Both the position numbers and the translations under genes were made by a program. Positions 1 through 64,000 of a DNA stretch of 64,000 nucleotides are shown one piece after another (the first letter of the stretch is position 1; every line of letters begins with the position of its first letter). The stretch is from Chthonomonadales bacterium (lineage in GTDB: Bacteria > Armatimonadota > Chthonomonadetes > Chthonomonadales > CAJBBX01). A model generated the notes under the pieces. The model was not told where the DNA came from and made no database searches. It saw nothing but the letters and a program-made list of their open reading frames with translations. The stretch spans positions 62,001 to 126,000 of the forward strand of contig DAIDHP010000001.1 of assembly GCA_027459625.1 (NCBI GenBank), given 5' to 3'.

Positions 1-1
1 G

Positions 2-610
2 AATAGGAGCTGGATCGGCATCGATGTCACCTGGCTCGCCATCGCCGAGATCATCTACCGCCTGAACTCCGAGACCTCCGCCAAGCGGGATGAGACCTAT
101 CATGTGGAGGGGGATCCCGCAGACGAACTCGCCGCACGGGAGTTCTTCCGCTCCACGGAAAGTCAAAACCATAAGCCGTTCGAGATGTGGGCGGTGTCGC
201 TAGTGGAAGGGGAGCCTCAGGAAAAGAAGGGCGGCGATCAGGGGGTGGATGGAAGGATTCCCCTATATGATCTTCAAAACCGATTGCGCTGGGCGGTCAT
301 CCAGGTGAAGGGCGGTCACCTCACCCCCTCGCTCATTCGGGACTTTGCGAGAGTAATCGAGCGGGAGAAAGCCCCCTTCGGCATCTTCATCTCGCTGATG
401 GAGCCTTCGAAACAGATGCGCCAGGAGGCGGAAGGTCTCGGATTCGTAGAGGGGTACGGTTCCCGGCGCATCCCGCGAATGCAGCTTCTCACCATTCGGG
501 AGATTCTGGAGGAGAGCAAACGCCCCGAACTCCCCTTGGGATATATGGTTCAACGTCATGATGGCGTGGGGAAAATCCAAGCGCGAAACGAGGAGATGGA
601 TTTCGGGTAA
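2..610 (+). CDS. Site-specific DNA methyltransferase, C-terminal part with fused restriction-endonuclease-like domain (5' truncated by window)
   Basis: The reading frame is open from base 2 and ends in TAA at 608-610; the start lies left of the window. The first residues (RSWIGIDVTWLAIAEIIYRL) resemble the end of an N4/N6 amino-methyltransferase fold. They are followed by a PD-(D/E)xK-type (Mrr-like) nuclease core: the acidic GVDG turn in KGGDQGVDGR, then a beta strand with IQVKGG. The remainder (about 120 residues) matches the tail usually fused to this methyltransferase family. Such fusions modify DNA and may also cleave it. The catalytic methylase motifs (FxGxG, DPPY) would be upstream and cannot be seen, so activity is unknown. 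Confidence 0.75.
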   Translation, partial: NRSWIGIDVTWLAIAEIIYRLNSETSAKRDETYHVEGDPADELAAREFFRSTESQNHKPFEMWAVSLVEGEPQEKKGGDQGVDGRIPLYDLQNRLRWAVIQVKGGHLTPSLIRDFARVIEREKAPFGIFISLMEPSKQMRQEAEGLGFVEGYGSRRIPRMQLLTIREILEESKRPELPLGYMVQRHDGVGKIQARNEEMDFG

Positions 611-709
611 CAGGATATCCGACGCAGTCCGGTCCATTGGAAAGGGGCGACGCATGCATCGCCCCTCGAATTCATCATTTCATGGAATCATCCGTCATCA
701 CCGACGGAA

Positions 710-1219
710 TCACCACTTATTCCAGTGCACGATTTTCGAATTGTAGCGATCCGGGGATTCCGGAGCGACCGCCGGATATCCGATCGGAATCCATGAGAAC
801 GGTACGATCTCCGGTGGCAGTTGAAAGAAATCGCGGAACCGCTTGATTTTATTCTCGTCCGCGTACACCGCAGTCCAGACCGCGCCGAGCCCGAGAGCGT
901 GCACGGCGAGGAGCAGGTTTTCGGTGGCGGCGGCGCAATCCACGGGCCAATTGCCCGGGCAGGTTTCGCGTCCGGGCTCCCCGCAGACCAGCACGCCCAG
1001 CGCGGCTCCGGGGGTCATTGCTGCGTTTGAATGGATAGAGGGTATCTGTCTCAGGATATCCTTATTCGTGACCACTATAAATCGCCACACCTGCTGATTG
1101 CAAGCGGAGGGCGCCATCATCGCTGCTCTGAGGAGCGTCTCAATCGTCTCCTGCGAGACCTCCCCCTCGCGATACTCCCGAATGCTTCTTCTCGTCATAA
1201 TGGCATCCAGTGCATCCAT
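710..1219 (-). CDS. Nitroreductase family protein
   Basis: About 169 aa, a normal length for small FMN-dependent nitroreductases. It opens with the family's RRSIREYREGEVSQETIETL block (FMN phosphate contacts), followed by APSACNQQVWRFIVV and, near the middle, an AATENLLLAVHALGLGAVW segment typical of the FMN-binding helix. These enzymes use NAD(P)H to reduce nitroaromatics, quinones or flavins; the substrate cannot be read from sequence. Two ATGs lie close together at 1225 and 1219. AAGGAG sits 1 nt from the first and 7 nt from the second, so 1219 is preferred. It lies just downstream of a hypothetical gene on the same strand, probably in one transcript. Confidence 0.85.
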   Translation of the reverse strand: MDALDAIMTRRSIREYREGEVSQETIETLLRAAMMAPSACNQQVWRFIVVTNKDILRQIPSIHSNAAMTPGAALGVLVCGEPGRETCPGNWPVDCAAATENLLLAVHALGLGAVWTAVYADENKIKRFRDFFQLPPEIVPFSWIPIGYPAVAPESPDRYNSKIVHWNKW

Positions 1220-1238
1220 GTCCATACTCCTTCTCTTT

Positions 1239-1799
1239 TCAGTTTTCCTTCCAAACCGCTATTCCGTATCCGTTTTCCGCGCAATCCTGAAGCATATCGT
1301 TCAATATTCGATAATGCGTTTCAACGCTCTCCCCTTGAAGCAGTCTGCGCGTGAGGAGCGCCAATCCGCTGGAGGATTCCTTGGACGATTTCAATTGAGG
1401 GATCGACCTGAAATAGGCGGACAACCGTTGAGAGCGCTGAGGGGTGAAGATGTTGGAGATTCCCTCATCCGCGCGAAACCACCATTCCACGCTCTGCTCC
1501 TCCGATAGAAGCCTGCCCAATTCATCCGCCAAGTCCTCGCCGTTGTTTTTTCGACGCAAAATAGAGATCATTTCATGCAATCCCTTTGGAAAACTCACCC
1601 AATCGCCCACGCCGCACAGATCCGCGACAAGTGCGTTGGCGATCATGGAACGGGGCGCATCCCGATCCAGTGATCGAAGTGTCTCAGCGATGTTTGGAAT
1701 ACTCAGTTCGTCAAAGGCGCCGGTTCGCGTCGCCTCCTGCAGCAAGGGCTTTATCTTCTGAAACTTTTCCCAGTCAAACATAAAAAACGACCAACGCAA
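1239..1799 (-). CDS. Hypothetical protein (186 aa), TTG start
   Basis: I do not recognise this protein. It is a soluble, mostly helical, acidic sequence with no signal peptide, membrane segment or cysteine pair. The start is decided by the ribosome site: GGGAGGAAAGG lies 8 nt before a TTG at 1799, whereas the first ATG (1781) has only a poor T-rich upstream. It ends 13 nt before the nitroreductase start region and begins about 20 nt after the alkyltransferase-like gene. It therefore appears to be the middle gene of a minus-strand run from the Gfo/Idh/MocA dehydrogenase to the nitroreductase. Confidence 0.6.
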   Translation of the reverse strand: MRWSFFMFDWEKFQKIKPLLQEATRTGAFDELSIPNIAETLRSLDRDAPRSMIANALVADLCGVGDWVSFPKGLHEMISILRRKNNGEDLADELGRLLSEEQSVEWWFRADEGISNIFTPQRSQRLSAYFRSIPQLKSSKESSSGLALLTRRLLQGESVETHYRILNDMLQDCAENGYGIAVWKEN

Positions 1800-1820
1800 T
1801 TACCTTTCCTCCCGACTCCA

Positions 1821-2186
1821 TTAATTCCTCCAACGGTAAACCTCCATATCCACCCTGCCATCCGGGCGAAAAACGACCCCCTCCTCCTCAAGCAGGCGTC
1901 TCTGCTCCTGCGCCAGCCTCGGGTCGCGCTTGTGAATGGATAGAGAGCCATCCACGGCAAGCACCCGATGCCACGGAGTTCCGGGAGGCGCCATCGCCAT
2001 GATCCTGCCGGTCTCTCTGGCGGTGAGCCGAACCCCTCGCACCATCTCCGCCAACTGACCGTAGGAGACGACTTTGCCGGATGGGATGGCGCAAACGCAC
2101 TCGAAGACTAAATCCGCCGGGTCCTCGCTAATGTCATGTGAATCTTGCGAACGCCTTGCGCCATGTCCCGATCCGGAAAATCGCAT
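1821..2186 (-). CDS. Alkyltransferase-like protein (ATL; MGMT homologue with Trp in place of the active-site Cys)
   Basis: 121 aa, matching the DNA-binding half of O6-alkylguanine-DNA alkyltransferases: the IPSGKVVSYGQLAEMVR helix-turn-helix region, then PPGTPWHRVLAVDG. In true MGMT this motif is PCHRV; here it is PWHRV, so the protein cannot accept alkyl groups. Known ATL proteins of this kind bind alkylated bases and hand the lesion to nucleotide excision repair. The start ATG (2186-2184) shares one base with the TAA of the preceding dehydrogenase (TAATG), which points to translational coupling. The first 20 or so residues are poorly conserved, so an internal start is possible. Confidence 0.85.
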   Translation of the reverse strand: MRFSGSGHGARRSQDSHDISEDPADLVFECVCAIPSGKVVSYGQLAEMVRGVRLTARETGRIMAMAPPGTPWHRVLAVDGSLSIHKRDPRLAQEQRRLLEEEGVVFRPDGRVDMEVYRWRN

Positions 2187-3211
2187 TACAACCTAACCTC
2201 GGTTCCGGTGCGCGCGGCGGTGTAACAGGCATCCATAAGCTGCGTGAGGTTCCATCCATCCTGCAAGGTGATGCTCATCTCCGAGCCGTCCTTGATGGCG
2301 TTGATCCACTGCTCCATGGGTATCGGCAAGGCTTTGGGAAGATTGGTCGGCGCCACTCCACCTTTGATGCCGTGGGATTCCAATTTCAGGCTTTCCAGCC
2401 ACACTCTCGGACCCGCAGCCATATCCAGCGAGAGGAACCCCTCCGTGCCGTAGATTTCCAGCGGGTTCGGACCCAATCGATGCACCCAGGAGACCTCCAA
2501 AACACCGATCGCCTTGTTCTTGAACTCCACCACCGCCACCATGTTGTCGTCGATGTCATAGGCGCCGGAGAAGTTATTCTTCCTTGCCACCACGCTGGCG
2601 GGTTCGCCAAGGAACCAGCGCATTACGTCCACGCGATGACAGCCAAGGTCGAAGAAAGCCCCGCCCCCGGCCATCTTTTCATCGCCGAACCAAGCGTTGC
2701 CGCTGTGGTTCTCGGCGGGCTTGAACCATTTGTCCAGAGCGGCCATGTGCGCAATTCTGGCGCGCATTTCGGTCACCTCTCCAAGCAAGTCCTGATCCAA
2801 AACCTGCTTGGCGAAAAGGATCTCCGGGCGGGTACGCGACGGGAGCGAGATCATGAACTTCACACCCGCCTTCTCGACCGCCTCCTTGACCATGTCCGCC
2901 TCCTCGACGGTGATGGTGAGCGCTTTCTCCGTGAAGATGTGCTTCCCTGCGCGGGCGGCGGAAATGAGAACCTGAGGATGGAGGTTGGTGGGTGAGTCAT
3001 TCACCACCGCCTGCACTTTATCCAGCGCAAGGATGTCATCGAGATATTCGTAAAACGGAACGCCCAGCCTCTCAGCCTCCTGCTTGCCTCGAACCGGATC
3101 CTCGTCCCAAACGGCGACGATCTCCGTGTTGGGATTCTCCCGCACTTGATGCACGTATCCCCCCGCGTGGACATGCGCGAGGGATAGTATGGCGATGCCG
3201 ATTTTGCTCAT
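2186..3211 (-). CDS. Gfo/Idh/MocA family oxidoreductase
   Basis: 341 aa. The N-terminus (MSKIGIAILSLAHVHAGGYV) is a Rossmann NAD(P)-binding fold, followed by the family's AGKHIFTEKALTI segment (the EKP-like nicotinamide loop, here EKA) near residue 95 and a GGGAFFDLGCHRVDVMRWFLG stretch with the usual catalytic-region Asp/His pair. Members oxidise or reduce sugars, sugar acids or inositols; the substrate is not readable. The start is supported by AAAGGAGAG 6 nt upstream of ATG 3211. It lies downstream of two secreted fucosidases on the same strand, which suggests a role in sugar catabolism, though a 312-nt gap separates them. Confidence 0.88.
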   Translation of the reverse strand: MSKIGIAILSLAHVHAGGYVHQVRENPNTEIVAVWDEDPVRGKQEAERLGVPFYEYLDDILALDKVQAVVNDSPTNLHPQVLISAARAGKHIFTEKALTITVEEADMVKEAVEKAGVKFMISLPSRTRPEILFAKQVLDQDLLGEVTEMRARIAHMAALDKWFKPAENHSGNAWFGDEKMAGGGAFFDLGCHRVDVMRWFLGEPASVVARKNNFSGAYDIDDNMVAVVEFKNKAIGVLEVSWVHRLGPNPLEIYGTEGFLSLDMAAGPRVWLESLKLESHGIKGGVAPTNLPKALPIPMEQWINAIKDGSEMSITLQDGWNLTQLMDACYTAARTGTEVRL

Positions 3212-3523
3212 GGGATTCTCTCCTTTGAATAACCTGCATCCCGTCATGAAACACTCGGCAGGATGCGTCTCTTTTCATTGTACCTATTTCATACGGTTAA
3301 TGAACGGTCATATGGTTGAAGATAATCCAAATCCGTTTTTGTTTCCATGATAACAGACAGCATCCGGCAGGTGGAGCGATGGTCGAGGGTTTCCACTCGC
3401 TTCATGCAATCCTTTTTTACGCAGAGTATTCGGAACCGCTTCCGACTACCGCCAGGAACCAAGACTCCAAGGCAGTGGAGGCAAGGTGTTATGGCTTGAT
3501 TCCTTTCAAAGTTGTAAGAAATA
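3212..3523. other. Intergenic region, no gene seen
   Basis: This gap lies between the fucosidase stop (3524) and the dehydrogenase start (3211). It holds the ribosome site of the dehydrogenase at its left end. Short open frames here lack ribosome sites and protein-like composition. I see no clear terminator or promoter. Confidence 0.4.
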
Positions 3524-4933
3524 TTATTTCCCCGCAAACTGGAATAGCCCGATATCGGATATCACCGGGGCGGCGGCGGATTTCGTGATCCTCAGCCGGA
3601 CGGCGTCGGCGGTGATCTCCGGAACGCGCAGTAACCGCTGAAAGCCGATGCTGGTTCCGGTGGCGAACTGTGTCCACTTCCCGTCCCGCTCGTAATCCAA
3701 AGCGAACGCCTCCACCCTCTGCCCGAGGGGAACATACTCCATAATCCGCACGATGTCGAACAAAGTCGGTTTTTTCAGCTTCAGGGTCAGGGACGCGGTC
3801 GTGACCCCGTCGTCCGTGCACCAGTAGGATTTGCCACCGCCCTTGATCACGTTGGAGGGAGAGTAGCTCGGATCGTTCCCTCGCGTTTCGCTCGCCGTAA
3901 CCGTCGCGCCCTTGGCGAAATCCTTCGCAAAAGTCTTTCGGATGATCGCACCGAACTCATCCACGTTTTTCGCGTCGGTGGGATAGATTTGCCCCTTTTT
4001 GTCCGGGGGAATATTCAATATGAGGTTGCATCCTCTCCCGACGGAGTTGAAGTAGATGTCCAGAAGCTGCGAAACCGTTTTGACCTTGTTATCCTCCTCG
4101 GGATGGTAAAACCAGCCTGGACGTATCGAGACATCGCACTCCGCAGGCAACCAGCGATTGGATTGATTCACCCCGGTTTCCGGACCTTCGGAGGTTTCCC
4201 AACACGGGTCCGGCGCATACCCCGCTTCATTACCCACCCAGCGAACATCCGGCCCGCCGAACATGACCGCATTCGGTTGCAGTTCTCGCACGATTTTGTA
4301 GGTCTTCGCCCAATCATAATAGTTTTCGCTTATGGTTCGCGTCGTTCGAGCACCGCCATAGTAGCCGTCGCCGCCGTTCGCGCCGTCGAACCAGACCTCG
4401 AAGATCGGGCCGTAGTTCTTGAGCAACTCCCGCAACTGGTTGCGATAGTAGGTGATATACGAGGGAGTCCCGTAATCGGCTCGATGACGATCCCATGGGG
4501 AGAGGTAAATCCCGAACTTGAGTCCCTGCTTATGGCACGCATCCGAGATCAGCCCGACCACGTCGCCCTTGCCGTCCATCCACGGGCTGTTCTTAACCGA
4601 ATGCTCGGTGTACTTGCTCGGCCAAAGGCAGAAGCCGTCGTGATGCTTGCAGGTGAGCACCAGCCCCTGAAAGCCGGCCTTCCTTATCACGCTGACGATC
4701 TGATTCGCTTCGAAGTCGGTCGGGTTGAACAGACTTGGCGACTCATCCCCGTATCCCCACTCCTTGTTCGTGAAGGTGTTCATACCGAAGTGCACGAAAG
4801 CCTCCATCTGTCCCCGCTCCCAGCGAAGCTGCCTCGGAGTCGGAACCGGACCGTAGGGTTCCGGGGGTGGCACGGTGGCAAATGCGTTGATGGTCATAAG
4901 AGCGGCTCCTAATGCGATCGGAATTTTAATCAT
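3524..4933 (-). CDS. Secreted alpha-L-fucosidase (GH29) with C-terminal galactose-binding-like domain
   Basis: 469 aa. A short Sec signal peptide (MIKIPIALGAALMTINAFA) precedes RQLRWERGQMEAFVHFGMNTF, the conserved N-terminal GH29 block. LTCKHHDGFCLWPSKYTEHSV carries the substrate-binding His pair, and FEVWFDGANG near residue 185 holds the predicted nucleophile Asp. The last ~130 residues (from about residue 340, after the FAKDFAKGATVTASETRG stretch) form an F5/8-type-C-like (discoidin) module, probably a carbohydrate-binding domain. The enzyme should remove terminal L-fucose from glycans outside the cytoplasm. It starts 10 nt after the stop of a second GH29 gene, so the two are probably co-transcribed. 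Confidence 0.9.
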   Translation of the reverse strand: MIKIPIALGAALMTINAFATVPPPEPYGPVPTPRQLRWERGQMEAFVHFGMNTFTNKEWGYGDESPSLFNPTDFEANQIVSVIRKAGFQGLVLTCKHHDGFCLWPSKYTEHSVKNSPWMDGKGDVVGLISDACHKQGLKFGIYLSPWDRHRADYGTPSYITYYRNQLRELLKNYGPIFEVWFDGANGGDGYYGGARTTRTISENYYDWAKTYKIVRELQPNAVMFGGPDVRWVGNEAGYAPDPCWETSEGPETGVNQSNRWLPAECDVSIRPGWFYHPEEDNKVKTVSQLLDIYFNSVGRGCNLILNIPPDKKGQIYPTDAKNVDEFGAIIRKTFAKDFAKGATVTASETRGNDPSYSPSNVIKGGGKSYWCTDDGVTTASLTLKLKKPTLFDIVRIMEYVPLGQRVEAFALDYERDGKWTQFATGTSIGFQRLLRVPEITADAVRLRITKSAAAPVISDIGLFQFAGK

Positions 4934-4943
4934 AATGATTTCC

Positions 4944-6464
4944 CTAAGTGAATTCTATTTTAAAAACGTTAGCATACGGACTCGGGGTCTTTTCCGGCGG
5001 AGTAATTACGATACCGTTTGGTGTGACGGACCATTTGATTTTACTCCTGGTCCCCAATAAAGAGATCGTTCGAATAGCCTTTTCATGGGATTTAACCGAT
5101 GGTTTCAAGGAATCAATTGTGATCTCCCCCTTCGGCGCCCCCATTACAATCACGTAAAGCGCATCGTTCTTGATGGTGAACCGCTTATCCTCCGGGGTGA
5201 GATCCTTGATTTTGTCCTCCACGAACGCCCCTCCCGCAGTAGGGGTGGGGCCCTCTCCGAAAACCCTCCAGGGTCTTGTATTGTAGATCGCCTCGCCGTT
5301 CACTTTCAACCAATTTCCGATCGTGAGAAGGCGATCTCGCACTTCCTGGGGAATCGTTCCATCCGCCTGCGGGGTGATGTCCAAAAGAAAACATCCGTTT
5401 TTGCTCGTGATATCCACCAGTTCATCTAAAAGACGCTTGACGGATTTATATTGTAAATTTTGAACATAGCACCAAGAGTTCCAGGCTATCGCGTCATCAG
5501 TCATCCACGGACGCTCGGAGATATCCGCCATCCTCCCCCTCTCGAGGTCCTCCACAGCAACGCCGTCCGGAAGGTCTGGTTTTTTATATGTGAGGACGAC
5601 AGGTTTTCGCCATGCGCTCTGTTGGTTATAATAATGGGATATCAAATCCATCCTATAACTCGCCGGGATGATCGCCATGCGGCTGTCGAAATAGATGAGG
5701 TCCGGTCGATAGAGTTCGATCACCTCGCGCACCTTCCTCTCCCACTCCTTGCAAAAAGGCTCGTCCGGCGGCGGCATGGGATGGGAATAGTCGAATGCGG
5801 ATGAAGGCAGCGGCGGACCGTAGAGTCCGGAGTATGCCGGATTGGAGCAATCGCAGGTGGAATCTTCCGTCGGATACCAGCCCCATCGCCACTGATGATG
5901 GAAGGTGGTTACAAACTTCAAGCCCTTGCGTCGCACCGCTTGAGACATCTCCCCCACAAGGTCTCTCTCCGGTCCCATCTTCGCAGCGTTCCACTCATTC
6001 ACTTTGCTGTCCCACATCGAGAACCCGTCTGCGTGCTCCGCCACCGGACCGGCGAATTTGGCGCCCGCTTGCTTGAACAGTTCCGCCCACTCATCGGGAT
6101 CGAATCGCTCGGCCTTGAATTGCGGCGCGAAGTCCTTGTAGCCAAAAGTCAAAAGGGGACCGTAATGCTTCAGATGGTAAGCGTTCGCCGCGGAACCCTT
6201 GATGTACATATTGCGGGAGTACCACTCGTTGTCGTAGGCGGGGACGGAGTAGAGACCCCAGTGGTAATAGATTCCGAATTTGGCGTCGCGGAACCAATCC
6301 GGAACCTGGTATTGCCGGAGGGATTGCCAGTTCGGCTGAAATTCCGCATCCCTTGATATAGCCTCGCCTTGTGCGTCCGTTTCACCGGGAAAGCGCAGCA
6401 TGCTCATCACTTCAACCCCGGAAATCGCACACTGGCGGATGAAGTTGCGCCTGGTTATTGACAT
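4944..6464 (-). CDS. Alpha-L-fucosidase (GH29) with Tat signal
   Basis: 506 aa. The N-terminus SITRRNFIRQCAISGVEVMS carries a twin-arginine motif followed by a weakly hydrophobic stretch, so export by the Tat route is likely, unlike the Sec-dependent paralogue downstream. GH29 landmarks include DWFRDAKFGIYYHWGLYSVP, the AGPVAEHADGFSMWDSKVN block, and PDLIYFDSRM, where the Asp is the expected nucleophile. SKNGCFLLDITPQADGTIP is the conserved block near the end of the catalytic domain. There is no obvious C-terminal binding module. It leads a two-gene fucosidase transcript. Substrate linkage preference cannot be predicted. Confidence 0.9.
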   Translation of the reverse strand: MSITRRNFIRQCAISGVEVMSMLRFPGETDAQGEAISRDAEFQPNWQSLRQYQVPDWFRDAKFGIYYHWGLYSVPAYDNEWYSRNMYIKGSAANAYHLKHYGPLLTFGYKDFAPQFKAERFDPDEWAELFKQAGAKFAGPVAEHADGFSMWDSKVNEWNAAKMGPERDLVGEMSQAVRRKGLKFVTTFHHQWRWGWYPTEDSTCDCSNPAYSGLYGPPLPSSAFDYSHPMPPPDEPFCKEWERKVREVIELYRPDLIYFDSRMAIIPASYRMDLISHYYNQQSAWRKPVVLTYKKPDLPDGVAVEDLERGRMADISERPWMTDDAIAWNSWCYVQNLQYKSVKRLLDELVDITSKNGCFLLDITPQADGTIPQEVRDRLLTIGNWLKVNGEAIYNTRPWRVFGEGPTPTAGGAFVEDKIKDLTPEDKRFTIKNDALYVIVMGAPKGEITIDSLKPSVKSHEKAIRTISLLGTRSKIKWSVTPNGIVITPPEKTPSPYANVFKIEFT

Positions 6465-6651
6465 GAAAACCTCTGTATAGCATACGATTTGGCGTCATTA
6501 TTCATTTCTGGAAAACAGACTACCTTAATGGCATATTTATTGCAATCATTATAAATTGAGCGAAGGAAGTAAAGCCTGATTGACCAAGCGTGCCCGAAGA
6601 ACTGTTCTTCAATATATGTACAAATATAATTTTATGAGAAGGAGTGTAGAC

Positions 6652-6939
6652 ATGGCACGAGAGGATATTAAGATATTATACAAAGAGCTTGTGAACTGCA
6701 AATTCCAATTTATACTGAGCGGCTTGTACGAATTAGATGCCATATATCAATCCGTCAAGACGCAATTTCCGAACTTATGTGACGATCATTACCTCTGCTG
6801 TGATAACTGTTCCAACGGTCACAATACACCCGAGTGGGAGCATGCAGTACGAAAAGCGTTGGACAGGTTGAAAAAAACAACGAATTCCATCCAATCCGGT
6901 ACGGCACGGGGTACGTGGTTTATAGGAATTAAATCCTGA
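6652..6939 (+). CDS. Small winged-helix protein resembling the accessory domain of restriction endonucleases
   Basis: 95 aa from ATG 6652, chosen because AAGGAG (6639-6644) sits 7 nt upstream and a TATAAT occurs at 6625-6630; an upstream in-frame start has no ribosome site. The block LYELDAIYQSVKTQFPNLC, then TPEWEHAVRKALDRLKK and a final ARGTWFIG, follows the pattern of a winged-helix domain found at the ends of Mrr/HNH-type restriction enzymes. There it usually reads PEWKHxVRxxLxxLKxxG...GRGxW. Four cysteines cluster between residues ~46 and 57 (CDDHYLCCDNC) and may bind a metal. No nuclease domain is attached or adjacent, so it is either a stand-alone DNA-binding protein or a remnant. Confidence 0.6.
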   Translation: MAREDIKILYKELVNCKFQFILSGLYELDAIYQSVKTQFPNLCDDHYLCCDNCSNGHNTPEWEHAVRKALDRLKKTTNSIQSGTARGTWFIGIKS

Positions 6940-7289
6940 AATTAAACGGAAATGTGTCTGTCACCACTAAGGTTGGCAATTATCCTTTCAGATCCATAAC
7001 GTAAGCACCGTGGTGGAACCGTCCCTGAAATTCGATATCAACATCATCGGTTGGCCGCAAGCCGTATCCCGTCATGTCCTTCATTACTGACTTCACTGAA
7101 CAGCAATCGTTCCGCTTAAGTCTGTTCGTTCGATGCGGGATATTGATCGAAGTCTGCAAACTTTTTAATAGACACTTCCGGAAAATATCTCTTGGTTAAG
7201 AGACTTAAGGAGGAACCTTCCCGCTCTTGACACTTCCCTGCATCTTCATCTATAATAAGTAGCCTGTGTGCAATGGATGCATTCGTTAT
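6940..7289. other. Intergenic region before tRNA cluster; possible 34-codon frame
   Basis: No established gene is seen. On the minus strand, 7084-6980 encodes a 34-residue frame beginning MKDMTGYGLRPTDDVDIEFQ. Its residue composition is protein-like, but the ribosome site is weak and I recognise no family. The same frame stays open without a start back to about 7198, so it could be the decayed end of a lost gene. No promoter for the tRNAs was identified with confidence. Confidence 0.3.
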
Positions 7290-7362
7290 GCGCTCGTAGC
7301 TCAGCGGATAGAGCGACAGGTTGCGGACCTGTAGGCCGGGGGTTCAAGTCCCTTCGAGCGCA
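7290..7362 (+). tRNA. tRNA-Arg (anticodon GCG)
   Basis: A full cloverleaf can be drawn: acceptor stem GCGCTCG/CGAGCGC, D arm GCTC/GAGC, anticodon stem ACAGG/CCTGT with loop TTGCGGA, and T arm around TTCAAGT with two G-T pairs. The anticodon GCG reads CGC. No CCA is encoded. A GCG anticodon for arginine is unusual, because most bacteria read CGU/CGC/CGA with an inosine-modified ACG tRNA. Confidence 0.93.
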
Positions 7363-7374
7363 TGCTTTCCGAAG

Positions 7375-7434
7375 GCTGAAGACGGCGAGCTGAGGGTGTT
7401 TCGCTCCGTCAGCTTCCATGCTTCAGCTTTTTTT
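7375..7434 (+). terminator. Intrinsic terminator between tRNA genes
   Basis: The outer arms GCTGAAG (7375-7381) and CTTCAGC (7421-7427) pair perfectly. Inner complementary segments (ACGG/CCGT and AGCTGA-type repeats) extend the stem. A run of seven T follows directly (7428-7434). It separates the Arg-GCG and Arg-CCT tRNAs, so they are probably independent transcripts. Confidence 0.75.
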
Positions 7435-7440
7435 GCGTCC

Positions 7441-7513
7441 GCCCTCGTAGCTCAGTGGATAGAGCTGGGGCGTCCTAAGCCCTGAGTCGGGGGTTCGATT
7501 CCCTCCGAGGGCG
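7441..7513 (+). tRNA. tRNA-Arg (anticodon CCT)
   Basis: Acceptor stem GCCCTCG/CGAGGGC, D arm GCTC/GAGC, anticodon stem GGGGC/GCCCT with loop GTCCTAA, and T arm GGGGG-TTCGATT-CCCTC. The anticodon CCT reads AGG. The bases after the discriminator G are CCA (7514-7516), so the 3' end may be encoded. Downstream, 7523-7566 forms a two-part hairpin (CGAACTT/AAGTTCG and CGCTCC/GGAGCG) without a T run. Confidence 0.95.
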
Positions 7514-7572
7514 CCATTTTATCGAACTTTCGCTCCCTCGCCTCCGTCGGAGCGATCGGAAGTTCGCAACGC

Positions 7573-7657
7573 GGAGGGGTCGCATAGTTGGTCTAGTGCG
7601 CCCGCCTCGAAAGTGGGTAGGCCAAAAGCCTCGCGGGTTCGAATCCCGCCCCCTCCG
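7573..7657 (+). tRNA. tRNA-Ser (anticodon CGA)
   Basis: Acceptor GGAGGGG/CCCCTCC, a serine-type D arm with a long loop, anticodon stem CCCGC/GTGGG with loop CTCGAAA, a long variable arm (TAGGCCAAAAGCCTC, itself a GGC/GCC hairpin) and T arm GCGGG-TTCGAAT-CCCGC. The long variable arm identifies a class II tRNA; anticodon CGA reads UCG. CCA is not encoded. Confidence 0.95.
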
Positions 7658-7787
7658 TGCCCCTCTTTTTCCAGCTATGAATAGTTTCGCCTCACCTCAC
7701 CGTGCTTTAACTTCAGCAGCATGCTTCCCAAGAATAAAATACATCTAAAAAAATACGAAACGAATGCGATAATATTACGTAAATATA

Positions 7788-7808
7788 CTTGACAGAATGA
7801 CACTCAAG
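7788..7808 (+). promoter_or_regulatory. HAIR operator (HspR-binding inverted repeat) of the dnaK operon
   Basis: CTTGACA (7788-7794), a 7-nt spacer, then ACTCAAG (7802-7808). The known HspR-associated inverted repeat is CTTGAGT-N7-ACTCAAG. The right half here is exact and the left half matches 5 of 7. The two mismatches create TTGACA, the -35 hexamer, so the operator and promoter share bases. hspR is the third gene of the operon, giving a closed feedback loop. Confidence 0.88.
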
Positions 7809-7817
7809 TGGAATAAT
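7789..7817 (+). promoter_or_regulatory. Sigma70-type promoter of dnaK-dnaJ-hspR
   Basis: TTGACA at 7789-7794, a 17-nt spacer and AATAAT at 7812-7817. HspR bound to the overlapping HAIR would cover the -35 and the spacer, blocking polymerase. The predicted transcript start is near 7824, leaving a leader of about 60 nt before dnaK. Confidence 0.75.
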
Positions 7818-7871
7818 ACTAATCGACTAACAAACAATGACGATTGGACATTATCCAGAATATCGAAATGA

Positions 7872-9734
<1,863 letters not shown>

Positions 9735-9747
9735 CGCTTGGATATAT

Positions 9748-9783
9748 GGATGGTTCGGATGAAGGCATTCATGCGAACCATCC
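9748..9783 (+). other. Strong hairpin in the dnaK-dnaJ spacer
   Basis: GGATGGTTCG (9748-9757) pairs perfectly with CGAACCATCC (9774-9783). Inside, ATGAA/TTCAT adds five more pairs. No T run follows, so it is not a standard terminator. It starts 13 nt after the dnaK stop and could stabilise the dnaK message or mark an RNA-processing point that keeps DnaJ below DnaK. Confidence 0.5.
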
Positions 9784-9911
9784 TGAAAAATTGAGCAATG
9801 CAATTCGTTTTTGCAGATGCACGAAAGCCATTCCGGTATTTCAGACGACGAGAAATCCAATGATGGTGTAAATGATTGAGCGGCGCGGTCCCCTAATTGG
9901 AAGGTGAAAAA

Positions 9912-10940
9912 TTGGCAAACCCGACATACAAGGACTATTATGCAATACTGGGCGTTAGCCGAACTGCGGACGAGAAAGAGATCAAAGCCGCTTATCGGAA
10001 GCTTGCGCGCAAATATCATCCCGACGTGAACCCGGGAGACAAGAACGCCGAGGCCAAGTTCAAGGAGATCGGGGAAGCGCACGATGTTTTAAAAGACGCT
10101 CACAAAAGAGCCCAATACGATCGTTTCGGCGATCAATGGAAGCAGGCGTCGCAATATGGTTCGCAATGGCAGAATCCAACCACTGGATTTAATCCCAATG
10201 GCGGACAATATGACTTTACAGGCTTCCCTGGCAATCTCAATGAATTATTCGAAAGTCTGTTCGGGGGGGGGAGGGCGACACGAACCAAGCAGACACGACC
10301 GCACGGGGAAGATGTTGAGTTTGCATTGGAACTGTCTCTGGAGGAGGCGGTACGAGGCGGAAAAAAGACTATCACCCTGCCCATGGAGGACATTTGCCCG
10401 CACTGCGGCGGATCGGGTCGTATGCGGGATGTCTCCAATCCCGCCAGGATGACTACCTTCTGCGCTCATTGCAAGGGGCGGGGACGGCTTCAGAGGAGTA
10501 AGAAAATAGAGTTTACGATACCCGCAGGGGTGAAGGAAGGGCAAAGGATACGCCTTGCCGGGCAAGGATCCGAAGGGATTAACGGTGCAAGAGGCGATCT
10601 CTATCTCCTAATCCGGATTAAGCCTCATCCGATTTTCGAGCGAGTCAACGATGATCTGATTATGGAGATAAGCATTCCTTACACCATCGCCGCCCTTGGC
10701 GGTGAGATATCGGTGCCTACGCTGAATAACGAATTGAAAACGCTGATCGTCCCGGCAGGCGTGCAAAGCGGCCAAAAGCTTAGAATTGCGGGACAAGGCG
10801 TTGCAACAAGAAACGCAGGGAAGACTGGTGACCTTTACGCGAAACTGAAAATTATCGTTCCGCGAGAACTCTCGCCAAGGGAAAAAGAGCTGTTAAAGGA
10901 ACTCGCTCGAATAAGAGGTGACAAAGCGAACCTGTCTTAA
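9912..10940 (+). CDS. dnaJ: DnaJ-family cochaperone with reduced zinc-binding domain
   Basis: About 342 aa from TTG 9912, chosen because GGAAGGTG lies 5 nt upstream; another TTG at 9897 has no ribosome site. Residues ~5-70 form the J domain with the HPD motif (RKYHPDVNPGD), followed by a G/F-rich region. The zinc region has only two of the usual four CxxCxGxG repeats: CPHCGGSG near residue 165 and CAHCKGRG near 188, enough for one zinc site. Two C-terminal substrate-binding beta domains follow (VKEGQRIRLAGQG, VQSGQKLRIAGQG). It works with DnaK encoded just upstream. It is intermediate between DnaJ and CbpA types. Confidence 0.93.
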   Translation: MANPTYKDYYAILGVSRTADEKEIKAAYRKLARKYHPDVNPGDKNAEAKFKEIGEAHDVLKDAHKRAQYDRFGDQWKQASQYGSQWQNPTTGFNPNGGQYDFTGFPGNLNELFESLFGGGRATRTKQTRPHGEDVEFALELSLEEAVRGGKKTITLPMEDICPHCGGSGRMRDVSNPARMTTFCAHCKGRGRLQRSKKIEFTIPAGVKEGQRIRLAGQGSEGINGARGDLYLLIRIKPHPIFERVNDDLIMEISIPYTIAALGGEISVPTLNNELKTLIVPAGVQSGQKLRIAGQGVATRNAGKTGDLYAKLKIIVPRELSPREKELLKELARIRGDKANLS

Positions 10941-11068
10941 GAATGCGTTAATCATCCAAAAAAAAGTCAATGCGCTGGAATAATGAAACAGATATGTGAT
11001 CCTAATGCATGGTTATTCGGATGGTTCATACATCATTTTATCGAAAGCATATGACAGAGGTGTGAGCT

Positions 11069-11401
11069 TTGGCGCGAAAAATACCGGAAGAACCTGTATA
11101 TATGATTAGCATCGCAGCCCAATTGACCGGATTGCATCCTCAAACGGTGAGGATGTACGAACGGCTCGGTCTGGTGACGCCTTCTCGCGTGAGCAATAAA
11201 AACAGACTCTACTCCGAGATGGATATCCAGAGACTACTGCAGATACGCCGTTTCACCCAGGAGATGGGGGTGAACCTTGCGGGAGTGGAGATCATTTTGG
11301 ATCTGCTGCAAAAAATTGAAAAGCTGCAGAACGAAAACGATAGATTGAATACCGAATTGGCGCAAAACGGTATCCTTCACCCCAAGAGAATAGAGAAGTA
11401 G
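11069..11401 (+). CDS. hspR: HspR, MerR-family heat-shock repressor
   Basis: 110 aa, with a TTG start preceded by GAGGTG. The N-terminal MerR helix-turn-helix reads MISIAAQLTGLHPQTVRMYE followed by RLGLVTPSR, the pattern seen in HspR. The C-terminal ~35 residues (LLQKIEKLQNENDRLNTEL) form a coiled coil for dimerisation. HspR binds HAIR sites and represses chaperone genes, with DnaK acting as co-repressor in Streptomyces. A HAIR lies at 7788-7808 in front of this same operon. It ends 10 nt before a convergent membrane-protein gene. Confidence 0.93.
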   Translation: MARKIPEEPVYMISIAAQLTGLHPQTVRMYERLGLVTPSRVSNKNRLYSEMDIQRLLQIRRFTQEMGVNLAGVEIILDLLQKIEKLQNENDRLNTELAQNGILHPKRIEK

Positions 11402-11411
11402 CCATGCTTCC

Positions 11412-12146
11412 TTAGCGATATGGCGGAAAATCGATTTTGGAGGGATGAATAATATGCGCCCCGATCGCAAAGGGGATGGAGAATAGATTGGGAAAGAAAA
11501 CGGATAGTACGTAAACATACCATTTGGGTTTGATTAACCCTTCCCGCCGAGGAACGCATTTCGCAGGCAGCCATACCATTAAGCCATAAACGAATATCCA
11601 AAACCCGAAAGTGCCTATTTGAACCACCCCCCCGAAGCTTGCCTCCGCCAAAGTTCCCGTAATCCCGAAGAGCAGAAACACCTCCGCGGGCTTGAAATCA
11701 TACCGGGATAGAAGGATCGCCCACCCGACGAACATCGGAGCGATTATGATTACGCTGTGAAAAAAGATAACATTGAAATAGTTGGAAGAGGCGGTGATGT
11801 ATGCCTGTCCGATCCGAACCCCGAAGAGAGGAGCGAGATTGGTCATTATGGTTGTAATCGCCTCCTCCCAAAGAATAAGTGCGGTTGACATGACCACAAA
11901 CTTGATCCTCCAATCCCCTCTCAATCCTTGCAACCATGGGATAATCCTATACTGGAACTTTAAAATCAAACCACCGGTCACGAGGATCCACAGCAAAATC
12001 AGTCCGTCCCCCATTTTGATCACCGCCTTATCCTCGGGTCGTCCATGCACGAGGATGACAGCGTTAACCAACGCCTCCGTGACAAGCATCCAAACAAAGA
12101 GAACGCGAATGACATATGACAGCGAAATGCGCGGTTTCATATGCAA
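11412..12146 (-). CDS. Hypothetical polytopic membrane protein
   Basis: About 242-244 aa with six or seven predicted membrane helices (for example residues ~10-30, 45-65, 83-100, 125-147, 152-180, 182-200, 220-240). I recognise no family. Charged residues between helices are few (WEEAITTIMTN is the most polar in-membrane stretch). Nothing in the sequence shows a transport or enzymatic motif. It converges on hspR and is divergent from the family B polymerase gene, sharing a 226-nt intergenic region in which I could not identify a confident promoter. Confidence 0.7.
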   Translation of the reverse strand: MHMKPRISLSYVIRVLFVWMLVTEALVNAVILVHGRPEDKAVIKMGDGLILLWILVTGGLILKFQYRIIPWLQGLRGDWRIKFVVMSTALILWEEAITTIMTNLAPLFGVRIGQAYITASSNYFNVIFFHSVIIIAPMFVGWAILLSRYDFKPAEVFLLFGITGTLAEASFGGVVQIGTFGFWIFVYGLMVWLPAKCVPRREGLIKPKWYVYVLSVFFPNLFSIPFAIGAHIIHPSKIDFPPYR

Positions 12147-12372
12147 GGCCTCAACGCAGGGAGTTCAAAAGCCCCCTCGAAACGTATCGCATTATGGGTT
12201 AGATGGATAATAATCGGATGATAGGAATGAAAAAAACCGATCGAATCGGATTTCAATTGCCTTTAACGCAACATATCTTATAACACCACACATCGTTCTA
12301 CACTTGATGGTGCTATGATTAAGAATACTTCATAAGGAGTCGAATCGTATTTTTACAAACGCCCCGTATCGC

Positions 12373-14553
12373 ATGGAAAAACAAATGGACACAAACAATA
12401 CCCGCACCGAATATTTGGAAAGCGCACTTTACGGTTCAAATCCGCTTGAAAGAGTGGTCGCAGCAGAAATCGCGGATAACCAACTGCGACTCTGGGTGCG
12501 CACTCCGGATGACAAGTTGCAAATCGAGAATATCCCTTTTAGAAGATGGGTTCTCACCAACACCCGGAAGGAGTTCGAGAATTCAGAGACGCTGGAATTG
12601 GAGGGAGAGGGCTTGCGCTGGCTCCATGTATTTCCCGATCACCATGCATACAGGGATGCGATCTCGCAATTGAAAAACGACCGAAAGGAAAGCCTGTATT
12701 ATGGCAACGAAATAAGGATGGCGCTCATTGACACCGGGGTGACGCTCTTCAAAGGGATGGCGTTCGATGAAGTCCATCGTATGCAGGTGGACATAGAGAC
12801 CGAAGGGCTTTCCGCGGACACGGGAAAGATACTGCTGATAGCTGTCAAGGATAATCGGGGCTATGTTAACGCCCTCATGGGCGACGAAAAAGAGTTACTG
12901 TCCCAATTCATTGCATTGGTTCGCGAATGCGATCCCGACATTTTCGAAGGTCACAACATCTATGGGTTTGACCTTCCGTTTATCATCCGCAGGGCGGACA
13001 TCATAGGCATGCCTCTCTCCCTAGGACGCGACGGCTCCGCCCCGCGCAACATAGGCACCCGACAATATGCGATCGGGGGAAACACCCGTCCTTTTCAAGA
13101 GATATTCATCCATGGCCGTCACGTTGTGGATACTTACCTAGCTGTGCAGAGGTTCGATCTGGCGAAAGGGTCTCTCACGAGTTACGGGCTGAAAAACGTC
13201 GCCAAGGCTTTCGGAATAGCGGAACCGGATCGTATCATCCTGCCCAGGGATGAGATGAAAAGGTTGTTCGAGCAGGATCGGGCCAGGGTGGTGGAATACG
13301 CCACGCAGGACGTGATTGAAACCGAACGCTTGGCGGAATTGGTCACTCCCACGGATTTTTATCAAACTCAGATGGTACCTGACTCTTACGGATCCGTGGC
13401 GGTTTCCGGTACCGGGGAAAAGATCAACTCGATATTTGCCAGAGCCTATCTGGCTCAAAATCAAGCGATCCCGACGCCAAGTCCCGTAAAGGATATCCCC
13501 GGGGGCTATACGGAGTTAAGGAGAGCGGGGGTTTTGGATCATATCGTGAAAGCTGACGTGGAAAGCCTATATCCAAGCATCATGATCTCCGACCGAATCG
13601 CCCCTGCAAAGGATCGTCTCAACCTTTTCCTGCCCATTCTTGAGGAACTTACGCACAGGCGCCTAGACGCCAAAAGCCGAATGAGAAGTGCACAGGGAAA
13701 GGAACGCTACTTATGGGATGGAATTCAGGGATCGTTAAAAGTCCTGATCAACTCGTTCTACGGATATTTGGGAGCGGCGAATTTTCATTTTAACGATCCA
13801 GACGCCGCAGCAAGAGTTACCGCCCGAGGAAGGGAGTTGGTTCAACAAATCGCCGAATGGATTGAGGAGGAGGGAGGAAATGTAATTGAAATCGACACCG
13901 ATGGCGTCTATTTCGTCGCCCCTTCCTCCCTCGGGACGGAAACGGATGAAATTGAATTCATTGAACGGATTGGCGCGAAACTTCCTTCGGGAATACGACT
14001 GGCATTCGACGGCAGATATCGCGCGATGATCTCATTGAAGACAAAGAACTATGTTTTAAGGGAATACAACGACGAAATCGTATTCAAAGGCTCATCCTTG
14101 AGATCGCGAGCCGATGAACCCTACGGTAAAAGCTTCATCGAGACCGCCGTAAAGTTGCTATTTGAACACCGAGAGGACGATATCGCGGGCCTTTACATAA
14201 GAACGATCCAAGCATTGAAGGATCACAGAATACCCGTTGAGGATCTGGCGCGAAGAGAACGAATAACGGACAAAACATTTAATAGCACGAACCGGAAGCG
14301 CCTTGCGGAGGTGGCGGGCGACGCTCGGCAAGGGGATTTCGTGCATGTATACGAACGAATGAACGGTAAACTCGGATTGATGGAGGATTACGAAAAAAAC
14401 GGGCGGGATGAGAATACCAAGACTTACATCGACAAACTGTACAAATTCGCATCGCGTTTGCGTGATGCTTTTCCGGACAGGTTCGATGTAATTATCCCGA
14501 AGCCATCAACGATAACGTTCCACGGAGAGCAGGAATCTCTCGACCTCGATTAG
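12373..14553 (+). CDS. polB: Family B DNA polymerase with 3'-5' exonuclease
   Basis: 726 aa. Exonuclease motifs: VDIETEG (D140, E142), HNIYGFDLPF (N195, D200) and YATQDVIET (Y309, D313). Polymerase motifs: ADVESLYPSI (D395, motif A), KVLINSFYGYLG (K456, motif B), EIDTDGVYF (D508-T-D510, motif C) and LKTKNY. All catalytic acids are present, so both activities are expected. It resembles archaeal-type and bacterial Pol II-type enzymes used in replication restart or lesion bypass. ATG 12373 has little ribosome site. An AAGGAG at 12334-12339 is instead placed 9 nt before an in-frame ATT (12349), a rare initiator that would add eight residues. Its stop is 9 nt from the convergent LacI gene's stop. 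Confidence 0.93.
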   Translation: MEKQMDTNNTRTEYLESALYGSNPLERVVAAEIADNQLRLWVRTPDDKLQIENIPFRRWVLTNTRKEFENSETLELEGEGLRWLHVFPDHHAYRDAISQLKNDRKESLYYGNEIRMALIDTGVTLFKGMAFDEVHRMQVDIETEGLSADTGKILLIAVKDNRGYVNALMGDEKELLSQFIALVRECDPDIFEGHNIYGFDLPFIIRRADIIGMPLSLGRDGSAPRNIGTRQYAIGGNTRPFQEIFIHGRHVVDTYLAVQRFDLAKGSLTSYGLKNVAKAFGIAEPDRIILPRDEMKRLFEQDRARVVEYATQDVIETERLAELVTPTDFYQTQMVPDSYGSVAVSGTGEKINSIFARAYLAQNQAIPTPSPVKDIPGGYTELRRAGVLDHIVKADVESLYPSIMISDRIAPAKDRLNLFLPILEELTHRRLDAKSRMRSAQGKERYLWDGIQGSLKVLINSFYGYLGAANFHFNDPDAAARVTARGRELVQQIAEWIEEEGGNVIEIDTDGVYFVAPSSLGTETDEIEFIERIGAKLPSGIRLAFDGRYRAMISLKTKNYVLREYNDEIVFKGSSLRSRADEPYGKSFIETAVKLLFEHREDDIAGLYIRTIQALKDHRIPVEDLARRERITDKTFNSTNRKRLAEVAGDARQGDFVHVYERMNGKLGLMEDYEKNGRDENTKTYIDKLYKFASRLRDAFPDRFDVIIPKPSTITFHGEQESLDLD

Positions 14554-14562
14554 AGAAGCAGG

Positions 14563-15618
14563 CTATGCGGTATCACCGACCTGTATGGAGAACGGCATGA
14601 TGGTTTGGATTGGAACCGACCTGCCGGCGATTTTATCCTCCAGCAGTTCGATTGTTCGCTTTCCAACATCATGCCACGGGACGGAGACAGTGGTTAGATT
14701 GCCGTTGAGAGTGAGAGTGGGCGGTAATCCGTCAAATCCGGTAATCGACACATCCTCAGGCACGCGCAGATTATGACGCCTGCATCTTGCAAGCATCGCG
14801 TAGGCAAGGTGATCGCACCAGCAGACAAAAACCGTGGGTCTGGATTTTTGAGGTATATCCGACCATTTTGCAATGATTTCATCCAGCCAAGTCACACTGC
14901 ATCCCTCAAGCCATGTTTCCAACCAATGTTCGTTGTTAAAGATTGTCAACTCCATATCGTGATTTTCCGGATACCGCCGCACGGTCTCAAGACGAATGCT
15001 TTGCGAGGTGGAAGGATAACCTATGGTGACGTAAGCGAAACGACGATGCCCCTTATTCATGAGGTAATCAAGCATGGAGCGGATACCTCTTTCGTCATCG
15101 GCAACCACATAGGCAATCCCCTCCGTATTCGGTCTGGTCGTGGCCAAACGACTGTCTATGCTGATCGTTGGAATTCCCGATTCCAAAAGAGCGTCCCCCA
15201 ACGGCCCTTCCGGGGGCGCCCAGACTGTCAATCCGTCAATGCGGCGATCTCCAATGCGCGAAAGGACCTCCTCCACTGGTTTGCCGTAATAATCGCCGAA
15301 GATGAGTAGTTCCTTTTCGCAATTATCGCATCCATCCATCAGGCCGCTGATGATATGATGGATGTACGGGTTGTCCACGCTAAGGTACGGATAAGCGCTA
15401 TAGAATCCATACGTATTGGTGCGGTTGCTCCTAAGAGAACGGGCGATGGCGTTCGGTTGATAATGGAGGCGGCGCGCAGTCTCTTCCACATGCTTGCGAG
15501 TCTTGTCGGAAATTCGGACATGGCAGGATTTGCCGCTTAGAGCCACGGACACCGTCATGACACTAACGCCAGCCTCCTTTGCAACATCCTTCAAAGTGGG
15601 GGATTGCCTTCGAGTCAT
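14563..15618 (-). CDS. LacI-family transcriptional regulator
   Basis: 351 aa. The N-terminal helix-turn-helix and hinge read TLKDVAKEAGVSVMTVSVAL, then ARSLRSNRTNTYGF as the hinge leading into a periplasmic-binding-protein-like sensor domain. Residues around GLTVWAPPEG, GIPTISIDSR and VSITGFDGLPPT are typical core positions of the family. The ligand is probably a sugar or derivative but cannot be named. It is transcribed away from the cold-shock gene. Several exported glycosidases elsewhere in the window are candidate targets, but no operator match was found. Confidence 0.9.
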   Translation of the reverse strand: MTRRQSPTLKDVAKEAGVSVMTVSVALSGKSCHVRISDKTRKHVEETARRLHYQPNAIARSLRSNRTNTYGFYSAYPYLSVDNPYIHHIISGLMDGCDNCEKELLIFGDYYGKPVEEVLSRIGDRRIDGLTVWAPPEGPLGDALLESGIPTISIDSRLATTRPNTEGIAYVVADDERGIRSMLDYLMNKGHRRFAYVTIGYPSTSQSIRLETVRRYPENHDMELTIFNNEHWLETWLEGCSVTWLDEIIAKWSDIPQKSRPTVFVCWCDHLAYAMLARCRRHNLRVPEDVSITGFDGLPPTLTLNGNLTTVSVPWHDVGKRTIELLEDKIAGRSVPIQTIMPFSIQVGDTA

Positions 15619-15770
15619 ATTATCCTTTCGAAACTGAACATGCGAGCTTCATACGAATATGTTAGCCCACTTCCTCAACTATGTCAAGCCACCATACGTT
15701 TCCGAACGAACGGGTATATATAGCATATCAACCGACAATGATAAATTTTCTATTTTTTTTGAATGTCATA

Positions 15771-15799
15771 TTGACAGATTTTTTAGAATTTGTTATACT
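15771..15799 (+). promoter_or_regulatory. Sigma70-type promoter of the cold-shock gene
   Basis: TTGACA (15771-15776), a 17-nt spacer, then TATACT (15794-15799): a near-perfect promoter. The predicted start is about 15806, giving a leader of around 43 nt that ends in a GGAGACATAAGTT ribosome site. Confidence 0.85.
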
Positions 15800-15848
15800 G
15801 GCACGACTGCGAATGCAGTCGCATTGTAGCCATAAGGAGACATAAGTT

Positions 15849-16052
15849 ATGTTAACGGGCAAAGTCAAATGGTTCAATGACGCCAAAGGGTATGGCTTCA
15901 TTGAAACCGCGGAAGGCAAGGATATCTTTGTCCACTACTCCGCAATTCAGAAAGAAGGTTTCAAAACCCTAAGCGAAGGCCAACAGGTGACTTTCGAGAT
16001 CGTCGAAGGAACCAAAGGACCGCAAGCGGCGAACGTGCAGGCGATGGTCTAA
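15849..16052 (+). CDS. Cold-shock protein (CspA family)
   Basis: 67 aa, a single cold-shock OB-fold domain. It has both RNA-binding motifs: [11 protein letters not shown] (RNP1-like) and [10 protein letters not shown] (RNP2-like). Such proteins bind single-stranded RNA and DNA and melt RNA structure. GGAGACATAAGTT precedes the ATG. It is monocistronic, with its own strong promoter and terminator. The short leader lacks the long cold-responsive 5' region of E. coli cspA, so constitutive expression is plausible. Confidence 0.97.
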
Positions 16053-16176
16053 TCCCAATCGCTGCCAATCACTAACTCAATCGCTTCGAGTCATAGGGTC
16101 GTATGGCAGCTTTATTATTCATTTATTATTTATTATTTCCCGTTCTGCAACCCTTTCTGAAAGCTCACGGAAAATG

Positions 16177-16208
16177 AACCGGTTTTGTTTATACAAACCG
16201 GTTTTTTT
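16177..16208 (+). terminator. Intrinsic terminator downstream of the cold-shock gene
   Basis: AACCGGTTT (16177-16185) pairs with AAACCGGTT (16195-16203). The T run continues to 16208. It lies about 125 nt after the csp stop and 27 nt before the convergent DnaJ-TPR gene's stop. No matching T run serves the minus strand. Confidence 0.85.
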
Positions 16209-16234
16209 CTATCCCCCCTCCATCCCATGAGATA

Positions 16235-17380
16235 TTAAACCCTGGTGATTTTTCGTGAGACACCCGCACCGACAAGGTATAGAGGAAATGCGAGGTTCTC
16301 GCCTGATACGATAACCCATGGAATTCCGCCATTCGCCACGCACGCAATGAGCAGGCATGGGATGATGCATAAAAATATCCCTCGTAAAACCCAGTTGGCC
16401 TCTCTTCGGGAGATGAACCACAATCCCATCATCAGAACTAATAGAGCGGGAGAACTGATAACCGCAATCACCCCAAACGAAAAAATCCATGACAGAGGCG
16501 GTTCCGCCAACCTTCGCGGTTTCCCTACGCCCCTTAATAGACCCAGGGTTTCTGCCATCATTCCGGCTGTGAACCCTCCAACCCCCAGAGAGAAGCAAAG
16601 AAGAGGGTTCCAACTGATGACGAATATTCCATCGGACATCAGGGATGGGACTCGATAGACAACCACCAGCAAAACCAGCATGACAAGTGCGCCAAGTCCG
16701 ATAAACAGCCACGATAAATACGGTGAGCCGTCAAGCCATCCGGAAACATTCGCCGATGCGTTGTTACGCCTTTCCCCTCTGTTTACCCTCGCTCCGCTCG
16801 GCTGATTTGGTATTCGCGTTAACCTATCGAACTTATGCTGCATGGATTCCTTGTTCGGGTTAAATTGCAACCCGTAGGAATACATGGTGATGGCGTCCTC
16901 CAGGCGTCCGGTCGCCTTGCGGATATCCCCCAACAATTCATAGGCTTCTGCGCAACGCCGGTCCACCCTAAGGCATTGCCTGCAATAGGTCTCCGCCTCT
17001 CTGAAGCTCATACGGCGAAATGCATTTTGGGCTCGCTCCAAAACGACTTCGGGATTTTCGCGGTTTGGTTGGGAACGCCTAGGCTGTGAGGTTTGGGGCA
17101 CTCTGGAGGAGTCCCTATGGGAAGAGGGAGAAGTAGGAGGAACACTCCTTTGTTGTCTCCGCCGAATTTCCAAATCATAGGAGGCTCGCTTGGCAGGATC
17201 TGAAAGAATCTGGTGCGCCACATTGATCGCCTTAAATCGCTCTTCCGCGTCCTTAGTGCGGGCTATATCCGGATGGCACTTACGCGCCAACTCGCGAAAA
17301 CGCCTGCGTATCTGTTCGGCCGTGGCGTCATGAGGCAAACCGAGCGAGGCATAATAATCAGGCATCTCCGACTGAGGCAT
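16235..17380 (-). CDS. J-domain protein with TPR-like region and C-terminal membrane helices
   Basis: 381 aa. Residues ~7-70 are a J domain (DYYASLGLPHDATAEQIRRR) with an intact HPD (KCHPDIART). A Ser/Pro/Arg-rich linker follows, then one or two TPR-like helix pairs (residues ~110-180, AYELLGDIRKATGRLEDAITM). From about residue 220 to the end there are four or five hydrophobic helices. It would tether a DnaK partner to the membrane. It starts 2 nt after the second GspF-like gene and so is probably co-transcribed with the pilus/secretion assembly genes. I recognise no described family for this exact architecture. Confidence 0.8.
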   Translation of the reverse strand: MPQSEMPDYYASLGLPHDATAEQIRRRFRELARKCHPDIARTKDAEERFKAINVAHQILSDPAKRASYDLEIRRRQQRSVPPTSPSSHRDSSRVPQTSQPRRSQPNRENPEVVLERAQNAFRRMSFREAETYCRQCLRVDRRCAEAYELLGDIRKATGRLEDAITMYSYGLQFNPNKESMQHKFDRLTRIPNQPSGARVNRGERRNNASANVSGWLDGSPYLSWLFIGLGALVMLVLLVVVYRVPSLMSDGIFVISWNPLLCFSLGVGGFTAGMMAETLGLLRGVGKPRRLAEPPLSWIFSFGVIAVISSPALLVLMMGLWFISRREANWVLRGIFLCIIPCLLIACVANGGIPWVIVSGENLAFPLYLVGAGVSRKITRV

Positions 17381-17382
17381 CG

Positions 17383-18651
17383 TTAATTCGTTCCACTCAT
17401 TATGCTCTTCGAGTAGCCCGAATAGAAACCGATAATCGATTGAGCCACTAGGAGCGCGACGATAAGATAAAGGACAATCGAAAAGATATTGGCGATTTTG
17501 TGCGCTTTGGTCTCCGCCTCGCCCTCCAGATACTCCGCCACTTTGGTCATCATGTGGTCGATATTCCCCGTATGTTCGCCCGTGCGAAGCATGTCGATCA
17601 CCAAGGTGTTAAACACCCCTGTTTGTCGGAAGGTTTCGGAGAGCAACTCCCCGCGATTCGCCGCCTCCACGCCCGCCAGGGAGGCGCGATGGACAATTCT
17701 GCTCCCACTCGCCGCTCCCGCCGCTCGGATTGCGGCGTTCAAACCCACTCCGGCCCCATAGAGCGCACCGAATGCCCTGCCGAACCGCGCCAGAGCAATC
17801 TTTCGAGCGACATCCCCGACCCCCGGTATGGAATACTTAACTCGTTCATACAACTCTTTGGCGGCTTCCGATTTGAAGATAACGATCCGGAAAAACGCGA
17901 AAATGAAAAACGCCGCGATGCCAATCTCCGCAAGGAAGAAAACGGTGTTATTCAGGTAATTCAAAGTATTGCCGGTTAGCGCCCATGCCGATATCGCGGG
18001 CATCCCTCCGCCAAACAGAACGGATCTGCCGAGAATCATCACTGCGACCAATGCGACAATTTTAGGGTACAGGGTAAGGCGGCTTATAAGTTGACGTAAC
18101 TGAATCTCCTGTTCAAGGTAATCCGCGATGCGCGAGAGGATCATCTCCAACATTCCGCCCTGCTCGGCGGCGCGAACCATCTCGAGCTGAACATCCGGGA
18201 AAACGGATGGATGGCGTTCCATTACATCGGAAATCCTTCCACCGCTTTCCACGGTATGCATCATCTCATTGATAAACTTAGCAAGACGGGTATTGTGGGT
18301 CTGACCGAGTTGACTGCTTAAAGCCTGATAGATCGGCATTCCGGCATTGATAAGCGCAGCGAGTTGGCGATAGAACTGCGCCATCACACTCAACGAGACT
18401 CCCGACACCACCGGATAGGCGAAGGTCTCCATCACTCCGTGCGAGGTGGAGCCCATTCCCTCCTTTTGCGGGGTTAACCGAACCGTTTTTTCCGAGTGGC
18501 TCGATCCCGCCCCCCCCGCCAAGCGTACCTTTTCCACCTCCAACCCCATCGCCCTCAACCGTCCGAGCGCAAGCGCGGAGTTCTCCGCGGAGATGGTTCC
18601 CTCAACGCGTTTCCCTTGCAGATCTATGGCCAAATAGTTGAATTCAGGCAT
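17383..18651 (-). CDS. Type II secretion/type IV pilus inner-membrane protein, GspF/PilC family (second copy)
   Basis: About 422 aa from ATG 18651, four bases after the previous gene's stop; an upstream in-frame start would overlap that gene. The N-terminal MPEFNYLAIDLQGKRVEGTI segment is the usual GspF lead-in. Two T2SSF domains follow (residues ~95-220 and ~300-420) with QFYRQLAALINAGMPIYQAL and LRTGEHTGNIDHMMTKVAEYL. Three membrane helices are expected. GspF/PilC is the inner-membrane platform for pseudopilus assembly. No ATPase or pilin gene is adjacent. Confidence 0.88.
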   Translation of the reverse strand: MPEFNYLAIDLQGKRVEGTISAENSALALGRLRAMGLEVEKVRLAGGAGSSHSEKTVRLTPQKEGMGSTSHGVMETFAYPVVSGVSLSVMAQFYRQLAALINAGMPIYQALSSQLGQTHNTRLAKFINEMMHTVESGGRISDVMERHPSVFPDVQLEMVRAAEQGGMLEMILSRIADYLEQEIQLRQLISRLTLYPKIVALVAVMILGRSVLFGGGMPAISAWALTGNTLNYLNNTVFFLAEIGIAAFFIFAFFRIVIFKSEAAKELYERVKYSIPGVGDVARKIALARFGRAFGALYGAGVGLNAAIRAAGAASGSRIVHRASLAGVEAANRGELLSETFRQTGVFNTLVIDMLRTGEHTGNIDHMMTKVAEYLEGEAETKAHKIANIFSIVLYLIVALLVAQSIIGFYSGYSKSIMSGTN

Positions 18652-18655
18652 CGTT

Positions 18656-19909
18656 TTAGTTTTGATTCCACCACATTTTCGGACTGAATATCGCACCGAA
18701 GTAGGATTTCGTAAGCATGATCACTACGACTCCGATCAATATGATAAAGGATGTCAAACCAATATGCAACAGGGTCATACGGCAACTGGTGAACGCTCGA
18801 TCCACATTGTCCTCGTAGTACTGAGCGATCCGATCCAAGGAGTCCACAACCTGCCCGCTCACAACACCCGTCGCCAAGGTCTGCTCCATCTCGTTGGCGA
18901 AGAGGTGCGTGGAGGTGAACGCCTCGTGTATAGGTACGTTATTTCGCACCTTCTCCCCCGCCTCCATTAGTTTCTGGCGAATGACACTGTTTCGTGCGGA
19001 GTGCATCGCGCCTTCCCATGCCACTATGGGGCCTAATCCCGCCGTGTAAAGCCGCCGCATCATTCTGATAAAGGTGGCGAGGGATCGCTGCCTTTCCAGG
19101 TTCCCGAATACCGGGATTTTCATCAGCATGGAGTCGTGATACACGGCGAAACGAGACCTTTTAAACCACCTGGCAGCCCATACGACGCCCAACATCAGAA
19201 AGATAGCGATCGGGGTATTCCTGGCAAGCGCCAGGATCAGATACTTATGAATGTGATTATTTATATTGTATGAGTTCGAATTCGGTGAAGGGAAAAAACT
19301 AATAATAACGGGCTGAGCCAATGCAATCGCCAACACCTCCTGCACGATCAACGAAATGAATAACCATGAGCCTTTGTAAAACTTGGCATCCCTTTCGTAC
19401 TCCATGGCGATCTCATCCAGCACCGCGTCCATGAACCCACCCGTCTCTCCCGCCCGCACACTTCCTCTGACATAGGAAGGGAATATATTGGGATAGCTCT
19501 CCATGGCATCCGAGAGTCGCCCGCCGTGATACGCCGCATCCTTCATATGCTCCACAGCTTTTGCGAGGATCGGCGGCTGGGTTTGAGGAGCGAGGTTTAC
19601 AAGGGTCTGATAGATTGAGATTCCCGCGCGCAATTGCGAGGCGAACTGGCGATAGAAAAGCGCGAGCGTGGCGGGCTTTATAGTAGCCTTCGACAGAATT
19701 TTGGCTTTGGAGGAGGGTTGAGAAGCAAACTGTCCCGATTGAACGCTCGCCGTGCTAGTTGCGACTCCATTTGAAGGCGTGGCGATGTATGTGGGGTGAT
19801 ACCCTTGCTGAATGAGCCGGGATTGCACATCCGCCTCGCTGTTAGCCTGCATGGCACCCATTACGGTCTGCCCGTTTTTATCCTCCGCCTCGTATCGATA
19901 TAGAGCCAT
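18656..19909 (-). CDS. Type II secretion/type IV pilus inner-membrane protein, GspF/PilC family (first copy)
   Basis: 417 aa, starting MALYRYEAEDKNGQTVMGAM, the family's characteristic N-terminus, then two T2SSF domains. The first has ALFYRQFASQLRAGISIYQTL and RAGETGGFMDAVLDEIAMEYE. The second has ATFIRMMRRLYTAGLGPIVAW and ATGVVSGQVVDSLDRIAQYYE. The tail is hydrophobic and may include the last membrane helix. It has diverged strongly from the paralogue immediately downstream, which may indicate a heteromeric platform or two pilus systems. The order is gspF-gspF-dnaJ-like, all minus strand. Confidence 0.88.
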   Translation of the reverse strand: MALYRYEAEDKNGQTVMGAMQANSEADVQSRLIQQGYHPTYIATPSNGVATSTASVQSGQFASQPSSKAKILSKATIKPATLALFYRQFASQLRAGISIYQTLVNLAPQTQPPILAKAVEHMKDAAYHGGRLSDAMESYPNIFPSYVRGSVRAGETGGFMDAVLDEIAMEYERDAKFYKGSWLFISLIVQEVLAIALAQPVIISFFPSPNSNSYNINNHIHKYLILALARNTPIAIFLMLGVVWAARWFKRSRFAVYHDSMLMKIPVFGNLERQRSLATFIRMMRRLYTAGLGPIVAWEGAMHSARNSVIRQKLMEAGEKVRNNVPIHEAFTSTHLFANEMEQTLATGVVSGQVVDSLDRIAQYYEDNVDRAFTSCRMTLLHIGLTSFIILIGVVVIMLTKSYFGAIFSPKMWWNQN

Positions 19910-20024
19910 TTCACTCTCTCTTTATAGGTGATGGCAAAAAACCGAAAAAGCAATTGATCTCTCACATCCCAAATGAAATGAGATTGGTGAAAATCGCTTT
20001 TCGCCATTACCTAATGCATATACG

Positions 20025-20528
20025 CTAAATAGTCGCCTCCGTCGCAAGCGGTACCAGCGTCTGCGCCTGTATCTCCGGGTTCTCCAACCGCTCCCGAAGG
20101 GAGACTCCGTTAGGGAAAACGATATCCGGGTCGATCTCAGCCAAAGGCAGGAGAGCGAATGCTCTCTCCATCATTCTCGGATGAGGGATCGTTAATCTTT
20201 CGGTATGAATTACGAAATCGTCGAAAAGCAGGATATCCGCATCCATCACACGCGGTCCCCATCGAAATGTGGGCTTTCTCCCGCATTTTCTTTCCAAATT
20301 CTGGGTGAAATCCAGTAATCCCTCAGGGTTGAGAGTGGTCTCCACCCGCAGCACGCAATTGATATATAATGGAACCGGTTCCCGTGTCGCGCCGATAGGA
20401 ACCGTCTCGTAAAAGCGGGATACGTGGGTAACGAGTGTCGCGGGCGAATTCAACAAGCGGATCGCCCCGTGAAGATTCGCTAACCGATCCCCCAAGTTGG
20501 AACCGAGGCTTATATACGCAGTTCCCAT
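20025..20528 (-). CDS. folK: 2-amino-4-hydroxy-6-hydroxymethyldihydropteridine diphosphokinase
   Basis: About 167 aa. It transfers pyrophosphate from ATP to hydroxymethyl-dihydropterin in folate synthesis. Seen: the N-terminal AYISLGSNLGDRLANL, the ETVPIG substrate loop, and RWGPRVMDADILLFDD, the HPPK signature that binds two Mg2+ ions through its Asp pair. The ending IPHPRMMERAFALLPLAEI is also typical. ATG 20528 fits the family's N-terminus. A TTG at 20543 with GGGAG 7 nt upstream is an equally possible start. No folP or folB lies next to it; the 115-nt gap to the GspF genes suggests a separate unit. Confidence 0.93.
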   Translation of the reverse strand: MGTAYISLGSNLGDRLANLHGAIRLLNSPATLVTHVSRFYETVPIGATREPVPLYINCVLRVETTLNPEGLLDFTQNLERKCGRKPTFRWGPRVMDADILLFDDFVIHTERLTIPHPRMMERAFALLPLAEIDPDIVFPNGVSLRERLENPEIQAQTLVPLATEATI

Positions 20529-20671
20529 AGACACACCATGCAAATAATTACTCCCGAAATAATACTTATCCCTTCCGGATATTATACAACTTTCCGCTGA
20601 TCGTGTCTATTTTGGAAATGTGGAGGATAAAGCCGTCGCCCATTCATCCTCGGTATCCAAGATTTCCGTCT

Positions 20672-21604
20672 TCACCTCTTCCGAGTCCGTGTTTTTGGTT
20701 CATCAACCTTCACAAGCTGACTGTGTACCGAAGCCAACGCCGCAATGCGAACGCTTTTTTGTTTTATGCTGGATTTAACAACGGCGTTAAGTCCCGTGAA
20801 CATCAATTCCCACCTTACATTCTCATCCCTTTTCACCAATTTCGCACTCCCTGGTTGTATGTAATTGATGGTGTTTACGTACACCGTCCCTGCAACCGCT
20901 GCAACCGCATGCCGTGCGTCTTGTGAATAATCCCCCTTCTTGTCGAATTGATACGAGATTGGTATCGAATAAAATTGGGATACCCGCAAGCTTTCGACGC
21001 CGCCGATCCGCACCCCTCCAACCAATCTGCTCCTCACATCTACAGGGCTCCCGTTCCAATATGGATTTGGTATGATTACAGTCCAAACATCCCCGAGTCT
21101 GACAGCCTTGTTCGGAAATAGAACCATGCCGGGAGGAAGATAGATCATGAATGCATTCATAATTTCATTCACATTAGGCATGGTTTGCAGCACTGCCGCC
21201 CTTGTGATGACACCCTCCTTATTCACATTAATGCTAAGAGGGAGTATGCGCGAAGGAATTGTTTTCCCGGTGCTGGCATTTCGCCAACCTATTTGCCAAA
21301 CCTCCATATCCGCAGATCCGTTTGGTTTAAGCGCCAAAGTTTTCTCGCGTATTATTCCGACACTATTCACCTTTTCGACACCGTGTGGTGAGAGAATAGC
21401 CCCCTTGTCGGCCAGGATTTTGATGATCTTATTCACTCTGACCTTATATTCACTTGTTTGGTTCTTAACGTAAACGGAATGAAGGACGTAGGCTTTCCCG
21501 CAGCTATTCGACACGCCCGCTGCAACGGAAAACCCAGGCGCACCCAAAAGGATGACAACAAGTGCGAGAATCAGATGAGGAAGAGAATGTAGTCTCGTTT
21601 TCAT
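20672..21604 (-). CDS. Hypothetical exported protein
   Basis: 310 aa with a clear Sec signal peptide (HLILALVVILLGAPGFSVAAG, probable cleavage after AA near residue 29). The mature part is beta-rich, has no cysteine pair beyond one near the N-terminus, and ends in a basic tail (VDEPKTRTRKR). Segments such as NKAVRLGDVWTVIIPNPYWNG suggest a periplasmic beta-sandwich, reminiscent of the DUF6263-like or lipoprotein folds, but I do not recognise a family. It is upstream of folK on the same strand with a 128-nt spacer and is divergent from zwf. Confidence 0.7.
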   Translation of the reverse strand: MKTRLHSLPHLILALVVILLGAPGFSVAAGVSNSCGKAYVLHSVYVKNQTSEYKVRVNKIIKILADKGAILSPHGVEKVNSVGIIREKTLALKPNGSADMEVWQIGWRNASTGKTIPSRILPLSINVNKEGVITRAAVLQTMPNVNEIMNAFMIYLPPGMVLFPNKAVRLGDVWTVIIPNPYWNGSPVDVRSRLVGGVRIGGVESLRVSQFYSIPISYQFDKKGDYSQDARHAVAAVAGTVYVNTINYIQPGSAKLVKRDENVRWELMFTGLNAVVKSSIKQKSVRIAALASVHSQLVKVDEPKTRTRKR

Positions 21605-21866
21605 CGCGCAATCTCCTTATCGAACGAATTCACTCCGCCATTCTATTCATATTTGCGAAGAAGGCACAAGACAATTCGCGAGAGTTTCGCGCGCACATTG
21701 CATGGATATCCATTTTTGCCACCCGCTTGATTCCCAATTCTTCTTTCTAAATTCATAATTCCCATTCTACCCGCTCCAGTCTCATCTTCACGCTCACTTA
21801 CCGTCGCGTGATACGTATAAGAAAACAGTGCACATCATTCGTTCCACCGATAAAGGATTATTAACG

Positions 21867-23423
21867 ATGCCAATAGACACCTTCGAAATCACCGAGGATG
21901 AGATTAATCGCCTGACCGTTTTGCCCCGCGCCGAGGATCCGGTCGCTTTCATCATCTTCGGAGCAAGCGGGGACCTCACCCACCGCAAACTGATACCGGG
22001 GCTGTACAATCTCGCCTGCGCCAACCTACTTCCCAAGGGTTTTGCGGTCATTGGATACGCCGTGACCCCCATGGATGATGAGTCCTTCCGCGCCGCAATG
22101 CTGGACGCGGTGAAAAACTCCAACGAGGCTGGACCATTTCGTCAGGATATCTGGGATGATTTCGCCGCTTCGCTGCACTACATCACCGCCGACTTCAGTC
22201 AATCGGATGGATACAATTTACTGAAAAAACGACTTGATGAAATGATGGTCGATCATCATTGCGCCGAAAACCGCCTCTTTTACCTCGCCACCCTGCCCAG
22301 CTTTTATACGGAAATAGTGAAAAACCTGATGAAACACGGGCTGAATACGGTGACGGACAACACCGCTTGGTCACGGATCATCATCGAAAAACCGTTCGGA
22401 CACAATCTGGAGAGCGCCATCGCGCTGAACAAAGTGATCCATCAGGCGTTCGACGAAGAGCAAATCTACCGCATAGATCATTACTTAGGCAAGGAGACGG
22501 TGCAGAATATCCTGGCGTTTCGTTTCGCCAACTCCATCATCGAGCCGATCTGGAACCGCAGATATGTCGACCACATTCAAATCACTGCAGGCGAAACGCT
22601 GGGAGTGGAACATCGCGGGAATTATTACGAGGAGGCGGGATGCCTGCGAGACATGTTTCAAAACCACCTCATTCAGTTGATGTCGCTGGTGGCGATGGAC
22701 CCACCGGTAAGATACGGGAGCCAATCCGTGCGCGACAGAAAGACGGATGTCCTGAAAGCCATCATGCCCATCAATCCGGAGAACCTCGCCGAAGTGGCGG
22801 TGAGGGGGCAGTATGGGATGGGATACTTTGATTCTCAGAAGGTTGTGGCATACCGCGAGGAGCCGGACGTTAGCCCATCCTCTCATACGGAGACCTTCGC
22901 CGCCTTGAAGTTGACGGTGGATAACTGGAGATGGGCGGATGTGCCGTTCTACCTCCGTTCAGGCAAGCGGATGCCGAAAAAGCTCACCCAAATCGCCATC
23001 AAGTTCAAACGCGTTCCGCATCTCTTCTTTCACATGGGCCCGAAGGATCAGATCGAACCTAACCTTCTCACCATCCGTATCCAACCTAACGAGGGTATTT
23101 CGATCCGATTCGGCGCGAAGGCCCCCGGACCGGAGATGCATATCCGACAGGTAGAGATGAACTTCACCTACGCGGAAACCTTCGGAGTCACCCCTGCCAC
23201 GGCATACGAAACGCTCCTGCTGGACTCGATGTCGGGCGACCCCACTCTCTTTAACCGCGCCGACGCAGTGGAAATGTCATGGGCGCTGCTTGCGCCTGTG
23301 ATCGAAACCTGGCAAGCCACCCGCCAGTTCACCGCCTTTCCCAACTATTCAGCGGGCACGTGGGGACCGGTGGCGGCGGACAAACTGCTCGCCAAGGATG
23401 GACGAGCCTGGTTTAACGGGTAA
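21867..23423 (+). CDS. zwf: Glucose-6-phosphate dehydrogenase
   Basis: 518 aa from ATG 21867 (AAAGGA upstream; a further 13 upstream codons are possible). It oxidises glucose 6-phosphate to 6-phosphogluconolactone with NADP+, the entry to the oxidative pentose phosphate pathway. Seen: FGASGDLTHRKLIPGLYNL (nucleotide-binding GxxGDLA-type motif), RIDHYLGKETVQNILAFRF (the active-site signature with catalytic His) and ADVPFYLRSGKRMPKKLTQI. The length and C-terminal ending are normal. No gnd or pgl is adjacent. It converges on the large glycosidase-like gene. Confidence 0.97.
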   Translation: MPIDTFEITEDEINRLTVLPRAEDPVAFIIFGASGDLTHRKLIPGLYNLACANLLPKGFAVIGYAVTPMDDESFRAAMLDAVKNSNEAGPFRQDIWDDFAASLHYITADFSQSDGYNLLKKRLDEMMVDHHCAENRLFYLATLPSFYTEIVKNLMKHGLNTVTDNTAWSRIIIEKPFGHNLESAIALNKVIHQAFDEEQIYRIDHYLGKETVQNILAFRFANSIIEPIWNRRYVDHIQITAGETLGVEHRGNYYEEAGCLRDMFQNHLIQLMSLVAMDPPVRYGSQSVRDRKTDVLKAIMPINPENLAEVAVRGQYGMGYFDSQKVVAYREEPDVSPSSHTETFAALKLTVDNWRWADVPFYLRSGKRMPKKLTQIAIKFKRVPHLFFHMGPKDQIEPNLLTIRIQPNEGISIRFGAKAPGPEMHIRQVEMNFTYAETFGVTPATAYETLLLDSMSGDPTLFNRADAVEMSWALLAPVIETWQATRQFTAFPNYSAGTWGPVAADKLLAKDGRAWFNG

Positions 23424-23458
23424 AAAGATTAAGGCGGGATGGCGAATTACTCTCCCGC
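23421..23458 (-). terminator. Probable terminator of the large exported glycosidase gene
   Basis: On the minus strand GCGGGA (23458-23453) pairs with TCCCGC (23439-23434) across a 13-nt loop and is followed by CTTAATCTTTTTA. The T-rich tail overlaps the last bases of zwf. The stem is only six pairs, so efficiency is uncertain. Confidence 0.45.
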
Positions 23459-23485
23459 GCTGTTACAGGAATAACCCAACCGCCT

Positions 23486-26400
23486 CTATTTCTGAAACGC
23501 AAATTGCACTTCGTTCGCCCAGTGTGTCTCCCAGTCGTTATGGAAGGCCAGGAAATTCTCCTTGGATACGCTTCGATCCTCCGCCAGTTCATACGCAGGC
23601 CCTTTGTCGTCATTCACGCGGAAACTGAACTTGATCGGCTCGCCTCGATCCATCCTCTCTTTCACGATGGGTATTTCCGACCATGGCAACGCCAATTCAA
23701 CAATGCGCTCATTGCCGATCCATCTAATCGCCAGTTTGCCGTCGTTTACCGGACCTCCATCGATCGGCGCCTTGGGCTGACGAGGATAAAAATGCTTGCG
23801 CGGAATGCCGGGAGCCAGAAGTTTCCATATTTCCGTTCCACCGCCATATTGCGGAGCCACTTGGTTCAGAGCGAATTCGTAATCGGTGTCCCAGTACGCC
23901 ATGAATCGAGGCATCGTGCCCTTGGGGAACTCCCACCATGGCTTTTTATTCTCCGGTATCACATTGAACGCTATCTGCACGTTGTCCGTGCCGTTGCCGG
24001 ATGGCAGATCGGGGTTTTTGCGGTAGGAGAACCTTCGCACCCCGGCCGGCCAGACGAGCTTCTTGCCGTTGTCCGTGCACACTTCCGGATAGAAGTAGCT
24101 GTCATCATCTCTATCTGCATAGCGGATTCCGCCATCCGTCGGAGTGTTATCCGCGATTTTCGCCGCGAAATAGAAATACTTGGAATCATACGCCAAATAA
24201 CCGATCGCCTCGCCACTCTTAACGTTTGATCCGAAATTCATGAATGGCAGCCACGCCTGCTCGGTGAGACTTTCACCTATCGAGCCGGAGATCGGCTGAG
24301 GAAGAACCCCCTTCCAATCATCCAGATTGCCATCCACCGTAATGGTGCGCTTGGCGATGACATTCACATGCATCTTTTCGGAATGAGCCGCCACACCATC
24401 CATGCCTGCGTTGAACTTCACCGCTAGCACATAGGTGTTGCTAGGAACTGTAAATCCGCCGACAATCCTCAGGTTGATATTTTTGGTCTGATCCGGTTCA
24501 AATTGCACGACCTCCTTAGATGGAGAGAGATGAAGTCCGGGGATTTGCGAGTAGAGTTCCCCTCTAATTGGACGGTTGAGGATATTTGTCAAAGTGATCC
24601 TCAGCGCCGGATGGGAGGCTATCGGCTCAAGCATGTCATGACAGACAATATCCACCGGCTGGTATCCGGATATCCAAGCGTGACGTATCGAGCTCTCGAG
24701 TTTTTCATAGGAGCCAGTCTTACCGTTCGGACGGAGGAAATAGCCCTTACCATTCAGCGGAACTACGATCTTGCCGTTTCTGGAGGGAACGGGGTTGCCG
24801 TAAAAATCATACAGAGAATAGGGTCCGGTGGGGAGCGTCATACTCCCGCCTTGCAGCACCATGGCGGAACGTAACTTATCCTGTAATGACTTTATTTGCG
24901 ATGGATCTGTAGCATGGTTCAGTTCGCCCTCCAATGCATGAACGATTGGTGCGTTCTTCAAACCAAGCACTCCTCGGAAGAGCAACTTATTGCGGTCATA
25001 CACCCCGCCAAGGTCTCCAACCACCACCGCCGTACCTTCCTCGGGATGCGAGGCGGATCGGAAGAGGAAAACCCATGGCAGTCCGTTCTTGAACAGAATC
25101 CGCCGGAACGGCAATTGCCCGATGAACTTGGATGCCGCGGCAACCCCCGCCGCAGGCGCCCACGCCTGCACAACGGAACACGGTTTGCCGTCTGTGGTGA
25201 AGTTTTTCGGCTCGTATACATTCCCGCCGTAGATTCCCATCACCCGGTCCTGCCCCTGAGCCCTCATGGAGGCGATCACGGCGGCGATACGATCCTCCGA
25301 GTTCGCCACCCAACTTTCGGTGTCCCAAACTCTCACTCTGCCGTAAGGACCTTTGCGGGTCATCCATTGGGGGATGATGGAGGGCACCGCCGACAACTCC
25401 TGATAATGAATGCTGCAAAAATCGAACCATGGCAGAAACTTATCGCTGCCGTCAGGGAACAGCTTGTCCAGAGCGTTGCTGGATGAGCACCCCCCACCTA
25501 TCAAGACCTTGACCCCAGCCTCTTTTCGGGCTTGGATGACGCCTTTAGCCATTCGCTCATACATCTCACGGTAGCGGAGCATATCCGCGCCCCATCCAGA
25601 TATGGAAACCCCCTCCCATGGTTCGTTCCACAACTCCAAGGCGTTAACAGGACCTTTCGGCCATCCCCATCGGCTGCAGACATAGACGCACCACTTCTGA
25701 AAGTCCGCATCATAGGAGGGCAACCAGACGAGATCCTCCTTCACACCATGCATCATCGATCCGTCCGGATTGAGCCAGGGACGTCCGCGTCCTAGTGGCT
25801 GGGGGGCGGAACCCGCGCCGACCGTCAGCATCACCGCGATATTGTTTTCCATCGCCCAGTCGAGAAACTGTCCCAGTTGCTTGATATTGGACTTGAACTC
25901 CGCCGAGGTGGTGGGGTCGTATGAAGCCCCCATTCTGCAACCGCGTATGCCAAGCCGACTAAACACCATCGCCACCTTGTCGCTCATCTGAAACGGCCAG
26001 GGCATGTCCAGAGTCATCACGGGATTGAACACCTTGCGATCATCCGTTTTGATGCATCGCGCAACCGCCGCTCCGAAAACTCTTCCGTATCGTCCGAAAT
26101 CGAACACCAGCCCAAGCCCTCCGTAAGGGCCAGGATGCACGGGATCATGAAGGTATAACACTTGTTCGCCTTTTGCAGGGATGTTAACGGATATCGGAAT
26201 TGAGTTCTCCGTGACGATGCGAAACACATGCGGCGTCCAAGTGTGCCCAGCCGGAACACTCGTGCCATAGCGAATAACATCCACCCGAGCCTTTTGCTGA
26301 ATTGGGGAATCGGTGTTATTGGTGAGAAGGAAAGTGAATGTCATATGCATGCCGGGCAATAAGATGTTGGGACCTCCGGTGCAGTCCGTCTGCGTCACGG

Positions 26401-26545
26401 TGACGCTTTTCGCCTGTGCAAGCGGGGAAAGCCTGAACGTTTGCGAGAATCCGGGCATATCCTTCCCGCTGACCATCTGACATCGCCCGCCGCTCATCGC
26501 CAAGACGAGGAGCGTTCCCGTTAATATTGCGACATATCCTTTCAT
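23486..26545 (-). CDS. Large secreted glycoside hydrolase-like protein (clan GH-A fold) with CBM9-like C-terminal domain
   Basis: 1019 aa from ATG 26545 (GGAAGGTG 12 nt upstream; GTG 26557 lies too close). It has a Sec signal (MKGYVAILTGTLLVLAMSGG), then an Ig-like N-terminal domain (~40-170), then a TIM barrel (~180-480). NALELWNEPWEGVS carries the Asn-Glu acid/base pair of clan GH-A, and RVRVWDTESWVAN holds a plausible nucleophile Glu. Beta domains follow (~640-740), and the last ~280 residues, from TITVDGNLDDWKGV, form a CBM9/family-9-like domain. The substrate is unknown; it is not assignable to a GH family by eye. It converges on zwf. Confidence 0.8.
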   Translation of the reverse strand: MKGYVAILTGTLLVLAMSGGRCQMVSGKDMPGFSQTFRLSPLAQAKSVTVTQTDCTGGPNILLPGMHMTFTFLLTNNTDSPIQQKARVDVIRYGTSVPAGHTWTPHVFRIVTENSIPISVNIPAKGEQVLYLHDPVHPGPYGGLGLVFDFGRYGRVFGAAVARCIKTDDRKVFNPVMTLDMPWPFQMSDKVAMVFSRLGIRGCRMGASYDPTTSAEFKSNIKQLGQFLDWAMENNIAVMLTVGAGSAPQPLGRGRPWLNPDGSMMHGVKEDLVWLPSYDADFQKWCVYVCSRWGWPKGPVNALELWNEPWEGVSISGWGADMLRYREMYERMAKGVIQARKEAGVKVLIGGGCSSSNALDKLFPDGSDKFLPWFDFCSIHYQELSAVPSIIPQWMTRKGPYGRVRVWDTESWVANSEDRIAAVIASMRAQGQDRVMGIYGGNVYEPKNFTTDGKPCSVVQAWAPAAGVAAASKFIGQLPFRRILFKNGLPWVFLFRSASHPEEGTAVVVGDLGGVYDRNKLLFRGVLGLKNAPIVHALEGELNHATDPSQIKSLQDKLRSAMVLQGGSMTLPTGPYSLYDFYGNPVPSRNGKIVVPLNGKGYFLRPNGKTGSYEKLESSIRHAWISGYQPVDIVCHDMLEPIASHPALRITLTNILNRPIRGELYSQIPGLHLSPSKEVVQFEPDQTKNINLRIVGGFTVPSNTYVLAVKFNAGMDGVAAHSEKMHVNVIAKRTITVDGNLDDWKGVLPQPISGSIGESLTEQAWLPFMNFGSNVKSGEAIGYLAYDSKYFYFAAKIADNTPTDGGIRYADRDDDSYFYPEVCTDNGKKLVWPAGVRRFSYRKNPDLPSGNGTDNVQIAFNVIPENKKPWWEFPKGTMPRFMAYWDTDYEFALNQVAPQYGGGTEIWKLLAPGIPRKHFYPRQPKAPIDGGPVNDGKLAIRWIGNERIVELALPWSEIPIVKERMDRGEPIKFSFRVNDDKGPAYELAEDRSVSKENFLAFHNDWETHWANEVQFAFQK

Positions 26546-26642
26546 AACTTTGCACACCTTCCGTTATGTTCGTTTTTTTCTCTTTTCCTCAATTCATTTC
26601 TAGCCTCAATAAAATGCCATTACCGTATATTTAACTTTTACT

Positions 26643-26717
26643 TATAATCTGGAGGTTTTCCTATTTGGCTCCGCTTGTCGAACCGCCACTTCGAGTGGGA
26701 TCCGTGGGAATACGTTA
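26643..26717 (+). ncRNA. Candidate small RNA with promoter-like box and terminator
   Basis: The 313-nt gap 26546-26858 has no protein gene. On the plus strand a TATAAT lies at 26643-26648, with only a weak -35 (TTACCG). About 65 nt later AACCGC pairs with GCGGTT, which runs directly into seven T (to ~26717). A small hairpin CCACT/AGTGG lies inside. This fits a 60-70 nt RNA, but it matches no family I know and could equally be a chance terminator. The rest of the gap is AT-rich leader sequence. Confidence 0.25.
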
Positions 26718-26858
26718 GCGGTTTTTTTCTTTGTAATGAGTATAGATAAATGTATGCATCATTGCATATGGAGTTAATAATTCAACGGTATGATTTACAG
26801 TCAGGGAAATTTAAACGTTGATCTACAAACCTATCACTATTCGCCAAAAAAAAATCCC

Positions 26859-27863
26859 TTAAATCACGCTTACTCTCAGCTCTATCCCCCCTAGCTTTTC
26901 CCCATTAAAATAGAGATCGGTGTAATATTTTAATTCGCCTTTTCCGGAAGGATGGAGACTCAAGGCGTAGATGATTTTATGCGGATTGTAGGAAACTCTC
27001 TCCAGGCGAACCGCACGATCGGATGGGCGGAGTTCCAAGGAGCCGTGGATTCCATCGTCCATGAGGATCACAACCCGTTGCGACACGCTAGTCTTGCCTG
27101 GACTTACGATACCGAAATTCAGTTCGCGCGGCTGAACCTGGATCTTGGAATGGATAACACCTTCCATGTTGAGCGAGGCGAAACCTATCCTCCCTCCCTT
27201 GGAGTATTTCACTCGAACGCCCGCTTCAAAGTCCCCGTCCGGGGCGGATCTCTCAACGGCTACGGTCATGATACACTTATCGCCAAGAGTCTTGGAGGTG
27301 ACACGCATATTCTTGGAAATCGAGGATAATTCGACAGTTTTCACTCCGGCTTTCAGATGCAAGGACACTTCGATGGGATTCGACGCCTGAAGACTGCTCA
27401 AGCGGGTGATGGTTGGAACACTAATCACATCCCATTTCAAATCGTTGAAAGGCACGAATGTCTGTGCGTTGATATTCACACTCACACCAGTCGGTTCGCC
27501 GTTAGCGATCACCTGAACCGTCTCCTCGGTTTTGCCGGTGTAAAGCATGCTGATCTCAAACGGAATCGTAATTTTCTCCCCCGCGTTCAGAACGGATATG
27601 CGATTATTGGGAATGATCATACACCCGCAACTTGGATAGAGTGCGATATTACGGATGGGGGATCGCCCTTTGTTCACCAATTGGAAGGAGCCATGTATGG
27701 CGCCCGGAGTGACATCCTTGAAATTAATCACCCTCGGAACTGCATCCAAAGCACTTCCCTGGGCGCAGGCGACAACGGATATAAATAACAATGGGATAAT
27801 GGGAACACAGATACCGAGGAATTTGATCAATCTGCGCATAAAACAATCATGGAACACATTCAT
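26859..27863 (-). CDS. Exported DUF1573-like protein with Cys-Gly-Cys motif
   Basis: About 334 aa from ATG 27863, chosen because AAGGGGG lies 10 nt upstream and gives a good signal peptide (RRLIKFLGICVPIIPLLFIS, cleaved after ACA). The mature N-terminus, VINFKDVTPGAIHGSFQLVN, then ALYPSCGCM, is the pattern of DUF1573: an immunoglobulin-like domain where new material resembles 'F(L)NxGxxPLxIxxxxxSCGC'. A second similar Ig-like repeat follows near residue 240 (VQPRELNFGIVSPGKT), without the cysteines. The role of this family is unknown; a periplasmic or surface binding role is inferred. It begins 21 nt after the TrhA gene's stop. Confidence 0.75.
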   Translation of the reverse strand: MNVFHDCFMRRLIKFLGICVPIIPLLFISVVACAQGSALDAVPRVINFKDVTPGAIHGSFQLVNKGRSPIRNIALYPSCGCMIIPNNRISVLNAGEKITIPFEISMLYTGKTEETVQVIANGEPTGVSVNINAQTFVPFNDLKWDVISVPTITRLSSLQASNPIEVSLHLKAGVKTVELSSISKNMRVTSKTLGDKCIMTVAVERSAPDGDFEAGVRVKYSKGGRIGFASLNMEGVIHSKIQVQPRELNFGIVSPGKTSVSQRVVILMDDGIHGSLELRPSDRAVRLERVSYNPHKIIYALSLHPSGKGELKYYTDLYFNGEKLGGIELRVSVI

Positions 27864-27883
27864 GTAAAAACAACCCCCTTGGA

Positions 27884-28546
27884 TCAGTTCAGGCGAGCTA
27901 TGTAAGCCAGCATGAAAATATAATGACACAAGCTCCCAGCCAAAACAAAAACGTGCCAAAGATCATGAGCGGAAAATTTACCCGGCCAGAGATTTGGCTT
28001 GTCCTTGGCGTATATTACCGCACCGACCGTGTAAAAAAGCCCTCCCGCCACAAGCCAGGACATCCCCCCATTCACCATGGCGTGGTTCAAAGGGACTATG
28101 GTCGCCAGAACAATCCATCCCATGATAATGTACATCGCTACGCGAACCCAGTGAGGGCGATTGTTCCATGCATACGTCGTCGCCACTCCGAAAAGCGCAA
28201 TTCCCCATTCGACGCCGAACAGACTCCAACCCCAAGGTCCGCGTAATGGGACTAGGCAAACCGGCGTGCAACTACCCGCGATCAGGAGGAAGATATTCAT
28301 GTGGTCAATTCGCATGAATTCATATTCCGCTCGAGGGGTTGTTTTGATGGAGTGATACAATCCACTGGAAGTGTAAAGGAGAATCATGGTGGCGCCATAG
28401 ATCGAGAAGGATACAACCCGCCATGGGTGTCCATGAGCTGCTAGAATGAGAAGAACCAATCCCAGCACACTAAATGCGGCTCCGAGGAAATGAGATATGC
28501 CGCTGAAAGGCTCTCGAATAACTCGCTTCAAAAAATAATATCCCAT
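27884..28546 (-). CDS. trhA: Hemolysin III/TrhA (PAQR) family membrane protein
   Basis: About 220 aa, with seven membrane helices expected. Seen: EPFSGISHFLGAAFSVLG, LLYTSSGLYHSIKTTP, RIDHMNIFLLIAGSCTPVCL and SAHDLWHVFVLAGSLCHYI. These carry the conserved His and Asp/Ser residues that bind zinc in PAQR proteins (H in SGLYHS; H-x3-H near the end). Bacterial members affect membrane fluidity and are unrelated to real haemolysins. The start is ambiguous: MHHMGYYF or MGYYF. It is the first gene of a pair with the DUF1573-like gene. Confidence 0.9.
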   Translation of the reverse strand: MGYYFLKRVIREPFSGISHFLGAAFSVLGLVLLILAAHGHPWRVVSFSIYGATMILLYTSSGLYHSIKTTPRAEYEFMRIDHMNIFLLIAGSCTPVCLVPLRGPWGWSLFGVEWGIALFGVATTYAWNNRPHWVRVAMYIIMGWIVLATIVPLNHAMVNGGMSWLVAGGLFYTVGAVIYAKDKPNLWPGKFSAHDLWHVFVLAGSLCHYIFMLAYIARLN

Positions 28547-28594
28547 GTGATGCAAGGGGATGAATGCATCGATCCCTCCCCTTGCCGACTATTA

Positions 28595-30073
28595 CTAAAC
28601 GTTAACGTGGATCAAAGGCAGTTTGGCACCGACCAACGGAAGATGGCTGTCCCCCATTAGCCAAATGTCTATCCCTCGCGCAGCCTCTCTGCCTTCCGCA
28701 ATCGCCCAAACGATCAGGGACTGACCTCTTCTGGCGTCCCCCGCCGCGAACACACCGGGAACATTGGTCATGTAATTGGAATCGGCGATCACATTGCCCC
28801 GAGCATCGAACTCCACGCCTAATTTTTCCAGCAACCCGGTCCGCTGGGTATGTAAGAAGCCAAGAGCGAGAAAGACAATGTCCGCCTCAATGGCGAAATC
28901 GGAGCCGGGTATCTCCTCCATCGAACATCTGCCATTGGCGTCCGGCTCTCCCCATTGGAGACGCACGCATCGCATACGCTTCAATTGACCGTTTTCACCT
29001 TCGAAAGCCTTGGTGTTTACGCTCCAATCCCGATCGCCTCCCTCCTCGTGCGCGGAGGAGGTGCGAAGGATGAAGGACCATTGAGGCCATGGATTATCCT
29101 CCGCCCTTGCCTGAGGCGGTTTTGGCAGCAATTCAATCTGGGTGATACGCTTCGCCCCTTGGCGATGGGCGGTGCCAAGACAGTCCGCGCCGGTATCTCC
29201 ACCTCCAAGTATCACTGCAGATTTTCCCTCGGCGGTTATTCGCTCCTCGCCGCTGATATCATCCCCTGCATTGAAACGATTCTGCTGGGATAGATAATCC
29301 ATGGCGAAATATACACCGTGGAGCTCCCGCCCCGGAATCGGCAAATCTCGCGGCACCGTTGATCCGCAAGCCACCAGAACTGCGTCAAAGTCGCTCGTTA
29401 GCTGTTCCGGAGTTAGGTCGACACCTGCGTTCACTCCCGGTCTAAATTCAACCCCTTCCTCGGACATCTGCCGCAGGCGACGATCAAGGATATGCTTTTC
29501 CAACTTAAAATCGGGAATTCCGTAACGGAGCAACCCGCCAATGCGATCCGCTCTCTCGAAAACCACCACATTGTGCCCGGCGCGGTTCAGTTGCTGCGCC
29601 GCCGCCAAACCGGCGGGACCGGAGCCGATAACAGCCACGCGCTTGCCCGTGCGAAACGAGGGAGGCTCTGGTTTGATCCATCCCTCCGCGAATGCGTGGT
29701 CGATTATCCTCTGCTCAATCTGCTTTATTGTCACAGGATCCTGGTTGATCCCCAAAACACATGAAGTCTCGCATGGAGCGGGACACAGCCGCCCTGTGAA
29801 ATCAGGGAAGTTATTCGTAGCGTGCAAGCGCTCAATCGCCTCACGCCAACGATTACGATACACCAAATCGTTCCAATCGGGAATGATATTTCCCAGAGGA
29901 CACCCCACATGACAGAAAGGTATCCCGCAATCCATGCATCGCGCAGCCTGAGTCTTCAGTTTCTCATCGGGAAAGTCGGCGTACACCTCTTTCCAATCAT
30001 GAATCCGTTCTTCAACGGGCCTGCGCGGAGCGTTTTCCCGACCGTATTTTAAAAATCCTTTTGGATCAGCCAT
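28595..30073 (-). CDS. gltD: Glutamate synthase small subunit
   Basis: 492 aa. It feeds electrons from NADPH to GltB. Seen: an N-terminal Fe-S region with [17 protein letters not shown] and CPAPCETSC, the FAD Rossmann motif [19 protein letters not shown], and the pyridine-nucleotide motif [15 protein letters not shown]. The C-terminus has [19 protein letters not shown], the second FAD contact. The length is normal. It is separated from gltB by a methyltransferase gene; the 143-nt spacer upstream may hold its own ribosome site or promoter, which I could not define. Confidence 0.97.
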
Positions 30074-30216
30074 TTTTCAGTTCCTCAATTCATAAAGGCG
30101 ACATGCATTTTACGCCTTCAAAGCGTATAAAATCCTCCATATCGAATGTCAAAAAACTATGATTATCCTATTCCCGCATCAATGCGAAGTGTCAAGCGCA
30201 TGTGCGGCAAAGTCAG

Positions 30217-31239
30217 TCACGATGTTTTCACACCGCTCACCACCATATACGGTAATGGTGGGGGCAATTGCACGGTTTGCATCTTTGCAAAGCCCGCCAT
30301 GCCCATCCACTCCTTGCACTCCTTGGCGGAAAAAACAGCGCCTTCGTTGCTCGTCAGCAGCATTTGAACCGAAAACAAAGTGGAAAAGATGGGCTGAGTT
30401 TTATTCTCCTCCAGCATCATATCGGAAACGATCACCTTGCCTCCGGATTTCAACGCTCGATAGGCTCCATGGAACATCCGAATGATCGTCTCCGGAGACA
30501 TTTGATGCAATACTCCGGAAAAAAGCGCCGCATCGTATATTGCTACGCCGTAATCCCCCGACATGGCATCCCCCGGGATTGCGGACACTCGCTCCGCATA
30601 TCCCTGTTCGGCAATCAATTCCTTCGCTATCTCCACGATACCCGGCAAGTCGAGAACTGTGGCGTGCAAATCCTTGTATTTCCGAGCGAGAAGCGTCGAG
30701 TAGGCGCCAGATCCGCCTCCCACATCCAGAAGAGAGTGACATCCCTCCAAGTCCAAAAATTCCAAGACGCCTCGCGCCATGCCCATGGCTCGGTCGTGCA
30801 TTCCCATCACAAACGCGCGGGTCTGTCCGGGGTCATCCCCAAGATGATCCTTCGGAGGAACGGCGGGCTGTCCGCTCTTGACAGTCTCCGCCAATCTCCC
30901 CCACGCTTCGTATTGATCCGCGCTCCAACCGATGGCGTTTCCAAGATATCCCGGTTTCCCGGGTATTAGATAAGCGAAGCCAAGAGCGGATGCGCGATAT
31001 CCGTCCTCAACCTTCTCCGCCAACCCCAAAGCGCAACAGGCATCCATCAGAATGCTCAGCGCACGCACATCCAACTCTAGTTTCTCTGCAATGGCGGTAA
31101 CGGAGAGTGTTTGCTCCGCGATCAATGGAAACAATCCAAGTTTGTTCGCCGCAAGCATGACGGCGGGTCCCCAATATCCGGTCGCCAACTGCATGATTGG
31201 ACCGGGGTCGGGCGGTCTATTGGGCGTATTTGTATTCAT
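30217..31239 (-). CDS. SAM-dependent O-methyltransferase (class I, plant-type dimer fold)
   Basis: About 340 aa from ATG 31239, one base after the gltB stop (TAA-A-ATG). The N-terminal half is a winged-helix dimerisation domain (LGLFPLIAEQTLSVTAIAEK). The C-terminal half has HSLLDVGGGSGAYSTLLARK (SAM motif I), then HATVLDLPGIVEIAKEL and VSAIPGDAM. The architecture matches the O-methyltransferase/demethylmenaquinone-like group (e.g. hydroxyneurosporene methyltransferase type). The substrate is unknown. Sitting between gltB and gltD it is likely co-transcribed with both, an unusual placement. Confidence 0.88.
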   Translation of the reverse strand: MNTNTPNRPPDPGPIMQLATGYWGPAVMLAANKLGLFPLIAEQTLSVTAIAEKLELDVRALSILMDACCALGLAEKVEDGYRASALGFAYLIPGKPGYLGNAIGWSADQYEAWGRLAETVKSGQPAVPPKDHLGDDPGQTRAFVMGMHDRAMGMARGVLEFLDLEGCHSLLDVGGGSGAYSTLLARKYKDLHATVLDLPGIVEIAKELIAEQGYAERVSAIPGDAMSGDYGVAIYDAALFSGVLHQMSPETIIRMFHGAYRALKSGGKVIVSDMMLEENKTQPIFSTLFSVQMLLTSNEGAVFSAKECKEWMGMAGFAKMQTVQLPPPLPYMVVSGVKTS

Positions 31240-31240
31240 T

Positions 31241-34200
31241 TTAGACGGCTGCGGCCTCCTCCTCCATTTTTTCCTCTTTGGCAAGTTCTTGCAGCATTGT
31301 CAGATACTCTTTGGACACAATCTTGTAAAATTGGGTTTGCACTGTTTCCCAATTCTCCAGCGCATCCTTCGCCCGCGAGCTATCGGTGTAACGATAATGC
31401 CTTTCGATGAGATCATGAACCACGTTCCTATCCTCCGGATCATTCATCCGGGCACAAAGGATATTGCCATGCCCGTCATTGAGACGATCTTTGAATTGAC
31501 CGTCAATATCCCATACATAGGCGATGCCACCGCTCATTCCGGCGGCGAAGTTGCGTCCTGTTTTGCCAAGCACCACCACAACGCCTCCGGTCATATACTC
31601 GCATGCGTGATCTCCGGTTCCCTCCACGACAGCTTCAGCCCCGGAGTTACGTACGCAGAACCTCTCGCCAACCACGCCCCGGAGATACACCTCGCCGCTC
31701 GTGGCGCCGTATAGCAGGGTGTTCCCCGCGACGATATTCTCCTCCGCCTTGAAAATGCTCTTTTTAGGAGGATAAACGATTAATTTCCCCCCGGACAACC
31801 CTTTGCCGAGGTAATCATTCGCATCGCCTTCAAGAATAAGCGTAATGCCATTGGATACAAACGCTCCAAAGCTCTGTCCGGCGGACCCCTTGAATTTCAG
31901 AGTGATGGAATCCTCGGGCAACCCCTCCTCGCCAAACTTGCGGGCGACTTCGGCGCTGAGCATTGTCCCGACGGTACGATTTGAATTACGAATGGGTCTT
32001 TCCAACGTCACCCTTTCACCATTTTCGAAGGCTTGGACGCAATCCCGAATCAGATCCCAGTCCATCTGAGCCAAAATACCATGATCCTGAGTTTGCACGC
32101 AGTGAATCGCAACCCCTTTGTCAACCATCGTTCGCTCCAACAACACGCTCACATCCACACCCGACGCTTTCCAATGGTTCACAGCAGCCTCGATCTGAAG
32201 CATGTCCGATCTTCCGATCATCTCATCGAAGGTGCTGAAGCCGAGTTGCGCCATCAATTCGCGCACCTCCTCGGCGACAAAAGTGAAGTAGTTCACAACA
32301 TGCTCCGGTTTCCCGGCGAAACGACTTCGCAATGTCTCATCCTGCGTGGCAATGCCGGCAGGGCAAGTATTCAAGTGACATACGCGCATCATGATACACC
32401 CCATGGAGATGAGAGGAGCGGTGGAAAAACCGAACTCCTCCGCGCCAAGAAGGGCTGCAATGACCACATCCCGACCCGTTTTCAACTGGCCATCCGTTTG
32501 AATGCGTATCCTTCCTCGAAGATCGTTGCGCACCAGCACCTGTTGGGTCTCCGCGAGACCTAGCTCCCACGGCAATCCTGCGTGCTTGATGGAGGATAGC
32601 GGAGACGCACCCGTGCCCCCGTCGTACCCGCTGATCAGTACCAAGTCCGCATGCGCCTTGGCGACTCCGGCAGCTACTGTGCCCACTCCGATTTCGGACA
32701 CCAATTTGACGGACACTCTGGCGTTTACGTTCGCGTTCTTCAAATCGAAGATCAACTGTGCGAGGTCCTCGATGGAATAGATGTCATGGTGCGGGGGCGG
32801 GGATATCAAGGTCACCCCCGGAGTGGTATGCCGCACTATTGCGATATACTTACTCACTTTCCTCCCTGGAAGTTCGCCCCCTTCGCCTGGTTTCGCTCCC
32901 TGCGCCATCTTGATTTGAAGCTCATCCGCGTTCACCAAATAATGCGCAGTCACGCCAAAACGTCCCGAAGCCACCTGCTTTATGGAGCTACGGCGGGAAT
33001 CCCCGTTGGATTCGGTATGATACCTTGAGGGGTCTTCACCGCCCTCACCCGTATTACTGCGTCCGCCAAGACGGTTCATGGCGATCGCAAGCGTTTCATG
33101 GGCTTCCCGACTAATGGAGCCCAACGACATGGCGCCGGTGGAGAAACGCTTCACAATGGAGGACACAGGTTCAACCTCATCCAATGGTATCGGCGAGGTT
33201 TTCTTAAAACGGAACAACCCCCTCAACGTCGCGAGTTCCTCGCTTTGACGGTTCACCAAAGAGCTGAATTCCTTGAACTTCGAATAACTGCCCGACCGAA
33301 CCGCATGCTGCAGCAAAGCGACTGTGTCGGGGTTAATCTGATGAAACTCTCCCCCTCGACGCCACTTGTAATGCCCGCCCATGTCCAAATCCAAGTTCGC
33401 GGGGATATCCCTAGGAGGAAACGCGAACGAATGGCGCGCCAATGCCTCTTTCTCAATCACATCAAGCTTCACCCCGCCAATTCGAGAAGGAGTGTGGGTG
33501 AAGTACTTATCCACCACTTCCTGATGCAGGCCTATCGCTTCGAATATCTGAGCGCCCCGATAACTTTGCAAAGTGGATATGCCCATCTTCGCCATGGTTT
33601 TAAGCAAACCTTTGTTAACCGCTTTGATATAGCGTTGTCTCGCTTCGTCGTAGGTTAGACCTTCAGGCATCAGCCCCTGATTCACCATGTCGGACAGCGT
33701 TTCGAAAGCGAGATAGGGGTTGATGGCGCTGGCGCCGTAGCCGATCAGCAAGGCGAAATGCATCACTTCCCTTGGCTCTGCGGATTCCACCACCAGCCCC
33801 ACGGCGGTGCGCGTACCTTCGCGAATCAAGTGGTGATGCACGGCGCTCACCGCCAGGAGAGCCGGGATTGCAGCATTTTCCCTGTCCACTCCTCTATCCG
33901 ATAGAATAACGATGCTTTCTCCGTTACGCACGGCATCGCTTGCTTCCGCGCAAATGCGATCCAAGGCTATTTCCAACTCGCGAGGATCGCCGCTTGACGA
34001 GAAAAGCATGGAGATCGTTCTGGATTGGAAATCGCTCGTGTGGATTTGGCGTAACTTTTCCAACTCAATATTGTTGAGAATTGGGGAATCTATCTTGAGT
34101 TGATGGCAGTGCCGCGCAGTTTCGTCAAGCAGATTGCCATCCTTGCCAATGTAATCGCAAAGAGACATCACCAATTCCTCGCGTATAGGATCAATCGGAG

Positions 34201-35782
34201 GATTGGTGACCTGCGCGAAGAGCTGTTTGAAATAGTTGTACAACAGTTGCGGACGTTCGGACAGCACAGCCAACGGCGCGTCATTCCCCATGGACCCCAA
34301 GGGTTGCTCACCGCTCACCGCCATTGGCGCGATGAGTATTTTGAGGTCCTCCAGGGTGTAACCGAAAGCTTGCTGGCGCAGAAGAACCGTTTCATGATTC
34401 GGCGGATAGTAATTCACCGGCGCGGGCAAATCATTCAAATCGATTTTGTTTTCCGCCAGCCATTTGGCGTATGGATTTTGATGAACGATGCGATCCTTCA
34501 ACTCCTCGTCATCGATGATCCTTCCCGCCTCGGTGTCCACTAGGAAGATGCGCCCAGGCTGCAGACGCCATTTCTCGCGTATGTTTTCATCCGGAATGTC
34601 TAAAACCCCGGTTTCGGAAGCCATCACAACCAAATCGTCATTGGTAACCAAATACCTTGCCGGACGCAACCCATTCCGATCTAGCAGCGCCCCGATCACT
34701 CGTCCGTCCGTGAAAGCGAGAGCCGCAGGCCCATCCCAAGGCTCCATCAAACAGGCGTGATATTCATAGAACGCGCGTCGATCCGCATCCATCTGATTGT
34801 TTCCGCCCCATGCCTCCGGCACCAGCATCATCATGGCGTGAGGCAGGTATCGTCCGCCAAGCGTCAATAACTCCAAGGCGTTGTCAATGGTTGCCGAATC
34901 GCTTCCCGTCTCCGTCACAAGCGGTACGAGTTTCTTCACATCATTCCCGAAAAGTTTGGAGGATAGAAAAGCTTGACGCGCTCGCATCCAGTTTCGATTT
35001 CCCCGAAGGGTGTTTATCTCCCCGTTATGAGCCAGCAGGCGATATGGGTGGGCGAGCGGCCACGTTGGGAACGTGTTAGTGCTGAAACGCTGATGCACCA
35101 ACGCCAACGCCGTGATGAACTCCGGATCGGTTAAGTCCTTGTAAAAACCATTTATTTGATGTGCAAGCAACAACCCCTTGTAAACAATCGTTCGTCCGGA
35201 TAGACTGCATACGTAAAAACAGGCGGATTCGCGAAGTTTCCTCGCAGCCACCGTGTTTTCAGTCACTTTGCGTATCACGTATAGCTTTCTCTCAAAAGCA
35301 TCCGCATCAGGGCTGTTCTTGCCGCGTTTGATGAATACCTGACGAATCACGGGCATCGTTTCACGCGCCAAGGGACCGATGCAGGATGGATCATGTGGAA
35401 CATCGCGCCATCCAAGGAGGATTTGTCCCTCTTCGGACACGACTTGCGCCAATGTGGATTCGCAATATTCTCTCTCGGCGGCGTCTCGCGGCAGGAATAT
35501 CATCCCCACGCCATATTCATCCGGATCAGGCAAGGCGCCATTCATCTCTCTTTGAAAGAAGGCATGAGGCTTTTGAACGATGATGCCCGCACCGTCGCCC
35601 GTCTCGGGGTCACATCCGCATGCTCCGCGATGCACTAGATTCTCAAGGATTTGAATTCCCTTCTCCACTATGGAATGAGACTTCACACCCTTGATATTTA
35701 CTACGAAACCAACTCCGCAAGCGTCATGTTCATATTGAGGATCATATAATCCTGATTTATCTGGCAAGCCATTATAGTTCAT
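31241..35782 (-). CDS. gltB: Glutamate synthase large subunit
   Basis: 1513 aa. It makes two glutamates from glutamine and 2-oxoglutarate. Cys22 in HDACGVGFV is the class II amidotransferase nucleophile and implies removal of a 21-residue propeptide. The central and FMN-binding domains include VNADELQIKMAQGAKPGEGG, SGYDGGTGASPLSSIKHAG and GCIMMRVCHLNTCPAGIATQ (three Cys of the 3Fe-4S cluster). The C-terminal GXGXG beta-helix domain ends the protein (GDANDYLGKGLSGGKLIVYP). The leader carries a perfect 15-bp palindrome (35814-35847). It is first in gltB-methyltransferase-gltD. Confidence 0.98.
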   Translation of the reverse strand: MNYNGLPDKSGLYDPQYEHDACGVGFVVNIKGVKSHSIVEKGIQILENLVHRGACGCDPETGDGAGIIVQKPHAFFQREMNGALPDPDEYGVGMIFLPRDAAEREYCESTLAQVVSEEGQILLGWRDVPHDPSCIGPLARETMPVIRQVFIKRGKNSPDADAFERKLYVIRKVTENTVAARKLRESACFYVCSLSGRTIVYKGLLLAHQINGFYKDLTDPEFITALALVHQRFSTNTFPTWPLAHPYRLLAHNGEINTLRGNRNWMRARQAFLSSKLFGNDVKKLVPLVTETGSDSATIDNALELLTLGGRYLPHAMMMLVPEAWGGNNQMDADRRAFYEYHACLMEPWDGPAALAFTDGRVIGALLDRNGLRPARYLVTNDDLVVMASETGVLDIPDENIREKWRLQPGRIFLVDTEAGRIIDDEELKDRIVHQNPYAKWLAENKIDLNDLPAPVNYYPPNHETVLLRQQAFGYTLEDLKILIAPMAVSGEQPLGSMGNDAPLAVLSERPQLLYNYFKQLFAQVTNPPIDPIREELVMSLCDYIGKDGNLLDETARHCHQLKIDSPILNNIELEKLRQIHTSDFQSRTISMLFSSSGDPRELEIALDRICAEASDAVRNGESIVILSDRGVDRENAAIPALLAVSAVHHHLIREGTRTAVGLVVESAEPREVMHFALLIGYGASAINPYLAFETLSDMVNQGLMPEGLTYDEARQRYIKAVNKGLLKTMAKMGISTLQSYRGAQIFEAIGLHQEVVDKYFTHTPSRIGGVKLDVIEKEALARHSFAFPPRDIPANLDLDMGGHYKWRRGGEFHQINPDTVALLQHAVRSGSYSKFKEFSSLVNRQSEELATLRGLFRFKKTSPIPLDEVEPVSSIVKRFSTGAMSLGSISREAHETLAIAMNRLGGRSNTGEGGEDPSRYHTESNGDSRRSSIKQVASGRFGVTAHYLVNADELQIKMAQGAKPGEGGELPGRKVSKYIAIVRHTTPGVTLISPPPHHDIYSIEDLAQLIFDLKNANVNARVSVKLVSEIGVGTVAAGVAKAHADLVLISGYDGGTGASPLSSIKHAGLPWELGLAETQQVLVRNDLRGRIRIQTDGQLKTGRDVVIAALLGAEEFGFSTAPLISMGCIMMRVCHLNTCPAGIATQDETLRSRFAGKPEHVVNYFTFVAEEVRELMAQLGFSTFDEMIGRSDMLQIEAAVNHWKASGVDVSVLLERTMVDKGVAIHCVQTQDHGILAQMDWDLIRDCVQAFENGERVTLERPIRNSNRTVGTMLSAEVARKFGEEGLPEDSITLKFKGSAGQSFGAFVSNGITLILEGDANDYLGKGLSGGKLIVYPPKKSIFKAEENIVAGNTLLYGATSGEVYLRGVVGERFCVRNSGAEAVVEGTGDHACEYMTGGVVVVLGKTGRNFAAGMSGGIAYVWDIDGQFKDRLNDGHGNILCARMNDPEDRNVVHDLIERHYRYTDSSRAKDALENWETVQTQFYKIVSKEYLTMLQELAKEEKMEEEAAAV

Positions 35783-35813
35783 CTTCCGTCCTTAATTCTC
35801 CGAGTTCATATTC

Positions 35814-35847
35814 ATAATGCCGTAATGGATTCCCATTACGGCATTAT
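35814..35847 (-). repeat. Perfect 15-bp inverted repeat upstream of gltB
   Basis: ATAATGCCGTAATGG (35814-35828), a 4-nt spacer and CCATTACGGCATTAT (35833-35847), without mismatch. It lies 32 to 65 nt upstream of the gltB ATG. No T run follows on either strand. Read on the minus strand, its first arm overlaps a TATAAT (35848-35843), so it could be an operator over the promoter or a hairpin at the start of the leader RNA. I saw no clear -35. Confidence 0.75.
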
Positions 35848-35892
35848 AATCTGAACGGCGGTCATCCCGCTCTATGTATAGAGATAGCGTAA

Positions 35893-35932
35893 CCCGTGCC
35901 CATAGCGAATTAGCTCCGCCTTGGGACACGGG
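35893..35932 (-). repeat. Imperfect hairpin further upstream of gltB
   Basis: CCCGTG-CCC (35893-35901) pairs with GGG-A-CACGGG (35923-35932) with one bulged base and a 21-nt loop. It matches no riboswitch consensus I could recall. It may be part of a longer regulatory region of the gltB operon. Confidence 0.35.
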
Positions 35933-36063
35933 CGCCTTTGATACCGTGTGGTTGTATTTCTTATTATATCTTGAAAGCGCCTTCGCGGTCAAGTTTGACG
36001 ACGCTCGTCATACCAACCAATCCGATTGACTTAAATAAAAGCGAACGAACTTCACAAATTGAC

Positions 36064-37155
36064 TTATTTTTCCGTACTTTTGGGAATGGATCCGCGACAG
36101 ATGAAGCCAAGCACATCCGGGTACTGGTTCTCCCAAACAGAATCCGAAGCGTTTACAAGGACTTTCATCAACTTGATGGTGTCGCCAACGGCGCCAACCC
36201 GACGCGCCGCCATCAGCCAGAACGCGATCTGTTTCATATCATCCCCGGTTTCGCATTTCAAAGGCAACCCATACGTTTTGCGCATGCTCTCGTATAACTC
36301 CCGACTGCGCACGTTTAGAGGTTTCCACGCCACCGCCATGATATCCGCCATCCCGCTGGGATACCACTCGCCCTTGAAGGGAACGATCGAACCATCGCTT
36401 TGCACGCCGACGGCATAGCGTTTGATTGTTGGATTCCAGAGGATATTCTCAAATGAAGCATTTAACTGATCTCTCCATGCGCACTCCTTGATGGCAAAAT
36501 CCTTGTGTCCCAACTCCGTTCCAATTCGTATCGCCGCTTCTATGCCTCTGGATGTTTCGATGTTATCCATAGCGTACATCACCGGCCATTTCGGTGTAGC
36601 CCAAGTCATACCGTTGGATTGACGGGTAAGCTCCATGGCGCCCGCTATTTTTGTTACGCTATTCCACCTCGCTTGAAGCCATCTCCTCCCTGAGCCCGCC
36701 TGATATATCTTTTGAACGAGATCGAGCCAGGTGGAGGCATACGAATCTGTCGAATCATAATGTCCGGTGGATTGCCACGAGCCAGGTTGTCCCTTGTAAT
36801 CCTCGATAACCCCGTCAGATCCTATATGATCTTCATACCATCGAACCCATTTTTCCGCTGCCTGAAGGTAACGTCTATCACGGAGATAACGATATGCGGA
36901 CATAAGCCCGATGCCCGCCAAATTCGCGCAATACGGTGAGATATCGTTGACAGCGGGGGAGGGTCGAACCTCTCCCATCGTTATGGCGCCATCCGACGCC
37001 TGATGCTTCAAAATCAAATCAGCCGAGCGTTGAACGAGGGGTCGTGATAGAACCTCCCGAGGAGCTGGCGGGTTCGCACGAGAAACGCCTGATATGCATG
37101 CTGACAATAAGATAGCGCTCACAATAGCCATGGGCATTCGTGGAAAATGCTTCAC
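36064..37155 (-). CDS. Exported (lipoprotein-like) alpha/alpha-toroid protein, glycosidase- or epimerase-like
   Basis: 363 aa. The signal reads MAIVSAILLSACISGVSRA, where LLSAC is a good lipobox, so this is probably a lipoprotein anchored at Cys19-20. The mature region is almost entirely helical hairpins, with repeated aromatic and Asp-rich segments (NLAGIGLMSAYRYLRDRRYL, YDSTDSYASTWLDLVQKIY, VMYAMDNIETSRGIEAAIRI). This pattern is typical of (alpha/alpha)6 toroid enzymes such as glycosidases and sugar epimerases. I cannot assign a family or a catalytic pair. It is preceded by a 281-nt region shared with gltB and followed by a divergent redoxin gene. Confidence 0.65.
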   Translation of the reverse strand: MKHFPRMPMAIVSAILLSACISGVSRANPPAPREVLSRPLVQRSADLILKHQASDGAITMGEVRPSPAVNDISPYCANLAGIGLMSAYRYLRDRRYLQAAEKWVRWYEDHIGSDGVIEDYKGQPGSWQSTGHYDSTDSYASTWLDLVQKIYQAGSGRRWLQARWNSVTKIAGAMELTRQSNGMTWATPKWPVMYAMDNIETSRGIEAAIRIGTELGHKDFAIKECAWRDQLNASFENILWNPTIKRYAVGVQSDGSIVPFKGEWYPSGMADIMAVAWKPLNVRSRELYESMRKTYGLPLKCETGDDMKQIAFWLMAARRVGAVGDTIKLMKVLVNASDSVWENQYPDVLGFICRGSIPKSTEK

Positions 37156-37274
37156 TTCGAGCTCCCAAAGAAAGTTTTTGCCAAATACGATGAATATATT
37201 ACTTTGATAGTCGGCATAAAAGTATGGTTATCTCGTACTGAATAATATCTGCATATACGAGGAGATTTAAGCAT

Positions 37275-37862
37275 ATGTCTTTCACACTGGAGTTGGGTGA
37301 ATTAGCCCCGAATTTCACATTACCCGCCACGGATGGTAAAAACTATTCGTTATCGGTCTTTAACTACGCCGATATCCTGGTGGTCTTTTTCACTTGCAAT
37401 CACTGCCCATATGTGCGCGGATCGGATGAGGAAACGCGCAAAGTCGCGGAAAAATACAGCGCAAGCGGAGTAAGGTTCATAGGGATCAATTCAAACAGCG
37501 AGCAAACACATCCGGAGGATTCCCTTCAGGGCATGAAGAGACGAATGGAGGAGAACCATTTCCCGTGGATATATGCCCGGGACGAATCCCAGGATGCTGC
37601 GCGAGCATACGGCGCCTTGCGCACGCCGCATTTTTTCATCTTCAACAAAGAGCGTAAACTAGTCTACACCGGCAGAGGGGTGGATAACCCGCTGGATTCC
37701 AGCCAGATCAAAGAGAATAACCTTGATATCGCTTTGGGGGAGCTTATCCAAGGAAAGCCCATCGGTATTCCCGTCACGAATCCAATCGGTTGCAACGTAA
37801 AATGGAACGGCCAGGATGCCCATTGGATGCCGCCGGAGGCGTGCGATCTCATCCCAAGATGA
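37275..37862 (+). CDS. Thioredoxin-fold redoxin (AhpC/TSA-like)
   Basis: 195 aa. The TlpA/AhpC-type fold starts [20 protein letters not shown], and [16 protein letters not shown] contains the C-x2-C active site (CNHC). The cis-Pro region reads [16 protein letters not shown]. No signal peptide is present, so it is cytoplasmic. GAGGAGATTTAAGCAT precedes the ATG. The family includes atypical peroxiredoxins and thiol reductases; the substrate is unknown. It is the only plus-strand gene in this part of the window, convergent with the CoA-disulfide reductase-rhodanese gene that ends 34 nt away, so the two could share redox stress functions without sharing a transcript. Confidence 0.88.
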
Positions 37863-37895
37863 TGAAATGGGAGAAGGGGGTGAATCCCCCTCCCC

Positions 37896-39578
37896 TCACT
37901 CCTCCTTGTTATCCCCAGTGGCCTTCGCGTAAGTAAGGAAAGCTCCGGTGAGGTTTCTCGCCCTGAATCCGTTTTGAAGGAGTATGCGGCAAGCGTAATA
38001 GGATCTTTGCCCCACCAAACAATAAGCCACTATCTCCTTGTCCTTTGGCAACTCATTCAAGTGATGTCTCAACTCCGGCAATGGAATGTTGATGGATCCG
38101 GGGATATAACCTTTCGAGCGCTCCTCAGGCTGTCTCACGTCGAGAAGCAGAATCTTATCGGGGTCGTAGTCCTCCACCTCATGCCATTGAACGAGACTGA
38201 TATCCCCCGCCATTACATTCTCCGCTATCATACCCGCCAAATTCACGGGGTCCTTTGCGGATCCGAACGGCGGCGCGTAAGAAAGCTCCACCTGAGCAAG
38301 CTCATCCATCGTCATCCCCGTCTTGAGTGCTGTTGCGAGAACGTCAATCCTCTTATCCACGCCGTTCTCGCCAACCACCTGAGCACCCAAAAGCTTGCCT
38401 GTCTCAGGCGAGAAAAGCACTTTCAAAGTCAGTCGCGTGGCTCCAGGATAGTAGCCCGCATGGTTCAATGGATGAAGGAAAACGGTCTGATAGGATATGC
38501 CCGCTTTCTCAAGCATCTTCTCATTGGCTCCAGTACCCCCGGCGGTGATATTGAAAAGACGCAAGATACCGGTGCCCCACGTCCCCTCGTATTTCACATC
38601 CTTGCCGAGGATGATATCCGCCGCCATTCTGCCTTGACGGTTCGCCGGTCCCGCCAATGGGATGTGGCACCACTCGCCAGTCACCGCATGCCGGACCTCT
38701 ATGACGTCACCAACCGCCCAAATGTTCGGATCGCTGGTTTGCAATTTCTCGTTGACGCGAATTCCGCCCAACTTGCCGATCTCCAGACCAGCCTTTTTCG
38801 CCAGATCCGCCTCGGGACGCACTCCCAATCCCAAAATGACCACATCAGCGGGTAGTCGTTTGCGGCTTTTCAAAATCACTACGGATGCCAACGCATGTTC
38901 GCCATCATCCGGCTCCGCGAAGGACGCCACGCCGTCGCCCAGATAGAGATCCACTCCGTTGAGAGCAAGCTCCTCATGCAACCAAACCGCCATGTCCATG
39001 TCGATGCTGTTCATCACCTGAGGGAGGACTTCCGCAATGGAAACGTGGATTCCTCTCCGATGCAACTGCTCCGCCATTTCCAAGCCTATGTACCCTCCGC
39101 CCACAATGACGGCATTTTTAACCGGTTTTGAGGAGAGCCAGGCGTCCAGCGCAAGCGTATCGGGCACATTCCTGATAACGAAATGACCAGGACGATCTAT
39201 GCCGGGAATTGGAGGTTTTAACGGGGAGGCTCCCGGGGATAGAATTAAAGCGTCATAACTCGTTTTGTATGTGGCGCCGGTATCGAGGTTACGGGCTTCC
39301 ACCTCCTTGGCGTCGCGATCTATCTCAATCACCTCCGTGCGCACGCGAACATCCAAATTAAACCTGTTTTTCAATCCCTGCGGAGTTTGAACGTATAAGT
39401 CTCTCTCCTCGGCGATCTCCCGCCCGATATAATAAGGCAGACCGCAATTTGCGAACGACACATGCGGTCCTCGTTCGAAGAGAATGATTTCCGAATCTTC
39501 GGATAATCTGCGCGCACGCGCAGCGGCGCTCGCTCCACCTGCTACGCCACCGACAATTACAATTTTTTTGCTTCCCAT
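37896..39578 (-). CDS. CoA-disulfide/persulfide reductase fused to a rhodanese domain
   Basis: 560 aa. The FAD domain begins KKIVIVGGVAGGASAAARA. SFANCGLPYYIG carries the single active-site Cys45 of the CoADR family. NAVIVGGGYIGLEMAEQL is the NAD(P)H-binding motif, and IWAVGDVIEVRHAVTGEW the second FAD contact. From about residue 455 a rhodanese domain follows, with ILLLDVRQPEERSKGYIPGS and catalytic Cys520 in VAYCLVGQRSYY. Known fusions (e.g. Shewanella Npsr) reduce polysulfide, persulfide or CoA-persulfide with NAD(P)H. It is the last gene of the sulfur-relay group on the minus strand, with the DUF6951-type gene 130 nt upstream. Confidence 0.9.
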   Translation of the reverse strand: MGSKKIVIVGGVAGGASAAARARRLSEDSEIILFERGPHVSFANCGLPYYIGREIAEERDLYVQTPQGLKNRFNLDVRVRTEVIEIDRDAKEVEARNLDTGATYKTSYDALILSPGASPLKPPIPGIDRPGHFVIRNVPDTLALDAWLSSKPVKNAVIVGGGYIGLEMAEQLHRRGIHVSIAEVLPQVMNSIDMDMAVWLHEELALNGVDLYLGDGVASFAEPDDGEHALASVVILKSRKRLPADVVILGLGVRPEADLAKKAGLEIGKLGGIRVNEKLQTSDPNIWAVGDVIEVRHAVTGEWCHIPLAGPANRQGRMAADIILGKDVKYEGTWGTGILRLFNITAGGTGANEKMLEKAGISYQTVFLHPLNHAGYYPGATRLTLKVLFSPETGKLLGAQVVGENGVDKRIDVLATALKTGMTMDELAQVELSYAPPFGSAKDPVNLAGMIAENVMAGDISLVQWHEVEDYDPDKILLLDVRQPEERSKGYIPGSINIPLPELRHHLNELPKDKEIVAYCLVGQRSYYACRILLQNGFRARNLTGAFLTYAKATGDNKEE

Positions 39579-39708
39579 CTTTTATGCTTTCTAACGATAG
39601 GATTGTCCGTTCAGTAAGATGCACGAAGGTATCCACAGGGACTCGTATAAATCCCCGAGAAACGAACGGACAAATTCACGTTTTGTGTTTATTATATTCC
39701 GAGATTGG

Positions 39709-40020
39709 CTACTCGGACACTTTTATCGAGGCGTCCTTTGGCAGCGCCAACCCCGCAGCCACTTCCACCGCCTTCACAATACCGGCGGGAACGGGACAAG
39801 CGGTGTGCTTGCAACATCGCGACGCAACTTTGAGGATCTCCGGTCCGCCGCCTCGAAAACTTATCTCCCGGAACGGATCCACCCGGTTCAGTTCCTGAGC
39901 CATCTTTTGAATGGATTCGCACTCGCTTTGAATAGATACAACGCACTCATCGCCATCCATGTGCGTCTCCACGACCGTATTGAAGCCGCATACTCCGGAC
40001 ATTATTTCCGCTTTCGCCAT
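39709..40020 (-). CDS. Small Cys-rich protein resembling DUF6951
   Basis: 103 aa, no signal peptide. It begins MAKAEIMSGVCGFNTVVETH, has ECESIQKMAQELNRVDPF and ends with a KVASRCCKHTACPVPAGI cluster. This looks like the DUF6951 family, which is often found beside redox and sulfur genes; I am moderately sure of the family and its function is unknown. Five to six cysteines could bind a metal or carry a persulfide. It lies between the CoA-disulfide reductase-rhodanese gene and the FadL-like porin, on the same strand. Confidence 0.6.
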   Translation of the reverse strand: MAKAEIMSGVCGFNTVVETHMDGDECVVSIQSECESIQKMAQELNRVDPFREISFRGGGPEILKVASRCCKHTACPVPAGIVKAVEVAAGLALPKDASIKVSE

Positions 40021-40173
40021 TTAGATACCTCTTAAGAGAATTGCAACATTCCTCATGTTACGCGATGGATGCACTTTTGAAAGCGCAGCCAACACCTCGC
40101 AGACGAATGTTGCAATTATATGTTTTTCATTTATAAGCCGGGACGCAGGGGCGTCTCGCGGACGACACTTGGT

Positions 40174-41493
40174 TTACCAGTGAATTCCGTAGTTGGCTTC
40201 CACTTCCCACTGATACATTCGAAGCGTGATGCTCTGTTGCCCCGGCACTTCCATCGGATTCGGTCCGGTTACGGACGATGGAGGGGAGTACATCAGCGAC
40301 ATGGAGAAGTCATCCTTGGAATTAAGCTTCTTGGTGAAACCCGTAGTGATATGCCATTCCTGCACACCTGGGGCAAGAATGTTGAACAACACCTCGCTGC
40401 TGGGAATGGGCTGTCTGCAATAATCCAATCCCGCGCGCACCGTCCAACTGGAACTAACTTGTCTTTGGACACCCAACTTGTAAACCACAACGTCTCTCCA
40501 ACCGAAACCGGCTCCGTTGGATCCTCCCAAAAGGTCATCCGGATCATTGCTTTGGAAACCGTTCATTAGATTGGAAAACGGGTTGCCGATGGAGTGAACT
40601 TGGCTGTACCAGATTTTCTGAACATCGAATTCAATCAGATTCCGATGGCTCTCATTCCAAGCCAGACCCACCGTGGCGTTTTGAGGAATGTCAAAGCCGC
40701 CATGGTCCGCGAAGAGATCCGAGTACTTGGGGAATTTTTGCATGACGATCTTTGTTTGATAGGCAAGTCCAAGTCTCAAGTTCGGTGCGACTTCCCCCAT
40801 GACTCCAAGCGCTCCACCATATCCGAAGGAGTGATCGTACCCTCGGTTCGTAAGATTATTCGTGGAATCGTCGCTATCAAAACTACCAAACGCGGAAAGT
40901 CCTTTGGCGGAGAACTGTTGGTAGGCTAAGATCAAAGAAACTCCCCATGACGCCTTGTTATTAAACTTTCGCGAGTAAGAGGGGATCATGTAAAGCTGGG
41001 AAAGATCCACTCCCGCCGATCCTCCGTAAAAGGTGCCTGTGGGCATCCCTTTGCCGTTGCTAATGGCGGGATAGTTGGTGTTCATTCCACCATTGCCGTA
41101 CATTGTGAAGCCAAAGGAACTATTCGGTGTGAGCATATGGTTGGTTGCAAGGTGAGGATTTCCGAAAAAGTCCTGATTGCTTCTCACAGTACCCGGCGTC
41201 AATCCGAAAGTTCCCTGTTGGCCAGAAGGGTTACCCTGCACACTGTAAGACCGTTCGGGAATGAAGAGCGCCGCCCCTATATCGAAACGGTTCCCGATAA
41301 AAACCAATCCCGCAGGATTGATAGCCGCCGCCATGGCATCCTGGGGATAGGCGACGCCCACCCCTCCCATGCCTTTTGAAATGGTACCATATCCGTTTTC
41401 AAAATAGCCATCCGTGGCGTAAACTGCCCGTGGCGCAACAATAAGCGCCGCCAAGCCCAGCGCAACGCATGCGCAGGCGAAATTGCGTTTCAT
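40174..41493 (-). CDS. FadL/OmpP1/TodX-type outer-membrane transporter
   Basis: 439 aa with a signal peptide (ACACVALGLAALIVAPRAVYA, cleaved after YA). The mature start TDGYFENGYGTISKGMGGVG, then AYPQDAMAAAINPAGLVFIG, is the conserved N-terminal hatch of FadL proteins. Beta-strand-rich sequence follows and the last residues (QWEVEANYGIHW) end in an aromatic, as expected for an outer-membrane beta-barrel. These porins take up hydrophobic molecules such as fatty acids, aromatics or toluene. Its position inside the sulfur-relay cluster suggests a hydrophobic substrate for that system. It has a 240-nt gap before dsrE2. Confidence 0.9.
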   Translation of the reverse strand: MKRNFACACVALGLAALIVAPRAVYATDGYFENGYGTISKGMGGVGVAYPQDAMAAAINPAGLVFIGNRFDIGAALFIPERSYSVQGNPSGQQGTFGLTPGTVRSNQDFFGNPHLATNHMLTPNSSFGFTMYGNGGMNTNYPAISNGKGMPTGTFYGGSAGVDLSQLYMIPSYSRKFNNKASWGVSLILAYQQFSAKGLSAFGSFDSDDSTNNLTNRGYDHSFGYGGALGVMGEVAPNLRLGLAYQTKIVMQKFPKYSDLFADHGGFDIPQNATVGLAWNESHRNLIEFDVQKIWYSQVHSIGNPFSNLMNGFQSNDPDDLLGGSNGAGFGWRDVVVYKLGVQRQVSSSWTVRAGLDYCRQPIPSSEVLFNILAPGVQEWHITTGFTKKLNSKDDFSMSLMYSPPSSVTGPNPMEVPGQQSITLRMYQWEVEANYGIHW

Positions 41494-41734
41494 GCCAGCA
41501 TGTCCTCCGTTTTATGTTTTGGGTGCGCCTTTTTTCGACGCTTTCCATAATGGACTGACACAGTGCGAATTTCTCCCCGTATCAGTCAGCGCATGTTCCT
41601 AACAACCACATTTGTCACAGAAACCCATGTATTCGTGTTGAAAAATGACATCAAATGACGATGATGCATACCATACATATTCGAGTAAACTAGCAGCTCC
41701 CTGTAATTATGCATTTTCTCGTTTTGTGCTTCCA

Positions 41735-42310
41735 CTAAATGAAGAGAGAAGCCTTGCTGGAGCCAGCCTCCTGCAGGAATTTCGCCACCCCTGCGGGTTT
41801 CATGTCCGGATAATCTATCAATTCCTCCTGAGAGAATCCCATTAAATCCATGCTCATCTGGCAAACATAGATTTTAACACCGGAATCCCCCGCCTGCTTG
41901 ATCAGCTTGTCAAGCGACATGACGTTTTTCTTTTGCATGAGTCCTTTGAGCATATTGGTGCCCATCCCGCCCATATTCATTTTGGAGAGAACCACCTTGT
42001 CGGCACCCTTGGGAAGCATAGACCCGAACATTTTGCTCATGAAATCCTTCCCCTTAGGGGTTTTATTCGGGTCTCTTAGAGCCGCCGTGGCCCAGAAGGT
42101 GAAGAACATCACCACCTCCTCGTACATCGCCATGGCGCCTGTTGCAATGATGAAAGCTGCGAGAAGCTTGTCAAGGTCGCCGCTGAAAACAACCATGGAG
42201 AGTTTATCCTCGGGAAGGGAGGAGGATTTGATCTCCTCCAACTCCTCACGAAGACTCTCAACCTGTTGTTGCAGTTGCTCTATGGTTAATGCGGATACAT
42301 CCATTGCCAT
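41735..42310 (-). CDS. DsrE2-type sulfur relay protein (DsrE/DsrF/DrsH-like family)
   Basis: 191 aa. Residues ~8-30 form a short coiled coil, followed by the DsrE fold KLSMVVFSGDLDKLLAAFII. Cys150 in VKIYVCQMSMDLMG is the likely sulfur-carrying cysteine. Hydrophobic segments (AGAMAMYEEVVMFFTFWATA) suggest membrane contact, which is typical for DsrE2 proteins. AAGGAGAACGAAG precedes ATG 42310. DsrE2 commonly works with TusA and rhodanese in sulfur trafficking, and here tusA and a rhodanese fusion lie in the same cluster. It starts 11 nt after the qmoC-like gene's stop, so it is co-transcribed with it. Confidence 0.87.
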   Translation of the reverse strand: MAMDVSALTIEQLQQQVESLREELEEIKSSSLPEDKLSMVVFSGDLDKLLAAFIIATGAMAMYEEVVMFFTFWATAALRDPNKTPKGKDFMSKMFGSMLPKGADKVVLSKMNMGGMGTNMLKGLMQKKNVMSLDKLIKQAGDSGVKIYVCQMSMDLMGFSQEELIDYPDMKPAGVAKFLQEAGSSKASLFI

Positions 42311-42321
42311 CTTCGTTCTCC

Positions 42322-43437
42322 TTACGCTTGGTTTAGAAAATAGACGAATAGCGCAATCGGGCGATAAATAACATGTGCGAACTTTGTGAAAGCTAGCAAC
42401 AATATCAACTCCATCGCCATAGCGGCATGCAAGAGCATGATACCGTCATTCACCGGAGATATTATCTGAAATGTGGTGGCTATCTCCAGCCAATAACCGG
42501 TCAATGCCAACACGAACAAAAAGATCAACAGCCACCAATCAGGCAAACTGGTATAAGCCGCGTTCTTCTCCTCTTTTGAGAATCTGCGAAGCATTGCCGC
42601 ACTTACGCCCCAGAGCATGACTAACCCAGATACGGTACCGATAATTCTCGCAGGCCAGAAGATGCTAAGATGCAGTGGTAGAAGCTCCAGGAAGACGAAA
42701 TCCAGAGTGGTTGCCACTAACAACCCGATGAAACCATACATGATCGCTAAATGGATCCAAGCATGCGACCGGTACCATACGACCGGTTCGGATGCCGGAG
42801 ACTCTTCGCGATGCCTTTTCATCGTAATAATTTCGGTTATCGTTTGCTTAAGTGCGGATACCCATTTGCCTGGCGCGGGCTTGCTTGCGCCTCCCCAGGA
42901 CGATAACCTATTGAATATCTTCATGATCCCACCTACAATGGTCAGAACCGCCAATATCGATACAGCTATGCCAAGGTAGTGAATCATCTGATATGAGACC
43001 TCTCCGAATATCCAATGCGACGGATTATCTCCAACCTTCACAGTCAGCATGAATGCGCCAAGCACGATGCCCACTAACAATGTGACTATGACCGCAAAAA
43101 CACCGCTTCGGTACATCAAACGCCCAATCCCCGTCGGCTCGCTTTGCGCGATGGCGTAACGTCGTAACGCCGCCATATACTCCCCAGGTTCGGCTTGTCG
43201 CGGGCATGTATCAGAGCATTCACCACAATAGTAACACAACCAAGGTTCCGGTCCGGATATGACTCTGTTCTTATCCCCAATCTGACCCAGTCGAATCAGT
43301 TTGCGAGGAAAAGAGCCCACGGTGTCGGAAAGTGGGCAAACAGCGGTGCAGTTGCCGCAATTGAAGCAAGCGTTTATATCAAACGCGCCATATTCCTTGA
43401 TCTCCTTCAGGAGATCGGGATTAACGGTGATAGCCAT
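42322..43437 (-). CDS. QmoC-like subunit: HdrC iron-sulfur domain fused to a b-heme membrane domain
   Basis: 371 aa. Two [4Fe-4S] motifs: CFNCGNCTAVCPLS (C24, 27, 30, 34) and CYYCGECSDTCPRQ (C68, 71, 74, 78), the HdrC pattern. From about residue 105 there are five or six membrane helices related to the nitrate reductase gamma/HdrE family. Candidate haem b ligands are the His residues in AWIHLAIMYG and in LLHAAMAMELILLLAFTKFAHV. QmoC links a soluble flavin/iron-sulfur complex to membrane quinones. Here the HdrA-type partners are encoded upstream on the same strand. Confidence 0.9.
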   Translation of the reverse strand: MAITVNPDLLKEIKEYGAFDINACFNCGNCTAVCPLSDTVGSFPRKLIRLGQIGDKNRVISGPEPWLCYYCGECSDTCPRQAEPGEYMAALRRYAIAQSEPTGIGRLMYRSGVFAVIVTLLVGIVLGAFMLTVKVGDNPSHWIFGEVSYQMIHYLGIAVSILAVLTIVGGIMKIFNRLSSWGGASKPAPGKWVSALKQTITEIITMKRHREESPASEPVVWYRSHAWIHLAIMYGFIGLLVATTLDFVFLELLPLHLSIFWPARIIGTVSGLVMLWGVSAAMLRRFSKEEKNAAYTSLPDWWLLIFLFVLALTGYWLEIATTFQIISPVNDGIMLLHAAMAMELILLLAFTKFAHVIYRPIALFVYFLNQA

Positions 43438-43444
43438 GGCGTAC

Positions 43445-43729
43445 TCACTTCTTTCTATAGGCGATGTAATCGCCCTTTTTCGTTTCGTCGGATACTTTGT
43501 TATATTTTCGCATGGCGGTGATCCACCAGAAGACCTCCTGTGTGTTCATGCCGGTGGCTTCGGCGATTTCGGGAACCGTCTTAGCCTCCTTGTCAATCAC
43601 AGCAAGGATCGCTTTTTGCGCTTTGATCTGTTCTTTGCTGCGCTCCTGCTTCTCCTTTGAGCCTTCCCCCCGCCGCGCTCTTAGTTCCTTGATTTGCTCG
43701 GTGTAACTCAGTTTTTTCTCTTCTTCCAT
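43445..43729 (-). CDS. Small winged-helix-like protein in the Hdr/Qmo cluster
   Basis: 94 aa. The N-terminal ~45 residues are a charged helix (Lys/Glu/Arg-rich). The rest looks like a winged helix: ILAVIDKEAKTVPEIAEATG, then VFWWITAMRKYNKVSDETKK, ending in a short beta hairpin. No cysteine. It starts 21 nt after the HdrA-like gene's stop and ends 7 nt before qmoC. It might be a regulator of the cluster, or a structural subunit whose fold resembles a DNA-binding domain; small genes of this type occur in other Hdr/Qmo clusters as far as I recall. Confidence 0.65.
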   Translation of the reverse strand: MEEEKKLSYTEQIKELRARRGEGSKEKQERSKEQIKAQKAILAVIDKEAKTVPEIAEATGMNTQEVFWWITAMRKYNKVSDETKKGDYIAYRKK

Positions 43730-43750
43730 TAACGCTCTCCTCGTTATCCC

Positions 43751-45559
43751 TTAGGCGGGTACCATCGCCGGTTCCAACTCCTCCATGCTGATGGCGTCAA
43801 TCATTCCATCAAACTGGTCGAGAGTCCAACCTGCGATATTGATTGCTCGAGGCGGACACACGGCGACGCAGGCGCCGCAACCGACACAAAGGGCGGGGTT
43901 CACGTGTGCGTAATTCTCCGCCATGAACAGCGCTCCCTTGTATTCGCATTCCGCAAGGCATAGTTTGCATCCGTCGCACTTCGCTTCGTCCACTCGCGCC
44001 ACATAAGGATCCATCTCGATGGTTTTCTTGGATAGCAGGATGGAGACCTTGGCGGCGGACGCACCTGCGGCGGCGCAGCTTTCGGTGATATCCATCGGTC
44101 CTTGGCATGTCCCGGCGATCATGATGCCGTTGTTCGCCAACTCAACCGGTCGAAGCTTCGGATGCACCTCTTGGAGGAAACGATCCGTGCCGGTCGGCAG
44201 CTTCAACATGCCCACCAAATTGCTGATCTCGCGAGGCACCATGCCGGTTGCGAGCACAATCATATCCGCCGGAATGGAGACCTCCTCGTTCCAAGTGAGG
44301 ACGTCCTTCATTGTCAGAGTGGCGCCGGAGCCGTTCGGGGATGGAGCGTATTCCGGGATGCTGTCGTCCGTGTAGCGAAAGAACGTCACACCGCGCTTGG
44401 AAGCCTTTTCATAGTAATCTTCGTGTCCGTGCCCGTAGGTTCGGATATCCTTGTATAGGTCGAAGATATTCAGGTTGGGGAACTTATCCAAGGTTTTGTT
44501 TATGGTGTGAAGTGTTGCCGTGCAGCACACACGCGAACAATATTCATTCACACGCCCGTCGGCTTGCGGTTGATGAACTCCCTCCACCTGCCTGCTGCCA
44601 ACGCAGTGGATGAAGGCGAGGTTTTTTATCTCCTTGCCCTTGTATGTGAACTTGTCGGACTGGGGCATGTCGGCGATCAGTTTGTTAAACTCCGGCAATG
44701 TGACGACTACCGGAGATTTTCCGTAACCGAATTCGCCTTCGTATGGCTGATAATGGTCGAAACCCGTTGCCAAAACGATAGCTCCCGCACGAACTTTGTC
44801 AATCTTGGAATCCTTGTCTCTTATTTGAACATCGAAATTTCCCACGAAGCCTTCGATCATCTCAATTTCGCAATTGAGGCGCACATCTAATTTCTCCGAT
44901 CGGACGGCGTTTTCCAGTTGGGACACGATATCCGTAGCTTTCTCCTCGGTTGGATAGACCTTATCCAATTCCAATGCTCTACCCCCGAGGCGATCGCCTT
45001 TTTCTATCAGCGTCACTCCAAGACCACGCTTAAACAACGCCAGCGCGGCTCTCATTCCTGCAACTCCGCCGCCGATCACCACCACATGGCCTTCGGCGTT
45101 GACGACGATCGGCTCCAGAGGATCCTGACGTGCAATCTTTTCCACGCCGGCCGCCGTAAGTCGTATCGCCTTGGCTGTTGCGGCCTCGTTCTCCCCCTTG
45201 TGAACCCAGCTATCCTGTTCGCGGATATTCACATGCTCGTAAAGATAGGGGTTCAAGCCCGCACGAGTCAACGCCTTGCGGAATGTGGTCTCATGAAGGG
45301 TGGGGGAACATGCGGAAACCACGATTCGGTTGATATTGTTTTCGATGATATCGTCGATGATGAGTTTCTGTCCCGGATCGGAGCACATGAAAACAAAATC
45401 CTTGGCGATTTTTACATTCGGTTTTTTTTTCAGGGCTTCCACAACCGCCTTGGTATCCACCACGTCGGAAATATTGCCCCCGCAATGGCAAACATAAACC
45501 CCCACTCGGATCTCTTCGGACTCATTCTCTTGTGATTGGGTGTTCTTCTCTTCTTCCAT
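43751..45559 (-). CDS. HdrA-type flavoprotein (QmoB-like, lacking the MvhD part)
   Basis: 602 aa. An N-terminal HdrA domain (RVGVYVCHCGGNISDVVD, then VVSACSPTLHETTFRKAL) precedes the FAD motif HVVVIGGGVAGMRAALALF (~158-176) and the HdrA cysteine block YCSRVCCTATLH. Two C-terminal [4Fe-4S] ferredoxin motifs are present: CDGCKLCLAEC (from C528) and CVGCGACVAVC (from C558). Classic QmoB is about 750 aa because it ends in an MvhD domain; here that domain is the separate gene at 46867-47283. It starts 6 nt after the QmoA-like gene's stop. Confidence 0.9.
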   Translation of the reverse strand: MEEEKNTQSQENESEEIRVGVYVCHCGGNISDVVDTKAVVEALKKKPNVKIAKDFVFMCSDPGQKLIIDDIIENNINRIVVSACSPTLHETTFRKALTRAGLNPYLYEHVNIREQDSWVHKGENEAATAKAIRLTAAGVEKIARQDPLEPIVVNAEGHVVVIGGGVAGMRAALALFKRGLGVTLIEKGDRLGGRALELDKVYPTEEKATDIVSQLENAVRSEKLDVRLNCEIEMIEGFVGNFDVQIRDKDSKIDKVRAGAIVLATGFDHYQPYEGEFGYGKSPVVVTLPEFNKLIADMPQSDKFTYKGKEIKNLAFIHCVGSRQVEGVHQPQADGRVNEYCSRVCCTATLHTINKTLDKFPNLNIFDLYKDIRTYGHGHEDYYEKASKRGVTFFRYTDDSIPEYAPSPNGSGATLTMKDVLTWNEEVSIPADMIVLATGMVPREISNLVGMLKLPTGTDRFLQEVHPKLRPVELANNGIMIAGTCQGPMDITESCAAAGASAAKVSILLSKKTIEMDPYVARVDEAKCDGCKLCLAECEYKGALFMAENYAHVNPALCVGCGACVAVCPPRAINIAGWTLDQFDGMIDAISMEELEPAMVPA

Positions 45560-45565
45560 ATCCTC

Positions 45566-46870
45566 TTACCGTCCTTCCTGGCGTCGGAGATAGTTCGCCG
45601 CCTCCGTCGCTGCGGCGCCGGCCTCCACGATAGTGTCCACGATATCCTTCGGACCGGTCATGGTTCCCGCTGCAAAAACCCCTTCCATGCTGGTTAATGA
45701 TGGAGTGACCTTTTCGTTGACGCTGCGAACAAACCTATCCTCACCGATTTCCAATGGGATGATACCGTCTCTGTCCGGAATCCACGCGGGGACCATGCCC
45801 AAGGAAAGCATAACCAGATCGTGCGTAACATCCTCCGGTTGTGAGCAATCCTCCTGCCGTTCAACACGAAGAATCGGATTATGGTTCTCATCCTCCGAGA
45901 TTCTCCCGACCTTGGCTTTGACGAACTGGATCCCCATCGCCTTGGCGTTCTGATAGAATTGCTCGTAGCCTTTGCCGAAAGCTCGGATATCCATGTAATA
46001 GATAGTGATATCCGCGATTGGCAACGATCCGGAGAGCAACATCGCCTGTTTAATGGCGTACATGCAACAGACCCTGGAGCAGTAAGGAACTCCGAGGCTC
46101 TTGTCGCGCGATCCGGCGCATTGCACGAAGGCGATGGAATCGGGAATTTTGCCGTCGGAGGGACGCATCACGCCCCCGTAGGGTCCATGAGGAGCAAGCA
46201 AACGTTCCATCTGAAGCGGAGATATGACGTTCGGATATTTATCCCCGCCGTATTGCTTTTTCGCGCTGATCTCCGTAAGATTGTAACCGGTCGCCATGAT
46301 GACGGCTCCCGCTTCCGCCTCGATCTCCTGCGGCTCCTGCATAAAGTTGATGCACTGGGTCGGGCACGCCTTCGCGCAGGCACCGCATAGCAGGCATTCG
46401 TCCATGTCGAGCACCGGATATTGAGGAATGGCGTTTGTGAAGGCGATGGATATCGCCTTCTTGGCGCCGAGACTGTGGTCGTATTCGTCCGGCAGATAGG
46501 TGGTGCAAGCCTCCTCGCATCGTTTGCATCCGATGCAGGCGGTCTCATCCAGGTATCGGGGTTTTTTGGTGATCCTGGCGTGGAATTTGCCATTCACTCT
46601 TTCAATTTTGTTCACCTCAGTGTAAGTGAGCAGATCGATACTGGGATGATGCGCCACGGACGCCATGCGGGGAGTGGTAATGCAGCTTGCGCAATCCAAA
46701 GTGGGGAACACCTTGCTTAGGTTGATCATTCGCCCGCCGATGCTGGGCTGAGATTCCACTAGCAGTATCTGTTTGCCTTGGTCGGCGAGATCTAGGGACG
46801 CCTGCAAACCGGCTATCCCTGCGCCGACAACAAGCACGTCGGCCTTTTTTTGTATGGTTGCCGCGCTCAT
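45566..46870 (-). CDS. HdrA-type flavoprotein (QmoA-like)
   Basis: 434 aa. It lacks the HdrA N-terminal domain, as QmoA does. Seen: the FAD-binding motif DVLVVGAGIAGLQASLDLAD, then the Cys pair LDCASCITTPRM near residue 60. Two [4Fe-4S] motifs are C112-x2-C115-x2-C118-x3-C122 and C159-x2-C162-x2-C165-x3-C169. YCSRVCCMYAIKQA is the HdrA-type cysteine block, and EGVFAAGTMTGPKDIVDTI the FAD tail motif. Its start overlaps the MvhD-like gene's stop by 4 nt. It probably passes electrons between its flavin and QmoC. Confidence 0.9.
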   Translation of the reverse strand: MSAATIQKKADVLVVGAGIAGLQASLDLADQGKQILLVESQPSIGGRMINLSKVFPTLDCASCITTPRMASVAHHPSIDLLTYTEVNKIERVNGKFHARITKKPRYLDETACIGCKRCEEACTTYLPDEYDHSLGAKKAISIAFTNAIPQYPVLDMDECLLCGACAKACPTQCINFMQEPQEIEAEAGAVIMATGYNLTEISAKKQYGGDKYPNVISPLQMERLLAPHGPYGGVMRPSDGKIPDSIAFVQCAGSRDKSLGVPYCSRVCCMYAIKQAMLLSGSLPIADITIYYMDIRAFGKGYEQFYQNAKAMGIQFVKAKVGRISEDENHNPILRVERQEDCSQPEDVTHDLVMLSLGMVPAWIPDRDGIIPLEIGEDRFVRSVNEKVTPSLTSMEGVFAAGTMTGPKDIVDTIVEAGAAATEAANYLRRQEGR

Positions 46871-47283
46871 GCCGCCACCCCTTCCTTTTCCGAGCGAGCC
46901 TGCAGAATATTCTTCTGCATCTCGTTAATCTCCTTGAGAAACGCAGCCTTGCACACTGTGCAGATGGTGGTCAGCTTCAAACGCGAAGTATCAATTCCAT
47001 TTTCCTTCATCTGAACATAGACACGCGCCACTCGTTCGGAAAGTCGACGGTAAGCCCCTTCATACGGGCAATCCGAGCCGCTGCTCATGATGATAATGCC
47101 GTCTATCCCCTTCTCATAACAACGCATGTAAAACGATTCAGGAAAAACAACCGGATCGGGAACACGGATGATGTAGGTGCCAGGGGAGTAATGCAGATGC
47201 GCCTGACCAACCGTGTTAGCGCCCGGGTAAGAGCTGATCATTGTGGTGATGAGTAGTATTTTCATGTTGTTATGGTCGCCCAT
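46867..47283 (-). CDS. MvhD-like (hydrogenase iron-sulfur subunit family) protein lacking most cluster cysteines
   Basis: 138 aa. The fold pattern matches MvhD: a beta start (KILLITTMISSYPGANTVGQ), then YIIRVPDPVVFPESFYMRCY, then IDGIIIMSSGSDCPYEGAYR and a C-terminal helix. Known MvhD proteins have a CxxC near the first strand and a second cysteine-bearing loop. Here these positions read TTMISSY and VPDPVVF, with no cysteine. Only one Cys of the SDCPYEG turn remains, with a new CxxC in TTICTVCKAA. In QmoB this domain is fused to the C-terminus of HdrA; here it is free-standing. The ATG follows GGAAGGCTCGGT and overlaps the next gene by 4 nt. Confidence 0.8.
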   Translation of the reverse strand: MGDHNNMKILLITTMISSYPGANTVGQAHLHYSPGTYIIRVPDPVVFPESFYMRCYEKGIDGIIIMSSGSDCPYEGAYRRLSERVARVYVQMKENGIDTSRLKLTTICTVCKAAFLKEINEMQKNILQARSEKEGVAA

Positions 47284-47304
47284 ACCGAGCCTTCCATTTC
47301 TATG

Positions 47305-47553
47305 CTACTTGCGGCGAATGACGTAAAGACTATCGTAACCGTCTTTCTCGAGAAAACCAATGAACTCCTGGCCTGTCTTTTTGCACCAAGCGGAGATGTC
47401 CTCTCGACTGCCCTTGTCGCCTGACTGGATTTCCAATGTTTGTCCGACTGTAACTCCTCCGATGGCTTTCTTCGCTTCGAGCAGAGGGCCCGGGCACGCC
47501 ATGGATCGAGCATCCACAACTTTATTTGGGGTGATTCCTTCTAGGTTTGCCAT
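47305..47553 (-). CDS. tusA: TusA-family sulfur carrier protein
   Basis: 82 aa from ATG 47553, preceded by GAGAGGAAAG; the longer frame back to 47592 lies inside the transcript leader. KVVDARSMACPGPLLEAKKA contains the family's CPxP persulfide cysteine (C20). TusA accepts sulfur from a rhodanese or DsrE-type donor and passes it on as a persulfide. A second Cys in AWCKKTGQ lies near residue 57. The protein is small and cytoplasmic. It heads the Hdr/Qmo cluster and is transcribed from the promoter at 47609-47637. Confidence 0.93.
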   Translation of the reverse strand: MANLEGITPNKVVDARSMACPGPLLEAKKAIGGVTVGQTLEIQSGDKGSREDISAWCKKTGQEFIGFLEKDGYDSLYVIRRK

Positions 47554-47608
47554 GATATCTTTCCTCTCTGTGATAGTGTTGTTGAGTTTCAAAGTACTTA
47601 CGTTGTCT

Positions 47609-47637
47609 ATTATATATCAATATTCATATATAGTCAA
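47609..47637 (-). promoter_or_regulatory. Strong promoter of the tusA-Hdr/Qmo cluster
   Basis: On the minus strand TTGACT (47637-47632), a 17-nt spacer and TATAAT (47614-47609): an almost consensus sigma70 promoter. The predicted start near 47602 leaves a leader of about 48 nt before the tusA ATG. I saw no other equally strong promoter between 47.6 and 37.9 kb, so a long transcript is possible. Confidence 0.85.
47611..47632 (-). promoter_or_regulatory. AT-rich near-palindrome filling the tusA promoter spacer (candidate operator)
   Basis: The 22 nt from 47611 to 47632 are symmetric except for one mismatched base pair on each side of the centre: TATATAT, an unpaired base, AATATT, an unpaired base, ATATATA. 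It occupies the spacer and touches both the -35 and -10 hexamers. A repressor bound here would block polymerase, as ArsR-type sulfur-sensing repressors do. The AT-richness means chance symmetry is possible. Confidence 0.5.
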
Positions 47638-47763
47638 CTTTTTCTGAGATTTTTTTCACAGAGTTTTTTCCTGTTTTTTTTGTTAATGTGGCGTTCAGCA
47701 CCCTTTCAACACGATTAACGGCTTTTTTAGGCGCGTTTATAAAAGATTTTTCTTATTTTATTT

Positions 47764-47794
47764 ATTAATATGGCTAAATATTAGCCATATTAAT
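47764..47794. repeat. Perfect 14-bp inverted repeat between atpC and tusA
   Basis: ATTAATATGGCTAA (47764-47777), ATA, then TTAGCCATATTAAT (47781-47794), with no mismatch. It is about 70 nt past the atpC stop and 130 nt upstream of the tusA promoter. On the minus strand it is followed by an A-rich stretch, not T, so it is not a standard intrinsic terminator. Confidence 0.7.
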
Positions 47795-47863
47795 GATGAT
47801 TGGGATTGTCGGATTTCATGCGGAGAGGTTATTTTGTGAAAATCGTAACGAATGCGGATGAGC

Positions 47864-48271
47864 TTAGCTTATTTCGCCTTGCGCCACCTTGACTCGGTTG
47901 AGCGCACGACTTAATGCTTTTCGGGCGCGGGTGTAATCAATCGATTCCCCGCCCTTCAATCTTTCCCGGGCTCTTGCTATGGCGGCTTCTGCGCGGCTCA
48001 CATCGATATCCTTCGCGCGCTCCGCTGAATCCGCTAAAACGATCACCTTGTCCTGGGTAACCTGAACAAAACCGCCGCTGGTGGAGATGTACTCGATATC
48101 CCCGTTATCATGCTCCAGTTTCAGCACTCCGATTTCCAAAGCGGCCATCAATGGAGCGTGCCCCGCGAGAACGCCAAAGGAGCCTTCCGAGCCAGGCGCA
48201 CGAAGGGATTTGATTTTCCCGCTGAACAGAATTGCATCGGGCGTGATTATTTCCAAAGGTAAAAGCGGCAT
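47864..48271 (-). CDS. atpC: F1F0-ATP synthase epsilon subunit
   Basis: 135 aa. The N-terminal beta-sandwich is seen in PLLPLEIITPDAILFSGKIK and SFGVLAGHAPLMAALEIGVL. The helical C-terminal pair (AEAAIARARERLKGGE) is present. It regulates the F1 motor. It lies downstream of atpD with an unusually long 273-nt spacer; that spacer contains only a weak hairpin (ACAG/CTGT) followed by eight T on the minus strand, and no gene. No gamma, alpha or F0 genes are nearby. Confidence 0.93.
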   Translation of the reverse strand: MPLLPLEIITPDAILFSGKIKSLRAPGSEGSFGVLAGHAPLMAALEIGVLKLEHDNGDIEYISTSGGFVQVTQDKVIVLADSAERAKDIDVSRAEAAIARARERLKGGESIDYTRARKALSRALNRVKVAQGEIS

Positions 48272-48544
48272 CGAAAAACCTTTCCATCCTAGGCGTTTAC
48301 GAAGTTCAGAGTATCAAAGCTGTTTGTGCTCAATGCACCTTTGGTAAAGCCTCTCTGAACCCGAATTCCGCTATTGCATCATCCACTCGAATATGCGCCG
48401 AAGATCGCTCATCGCACACTCGGCTAAACATTTATGGCAATCGCAAAAACCAAAAAAAATACAGGAGCCTGTTCATCATCAGCAAAACGCTCAAAGACGG
48501 ATTCTACGATTACATGTATATATATCCGTTACATTCCCATAAAG

Positions 48545-50309
<1,765 letters not shown>

Positions 50310-51545
50310 ATGGAAGAGGGGAAAAAAACAGCGACAGGGACCAAGCGGCAGGGCTTGAGCCATACCATCAAGATGCTCGGATTGGTTAGCTTTTTCGCGG
50401 ATGTTTCCAGCGAGATGGTCTACCCCCTCAATCCGGTCTTCATCACCCAGGTTCTTGGCGCCCCGGCTTGGGCGCTGGGATTGATCGAAGGGATTGCCGA
50501 AAGCACCGCCAGTCTCCTAAAGCTCTATTCAGGATGGTTCTCCGATAAGATTCGCAAACGCAAACCGCTTGCCGTCATCGGTTACGCCTTCGGAGCGATT
50601 GGCAAGCCGATCATCGCCTTATCCTCGGCGTGGAGCGGAGTGCTTGGCGCTCGATTTATTGACCGCGCAGGGAAAGGTCTGCGCACCGCTCCCAGAGACG
50701 CTCTCATCACGGAAAGTTGCCCCCCGGAGCAGAGAGGCGCGGCGTTCGGCTTTCACAGAAGCATGGACACGTCGGGGGCGGTGCTAGGGCCCTTGATCTG
50801 TTTCGCGATTCTCTCTTATTTCGGTAAAAAGGATCCGGCGAAGCTGTTTCGCCCTCTCTATTGGATCGCGTTCATCCCTGGATTGATTGCGGTGTTCATC
50901 CTTGCGTTTCTGGTGCGTGAGAAGCTCGTCCCGGATACATCGGATAAGAAAGAGAGAGCGATCGCCCCCTCATTCGCCTCCCTCAGCCCGCTGTACAAAC
51001 GCTATCTCCTTTTAATGGCTGTCTTCAGCATCGGTAACTCTTCGGACACATTTTTGATTTTGCGTGCGCGAAACATCGGCGTTCCAGAAGCTCATGTTTT
51101 CCTTTTATACGCGCTTTTTAACATCGTGGAAGCTACGCTCGCATATCCCGCAGGGAAAATATCCGATAGTATCGGGAGGAAACCACTTGTCATTTTGGGG
51201 TTCATCATCTTTTCAATGGTCTATCTCGGTTTCGCGATGGCGCATTCAATACTCGACGTATGGGTGCTGTTCGTGGTGTACGGTTTTTATTACACGCTCA
51301 CTGGAGGAGTCCAACGCGCACTCGCAGCGGATTTCGCCCATCCCGACAGGCGCGCCACAGAGATTGGTGCTTTCCACATGATCGTGGGATTTGCGGCTCT
51401 GCCTGCAAGCATCTGGGCGGGGGCTTTGTATCAGTGGCGCCCAGCGGCTCCGTTTTTCTTTGGGGCTTTTTGCGCGACCCTCGCGGCATTGGGGATGCTG
51501 TCGGAGGTTCTTTTGGGTCGGAGTCGACATGAAAGCGCCATTTAA
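50310..51545 (+). CDS. MFS transporter
   Basis: About 411 aa with ATG 50310 preceded by AAAGGGGTG (an in-frame GTG at 50301 is also open). Twelve membrane helices are expected. Seen: the A-motif-like loop LKLYSGWFSDKIRKRKPLAV, ARFIDRAGKGLRTAPRDALI, and AYPAGKISDSIGRKPLVIL, the second-half counterpart. This sequence type is close to the group of MFS permeases in which RTAPRDALI(T) is conserved. The substrate is unknown. It stands alone, with its own ribosome site and divergent from atpD. Confidence 0.9.
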   Translation: MEEGKKTATGTKRQGLSHTIKMLGLVSFFADVSSEMVYPLNPVFITQVLGAPAWALGLIEGIAESTASLLKLYSGWFSDKIRKRKPLAVIGYAFGAIGKPIIALSSAWSGVLGARFIDRAGKGLRTAPRDALITESCPPEQRGAAFGFHRSMDTSGAVLGPLICFAILSYFGKKDPAKLFRPLYWIAFIPGLIAVFILAFLVREKLVPDTSDKKERAIAPSFASLSPLYKRYLLLMAVFSIGNSSDTFLILRARNIGVPEAHVFLLYALFNIVEATLAYPAGKISDSIGRKPLVILGFIIFSMVYLGFAMAHSILDVWVLFVVYGFYYTLTGGVQRALAADFAHPDRRATEIGAFHMIVGFAALPASIWAGALYQWRPAAPFFFGAFCATLAALGMLSEVLLGRSRHESAI

Positions 51546-51760
51546 AACCTTGACTTGCTCTCTCCATGAAATAGGCTTGCATATTCATTCGCTTGTTTTG
51601 AAAATCACAGAGGAATCACGGATATCTTTGTCGAATATATTTTCTCGGTGAAGAAACCTCATCGTGACATTTCAGGGGAAATGTTTCATACTTATCACTT
51701 CCATCATGGATAAGTGACCCATATGGCTATTCATCAATCTTCATTATTTGGCAGGTATCA

Positions 51761-53755
51761 ATGGCTTCAACCTACCCCAAAGGAATCTCAAACCCTTCCG
51801 ACGAGATGAAAGCGAACAAAGGATATGTGGCGGCGGTCACTTGGCGATCCATCATCCTTGCGATTATACTCCTCCCCATAAATGCGTATTGGGTGGTTCA
51901 GATGGAGATCGTGCGTTATTCCGCCCATCCCACCACCATTTCGCTTTTTTTCAATATTGTCTTCGAGATACTCGTTCTCACCCTTATCAATCGTTCCGTA
52001 CGTCGTTATTTTCCGAGAGCTTCGCTGAACAGAGCGGAACTACTTTTCATCTATACTAGCCTAGCGATAGGATCCTGTATCACAGGGCATGACACATTGC
52101 AGATACTGGTGCCTATGCTCTCCTGGTTAACACGAAACACAGATGAATCTCACAAATGGACCGCTCTCTTCGGAAAGTATCTGCCGAAATGGTGCATGAT
52201 CACCAATCCCGCCATTAGCAGGGGCTACTATCAGGGTAATGATTCGATATACCATGTGAATTACATCCTTGCTTGGCTGCCAGTGGTTTTGATTTGGTCG
52301 CTCTTTATCACTGTTCTTCTTTTTGTGATGCTATGCATCAACTCCATCCTACGAAAGCAATGGACCGACAACGAGAAACTCTCCTATCCGATCATCCAAC
52401 TCCCATTGCAAATAACCAACGAGCAATCGTTCGCCCCCAAGACCGGGCTATTCCACAATTGGCTCTTTTGGCTGGGTTTTAGCATCGCTGTATCCATCGA
52501 CCTCATAAACAGTTTGAACGTGTACTTCCCCTCGATCCCAACCATACTGACTCCGGGCAGGGGGCAAAGCTTTTACGATTTGAGCCAATGGGTCACCACG
52601 AAACCTTGGAATGCGATCGGGTGGACACCATTATCCTTTTACCCGTTCTTGGTTGGGCTTGGGATGCTCATGCCGGTGGACTTCCTCTTCTCCTGCTGGT
52701 TCTTCTACATATTCTGGAAAATGGAGAATGTCGTCACCGTTGCTATGGCGTGGGACCACGATCCCCGGTTCCCCTACATGAACGATCAGGCTTTTGGAGC
52801 GTACATGGCGTTCTGCGTGTATACGGTGTGGCTCTCCCGAGGCTATTTGGGGGAGACGCTGAAAAAGGCGCTGGGAAAGCCATCCACGCTTCTCGATGAT
52901 GATGAAGCATTAACCTATCGGGGAGCGTATATTGGAATAATGGTTGGCATGGCGGGGCTGATATGGTTTTCCGATGAAATTGGCATGGGACCCTGGCTTC
53001 CGCTGGCGTTCTTCGCGATCTATTTCGCGTTGGCGATCGCAATTACCCGCATGCGAGCGGAGCTAGGCACCCCCGTGCACGATCTCCACTTCACAGGCCC
53101 GGACTGGGTGCTCACCGAGGTGTTAGGACAACGGGGCACATTCACGCCCACCCAACTGGGTGCGTTTACGATGTTCTTCTGGTTTAACCGCGCCTATCGC
53201 GGTCACCCCATGCCTCATCAGTTGGAGGGGTTTAAGCTCGCGGAACAGAGCCGTAGCGAATACCGAAAATGGTTCTGGGGAATGGCTGTCATCGGTTTTC
53301 TGGGAGCGTTGGCGGGATTTTGGGCGATACTGGAGCTAATGTACTCCTATGGAGCCAGTGCAAAGTCCGCGATCACGTTCGGACCGGAAGCGTTTTCCCG
53401 CCTTGAGACATGGATGAAATCTCCGAAACCCGCGAGTTTTCCAGCCGCAATCGCTATTGCGGTGGGGTTTTTTACGGCGATGGGACTTCAATGGATGCGT
53501 GTCAGGTACATATGGTGGCCGTTCCACCCTCTCGCCTATGCGGTAACCTCAAGCTGGGAAATCAATCTCGTGTGGCTCCCGCTCTTCATCGCCTGGGTTT
53601 GCAAGGTGACCATTCTGCATTACGGAGGGAGGAAGGGGATACAGAAAAGCATGCCATTTTTCTTCGGTTTAATGATCGGTCAATTCGTTCTGGGAAGTCT
53701 TCTAAACATCTGGGGTATTATCATGCAGTATCCAACCTATCAATTTTGGCAGTAA
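51761..53755 (+). CDS. Polytopic membrane protein, DUF6785/DUF6784-type
   Basis: 664 aa, with 14 or so hydrophobic helices. The characteristic segments include TWRSIILAIILLPINAYWVV, WTDNEKLSYPIIQLPLQITN, MRAELGTPVHDLHFTGPDWV and a C-terminal MQWMRVRYIWWPFHPLAYAV-like stretch (RVRYIWWPFHPLAYAV). This combination is what I associate with DUF6785 plus DUF6784, a family common in Armatimonadota and Planctomycetota with no proven function; it is distantly similar to OPT oligopeptide transporters. It precedes a ribokinase-family gene on the same strand, so uptake of a sugar or nucleoside is possible. Confidence 0.7.
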   Translation: MASTYPKGISNPSDEMKANKGYVAAVTWRSIILAIILLPINAYWVVQMEIVRYSAHPTTISLFFNIVFEILVLTLINRSVRRYFPRASLNRAELLFIYTSLAIGSCITGHDTLQILVPMLSWLTRNTDESHKWTALFGKYLPKWCMITNPAISRGYYQGNDSIYHVNYILAWLPVVLIWSLFITVLLFVMLCINSILRKQWTDNEKLSYPIIQLPLQITNEQSFAPKTGLFHNWLFWLGFSIAVSIDLINSLNVYFPSIPTILTPGRGQSFYDLSQWVTTKPWNAIGWTPLSFYPFLVGLGMLMPVDFLFSCWFFYIFWKMENVVTVAMAWDHDPRFPYMNDQAFGAYMAFCVYTVWLSRGYLGETLKKALGKPSTLLDDDEALTYRGAYIGIMVGMAGLIWFSDEIGMGPWLPLAFFAIYFALAIAITRMRAELGTPVHDLHFTGPDWVLTEVLGQRGTFTPTQLGAFTMFFWFNRAYRGHPMPHQLEGFKLAEQSRSEYRKWFWGMAVIGFLGALAGFWAILELMYSYGASAKSAITFGPEAFSRLETWMKSPKPASFPAAIAIAVGFFTAMGLQWMRVRYIWWPFHPLAYAVTSSWEINLVWLPLFIAWVCKVTILHYGGRKGIQKSMPFFFGLMIGQFVLGSLLNIWGIIMQYPTYQFWQ

Positions 53756-53816
53756 TCATCTTGCCTTGGAACCATATGTCAAACCAAGGCTATTTTTAAA
53801 ATTACGGAAAACGAGT

Positions 53817-54740
53817 ATGAAACCAGTTAAGGTCGTCGTAGTTGGAAGCAGCAATACGGACATGGTGATCCAGACCCCGAAGATACCCTCGCCCGGCGAA
53901 ACGGTGTTAGGCGGGGATTATGTGATAGCATCCGGAGGCAAAGGGGCGAATCAAGCTGTCGCAAGCGCAAGGTTAGGCGCGGAGACCATTTTAGTGGCTC
54001 GCGTGGGCCATGATATCTTTGGCGAGCGCGCGGTGGCGAGCATAGGCGCAGCCGGGGTGAATACAAAATACATCATTCACGACCCGTCCGCGCCATCGGG
54101 AATTGCTCTCATAGCGGTGGATTCAACGGGTCAGAATTCGATCGTCGTCGCCCCGGGGGCGAATGCGAATCTCTCCCCGGATGACGTGAACAACGCAATG
54201 GACGCATTTCAAGAATGCGACGTGGTGGCGTTACAGTTCGAAGTTCCCTTGGTGACTGTGGAACGCGCTATCGCGCTTGCAAAGGAGTTGGATAAGATCG
54301 TAATCCTAAATCCCGCTCCCGCGAGAAGTTTCCCGGACTATTTTCTAAGAGGCGTGGATGTGTTGATTCCCAACGAAGTGGAGGCGTCCATGATACTGGG
54401 GCGCGAGATCAATGCAAGCTTCACACATGCGGATGCCGCAAACGCATTACGGAAAAAGGGCGTGGACGCCGTCGTAATCACGCTCGGTGCCGAGGGCGCC
54501 GTCGCCGCATCGCATGACCGAATTCAGGAGATCCCGCCGCGAAGAGTGAAAGCGGTGGACACCACGGCTGCGGGGGATTGCTTTACCGGTGCGTTGGCAA
54601 CGGCGTTGGGTGAGGGCAAGGACTTGGGGCAGGCGGTCTATTTTGCAAACGCTGCAGCCGCCCTTTCCGTGACTCGTTTGGGAGCGCAAACATCCATGCC
54701 CACTCGCCAGGAGGTGGACAGCTTTATAAAGAAAAGATAA
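53817..54740 (+). CDS. rbsK: Ribokinase-family (PfkB) sugar kinase
   Basis: 307 aa from ATG 53817 (weak ribosome site GGAAAACGAG). The N-terminus VKVVVVGSSNTDMVIQTPKI and GGKGANQAVASARLGAETIL are the ribokinase substrate-side signature (PfkB signature 1). VDTTAAGDCFTGALATALG near residue 250 is signature 2, with the catalytic Asp. NPAPARSF is the phosphate-side loop. Ribose or a similar pentose/nucleoside is the probable substrate. It lies 62 nt after the DUF6785 gene and is likely its partner. Confidence 0.92.
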   Translation: MKPVKVVVVGSSNTDMVIQTPKIPSPGETVLGGDYVIASGGKGANQAVASARLGAETILVARVGHDIFGERAVASIGAAGVNTKYIIHDPSAPSGIALIAVDSTGQNSIVVAPGANANLSPDDVNNAMDAFQECDVVALQFEVPLVTVERAIALAKELDKIVILNPAPARSFPDYFLRGVDVLIPNEVEASMILGREINASFTHADAANALRKKGVDAVVITLGAEGAVAASHDRIQEIPPRRVKAVDTTAAGDCFTGALATALGEGKDLGQAVYFANAAAALSVTRLGAQTSMPTRQEVDSFIKKR

Positions 54741-54794
54741 AAAAATCTCAAAAAAATAATCCTCGGGGGAGATTGAGAAAAATTGCACAAGATA

Positions 54795-54808
54795 ACCATA
54801 TTTATGGT
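54795..54808 (+). promoter_or_regulatory. Dyad upstream of the SufR-like gene
   Basis: ACCATA (54795-54800), TT, then TATGGT (54803-54808). It lies about 50 nt before the regulator's start, where an autoregulatory operator would be expected. The arms are only six bases, so chance is possible. Confidence 0.35.
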
Positions 54809-54855
54809 ATTTTATATGTGTATAGTTTCTTTAGACCCACACACGAGGTGTTACA

Positions 54856-55539
54856 ATGCATAAAGCAAACGGTTTTACACGACAAGAGATATTAACCGCT
54901 ATCAAGATGCATGGTCCTTTGACAGCGGATGAACTCAGCGGGATTTTAGGAATCTCCCCTGTTGCCGTAAGGCAGCATTTGACCATGCTCCAATCCGACG
55001 GACACATAGCCACGCATATCGAAAGACGCAGCATGGGCAGACCAGCTCATCGCTTCGTTTTAACTCGCGAAGGCGATGAGTCCTTCCCTCGCAAGTACGA
55101 CGTACTCCTCATCCAGTTACTGGACGAATTGAGGATGATGTCCGGACAAGAAGCGGTGTCTGCTCTTTTCGAAGCGAGACGCAAACGCCTCATGGAATCC
55201 ATGCAAACTCGGCTGGCCGGTAAGTCTTTGCGCGAACGTGTGAAAGAAATCACGAAGATTCACTCGGAGATGGGTTTCATGGCGAACTTGCAGGAGACGA
55301 ATGGCAACTTTCTCCTCTCCGTACACAATTGCATCTTTTGCAATATCGCCCACAGCTACCCTATGGTATGCGAGCATCAGATGCAAATCTATAAAGAAAT
55401 CATTGGCGAGCAGGCGAAAGTAATTAGAACAATGCATATTCTCGATGGGGATAGCTACTGTTCCTTTCGAATTGAGCCTGCGGAAACTGTATCAATGAAC
55501 AAATCCGAAAACCCGGAAAGAATGCTTGTGACGGCGTGA
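54856..55539 (+). CDS. SufR-like iron-sulfur-sensing transcriptional regulator
   Basis: 227 aa. The N-terminal helix-turn-helix reads DELSGILGISPVAVRQHLTM, followed by the wing MGRPAHRFVLTREG. The C-terminal half has a HNCIFCNIAHSYPMVCEHQM block and a later SYCSF cysteine, a spacing resembling the cluster-binding cysteines of SufR (the regulators of suf operons). It would bind a [4Fe-4S] cluster and report Fe-S status. No suf or isc gene occurs in this window. A TTACA precedes the ATG with GAGGTG as the ribosome site. Confidence 0.8.
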   Translation: MHKANGFTRQEILTAIKMHGPLTADELSGILGISPVAVRQHLTMLQSDGHIATHIERRSMGRPAHRFVLTREGDESFPRKYDVLLIQLLDELRMMSGQEAVSALFEARRKRLMESMQTRLAGKSLRERVKEITKIHSEMGFMANLQETNGNFLLSVHNCIFCNIAHSYPMVCEHQMQIYKEIIGEQAKVIRTMHILDGDSYCSFRIEPAETVSMNKSENPERMLVTA

Positions 55540-55591
55540 TCGACATTGAATTCAATCAAATGCCATAAACTATTAAGCGATTGATTCGCTC

Positions 55592-55627
55592 AAAAAGAAC
55601 TCCGCAGGAGCGCGGAGTTCTTTTTTT
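55592..55627 (+). terminator. Intrinsic terminator after the SufR-like gene
   Basis: AAAAAGAACTCCGC pairs with GCGGAGTTCTTTTT across a 6-nt loop (AGGAGC); the T run continues. It is the strongest plus-strand terminator of the region, about 50 nt after the stop. Confidence 0.9.
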
Positions 55628-55943
55628 ACTCCTCCATTCATATTCTAGCGTGCGAATGAGTCGGATTGAAAATGGGTTCCCCCAATTTTTATCGATCCGG
55701 ACCGCGACGCTCCTAAAGGAAGATTGTTACACTTTGAGGGGTGGGAATTGATTTACAGCGTGCGTAATGCTATATTTTACATGTCTATCGGTGAAAATCA
55801 AGTTGATCCGAACAAATCGATGTGAATGTTTCACCCTTGGAGAACTTTCCGTCTTATTTTTTTGCATTAGCCCGCATAAAGTGTGTCGCATTACAATCTC
55901 ACGATTCAGTCGGTTTCATTTCAATCCGACGGGAGGAATATTG
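55628..55943 (+). other. Leader region upstream of the GH27 gene
   Basis: No gene of its own. A long in-frame extension upstream of ATG 55944 (open from ~55767) lacks a ribosome site, and the protein fits the family from 55944. The region holds a promoter at 55748-55776 and so a transcript leader of about 160 nt, long enough for a regulatory element. I recognised no riboswitch in it. Confidence 0.4.
55748..55776 (+). promoter_or_regulatory. Probable promoter of the GH27 gene
   Basis: TTGATT (55748-55753), a 17-nt spacer and TATATT (55771-55776). The -35 matches consensus at 4 of 6 and the -10 at 5 of 6. The predicted start is near 55783. Confidence 0.55.
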
Positions 55944-57983
55944 ATGAACAAACGCTTTTGGTGTCTCCTATGCGGCCTTCCATTCGCACTTATTGTCGCA
56001 TTGGCGATGCTGACTGTCATGCGTCCGGCGCAAGCGCAGGACGCATCGGAGCTCACCGCTCAAACACCCCCGCCCAACGCCATATGGCTAGGAAGTCTGG
56101 ATCTATCCAAGATGACTCAGGGCTGGGGGAAATCCACTGCGGACAAATCCGTGGGTGGAAACCCGATCACTCTCAACGGCGTTGTTTACCCGCATGGAGT
56201 GGGAACGCACGCCGTGAGTGATTTCGATGTGAATCTCAAAGGCGTCGCTGTTAAATTCGTCTCGATGGTCGGCGTGGATGACGAAAAGAAGGGCATGGGA
56301 AGCGTGGATTTCCGCGTGTGGGTTGACGATAAGAAAGTCGCCGACAGCGGAGTGATGCATGGAGGAGATCCAGCGAAGCTGATCTCCGTGAATCTCACCG
56401 GCGCCAAAATGATGCGTCTGGAGGTAACCGACGCAAATGATGGCATCGATTCCGACCACGCTGACTGGGCGGGAGCTATGATCTTCCTTGAACCGGGAGC
56501 GACAGTGAAACCCGTCTCGGTGGATTGGGTGGACGATTCCCCGATGCCTGTAATCGCCGACTGCACCAATCCCCCTGCTAAGCCGGAGATCCATGGTCCC
56601 CGCATCACCGGGGCGACCCCCAGCAGACCCTTCCTGTTCATGGTTCCCGTTACCGGCAAGGAACCCATCACTTTTCATGCATCAGGTCTCCCCTCCGGAT
56701 TGAAAATCAACCCGCATACGGGAATCATCACCGGCGCACTGAAAGCGAGCGGCGTGCATGTGGTCACCATCATTGTGCATGGCCCCGCAGGCACGGCGAA
56801 GAGAGATCTGACAATTGTGGGAGGCATACACAAACTTGCTCTCACGCCGCCTCTTGGGTGGAACTCCTGGAACGTTTGGGCGGGCGCGGTGGACGATGCG
56901 AATGTTCGCTCCTCCGCATTGGCGATGGTCAAAAGCGGACTCGCGGCGCACGGCTTCCAATTCATCAACATAGATGACACATGGGAGGATGGGCGTGACG
57001 CGCAGGGCTTTATTCAATCGAACAAGAAATTCCCCAGCATGACGGCTCTTGCGGATTACGTGCACAGCCTCGGCTTAAAGCTTGGAATCTACTCCTCGCC
57101 AGGTCCGAAAACTTGTGGTGGCTATGAGGGAAGTTACCAGCACGAACAACAGGATGCGGACACCTACGCGAGATGGGGCATCGATTACCTTAAGTATGAC
57201 TGGTGCTCGTATGGGGGCATCGCCAAGAACAATAGCCTTCCGGAACTGCAGAAACCCTATAAGCTCATGCGCTCCTGCCTGGACAAAGTGGACAGGGATA
57301 TCGTATTCAGCTTCTGTCAATACGGTATGGGCGATGTATGGAAATGGGGAGCGCAAGCCGGCGGCAACCTCTGGAGATGCACCGGGGATATCAACGATTC
57401 CTGGGGATCCATGGCGAGCAATGGCTTCAGCCAAAGCGACCATTACATGTACGCCGGACCGGGGCACTGGAACGACCCGGATATGCTCGTGGTGGGATAC
57501 GTCGGCTGGGGCAATCCGCATAAGACCCATTTGTCTTATAACGAACAGATCACCCACATCTCCCTCTGGAGCATGATCGCAGCTCCTTTACTGCTTGGAT
57601 GCGATATGAGCAAGCTGGACAAATTCACCTTGGACTTGCTCTGCAACGACGACGTGCTGGATGTGGATCAGGACCCCATGGGCAAGGCAGGGCATCGTTA
57701 TTGGCAGCATAACACGATCCAAATGTGGGCGAGACCTCTCTGGGACGGTACAATGGCCGTCGCGCTCTTCAATACAGGCGAGGAGCCACACAAGGGCTCG
57801 GTGCTTTGGTCCGATCTCGGCTTGAAGGGCAAACAGTTGGTGCGCAACCTGTGGCTGAAAAAGAACCTGGGCTATTTCGCCGGCGGTTTCTCCGCCGAAG
57901 TGCCTCCTCACGGAACGGTGCTCATCAAGGTGGGAAAACCGAAGAATATCAAGGCGTACATCCCGCCTAAAAACGAGGAATAG
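55944..57983 (+). CDS. Secreted alpha-galactosidase (GH27) with N-terminal NPCBM domain
   Basis: 679 aa from ATG 55944 (GGGAGGAATATTG). A Sec signal (ALIVALAMLTVMRPAQAQD) comes first, then an NPCBM domain (~45-185: NAIWLGSLDLSKMTQGWGKS, then HGVGTHAVSDFDVNL), then a short Ig-like domain. The GH27 barrel starts TPPLGWNSWNVWAGAVDDAN. Asp in YLKYDWCSYGG is the nucleophile and Asp in CTGDINDSWGS the acid/base. It should release terminal alpha-galactose. It is monocistronic, with a promoter and a strong terminator. It complements the fucosidases elsewhere in the window. Confidence 0.94.
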   Translation: MNKRFWCLLCGLPFALIVALAMLTVMRPAQAQDASELTAQTPPPNAIWLGSLDLSKMTQGWGKSTADKSVGGNPITLNGVVYPHGVGTHAVSDFDVNLKGVAVKFVSMVGVDDEKKGMGSVDFRVWVDDKKVADSGVMHGGDPAKLISVNLTGAKMMRLEVTDANDGIDSDHADWAGAMIFLEPGATVKPVSVDWVDDSPMPVIADCTNPPAKPEIHGPRITGATPSRPFLFMVPVTGKEPITFHASGLPSGLKINPHTGIITGALKASGVHVVTIIVHGPAGTAKRDLTIVGGIHKLALTPPLGWNSWNVWAGAVDDANVRSSALAMVKSGLAAHGFQFINIDDTWEDGRDAQGFIQSNKKFPSMTALADYVHSLGLKLGIYSSPGPKTCGGYEGSYQHEQQDADTYARWGIDYLKYDWCSYGGIAKNNSLPELQKPYKLMRSCLDKVDRDIVFSFCQYGMGDVWKWGAQAGGNLWRCTGDINDSWGSMASNGFSQSDHYMYAGPGHWNDPDMLVVGYVGWGNPHKTHLSYNEQITHISLWSMIAAPLLLGCDMSKLDKFTLDLLCNDDVLDVDQDPMGKAGHRYWQHNTIQMWARPLWDGTMAVALFNTGEEPHKGSVLWSDLGLKGKQLVRNLWLKKNLGYFAGGFSAEVPPHGTVLIKVGKPKNIKAYIPPKNEE

Positions 57984-58000
57984 TCCGCCAGTTACGCTCT

Positions 58001-58041
58001 TTCGGCGTCGCGTATATCCTTACGCGACGCCGAACGTTTTA
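58001..58041 (+). terminator. Intrinsic terminator of the GH27 gene
   Basis: TTCGGCGTCGCGTA (58001-58014) and TACGCGACGCCGAA (58021-58034) form a perfect 14-bp stem with a 6-nt loop, followed by CGTTTT. It begins 17 nt after the stop. No T run serves the minus strand. Confidence 0.88.
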
Positions 58042-58074
58042 TCATGTGAAAATGACACGATGAAGGTCCAACCC

Positions 58075-58374
58075 TCACCATCCTTTAACAGGTATCCATC
58101 CTCTGGAAATGTAATCGATCAGGACTCCGAATAAAACTAAAAGCCAGAGGAATCCCGCTGTTGCCCAAACCCATGTGAGCTTGGAACTGTATTTGACACC
58201 CATGAAAAAGAGAAACACAAGTGTTGCCTTGATAATCGCAATGGTCATCGCCGCCACATTGTTCCAAGGCCCAAGCTGGATACGTGATATGGCCCAAGTG
58301 GCAAAAAGCAACAGCATCAGGACGAAATACACTTTCACATAGACGCTGATAGGCGTAATATGATGGGTATCCAT
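58075..58374 (-). CDS. coxD: Cytochrome c oxidase subunit IV family protein
   Basis: 99 aa with three predicted membrane helices: YFVLMLLLFATWAISRIQL, ATLVFLFFMGVKYSSKLT and GFLWLLVLFGVLIDYISRG. The HHITPISVYVKVYFVL start and VKYSSKLTWVW block match the prokaryotic subunit IV (COX4_pro/CtaF-like) family that supports assembly and stability of caa3 oxidases. It starts 8 nt after coxC's stop. It is the last gene of the respiratory operon; the GH27 gene converges on it. Confidence 0.88.
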   Translation of the reverse strand: MDTHHITPISVYVKVYFVLMLLLFATWAISRIQLGPWNNVAAMTIAIIKATLVFLFFMGVKYSSKLTWVWATAGFLWLLVLFGVLIDYISRGWIPVKGW

Positions 58375-58382
58375 GGTTTCTC

Positions 58383-59123
58383 CTATCTAGGTATCAAATA
58401 GAGCAATGGGTATAGAAATATCCAGACGATATCCACAAAGTGCCAATACAACCCTAGCATCTCCATTGGCATATGGTATCGAACCGATGGATGGTTCGCC
58501 ACCAGCATGCCAATGAAAACCATCATGATCAATATCCCGATGATTACATGGATTGCGTGCAATCCCGTCATGGCGAAATAGATAATGAAATACATTTGGG
58601 CGTCATGGCTAATAGCGGAATCCGCCGGAAGCGATCCCGCTTTAAGGGAGGGAATAATGTTTATTGGAGCCGTTGACGCCTCCAATCGGTTCACGTTCGC
58701 TTGGTTCCATTCGAAATTATAGCCTGGCACCAAATGCTCTCGGAACTTGTCTCCATACTCAACAAATTTAATTCCAAGAAAGCCGAAAGCCAGGAACATA
58801 GTGATGACCAACATCCCGATCTGCATCCATCGCTTACGTTTCTGTGCGAAGTGGACCGCCAAAGCCATGGTGAGACTGCTTGTAAGCAGGACTGCGGTAT
58901 TGATGGTTCCAAGGGCGACGTTCATATATTCATGCCCGGCGTAAAACGCCTCCGGGTATTTGTACCGATACACTGCGTAGCTTATGAACAGAGCCCCGAA
59001 GAACATTATTTCCGTGGAGAGGAAGGTCCACATCCCAACCAAATAGCTTTCATCCTGTTGCTTCCTATCCTCATACTGCTCCCAAAGGTACTCTTCCATC
59101 GGTTGAACCAACTGTGAACTCAT
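58383..59123 (-). CDS. coxC: Cytochrome c oxidase subunit III
   Basis: 246 aa with five or so membrane helices. Seen: LVGMWTFLSTEIMFFGALFI near the N-terminus, and in the C-terminal half FAMTGLHAIHVIIGILIMM, then LGLYWHFVDIVWIFLYPLLY. The last block carries the conserved His-Phe-Val-Asp of subunit III. It stabilises subunit I and its proton-uptake path. One base separates its start from the coxA stop. Confidence 0.95.
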   Translation of the reverse strand: MSSQLVQPMEEYLWEQYEDRKQQDESYLVGMWTFLSTEIMFFGALFISYAVYRYKYPEAFYAGHEYMNVALGTINTAVLLTSSLTMALAVHFAQKRKRWMQIGMLVITMFLAFGFLGIKFVEYGDKFREHLVPGYNFEWNQANVNRLEASTAPINIIPSLKAGSLPADSAISHDAQMYFIIYFAMTGLHAIHVIIGILIMMVFIGMLVANHPSVRYHMPMEMLGLYWHFVDIVWIFLYPLLYLIPR

Positions 59124-59124
59124 C

Positions 59125-60807
59125 TTATCCGTCTCCTTTGCCTCCCGTTACCGAGGCGGCGCCGAGTGAATCATCTCTGCCGTCCATCCACTCATAATCG
59201 TATGCCTCTCTTTCCACGATGGGAAGACGCGCAAAATTATGTGTGGGCGGAGGAGAAGGAACCTCCTCCCATTCCAAACCCGTTGCCCTCCAAGGATTTT
59301 GAGGTGCCTTAGGCCCCTTTTTCAATGACCAAATGAAATAGATTGCCGGGATGATGTATCCAAAAGCCAACACAGCCGCTCCGATGGAGGAGAGAATGTT
59401 AAGGGTTTGAAACTCCGGTGGGTACCAGTGATACCGACGTGGCATTCCCATATATCCAAGGATGAATTGCGGGAAGAATGTGAAGTTGAACCCGAAAAAG
59501 GTAATAACCGCAGCGATCTTCGCCCATCTTTCGGGGTACATCCTCCCTGTGATTTTCGGCCACCAAAAATGCATGCCGCCCATGAACCCCATGATTGCCC
59601 CTCCAACCATGATGTAGTGAAAATGGGCGACTACAAAATAGGTATCGTGCAAATCCACATCGGCGGTAAGCGAGGCTAGATATAATCCGGTGAGCCCTCC
59701 CATCGTGAAGAGTCCAATGAACCCCAAAGCATACAGCATCGGGGCGTCAAAGGAGATGCGCCCCTTGTACATTGTGGCGGTCCAGTTAAAAACCTTTACG
59801 GCGCTTGGGACGGCGATAAGGAAACTCAGCAGGGAAAAGATCATCCCGGAATAAACAGATTGACCGCTCACGAACATGTGATGTCCCCAAACGAGAAACC
59901 CGAATAGGGCGATCGCCAAGCTGGAAAACGCGATGAAATTGTAACCAAAGATCTTTTTCCGAGCGAAACAGGGTATGATTTCACTCACGACTCCCATGGA
60001 CGGAAGAATCATGATATACACGGCAGGGTGGGAATAGAACCAAAACAGATTCTGAAAAAGAATCGGATCCCCGCCATACGCCGGATTGAATATTCCCAGA
60101 TGCAGCGTTCTTTCCAGAACCACCAGCGCGAGAGTGATGGCGATGACGGGGGTTCCAAGCAAAAAGATGATGCTCGTGGCGTAGATCGCCCAGACGAAGA
60201 GTGGTAATCGAAACCAAGTAAGACCGGGAGCGCGCATCTTATGGATGGTAACGATGAAATTAATCCCCGTAAATATGGATGAGAAACCGGCGATGAATAT
60301 CCCCACAATCGTCATCGTCACGTGCGTGTTGCTGTAGACGCTGCTGTAGGGAGTATAGAAAGTCCAGCCCGTATCGACCCCGCCACTTAACATCGCCGCC
60401 AAGGATATCCCCGCCCCTATGATATATAGATACCAGCTTATAAGATTAAGCCTTGGGAAAGCGAGATCACGCGCCCCGATCATGATTGGCACCATGAAGT
60501 TGCCAAGCACTGCGGGAATGGATGGGATAAGGAAGAAAAAGATCATGACGATGCCATGCATGGAGAACATCTTATTGTATGTCTCATGCGACATCAAATG
60601 ACCTTGGGGTTCCACAAGCTCCGCGCGAATCATTGTGGCGGCCCACCCTCCCACAATGAACATAAGCGATATGCTAATCAAAAACATGATGGCGATGCGC
60701 TTATGATCCTTGGTCAGAAGCCAGGAACCTATTGTGTTCCCCTCGTTGAGATAAGTCTTCCGAGGATGTGGCTCCGGTGTCGTATTTTCCATCTGTGTTA
60801 CACTCAT
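59125..60807 (-). CDS. coxA: Cytochrome c oxidase subunit I, A2-type
   Basis: 560 aa with 12 helices, holding haem a and the haem a3-CuB centre. Seen: [20 protein letters not shown] (a low-spin haem His), [36 protein letters not shown] with the CuB His pair, and [20 protein letters not shown] with the two haem His. In A1 enzymes the motif reads GHPEVYI with a proton-donating Glu. Here it reads YSHPAV, the A2 signature in which Tyr-Ser replaces that Glu. It shares 4 nt with the coxB stop (ATGA). Confidence 0.97.
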
Positions 60808-61826
60808 CTCGTTTTCCCTTTTGCTTTCAAGCCCGTTCCAGAACTATTCGACGCACCGTTCGCGGGCGATTGCGGCAGACCGGTGGCGCTTAAACTTTTG
60901 ATATATGCAATTAGATCCAGCACCTGCCCCTCATTCAGTTCATCCTTGAAAACCGGCATGATCGGTTGGTATCCCACAGGAACGTGCGCTGTAGGGTTCA
61001 GAATGGCTTCGCGAATATAGGCGTCATCCGCAATGGCGGTGGAGCCATTCGTCAAATGCACTTTGCTCATGTATAAATTCGATAGCGAGGGAGCCATGCC
61101 TGTGGATACCCCGTGACAGGATACGCACCCGTATTTGTTGAATAACGCTTTTCCTGTTTGCACCATGGACGTTTCGTGTCCTCCCTCGGAAAAACTTCCC
61201 CCCGCAGCCTCCCACGCAGCGAAGTCCTTGGGCTTCATCACCGTGACCCATCCGGTCATTTGCGAATGAAACGCACCGCAATACTGCGCGCAAAAAAGCC
61301 TGAACCTGCCAATTTTCGTGGGTACGAACCACACGGATGTGTACATACCAGGCACCACATCCCTCTTCACCTTAAACGCCGGGACAAAGAAGCTATGAAC
61401 GACATCCTGAGATATTAGAATCAGTTGAACGGGTCTCCCCAATGGAAGATGCAAAGCGTCGTTCTCCCGAATTCCGTCGGGATGCTGTATCTCCCACATC
61501 CACTGTTTGCCGATTACGTAAATTTTCTGCGCGTTCGCAGGAGGTGCGCCATAGATCGTGGCGTAAGGTTTTGCGGACCAGAAGAAGACCCCAAGTCCCA
61601 CAACGGATAGAAACCCTATAATGGTAAATTCCAGCTTCGTGTTATGCGTGATCGGCTTGCCGCGATCAATTGTTGACGCAACTCGATATCGTATCGCGAA
61701 GATCACGATCAACGAAAGCACCAGTACAGTGAAGAACACACTAAGCGCTGTCAGCACAAAGAAGATGTCATCGAACTTAGGTGCGAAACTGGATGCGGCA
61801 TTTGCGAATAGATGGTTTTTCAGCAT
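60804..61826 (-). CDS. coxB: Cytochrome c oxidase subunit II with fused cytochrome c domain (caa3-type)
   Basis: 340 aa. Two N-terminal membrane helices precede a cupredoxin domain. CuA ligands: His in [12 protein letters not shown] and the cluster [12 protein letters not shown], where the residue between the cysteines is Gln instead of the usual Glu. The last ~120 residues are a cytochrome c domain with CVSCHG haem attachment and YQPIMPVF as the Met ligand. It takes electrons from Alternative Complex III or a soluble cytochrome c. It starts 10 nt after the sco stop. Confidence 0.96.
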
Positions 61827-61836
61827 CGTTTCATCT

Positions 61837-62727
61837 CTATGATTTGTTCTGTGTCATATTATCCGGAGCTTCATCCGGTCGATTTCTCTCCGCAACCAAA
61901 CGCTTCTCCAAGCGCACCATCATCATCCAAAAGAGCAATAAGATCATAATTGTAAGCCCGCCTGCGACCTTGAGAACCTTTGAGATAACCAAAGAGTATC
62001 TCCCCGTCTGAGGATCGTATTGACAACAAATCAACAGAATTTGATCCACGAAAGATCCGACTTTTCCTTTCGATGCGGAGACTAGTCCAAGGCGCAAATC
62101 TTCGGGATGGTATTCTATACCGTAAAAGTATTTCGAGACTCTTCCACTCGGGGTGATGATCAAAATGCCGGCGGGGTGAATATACTGCTGGGATGTTGGA
62201 TCGTAGTAATACTTGTATCCGATTGCATCAGCCACCCTATGGATTTGAGTGGAGTCACCTGTGAGAAAGTGCCAGCCGCTTGCCGCGCTCGGCTGCCCGA
62301 GCATCTGGATGTATTCCTGTTTGCGCTCCATGGCGAGCGCGGGAGTCTCCTTCGGATCTATGCTAATCGTGACGACGTTAAAATCCTTTCCGATTTTCAG
62401 CTTCTGCTGTTGAAACGTTTTCACCATGCTTTCCAACTCCAATCCGCAAAGGCTAGGGCAGTTGTACCAAACGAGGTTCAAGACCACAGGCTTGGATCCG
62501 AAATAATCGCCCAACATCACGGTTTTACCGGTCTCATCCTTAAAAACCGCATCCAAAGGCAATTGAGCGTTCAGTTTTTGATCAAGAGCGACTTTGTTGT
62601 TTCCGTTTGTTTGTGATTGGGCGTATACGGGATTCGCGAAGCATATGAATCCGAGGTAAATGAGTGTAACAACGCCCAGCGGAACGCCCATGGTTTTACG
62701 ATTAATGGGTATGCCATGTGAGTTCAT
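61837..62727 (-). CDS. SCO1/SenC-family copper chaperone
   Basis: About 296 aa from ATG 62727 (AAAGGA 10 nt upstream), giving a signal/anchor segment (LGVVTLIYLGFICFANPVYA). The thioredoxin-like domain has VLNLVWYNCPSLCGLELESM with the CxxxC copper motif. The matching His is probably in QQYIHPAGILII. One C-terminal membrane helix follows (GGLTIMILLLFWMMMVRLE). SCO proteins load copper into CuA of subunit II, whose gene is next. It overlaps the preceding small gene by about 26 nt. Confidence 0.93.
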   Translation of the reverse strand: MNSHGIPINRKTMGVPLGVVTLIYLGFICFANPVYAQSQTNGNNKVALDQKLNAQLPLDAVFKDETGKTVMLGDYFGSKPVVLNLVWYNCPSLCGLELESMVKTFQQQKLKIGKDFNVVTISIDPKETPALAMERKQEYIQMLGQPSAASGWHFLTGDSTQIHRVADAIGYKYYYDPTSQQYIHPAGILIITPSGRVSKYFYGIEYHPEDLRLGLVSASKGKVGSFVDQILLICCQYDPQTGRYSLVISKVLKVAGGLTIMILLLFWMMMVRLEKRLVAERNRPDEAPDNMTQNKS

Positions 62728-63163
62728 AACGATAAGTATCCTTTTCTGTCGCTTGCGGACGAAGCGACGGTGGTAGCTCCGGAAGACCCTGTTTGGCGAT
62801 GATATCCAGAGCCAGACCGACAGGTATGCGTACAATGCCTTCCTGACGATTGACCCACCCGTAACTGTTTAGTTGCGCATCCTCGGCTCGTTTATAAAGG
62901 AGAAGGTCGAGAGCCGGATGCGCCTGCAACCTTGGCTGAGGAGGAAGTTCTTGAGAAACCGCAGCGGATGAACCTGGCTCGGGAGCGGGAGTGAGATGCA
63001 CCATCACCTTGAATACAATCAAGGATGTTAAAACCGCCACCCCTGTGAAAAGAAAAAGCCCAGCCACCCAACGAACATATGGCGCATAGGATACATCACG
63101 CTGCTCATATCCTCGTTTGGTATCATTCTCCTCGATCTTTTCGTCATCGTCATCTTCGTGCAT
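62702..63163 (-). CDS. Conserved single-helix membrane protein between actF and sco
   Basis: 153 aa from ATG 63163, preceded by GGAGGA; an earlier start at 63184 lies deeper inside actF. One membrane helix (VAGLFLFTGVAVLTSLIVFK). A Pro/Ala-rich linker leads into a conserved soluble part: AHPALDLLLYKRAEDAQLNS, then YGWVNRQEGIVRIPVGLALD. Similar small proteins occur next to SCO and ACIII genes in several phyla; the role is unknown, and assembly or cytochrome c docking is a guess. It overlaps the end of actF by 14 nt. Confidence 0.75.
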   Translation of the reverse strand: MHEDDDDEKIEENDTKRGYEQRDVSYAPYVRWVAGLFLFTGVAVLTSLIVFKVMVHLTPAPEPGSSAAVSQELPPQPRLQAHPALDLLLYKRAEDAQLNSYGWVNRQEGIVRIPVGLALDIIAKQGLPELPPSLRPQATEKDTYRYELTWHTH

Positions 63164-64000
63164 GTTCCATGTCCTCCTCCGCAATTCGATAATCGTTTTG
63201 CGGAACCAAATTCCTTGAAGCCAACTGATGCATCATTCCGGAGATCCAGAATCCCCCCACGGCGACGAAAGCCGCCAAATCGCTCCATGCGATGTTAAAT
63301 CGATGCAAACCGAAGGCTGGCATTACGATCCAATATAAATTCAATACACCCGTAAGCAATAGTAAACCCGCCACAGAGCCCAACATAAATCGCGACCGCT
63401 TCGTTCTGTTCGACAGGAGCAGTAGGAACGGAACTGCAAACTGAAATACCACAATGAGTTCCGCCAATATCCGCCACTCCCCGCCGTTGCGCACCACATA
63501 AAAGCTAATCTCGCGCGGTAAATCCGCCGACCAAATCAGCAGATACTGGGAGAAGGATACATAAGCCCAAATCAATGTGAGGAAAAGGAGGATATTCCCC
63601 AAATCCTTCGCGGTTCTCTCATCAAAGTATCCGTTCCATGGGTATTTGTCCTCGAAAATCAGGAATATCAATAACACCAGCGAAAACGCGCCTAAAACCT
63701 GAGACACAATCATCATGAAGCCGAACATGGAGGAACTCCAATTCGGTGTTAGTGACATCACCCAATCCGTCATCGCAAGCGTGATGGTTATGAACAGGAG
63801 AAAAATCGCAGGGGCTCCAAGGTTAACGCGCAATTGGCGAAGCTTCTCATCTCCGCTAACATCCTGTTGATAAGACCAACCGGAGAGCGCATAGGCGAGC
63901 AGGGTCCAAATCACGAAGTATATTCCCCAACGCAAGGTGAAAAACGGCGTCTGCAAATAGGTAAGTTTCGCCTTGCTCATGTCATCCGACACCACTGCCG
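63150..64000 (-). CDS. actF: Alternative Complex III subunit ActF (quinol:cytochrome c oxidoreductase), N-terminus beyond window
   Basis: At least 281 codons visible; the frame is open to the window edge. Membrane helices with PFFTLRWGIYFVIWTLLAYA, AMTDWVMSLTPNWSSSMFGF and ILLFLTLIWAYVSFSQYLLI, then NRTKRSRFMLGSVAGLLLLT, match the C-terminal two-thirds of ActF. ActF belongs to the NrfD-like quinone-binding proteins (with ActC). ACIII oxidises menaquinol or ubiquinol and reduces cytochrome c or the caa3 cytochrome domain. It leads into sco and coxBACD, implying a supercomplex. Other act genes should lie to the right of the window. Confidence 0.9.
   Translation of the reverse strand, partial: AVVSDDMSKAKLTYLQTPFFTLRWGIYFVIWTLLAYALSGWSYQQDVSGDEKLRQLRVNLGAPAIFLLFITITLAMTDWVMSLTPNWSSSMFGFMMIVSQVLGAFSLVLLIFLIFEDKYPWNGYFDERTAKDLGNILLFLTLIWAYVSFSQYLLIWSADLPREISFYVVRNGGEWRILAELIVVFQFAVPFLLLLSNRTKRSRFMLGSVAGLLLLTGVLNLYWIVMPAFGLHRFNIAWSDLAAFVAVGGFWISGMMHQLASRNLVPQNDYRIAEEDMEHARR

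Follow-up and report, generated by a model that had tools for sequence, protein, structure and literature searches.

Genes and signals at the locus

The window analyzed here is a 64,000-nucleotide stretch of an Armatimonadota genome that is 96.6% complete. On its minus strand, spanning 47553 to 41735, lies a run of seven genes (tusA, mvhD, a qmoA-like gene, hdrA, a winged-helix gene, qmoC, and dsrE2), here referred to as the module, and three further genes follow (Table 1). An earlier note on this DNA had described these ten genes in this order on one strand. All ten were found where it had placed them, and Pfam and NCBIfam profiles, against which the gene names were checked, agree with those names. 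The start of tusA was set at 47553 by its ribosome-binding site; the list of open reading frames had 47592.

Table 1. Features of the module, its upstream region, and the genes that follow it
Feature	Position	Strand	Remarks
Perfect inverted repeat AATATGGCTAATATTTAGCCATATT	47767..47791	.	25 bp; candidate operator
Sigma-70-like promoter of module, TTGACT-17-TATAAT	47609..47637	-	overlaps near-palindrome TATATATGAATATTGATATATA
tusA-like sulfur carrier	47305..47553	-	82 aa, CPGP motif; PF01206, 66.1 bits
mvhD-like free subunit	46867..47283	-	changed cysteines (C72, C108xxC111); PF02662, 54.7 bits
qmoA-like	45566..46870	-	HdrA core with inserted ferredoxin; lacks N- and C-terminal HdrA domains
hdrA	43751..45559	-	602 aa; N-terminal domain, FAD core, C-terminal ferredoxin
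Winged-helix protein	43445..43729	-	94 aa, no cysteine
qmoC-like membrane subunit	42322..43437	-	several hydrophobic segments
dsrE2-like sulfurtransferase	41735..42310	-	two overlapping hydrophobic segments; PF13686 (DrsE_2), 167.4 bits
FadL/Toluene_X outer-membrane protein	40174..41493	-	accessory, non-core; Toluene_X/FadL, 65 bits
DUF6951 protein	39709..40020	-	outside conserved module; 115 bits
CoA-disulfide-reductase/rhodanese fusion	37896..39578	-	accessory, non-core; CoA-disulfide reductase, 482 bits (cut-off 579), plus rhodanese

For both flavoproteins (QmoA-like and HdrA), the best NCBIfam match is HdrA2 (477 and 510 bits; cut-off 1100), and QmoC matches NF038018 at 206.9 bits against a cut-off of 300. 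TusA and DsrE2 miss their NCBIfam equivalog cut-offs (29.9 versus 78 bits and 64.9 versus 210 bits, respectively), with the Pfam domain and the CPxP cysteine present in the former and Pfam DrsE_2 present in the latter. The HdrA of the module lacks both the inserted ferredoxin found in methanogen HdrA and the MvhD fusion found in QmoB. Pfam and NCBIfam scans of the winged-helix protein gave no match; its nearest solved folds are of the ArsR/SmtB type. A role for this protein as a sulfur sensor was considered and rejected, as no cysteine is conserved among its copies and the window copy has none.

The module promoter matches the consensus at 11 of 12 positions and ranks at the top of 15 sites in 10.8 kb, where shuffled sequences average 10.3 sites. 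Similar palindromes over promoter-like hexamers were judged, by reading, to be present at two other module loci (L005 and L007). Farther upstream, the perfect inverted repeat is possibly an operator; an identical copy occurs at L003, and it is absent from the 330 bp examined in each of L004, L005, L006, L007, L008, and L010. An operator common to the module and the sulfide:quinone reductase (SQR) cluster of the host was discarded, as the inverted repeat upstream of the ArsR-rhodanese gene in that cluster differs by eye from those upstream of tusA.

The host genome and the search for apr, dsr, and hdr genes

The earlier note had also seen none of aprAB, dsrAB, hdrB, or lbpA. For apr and dsr this holds genome-wide at curated cut-offs, the best AprA and DsrA matches in the whole host genome being 30.9 bits (cut-off 641.75) and 27.2 bits (cut-off 392.85). 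For hdrB it holds beside the cluster but not across the genome, since an HdrB-like CCG protein is encoded on another contig (C63) next to HdrC, a full-length HdrA, a canonical MvhD, and [NiFe]-hydrogenase subunits. CCG proteins of the host were found only on contigs C2 and C63, with none among the ten cluster genes, and a search of the full genome for apr, dsr, or hdrB beside the cluster found none. The host SQR adjoins ArsR-rhodanese and DsrE genes away from the module, and a cytochrome c oxidase is encoded within the window. SQR is not supported as a co-occurring partner of the module: among 61 genomes, SQR occurs in 7, the module MvhD in 9, and both in 3.

Conserved order and spread over at least 13 phyla

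We defined a module locus as QmoC together with a tusA or winged-helix match, a definition that builds in part of the gene set and leaves the other genes and their order free. After a QmoC scan, 80 loci were retained; the module is present at 42 of them, which are spread over at least 13 named phyla. The order tusA-mvhD-qmoA-hdrA-qmoC is found in all 31 loci that extend past tusA, the remaining 11 of the 42 beginning at a contig end. This conserved gene run exceeds chance. Between hdrA and qmoC, a winged-helix gene was found in 28 of the 31 loci by the first search and in 30 once L051 and L061 were added by profile, a check that covered these two loci and not L054. DsrE2 scores above 100 bits beside the module in 23 of the 42 loci, in flanks of at most 10,000 bases, many of them shortened by contig ends. 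At four loci where DsrE2 was not found beside the module, a DsrE-family gene lies after qmoC (L028, L034, and L063) or before tusA (L020). Within Armatimonadota, the distribution is patchy, with the module in 15 of 291 genomes, a count that may be low because only part of the first-look candidates was scored in many of these genomes.

The three genes that follow the module in the window are in the position described by the earlier note but do not belong to the conserved unit; FadL occurs near the module elsewhere at L006 and L018, and the CoA-disulfide-reductase (CoADR)-rhodanese at L011, L012, L026, and, weakly, L023.

Neither AprA nor DsrA is present above cut-off or as a clear fragment in 28 of 43 module genomes. 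Counting fragments, DsrA occurs in 14 of the 43 and AprA in 15, and the module is thus not restricted to dsr-free organisms. Wherever AprA and the module MvhD share a genome, they lie on separate contigs (13/13), and in 9 of these 13 genomes a fused QmoB-type frame lies near AprA.

We surveyed 149 neighboring frames near 25 of 27 module loci from genomes that show no evidence of apr or dsr (L014 and L054 were omitted). A simple codon score was used to call these frames, some of which are probably not real genes; 124 of them were aligned and scanned, the 25 omitted including all nine of L061. Among the 25 most frequent of 189 families, the top family is DsrE (4/124 frames), followed at 3/124 each by DrsE_2, ArsR-type HTH_5, URO-D, sigma-70, and TPR, among others, and no recurrent catalytic partner is prominent. 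At 15 further loci, 92 frames were listed and 20 scanned. At two Archaeoglobales loci, the module continues into Dsr membrane-complex genes: at L050 it is followed by a cobB-type gene, DsrO, a DsrP-like protein, DsrM, DsrK, and DsrJ, and at L035 by a cobB-type gene, with DsrK further on.

Cofactor residues and the altered MvhD

Conserved cofactor residues were counted over row numbers that vary by gene. The sulfur-carrying cysteine of TusA is kept in 32/32 module sequences and Cys150 of DsrE2, also sulfur-carrying, in 24/24. QmoC keeps its eight cluster cysteines in 43/43, with three histidines also conserved, and both HdrA-type flavoproteins retain CxxxCC motifs.

The free MvhD retains the MvhD fold, as judged from its structural model, which aligns with methanogen MvhD at Z scores of 18.1 to 18.6 (18.6 to 8rvu_F and 18.2 to 5odc_D), the next best match scoring 9.4. 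The canonical MvhD cysteines, which we take to hold a [2Fe-2S] cluster, fall at alignment positions 14, 17, 43, 68, and 73. Only that at 73 is left in the MvhD of the window and its clade, joined by a C-terminal CxxC; the three resulting residues, C72, C108, and C111, are invariant (33/33). In other module lineages, one or two further canonical cysteines persist. Cysteine 14 is present in no module MvhD, and QmoB domains have cysteines 14, 43, 68, and 73. The canonical MvhD on contig C63 of the host combines the canonical cysteines with a CxxC; a CxxC by itself is therefore not specific to the module. With its three cysteines, the window MvhD might coordinate a metal, hold a cluster in another manner, or have no ligand.

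Trees and correlated divergence

Module QmoA (35/35) and HdrA (38/38) sequences form their own clades outside classic QmoA and QmoB, with SH-aLRT support of 100 in a quick tree without bootstrap. In an unrooted tree, module and classic QmoC are intermixed. Placement of all subunits within classic Qmo, the outcome that the earlier note had set against its proposal, was not found: QmoC does not separate from the classic proteins, and the QmoA-like protein and HdrA lie outside them. The third layout that the note proposed, here taken as one of Hdr/Qmo, is supported by these separate clades and by the lack of apr, dsr, and hdrB beside the cluster.

Pairwise distances of TusA, MvhD, QmoA, and HdrA correlate with one another (rho 0.73 to 0.88 over 28 rows, a level reached in 0 of 300 shuffles). 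This comparison was restricted to loci in which all five main genes are present, comprising 27 loci and the window, and excluded the near-duplicates L003, L007, L054, and L061. Against the other module proteins, rho is 0.49 to 0.68 for the winged-helix protein (27 rows), 0.33 to 0.57 for QmoC, and 0.33 to 0.54 for DsrE2 (17 or 16 rows).

A proposed link between sulfane sulfur and menaquinone

The reading that we favor, at about even odds, is that the module encodes a TusA-dependent sulfane-sulfur:menaquinone oxidoreductase. Its products would form one membrane-bound complex in which electrons pass between menaquinone and sulfane sulfur carried by TusA. Sulfur would be loaded onto, or unloaded from, TusA by DsrE2 (by DsrE in other lineages), and the free MvhD would be the docking site for TusA. 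In methanogen complexes, the [2Fe-2S] cluster of MvhD is the point of electron entry to HdrA. In the lineage of the window, the MvhD site, made up of one canonical cysteine and the CxxC that opens the last helix, could instead exchange a sulfur atom together with electrons. From there, the predicted path would run in either direction, in HdrA through the ferredoxin at the C terminus and the flavin, in QmoA through its own flavin and the inserted ferredoxin, and then over the two clusters of QmoC to the putative haem-type membrane domain of QmoC and menaquinone. We lean slightly toward the sulfur-to-quinone direction in the host, given its cytochrome oxidase and the SQR encoded elsewhere. The neighboring CoADR-rhodanese, probably an NADH-dependent persulfide reductase as its kind is described in the available text of PMC7887784, points to the reductive direction. 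Transfer of sulfur between TusA and DsrE in vitro is known from other systems, according to the accessible parts of PMC13293266 and PMC4175335. In favor of this reading we count the gene order kept at 31 of 31 loci, the correlated distances, the separate QmoA and HdrA clades, the conserved cysteines, the MvhD fold, the DsrE-family genes at loci where DsrE2 was not found, the Dsr membrane-complex genes after the module in Archaeoglobales, the ArsR-family genes next to tusA in L008 and L010, and the SQR cluster and cytochrome c oxidase of the host. Against it we count the mixing of QmoC with classic QmoC, the patchiness within the phylum, the failure of SQR to track the module clearly, the several possible states of a three-cysteine MvhD, the additional canonical cysteines in other module lineages, and the CxxC of the canonical MvhD on C63.

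The broader proposal is more tentative, and we regard it as possible, if somewhat doubtful. The module would represent a new class of respiratory enzyme, a TusA-persulfide:menaquinone oxidoreductase, in which MvhD, formerly an electron-entry subunit, has turned into a sulfur-processing site. Such an enzyme would connect the quinone pool with sulfane sulfur in numerous lineages without visible sulfate-reduction genes. The QmoC found in sulfate reducers may be the product of an exchange with the module or of recruitment from it.

Other readings have to be weighed against this evidence. The module might handle or deliver persulfide, for detoxification or for sulfur or selenium supply, and not serve energy-conserving respiration. 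Many delivery roles are known for TusA-type proteins, and YedF has a link to selenium; the window TusA matches the NCBIfam models of both below cut-off; the ArsR/SmtB-type fold of the winged-helix protein, the ArsR-family genes immediately 5' of tusA in L008 and L010, and the ArsR-rhodanese/SQR/DsrE cluster elsewhere in the host fit the same idea. Delivery would need far less than two flavoproteins and a membrane subunit of the QmoC type, however, and Dsr membrane-complex genes adjoin the module in Archaeoglobales; we rate this reading as unlikely. We think it quite unlikely that the module is an sHdr-like system that fully oxidizes sulfane sulfur to sulfite with a catalytic partner that is missing or distant. 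Hdr-like genes flanked by TusA and DsrE-type carriers are reported for Metallosphaera in the available text of PMC4175335. The module does hold HdrA and HdrC-like parts, but no HdrB lies beside it and the sole HdrB-like protein found belongs to the hydrogenase-type locus on C63. Its QmoC also offers a direct quinone end, which sHdr is not known to have.

The two HdrA-type flavoproteins with their CxxxCC motifs would also suit a flavin-based bifurcating or confurcating complex, in which HdrA makes or uses reduced ferredoxin with menaquinol or sulfane sulfur, and confurcation has been proposed for Qmo in the accessible text of PMC10553843. The MvhD entry site is altered, however, and no hydrogenase, formate dehydrogenase, or Flx appears among the 25 most frequent of 189 families in the 124 scanned neighbor frames, a partial view; we rate such a complex as very improbable. 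That the module is a classic Qmo serving APS reductase is suggested by its QmoC, which is of the same family and mixes with classic QmoC in the tree. Against this stand the QmoA and HdrA clades outside the classic ones, the 28 of 43 module genomes without AprA or DsrA, and the separation of AprA from the module MvhD, with fused QmoB-type frames near the former, and we give this reading almost no credence.

If the module is a sulfane-sulfur:menaquinone oxidoreductase, sulfur-based electron transfer would occur in organisms missed by dsrAB and aprA surveys, and cells without a sulfate-reduction pathway may exchange electrons between bound sulfur and the respiratory chain. A simple marker would then be a free MvhD that carries the C-terminal CxxC and lacks the first canonical cysteine. 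The module-bearing Labilibaculum records (L051 and L061) are not marked as metagenome-assembled genomes, and culture work therefore looks possible.

Comparison with known systems

Our literature search, which was incomplete and thin on subscription journals, found no description of the module gene order, of its association with TusA, or of the altered MvhD. Like the YTD cluster (yedE, tusA, and dsrEFH type II), the module combines TusA with DsrE-family proteins, but its TusA is associated with HdrA and QmoC, and none of the ten cluster genes matched a YedE-type family in a Pfam scan. With sHdr it shares TusA, DsrE-type carriers, and HdrA and HdrC parts, differing in having a QmoC membrane anchor and no HdrB beside it. 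The MvhD fold and the HdrA domains recall methanogen HdrABC-MvhADG; in the module, however, these HdrA domains are split over two proteins, HdrB and hydrogenase are lacking, and MvhD has lost most of its canonical cysteines.

Type I QmoABC of sulfate reducers resembles the module in its two HdrA-type flavoproteins, MvhD-type domain, QmoC, and A, B, C order. The module differs in that its MvhD is free and not fused to QmoB, aprAB is absent, tusA comes first in the operon, and QmoA and HdrA fall in separate clades. A type II Qmo, which can occur both with Dsr/Apr and in their absence, has already been published, its role being called unclear in the available text of PMC10504309, which places type II QmoAB nearer to HdrA than type I and names proteins of Vulcanisaeta moutnovskia and Ammonifex degensii. 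As far as the accessible part of that description goes, it gives no link to tusA or dsrE2 and no change in MvhD. Compared through this published description, the module may belong to type II Qmo, for which it would supply a testable partner if the favored reading holds.

A conserved gene run extends across many phyla

The host genome is assembled into 4.55 Mb on 114 contigs (96.55% complete), and the window occupies bases 62001-126000 of contig C1. The host most likely belongs to Armatimonadota: two loci from genomes assigned to the window's family, L093 and L095, match L007 ("uncultured Chthonomonas sp.") and L005 ("Armatimonadetes bacterium") base for base along their full 3.4 kb. On the minus strand of the window, tusA, mvhD, a qmoA-like gene, hdrA, a winged-helix gene, qmoC and dsrE2 lie closely spaced (here, the module), and are followed on their 3' side, after larger gaps, by genes for FadL, a DUF6951 protein and a CoADR-rhodanese fusion. 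This order, together with the family scans, with which the gene assignments agree, confirms the ten-gene run described in an earlier note. Several of the proteins score below the curated cut-offs of the named families (QmoC, 207 versus 300; TusA, 30 versus 78; DsrE2, 65 versus 210; the two HdrA-type flavoproteins against HdrA2, 477 and 510 versus 1100), which marks them as members of the broad families rather than of the named subtypes.

Genome contigs were scanned with QmoC, and the best 80 of 357 relatives were kept as loci (L-numbers). A locus was counted as a module locus when a tusA or winged-helix match accompanied QmoC, which was the case for 42 of the 80. The 5' side is uncut in 31 of these, while the other 11 begin at a contig end. 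All 31 complete loci carry tusA-mvhD-qmoA-hdrA-qmoC in that order on one strand. By the first search, 28 of them have a winged-helix gene that separates hdrA from qmoC; a profile, not applied to L054, adds L051 and L061, bringing the count to 30/31. A dsrE2 match above 100 bits was found in 23/42 module loci; among the remaining loci, a DsrE-family gene lies 3' of qmoC in L028, L034 and L063 and 5' of tusA in L020.

The 42 loci represent 13 named phyla (Armatimonadota, Fibrobacterota, Bdellovibrionota, Verrucomicrobiota, Lentisphaerota, Krumholzibacteriota, Acidobacteriota, Elusimicrobiota, Bacteroidota, Planctomycetota, Actinomycetota, Thermodesulfobacteriota and, through Archaeoglobales, Methanobacteriota), plus "Deltaproteobacteria" records listed under Myxococcota; because almost all records are metagenome-assembled genomes, individual phylum assignments may be wrong. 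The complete loci alone cover 11 of the 13. Within the window's own phylum the module is rare (15/291 genomes, a count that may be low), and it occurs in 9 of the 61 genomes formed by the host and 60 listed relatives. FadL-type outer-membrane proteins lie beside the module in the window, L006 and L018 (the last a weak match of 46 bits), and possibly import hydrophobic sulfur.

Coordinates of features in the window, on other contigs of its genome (C-numbers) and in QmoC-scan loci
Feature	Location	Coordinates	Strand	Basis or remark
Sigma-70-like promoter	window	47637-47609	minus	11/12 matches, region's best, 5' of tusA
Perfect 25-bp inverted repeat	window	47791-47767		candidate operator
FadL-type protein	window	40174-41493
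FadL-type protein	L006	1-324
FadL-type protein	L018	4429-5616
Alpha-L-fucosidase and alpha-galactosidase with NPCBM domain	window	4944-6464 and 55767-57983
Hdr-Mvh locus	C63	4000-19246		L101, 6449-13940
Sulfide:quinone reductase locus	C57	1757-5064	minus	coordinates in L102
Module and Dsr genes, Archaeoglobales	L050	5308-12472
Module and Dsr genes, Archaeoglobales	L035	2271-8517
QmoC with HdrA-type proteins, Candidatus Methanoperedens	L074	8973-16791

An altered MvhD and a divided HdrA

Canonical MvhD proteins (12 rows from loci and 3 from relatives) have Cys 14, 17, 43, 68 and 73 and lack a C-terminal CxxC. While the MvhD domains of classic QmoB carry Cys 14, 43, 68 and 73, Cys 14 is absent from module MvhD throughout (L082 is cut there), and Cys 73, 109 and 112 are present in every one. 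These three alignment positions, C72, C108 and C111 in the window, are invariant in 33/33 rows. They are the only ones kept in the window's clade (Armatimonadota, L008 and L010); a second group (Desulfobacterales, Planctomycetota, Verrucomicrobiota and others) has Cys 17 and 68 in addition, and a third (Archaeoglobales, Labilibaculum, Acidobacteriota and others) has Cys 43, joined in L012 by Cys 68. The module CxxC is less distinctive than this pattern implies, as a canonical MvhD on contig C63 of the host combines the five canonical cysteines with a CxxC at 109-112. The window MvhD model (pLDDT 89.9) matches methanogen MvhD with Z 18.1-18.6 over 127-129 residues (next fold, 9.4); in its predicted secondary structure, the CxxC immediately precedes the last helix, and C72 falls in a loop behind a strand.

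QmoA consists of the HdrA flavin core with an inserted ferredoxin (residues 111-174) and has neither of the terminal HdrA domains; HdrA combines the N-terminal domain with a core lacking the insertion and with a C-terminal ferredoxin. This complementary content indicates that the two divide the parts of one methanogen HdrA. Their motif cysteines are kept in all or all but one of the rows, except HdrA C531 (31/42). Likely cofactor residues of QmoC are similarly conserved (eight cysteines, His229 and His355 in 43/43; His337 in 42/43).

In an HdrA-type tree of 142 rows, built by a quick method with SH-aLRT support only, all 35 module QmoA and all 38 module HdrA each fall on one side of a branch (support of 100 for both). 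Classic QmoA likewise group together (19/19, support of 99), as do 19 of 20 rows labeled classic QmoB; the twentieth, from Porphyromonadaceae, had received this label by a score rule. The HdrA rows of L074, where QmoC adjoins long HdrA-type proteins and MvhD and no tusA match was found, branch beside the clade of module QmoA, a position with modest support. In the unrooted QmoC tree (loci L003 to L082), classic and module proteins are intermixed: the tree requires 6 changes of the module label, and well-supported branches force at least 4 of these. The mixing looks as though the membrane subunit had been swapped between complexes. If the midpoint root were right, classic QmoC would nest inside module QmoC. 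Pairwise distances, whose correlations partly reflect shared ancestry of the hosts, agree best among TusA, MvhD, QmoA and HdrA (rho 0.73-0.88), less with the winged-helix protein (0.49-0.68) and least with QmoC (0.33-0.57; HdrA versus QmoC was equalled by 1/300 shuffles). The trees thus separate module QmoA and HdrA from classic Qmo, in favor of the third Hdr/Qmo layout that the earlier note proposed, while QmoC does not follow this division.

Putative regulatory features

A near-palindrome overlaps the predicted tusA promoter. The 25-bp repeat is identical in L003, although the bases around it differ. ArsR-family genes (PF01022, above cut-off) lie immediately 5' of tusA in L008 and L010. The winged-helix protein, which may be either a regulator or a subunit, has no cysteine in the window, and its aligned family members share no conserved one; the folds closest to its model (pLDDT 88.2) are of the ArsR/SmtB type, with weak E-values (6e-4 at best).

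The module accompanies classic Qmo in sulfate reducers

The cluster had also been described as lacking apr and dsr genes. A profile search of the host genome (96.55% complete) returned only sub-threshold AprA and DsrA matches, in keeping with that description. Across 43 genomes, the host's and the 42 that carry the module loci, AprA exceeds its cut-off in 11, with clear fragments in 4 more, and DsrA in 13, with a clear fragment in 1 more. Every DsrA genome falls within the 15 with AprA evidence, leaving 28/43 with neither, although incompleteness may hide some. Module-type MvhD (at least 158 bits; other MvhD-type matches reach at most 106.1) is found in 39/43 genomes. It coincides with AprA evidence in 13, on separate contigs in every case, and in 9 of these 13 AprA has a fused QmoB-type frame no more than about 7 kb away. 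In sulfate reducers, then, the module adds to classic Qmo rather than substituting for it.

In two Archaeoglobales loci, the module continues, past a cobB-type gene, into Dsr membrane-complex genes. DsrO, DsrM, DsrK and DsrJ exceed their cut-offs in L050, where a DsrP-like protein falls below its own; among the frames scanned in L035, which exclude those in the middle of the locus, DsrK exceeds its cut-off. This arrangement speaks against regarding the family as strictly free of dsr and favors a role in dissimilatory sulfur metabolism.

Other sulfur and respiratory genes of the host

On contig C63, HdrC, HdrB, a full-length HdrA, the canonical MvhD and two [NiFe]-hydrogenase-type subunits are consecutive, followed in the same row by a putative maturation protease; the locus is of the HdrABC-MvhADG type. 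Contig C57 has consecutive genes for a methyltransferase, a sulfide:quinone reductase, a fusion of ArsR with rhodanese and a DsrE protein; among solved structures, the best relative of the reductase is 3hyv (E, 3.4e-81). An inverted repeat lies 5' of the ArsR-rhodanese gene. The window itself encodes SCO1 and subunits I to III of cytochrome c oxidase, of which subunit II carries a cytochrome c domain, making oxygen respiration likely. With its glycosidases, the host looks like a polysaccharide degrader, too.

Comparison with known systems

Gene content, order, conservation and fold are direct observations for the module. It is plausible that it moves electrons between TusA-bound sulfane sulfur and menaquinone: its proteins would assemble as one complex, with sulfur exchange on MvhD and a putative quinone end. 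The module may belong to the "type II Qmo" of PMC10504309, which occurs with or without Dsr/Apr and whose role that paper calls unclear. The module gene order does not appear in the available parts of PMC12142623, PMC4911364, PMC10553843, PMC3949148, PMC7887784, PMC6338057, PMC6397845, PMC9751629 or PMC10839748. The YTD cluster (yedE, tusA and dsrEFH), which the available parts of PMC13293266 and PMC12998232 present as their subject, differs from the module.

Follow-up and report, generated by a model that had tools for sequence, protein, structure and literature searches.

A palindrome in the promoter spacer of a tusA-flpD-hdrA operon in Armatimonadota is a predicted operator of an ArsR/SmtB repressor

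The window (the whole 64-kb stretch of DNA that was analyzed, from an uncultivated Armatimonadota bacterium) contains seven minus-strand genes, tusA-flpD-hdrA-hdrA-orf94-qmoC-like-dsrE2, with at most about 20 nt between neighbours (Table 1). A gap of about 240 nt separates dsrE2 from a FadL-type porin gene, and after another of about 600 nt comes a CoA-disulfide-reductase/rhodanese gene. The porin is an outer membrane protein of the FadL/TodX type (40174-41493). In genome G059 (locus L098) a similar protein ends immediately before tusA, and a related-looking one is found ahead of arsR-tusA in several Acidobacteria loci (L109, L111, L112, L117, L118); it appears to be a recurrent partner of the tusA module, perhaps a channel for a sulfur compound. 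Also near the module in the window is a gene for a DUF6785/DUF6784 protein (51761-53755), whose homologues adjoin an arsR-HlyD-AcrB operon in G006, G008 and G010 (L089, L090, L093).

Table 1. Genes and promoter elements at the tusA locus, in positions of the window
Feature	Position	Strand	Evidence
TusA, 82 aa, first gene of the operon	47305..47553	-	Pfam PF01206, 66.6 bits
FlpD/MvhD-like, 138 aa	46867..47283	-	Pfam PF02662; relatives in 33 loci
HdrA/QmoA-like flavoprotein with 4Fe-4S, 434 aa	45566..46870	-	
HdrA/QmoB-like flavoprotein, 602 aa	43751..45559	-	
Conserved 94-aa module protein	43445..43729	-	no Pfam family
4Fe-4S and NarI-like membrane protein, QmoC/HdrC-like, 371 aa	42322..43437	-	
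DsrE2-like protein, 191 aa, last gene ahead of the large gap	41735..42310	-	Pfam PF13686
-35 hexamer TTGACT	47632..47637	-	promoter scan
-10 hexamer TATAAT	47609..47614	-	promoter scan
22-bp near-palindrome, predicted ArsR-family operator	47611..47632	.	10/11 pairs

Upstream of tusA, whose start codon lies at 47553, the minus strand reads TTGACT-ATATATGAATATTGATA-TATAAT from 47637 to 47609. This promoter matches the sigma-70 consensus at 11 of 12 positions with a spacer of 17 nt, and came top of the 10 promoter-like sites in the 7 kb scanned. An earlier sequence-only reading of this DNA had described it as almost consensus and as holding a 22-nt near-palindrome, and both descriptions proved accurate: the dyad, TATATATcAATATTcATATATA, pairs at 10 of its 11 positions. 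The palindrome was also said to fill the spacer exactly and to touch both hexamers. It does touch both, but the word "exactly" is slightly off, as the 22-mer spans the whole 17-nt spacer and runs into both hexamers, by 1 nt at the -35 and by 4 nt at the -10. Two further features were noted upstream. A-tracts 5' of the -35 box (about 47638-47690) are invariant between both genomes of the genus and may act as an UP element. Between atpC and tusA there is a perfect inverted repeat of 13 bp with a 3-nt loop (TTAATATGGCTAA-ATA-TTAGCCATATTAA, 47765-47793); it is unchanged in the same-genus relative and is possibly the terminator of the atp operon, yet no T run follows it.

Taken alone, the bare symmetry of the 22-mer is only modestly unusual and is weak evidence. 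Two such 22-mers were observed in the window against 0.75 expected in Markov-1 sequence. Within the local 141 nt the palindrome has a P of about 0.001. When the 22-mer itself was Markov-shuffled, 2.7% of the shuffles were as symmetric (P 0.027), because TA runs are self-complementary. With symmetry only modestly above chance, the case for an operator therefore rests on comparison.

No other match to the 22-mer at up to three mismatches was found in the window, and the 4.55-Mb genome (G000) has a single further one, at G000:C4:22577-22598, identical to the tusA site at 19 of 22 positions. It is the promoter of a gene for an ArsR/SmtB protein of 109 aa (C4; G000:C4:22231-22557), which is among the seven PF01022 matches in the genome. 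A second ArsR paralogue of the same subfamily, C14, is encoded at G000:C14:72439-72726. Their HTH_5 winged-helix domains score 51.2 bits (C4) and 39.7 bits (C14) against a curated cut-off of 22, which places both in the ArsR/SmtB family, and the PDB matches of the ArsR candidates include NmtR, YgaV, SqrR and CzrA. When the genome was searched with a looser pattern (ATAT-N4-ATAT-N4-ATAT with flanking T and A, up to one mismatch), seven sites were found versus three for the reversed control; the only exact site was that of tusA, and the C4 and C14 ArsR genes were among those with one mismatch.

Judged from sequence, the element recurs across the order in the promoters of this ArsR subfamily, again placed in the same register between their own -35 and -10 boxes. 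The promoter of the ArsR gene of G003, for example, reads TTGACT-ATATATAAATATTCATA-TATAAT, to be compared with the tusA promoter given above. In many genomes the dyad lies over the promoter of a gene from the subfamily itself, a placement that points to autoregulation. We trained a matrix restricted to the 17 spacer positions on 14 ArsR-subfamily promoters from other genomes. The tusA spacer scored 17.25 and outranked every other position in the window, on either strand; left-out positive promoters scored 4.9-21.6 (the training promoters are kin by descent and so not fully independent, and tusA is not homologous to them), and 125 other promoter-like spacers had a mean of -19.6 and a maximum of 0.7. 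Shuffles equalled the tusA score at a P of 5e-5, and with the closest trainer removed the tusA spacer still scored 15.2. The tusA spacers of three g7 genomes score 10.5, that of G059 scores weakly (1.0), and the best score for the C14 gene itself is only 12.6.

When a 21-nt matrix was run over 989 kb, most of its top sites preceded either tusA or genes of the ArsR subfamily, and some of these sites had not been used for training. For the phylum we scanned with the pattern TTGACNNNATANNNATATNNNNATATA. Its six exact matches in 31 genomes correspond to two tusA and four ArsR-subfamily genes; in 291 genomes there are nine, at six ArsR-subfamily genes, two tusA genes and one gene for an HlyD-type membrane-fusion protein, and the reversed pattern, used as a control, had 0 matches in any of the 291. 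Allowing one mismatch added eleven sites in the 291 genomes, four of them at ArsR genes, of which one belongs to a different subfamily, and one at a CoA-disulfide-reductase-like gene of G006, the remainder being mixed. An arsR-HlyD-AcrB (RND efflux) operon is conserved and widespread in Armatimonadota, often with a related operator (L002, L049, L050, L051, L053, L062, L070).

In G001, the one same-genus relative, the palindrome is unchanged and lies inside a block of ~85 nt without substitutions, whereas the sequence further upstream differs from that of the window. Three g7 genomes have related palindromes in nearly the same register before tusA. The sequence-only reading had tied its proposal to conservation of the palindrome in close relatives, and such conservation is found in these genomes. 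In G012, which has a tusA module, a close ArsR and the operator are missing together, and this speaks for the link between the two. Against it, the tusA orthologues of L102, L103 and L105 have no such promoter within 350 nt.

The relatives also link ArsR genes to tusA in cis. In G008 and G010, the gene directly before tusA encodes an ArsR of the same subfamily. We collected 33 loci with a tusA-flpD module from genome contigs; an ArsR gene is directly upstream of tusA in 14, including Acidobacteria, Chloroflexota and Methylomirabilis records, the ArsRs concerned belonging to different subfamilies, and two more loci have the order ArsR-DsrE-tusA. In G007 and G011, a related ArsR is found in front of a CoA-disulfide-reductase/rhodanese gene, and this sister group, which heads such a gene with a rhodanese domain in g7 genomes, is joined to the tusA-linked one in a supported clade.

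Neither ArsR gene is adjacent to tusA in the window genome, and both paralogues are candidate regulators. The tree does not discriminate between C4 and C14 (p-AU 0.57 against 0.46). C4 is favoured by the similarity of its site to the tusA operator (19/22), and C14 because G001 keeps the operator together with a C14 orthologue, while the C4 locus was looked for in G001 and not found. We slightly prefer C14 as the tusA regulator; this choice and the chemical signal are the least certain of our conclusions. We considered that G001 might lack the ArsR and rejected this: its contig C234 starts inside the C14 orthologue, so that the gene is present and cut by the contig end, with the promoter and first codons retained.

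The best explanation, to which we assign a probability of roughly 0.8, is that the palindrome is the operator of an ArsR/SmtB repressor that is encoded elsewhere in the genome and represses the tusA operon. Comparison between genomes supplies the element, its register in the promoter, its recurrence at the promoters of the candidate repressors, the membership of the putative regulon and the cis-linkage of ArsR and tusA in relatives; binding, repression and release by ArsR are what we infer. An ArsR homodimer would sit on the 22-bp dyad, covering the spacer and overlapping the -35 and -10 boxes, and would thereby exclude RNA polymerase and keep the seven-gene operon off. Release would come from a signal, most likely sulfane sulfur or persulfide, whose targets would be conserved cysteines, for example Cys95 of the last helix. 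The dimeric repressor and inducible module first proposed from the window are thus well supported, since the element is by all appearances the auto-operator of an ArsR/SmtB subfamily, a member of which directly precedes tusA in two relatives.

It is improbable that there is no regulator at all and that the 22-mer is merely the AT-rich spacer of a strong constitutive promoter. The two such 22-mers per 64 kb and the 2.7% of Markov shuffles would be compatible with symmetry arising by chance, but the matrix and pattern tests set the site against other promoters and other genomes, and other spacers score far lower. A comparably small chance attaches to a site that belongs to some other kind of repressor (Fur, Rrf2, TetR or an SqrR-type ArsR) and has converged on the ArsR-subfamily element. 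AT-rich palindromes are used by many repressors and one tusA-linked ArsR elsewhere (L104) is SqrR-like; against this, the sole near match in the genome is at a gene of the ArsR subfamily, and nearly all exact pattern matches across the phylum precede genes of that subfamily or tusA. A site for a MerR-family activator would explain the position between the -35 and -10 boxes. MerR promoters, however, typically have spacers of 19-20 nt, the spacer here has the optimal 17 nt, and the element recurs before ArsR rather than MerR genes; we rejected this activator for its wrong spacer length and consider it extremely unlikely.

A rival of more weight, doubtful in our view but a real possibility, keeps repression by ArsR and takes the signal to be a metal ion, an oxidant or some toxic compound that the co-regulated RND pump exports, the tusA operon then being part of a stress regulon. 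Orthologues of the C4 type head arsR-HlyD-AcrB operons in many genomes, RND efflux by these operons need not be related to sulfur, and the alpha2 Cys of SqrR is replaced by an invariant Asp. On the other side, the element or the subfamily is tied to tusA and to CoA-disulfide reductase/rhodanese genes, both of which encode sulfane-sulfur proteins, and casual rather than systematic inspection noticed no canonical metal-site motif. We give about an even chance to a sulfur signal (sulfane sulfur or persulfide) as the releaser of the ArsR repressor, because of the gene context of the regulon (TusA, DsrE2, CoA-disulfide reductase/rhodanese).

The persulfide or redox sensing suggested by the sequence-only reading is accordingly favoured by gene context, but the dithiol signature of SqrR/BigR is missing from the ArsR subfamily. 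The alpha2 Cys of SqrR/YgaV aligns with Asp33, which is invariant in 17 subfamily sequences, and an SqrR-type sensor was rejected on this ground. An invariant Cys95 in alpha5, at a different position from the SqrR-type Cys, is an alternative candidate sensor residue. C14 and both tusA-linked g8 proteins have a vicinal CC pair, which is absent in C4 and most others, and C14 and the tusA-linked g8 proteins also have Cys72. Elsewhere, both SqrR-type places are occupied by cysteines (IVCQLL, KLYCP) in the tusA-linked ArsR of L104 (about 5215-5575), from a record that bears the label Silvanigrella. Tentatively, the Armatimonadota subfamily (Asp33 in alpha2, invariant Cys95, optional CC or Cys72) might form a separate class of sulfane-sulfur sensors, with one spacer operator code coupling the TusA-DsrE2-Qmo-like module for sulfur electron transfer, the CoA-disulfide reductase/rhodanese and the RND pump.

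Several known systems resemble the one predicted here. In autoregulated ArsR/SmtB metal-efflux operons, the repressor gene comes first, with an operator over its own promoter, and the efflux genes follow. The arsR-HlyD-AcrB layout is alike; unlike in those operons, the predicted operator is also found at sulfur genes. SqrR, BigR, YgaV and HlyU make up the persulfide-sensing ArsR cluster 4, whose defining feature is a Cys pair in alpha2 and alpha5 and whose members co-localise with sulfurtransferases and rhodaneses (PMC10509353, PMC5823870). Fold and family are the same as here, but our subfamily is without the first (alpha2) Cys. RexT, a redox sensor of the ArsR family that targets trxA2, has its vicinal cysteines in alpha3 (PMC8960804); C14 and the tusA-linked g8 proteins also have a CC pair, placed ahead of the recognition helix, whereas most members of the subfamily do not, and RexT is not among the PDB matches listed for the ArsR candidates.

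Also comparable are sHdrR and SoxR of Hyphomicrobium denitrificans, ArsR-type repressors of sulfur oxidation genes including heterodisulfide-reductase-like (shdr) clusters, which have Cys50/Cys116 and a sulfur bridge (PMC12423496, PMC10451225). Many ArsRs found with shdr clusters do not have the two sensor cysteines (PMC12423496). We found no printed operator sequence of SoxR, YgaV or BigR for comparison in the literature searched. An ArsR gene beside a tusA/hdr cluster, or an operator at it, marks the sHdrR-type arrangement, and here the predicted operator is at tusA. ArsR-type control of sulfur hdr-type genes is a predicted common feature; the differences are the Asp in place of the alpha2 Cys, a regulator predicted to act in trans, an operon that is FlpD/Qmo-like rather than sHdr, and a host in Armatimonadota. 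The principle of ArsR control over hdr-type clusters for sulfur oxidation is known from sHdrR; the case described here adds a member from a different phylum, whose cysteines are arranged otherwise and whose operator code is clear. Armatimonadota has few cultured members, and comparative genomics alone is what ties the operator to its candidate repressors and a regulon; the link indicates when the widespread and poorly understood TusA-FlpD-HdrAA module is likely used, and offers an ArsR group for a direct test of sulfur sensing without the SqrR cysteine pair.
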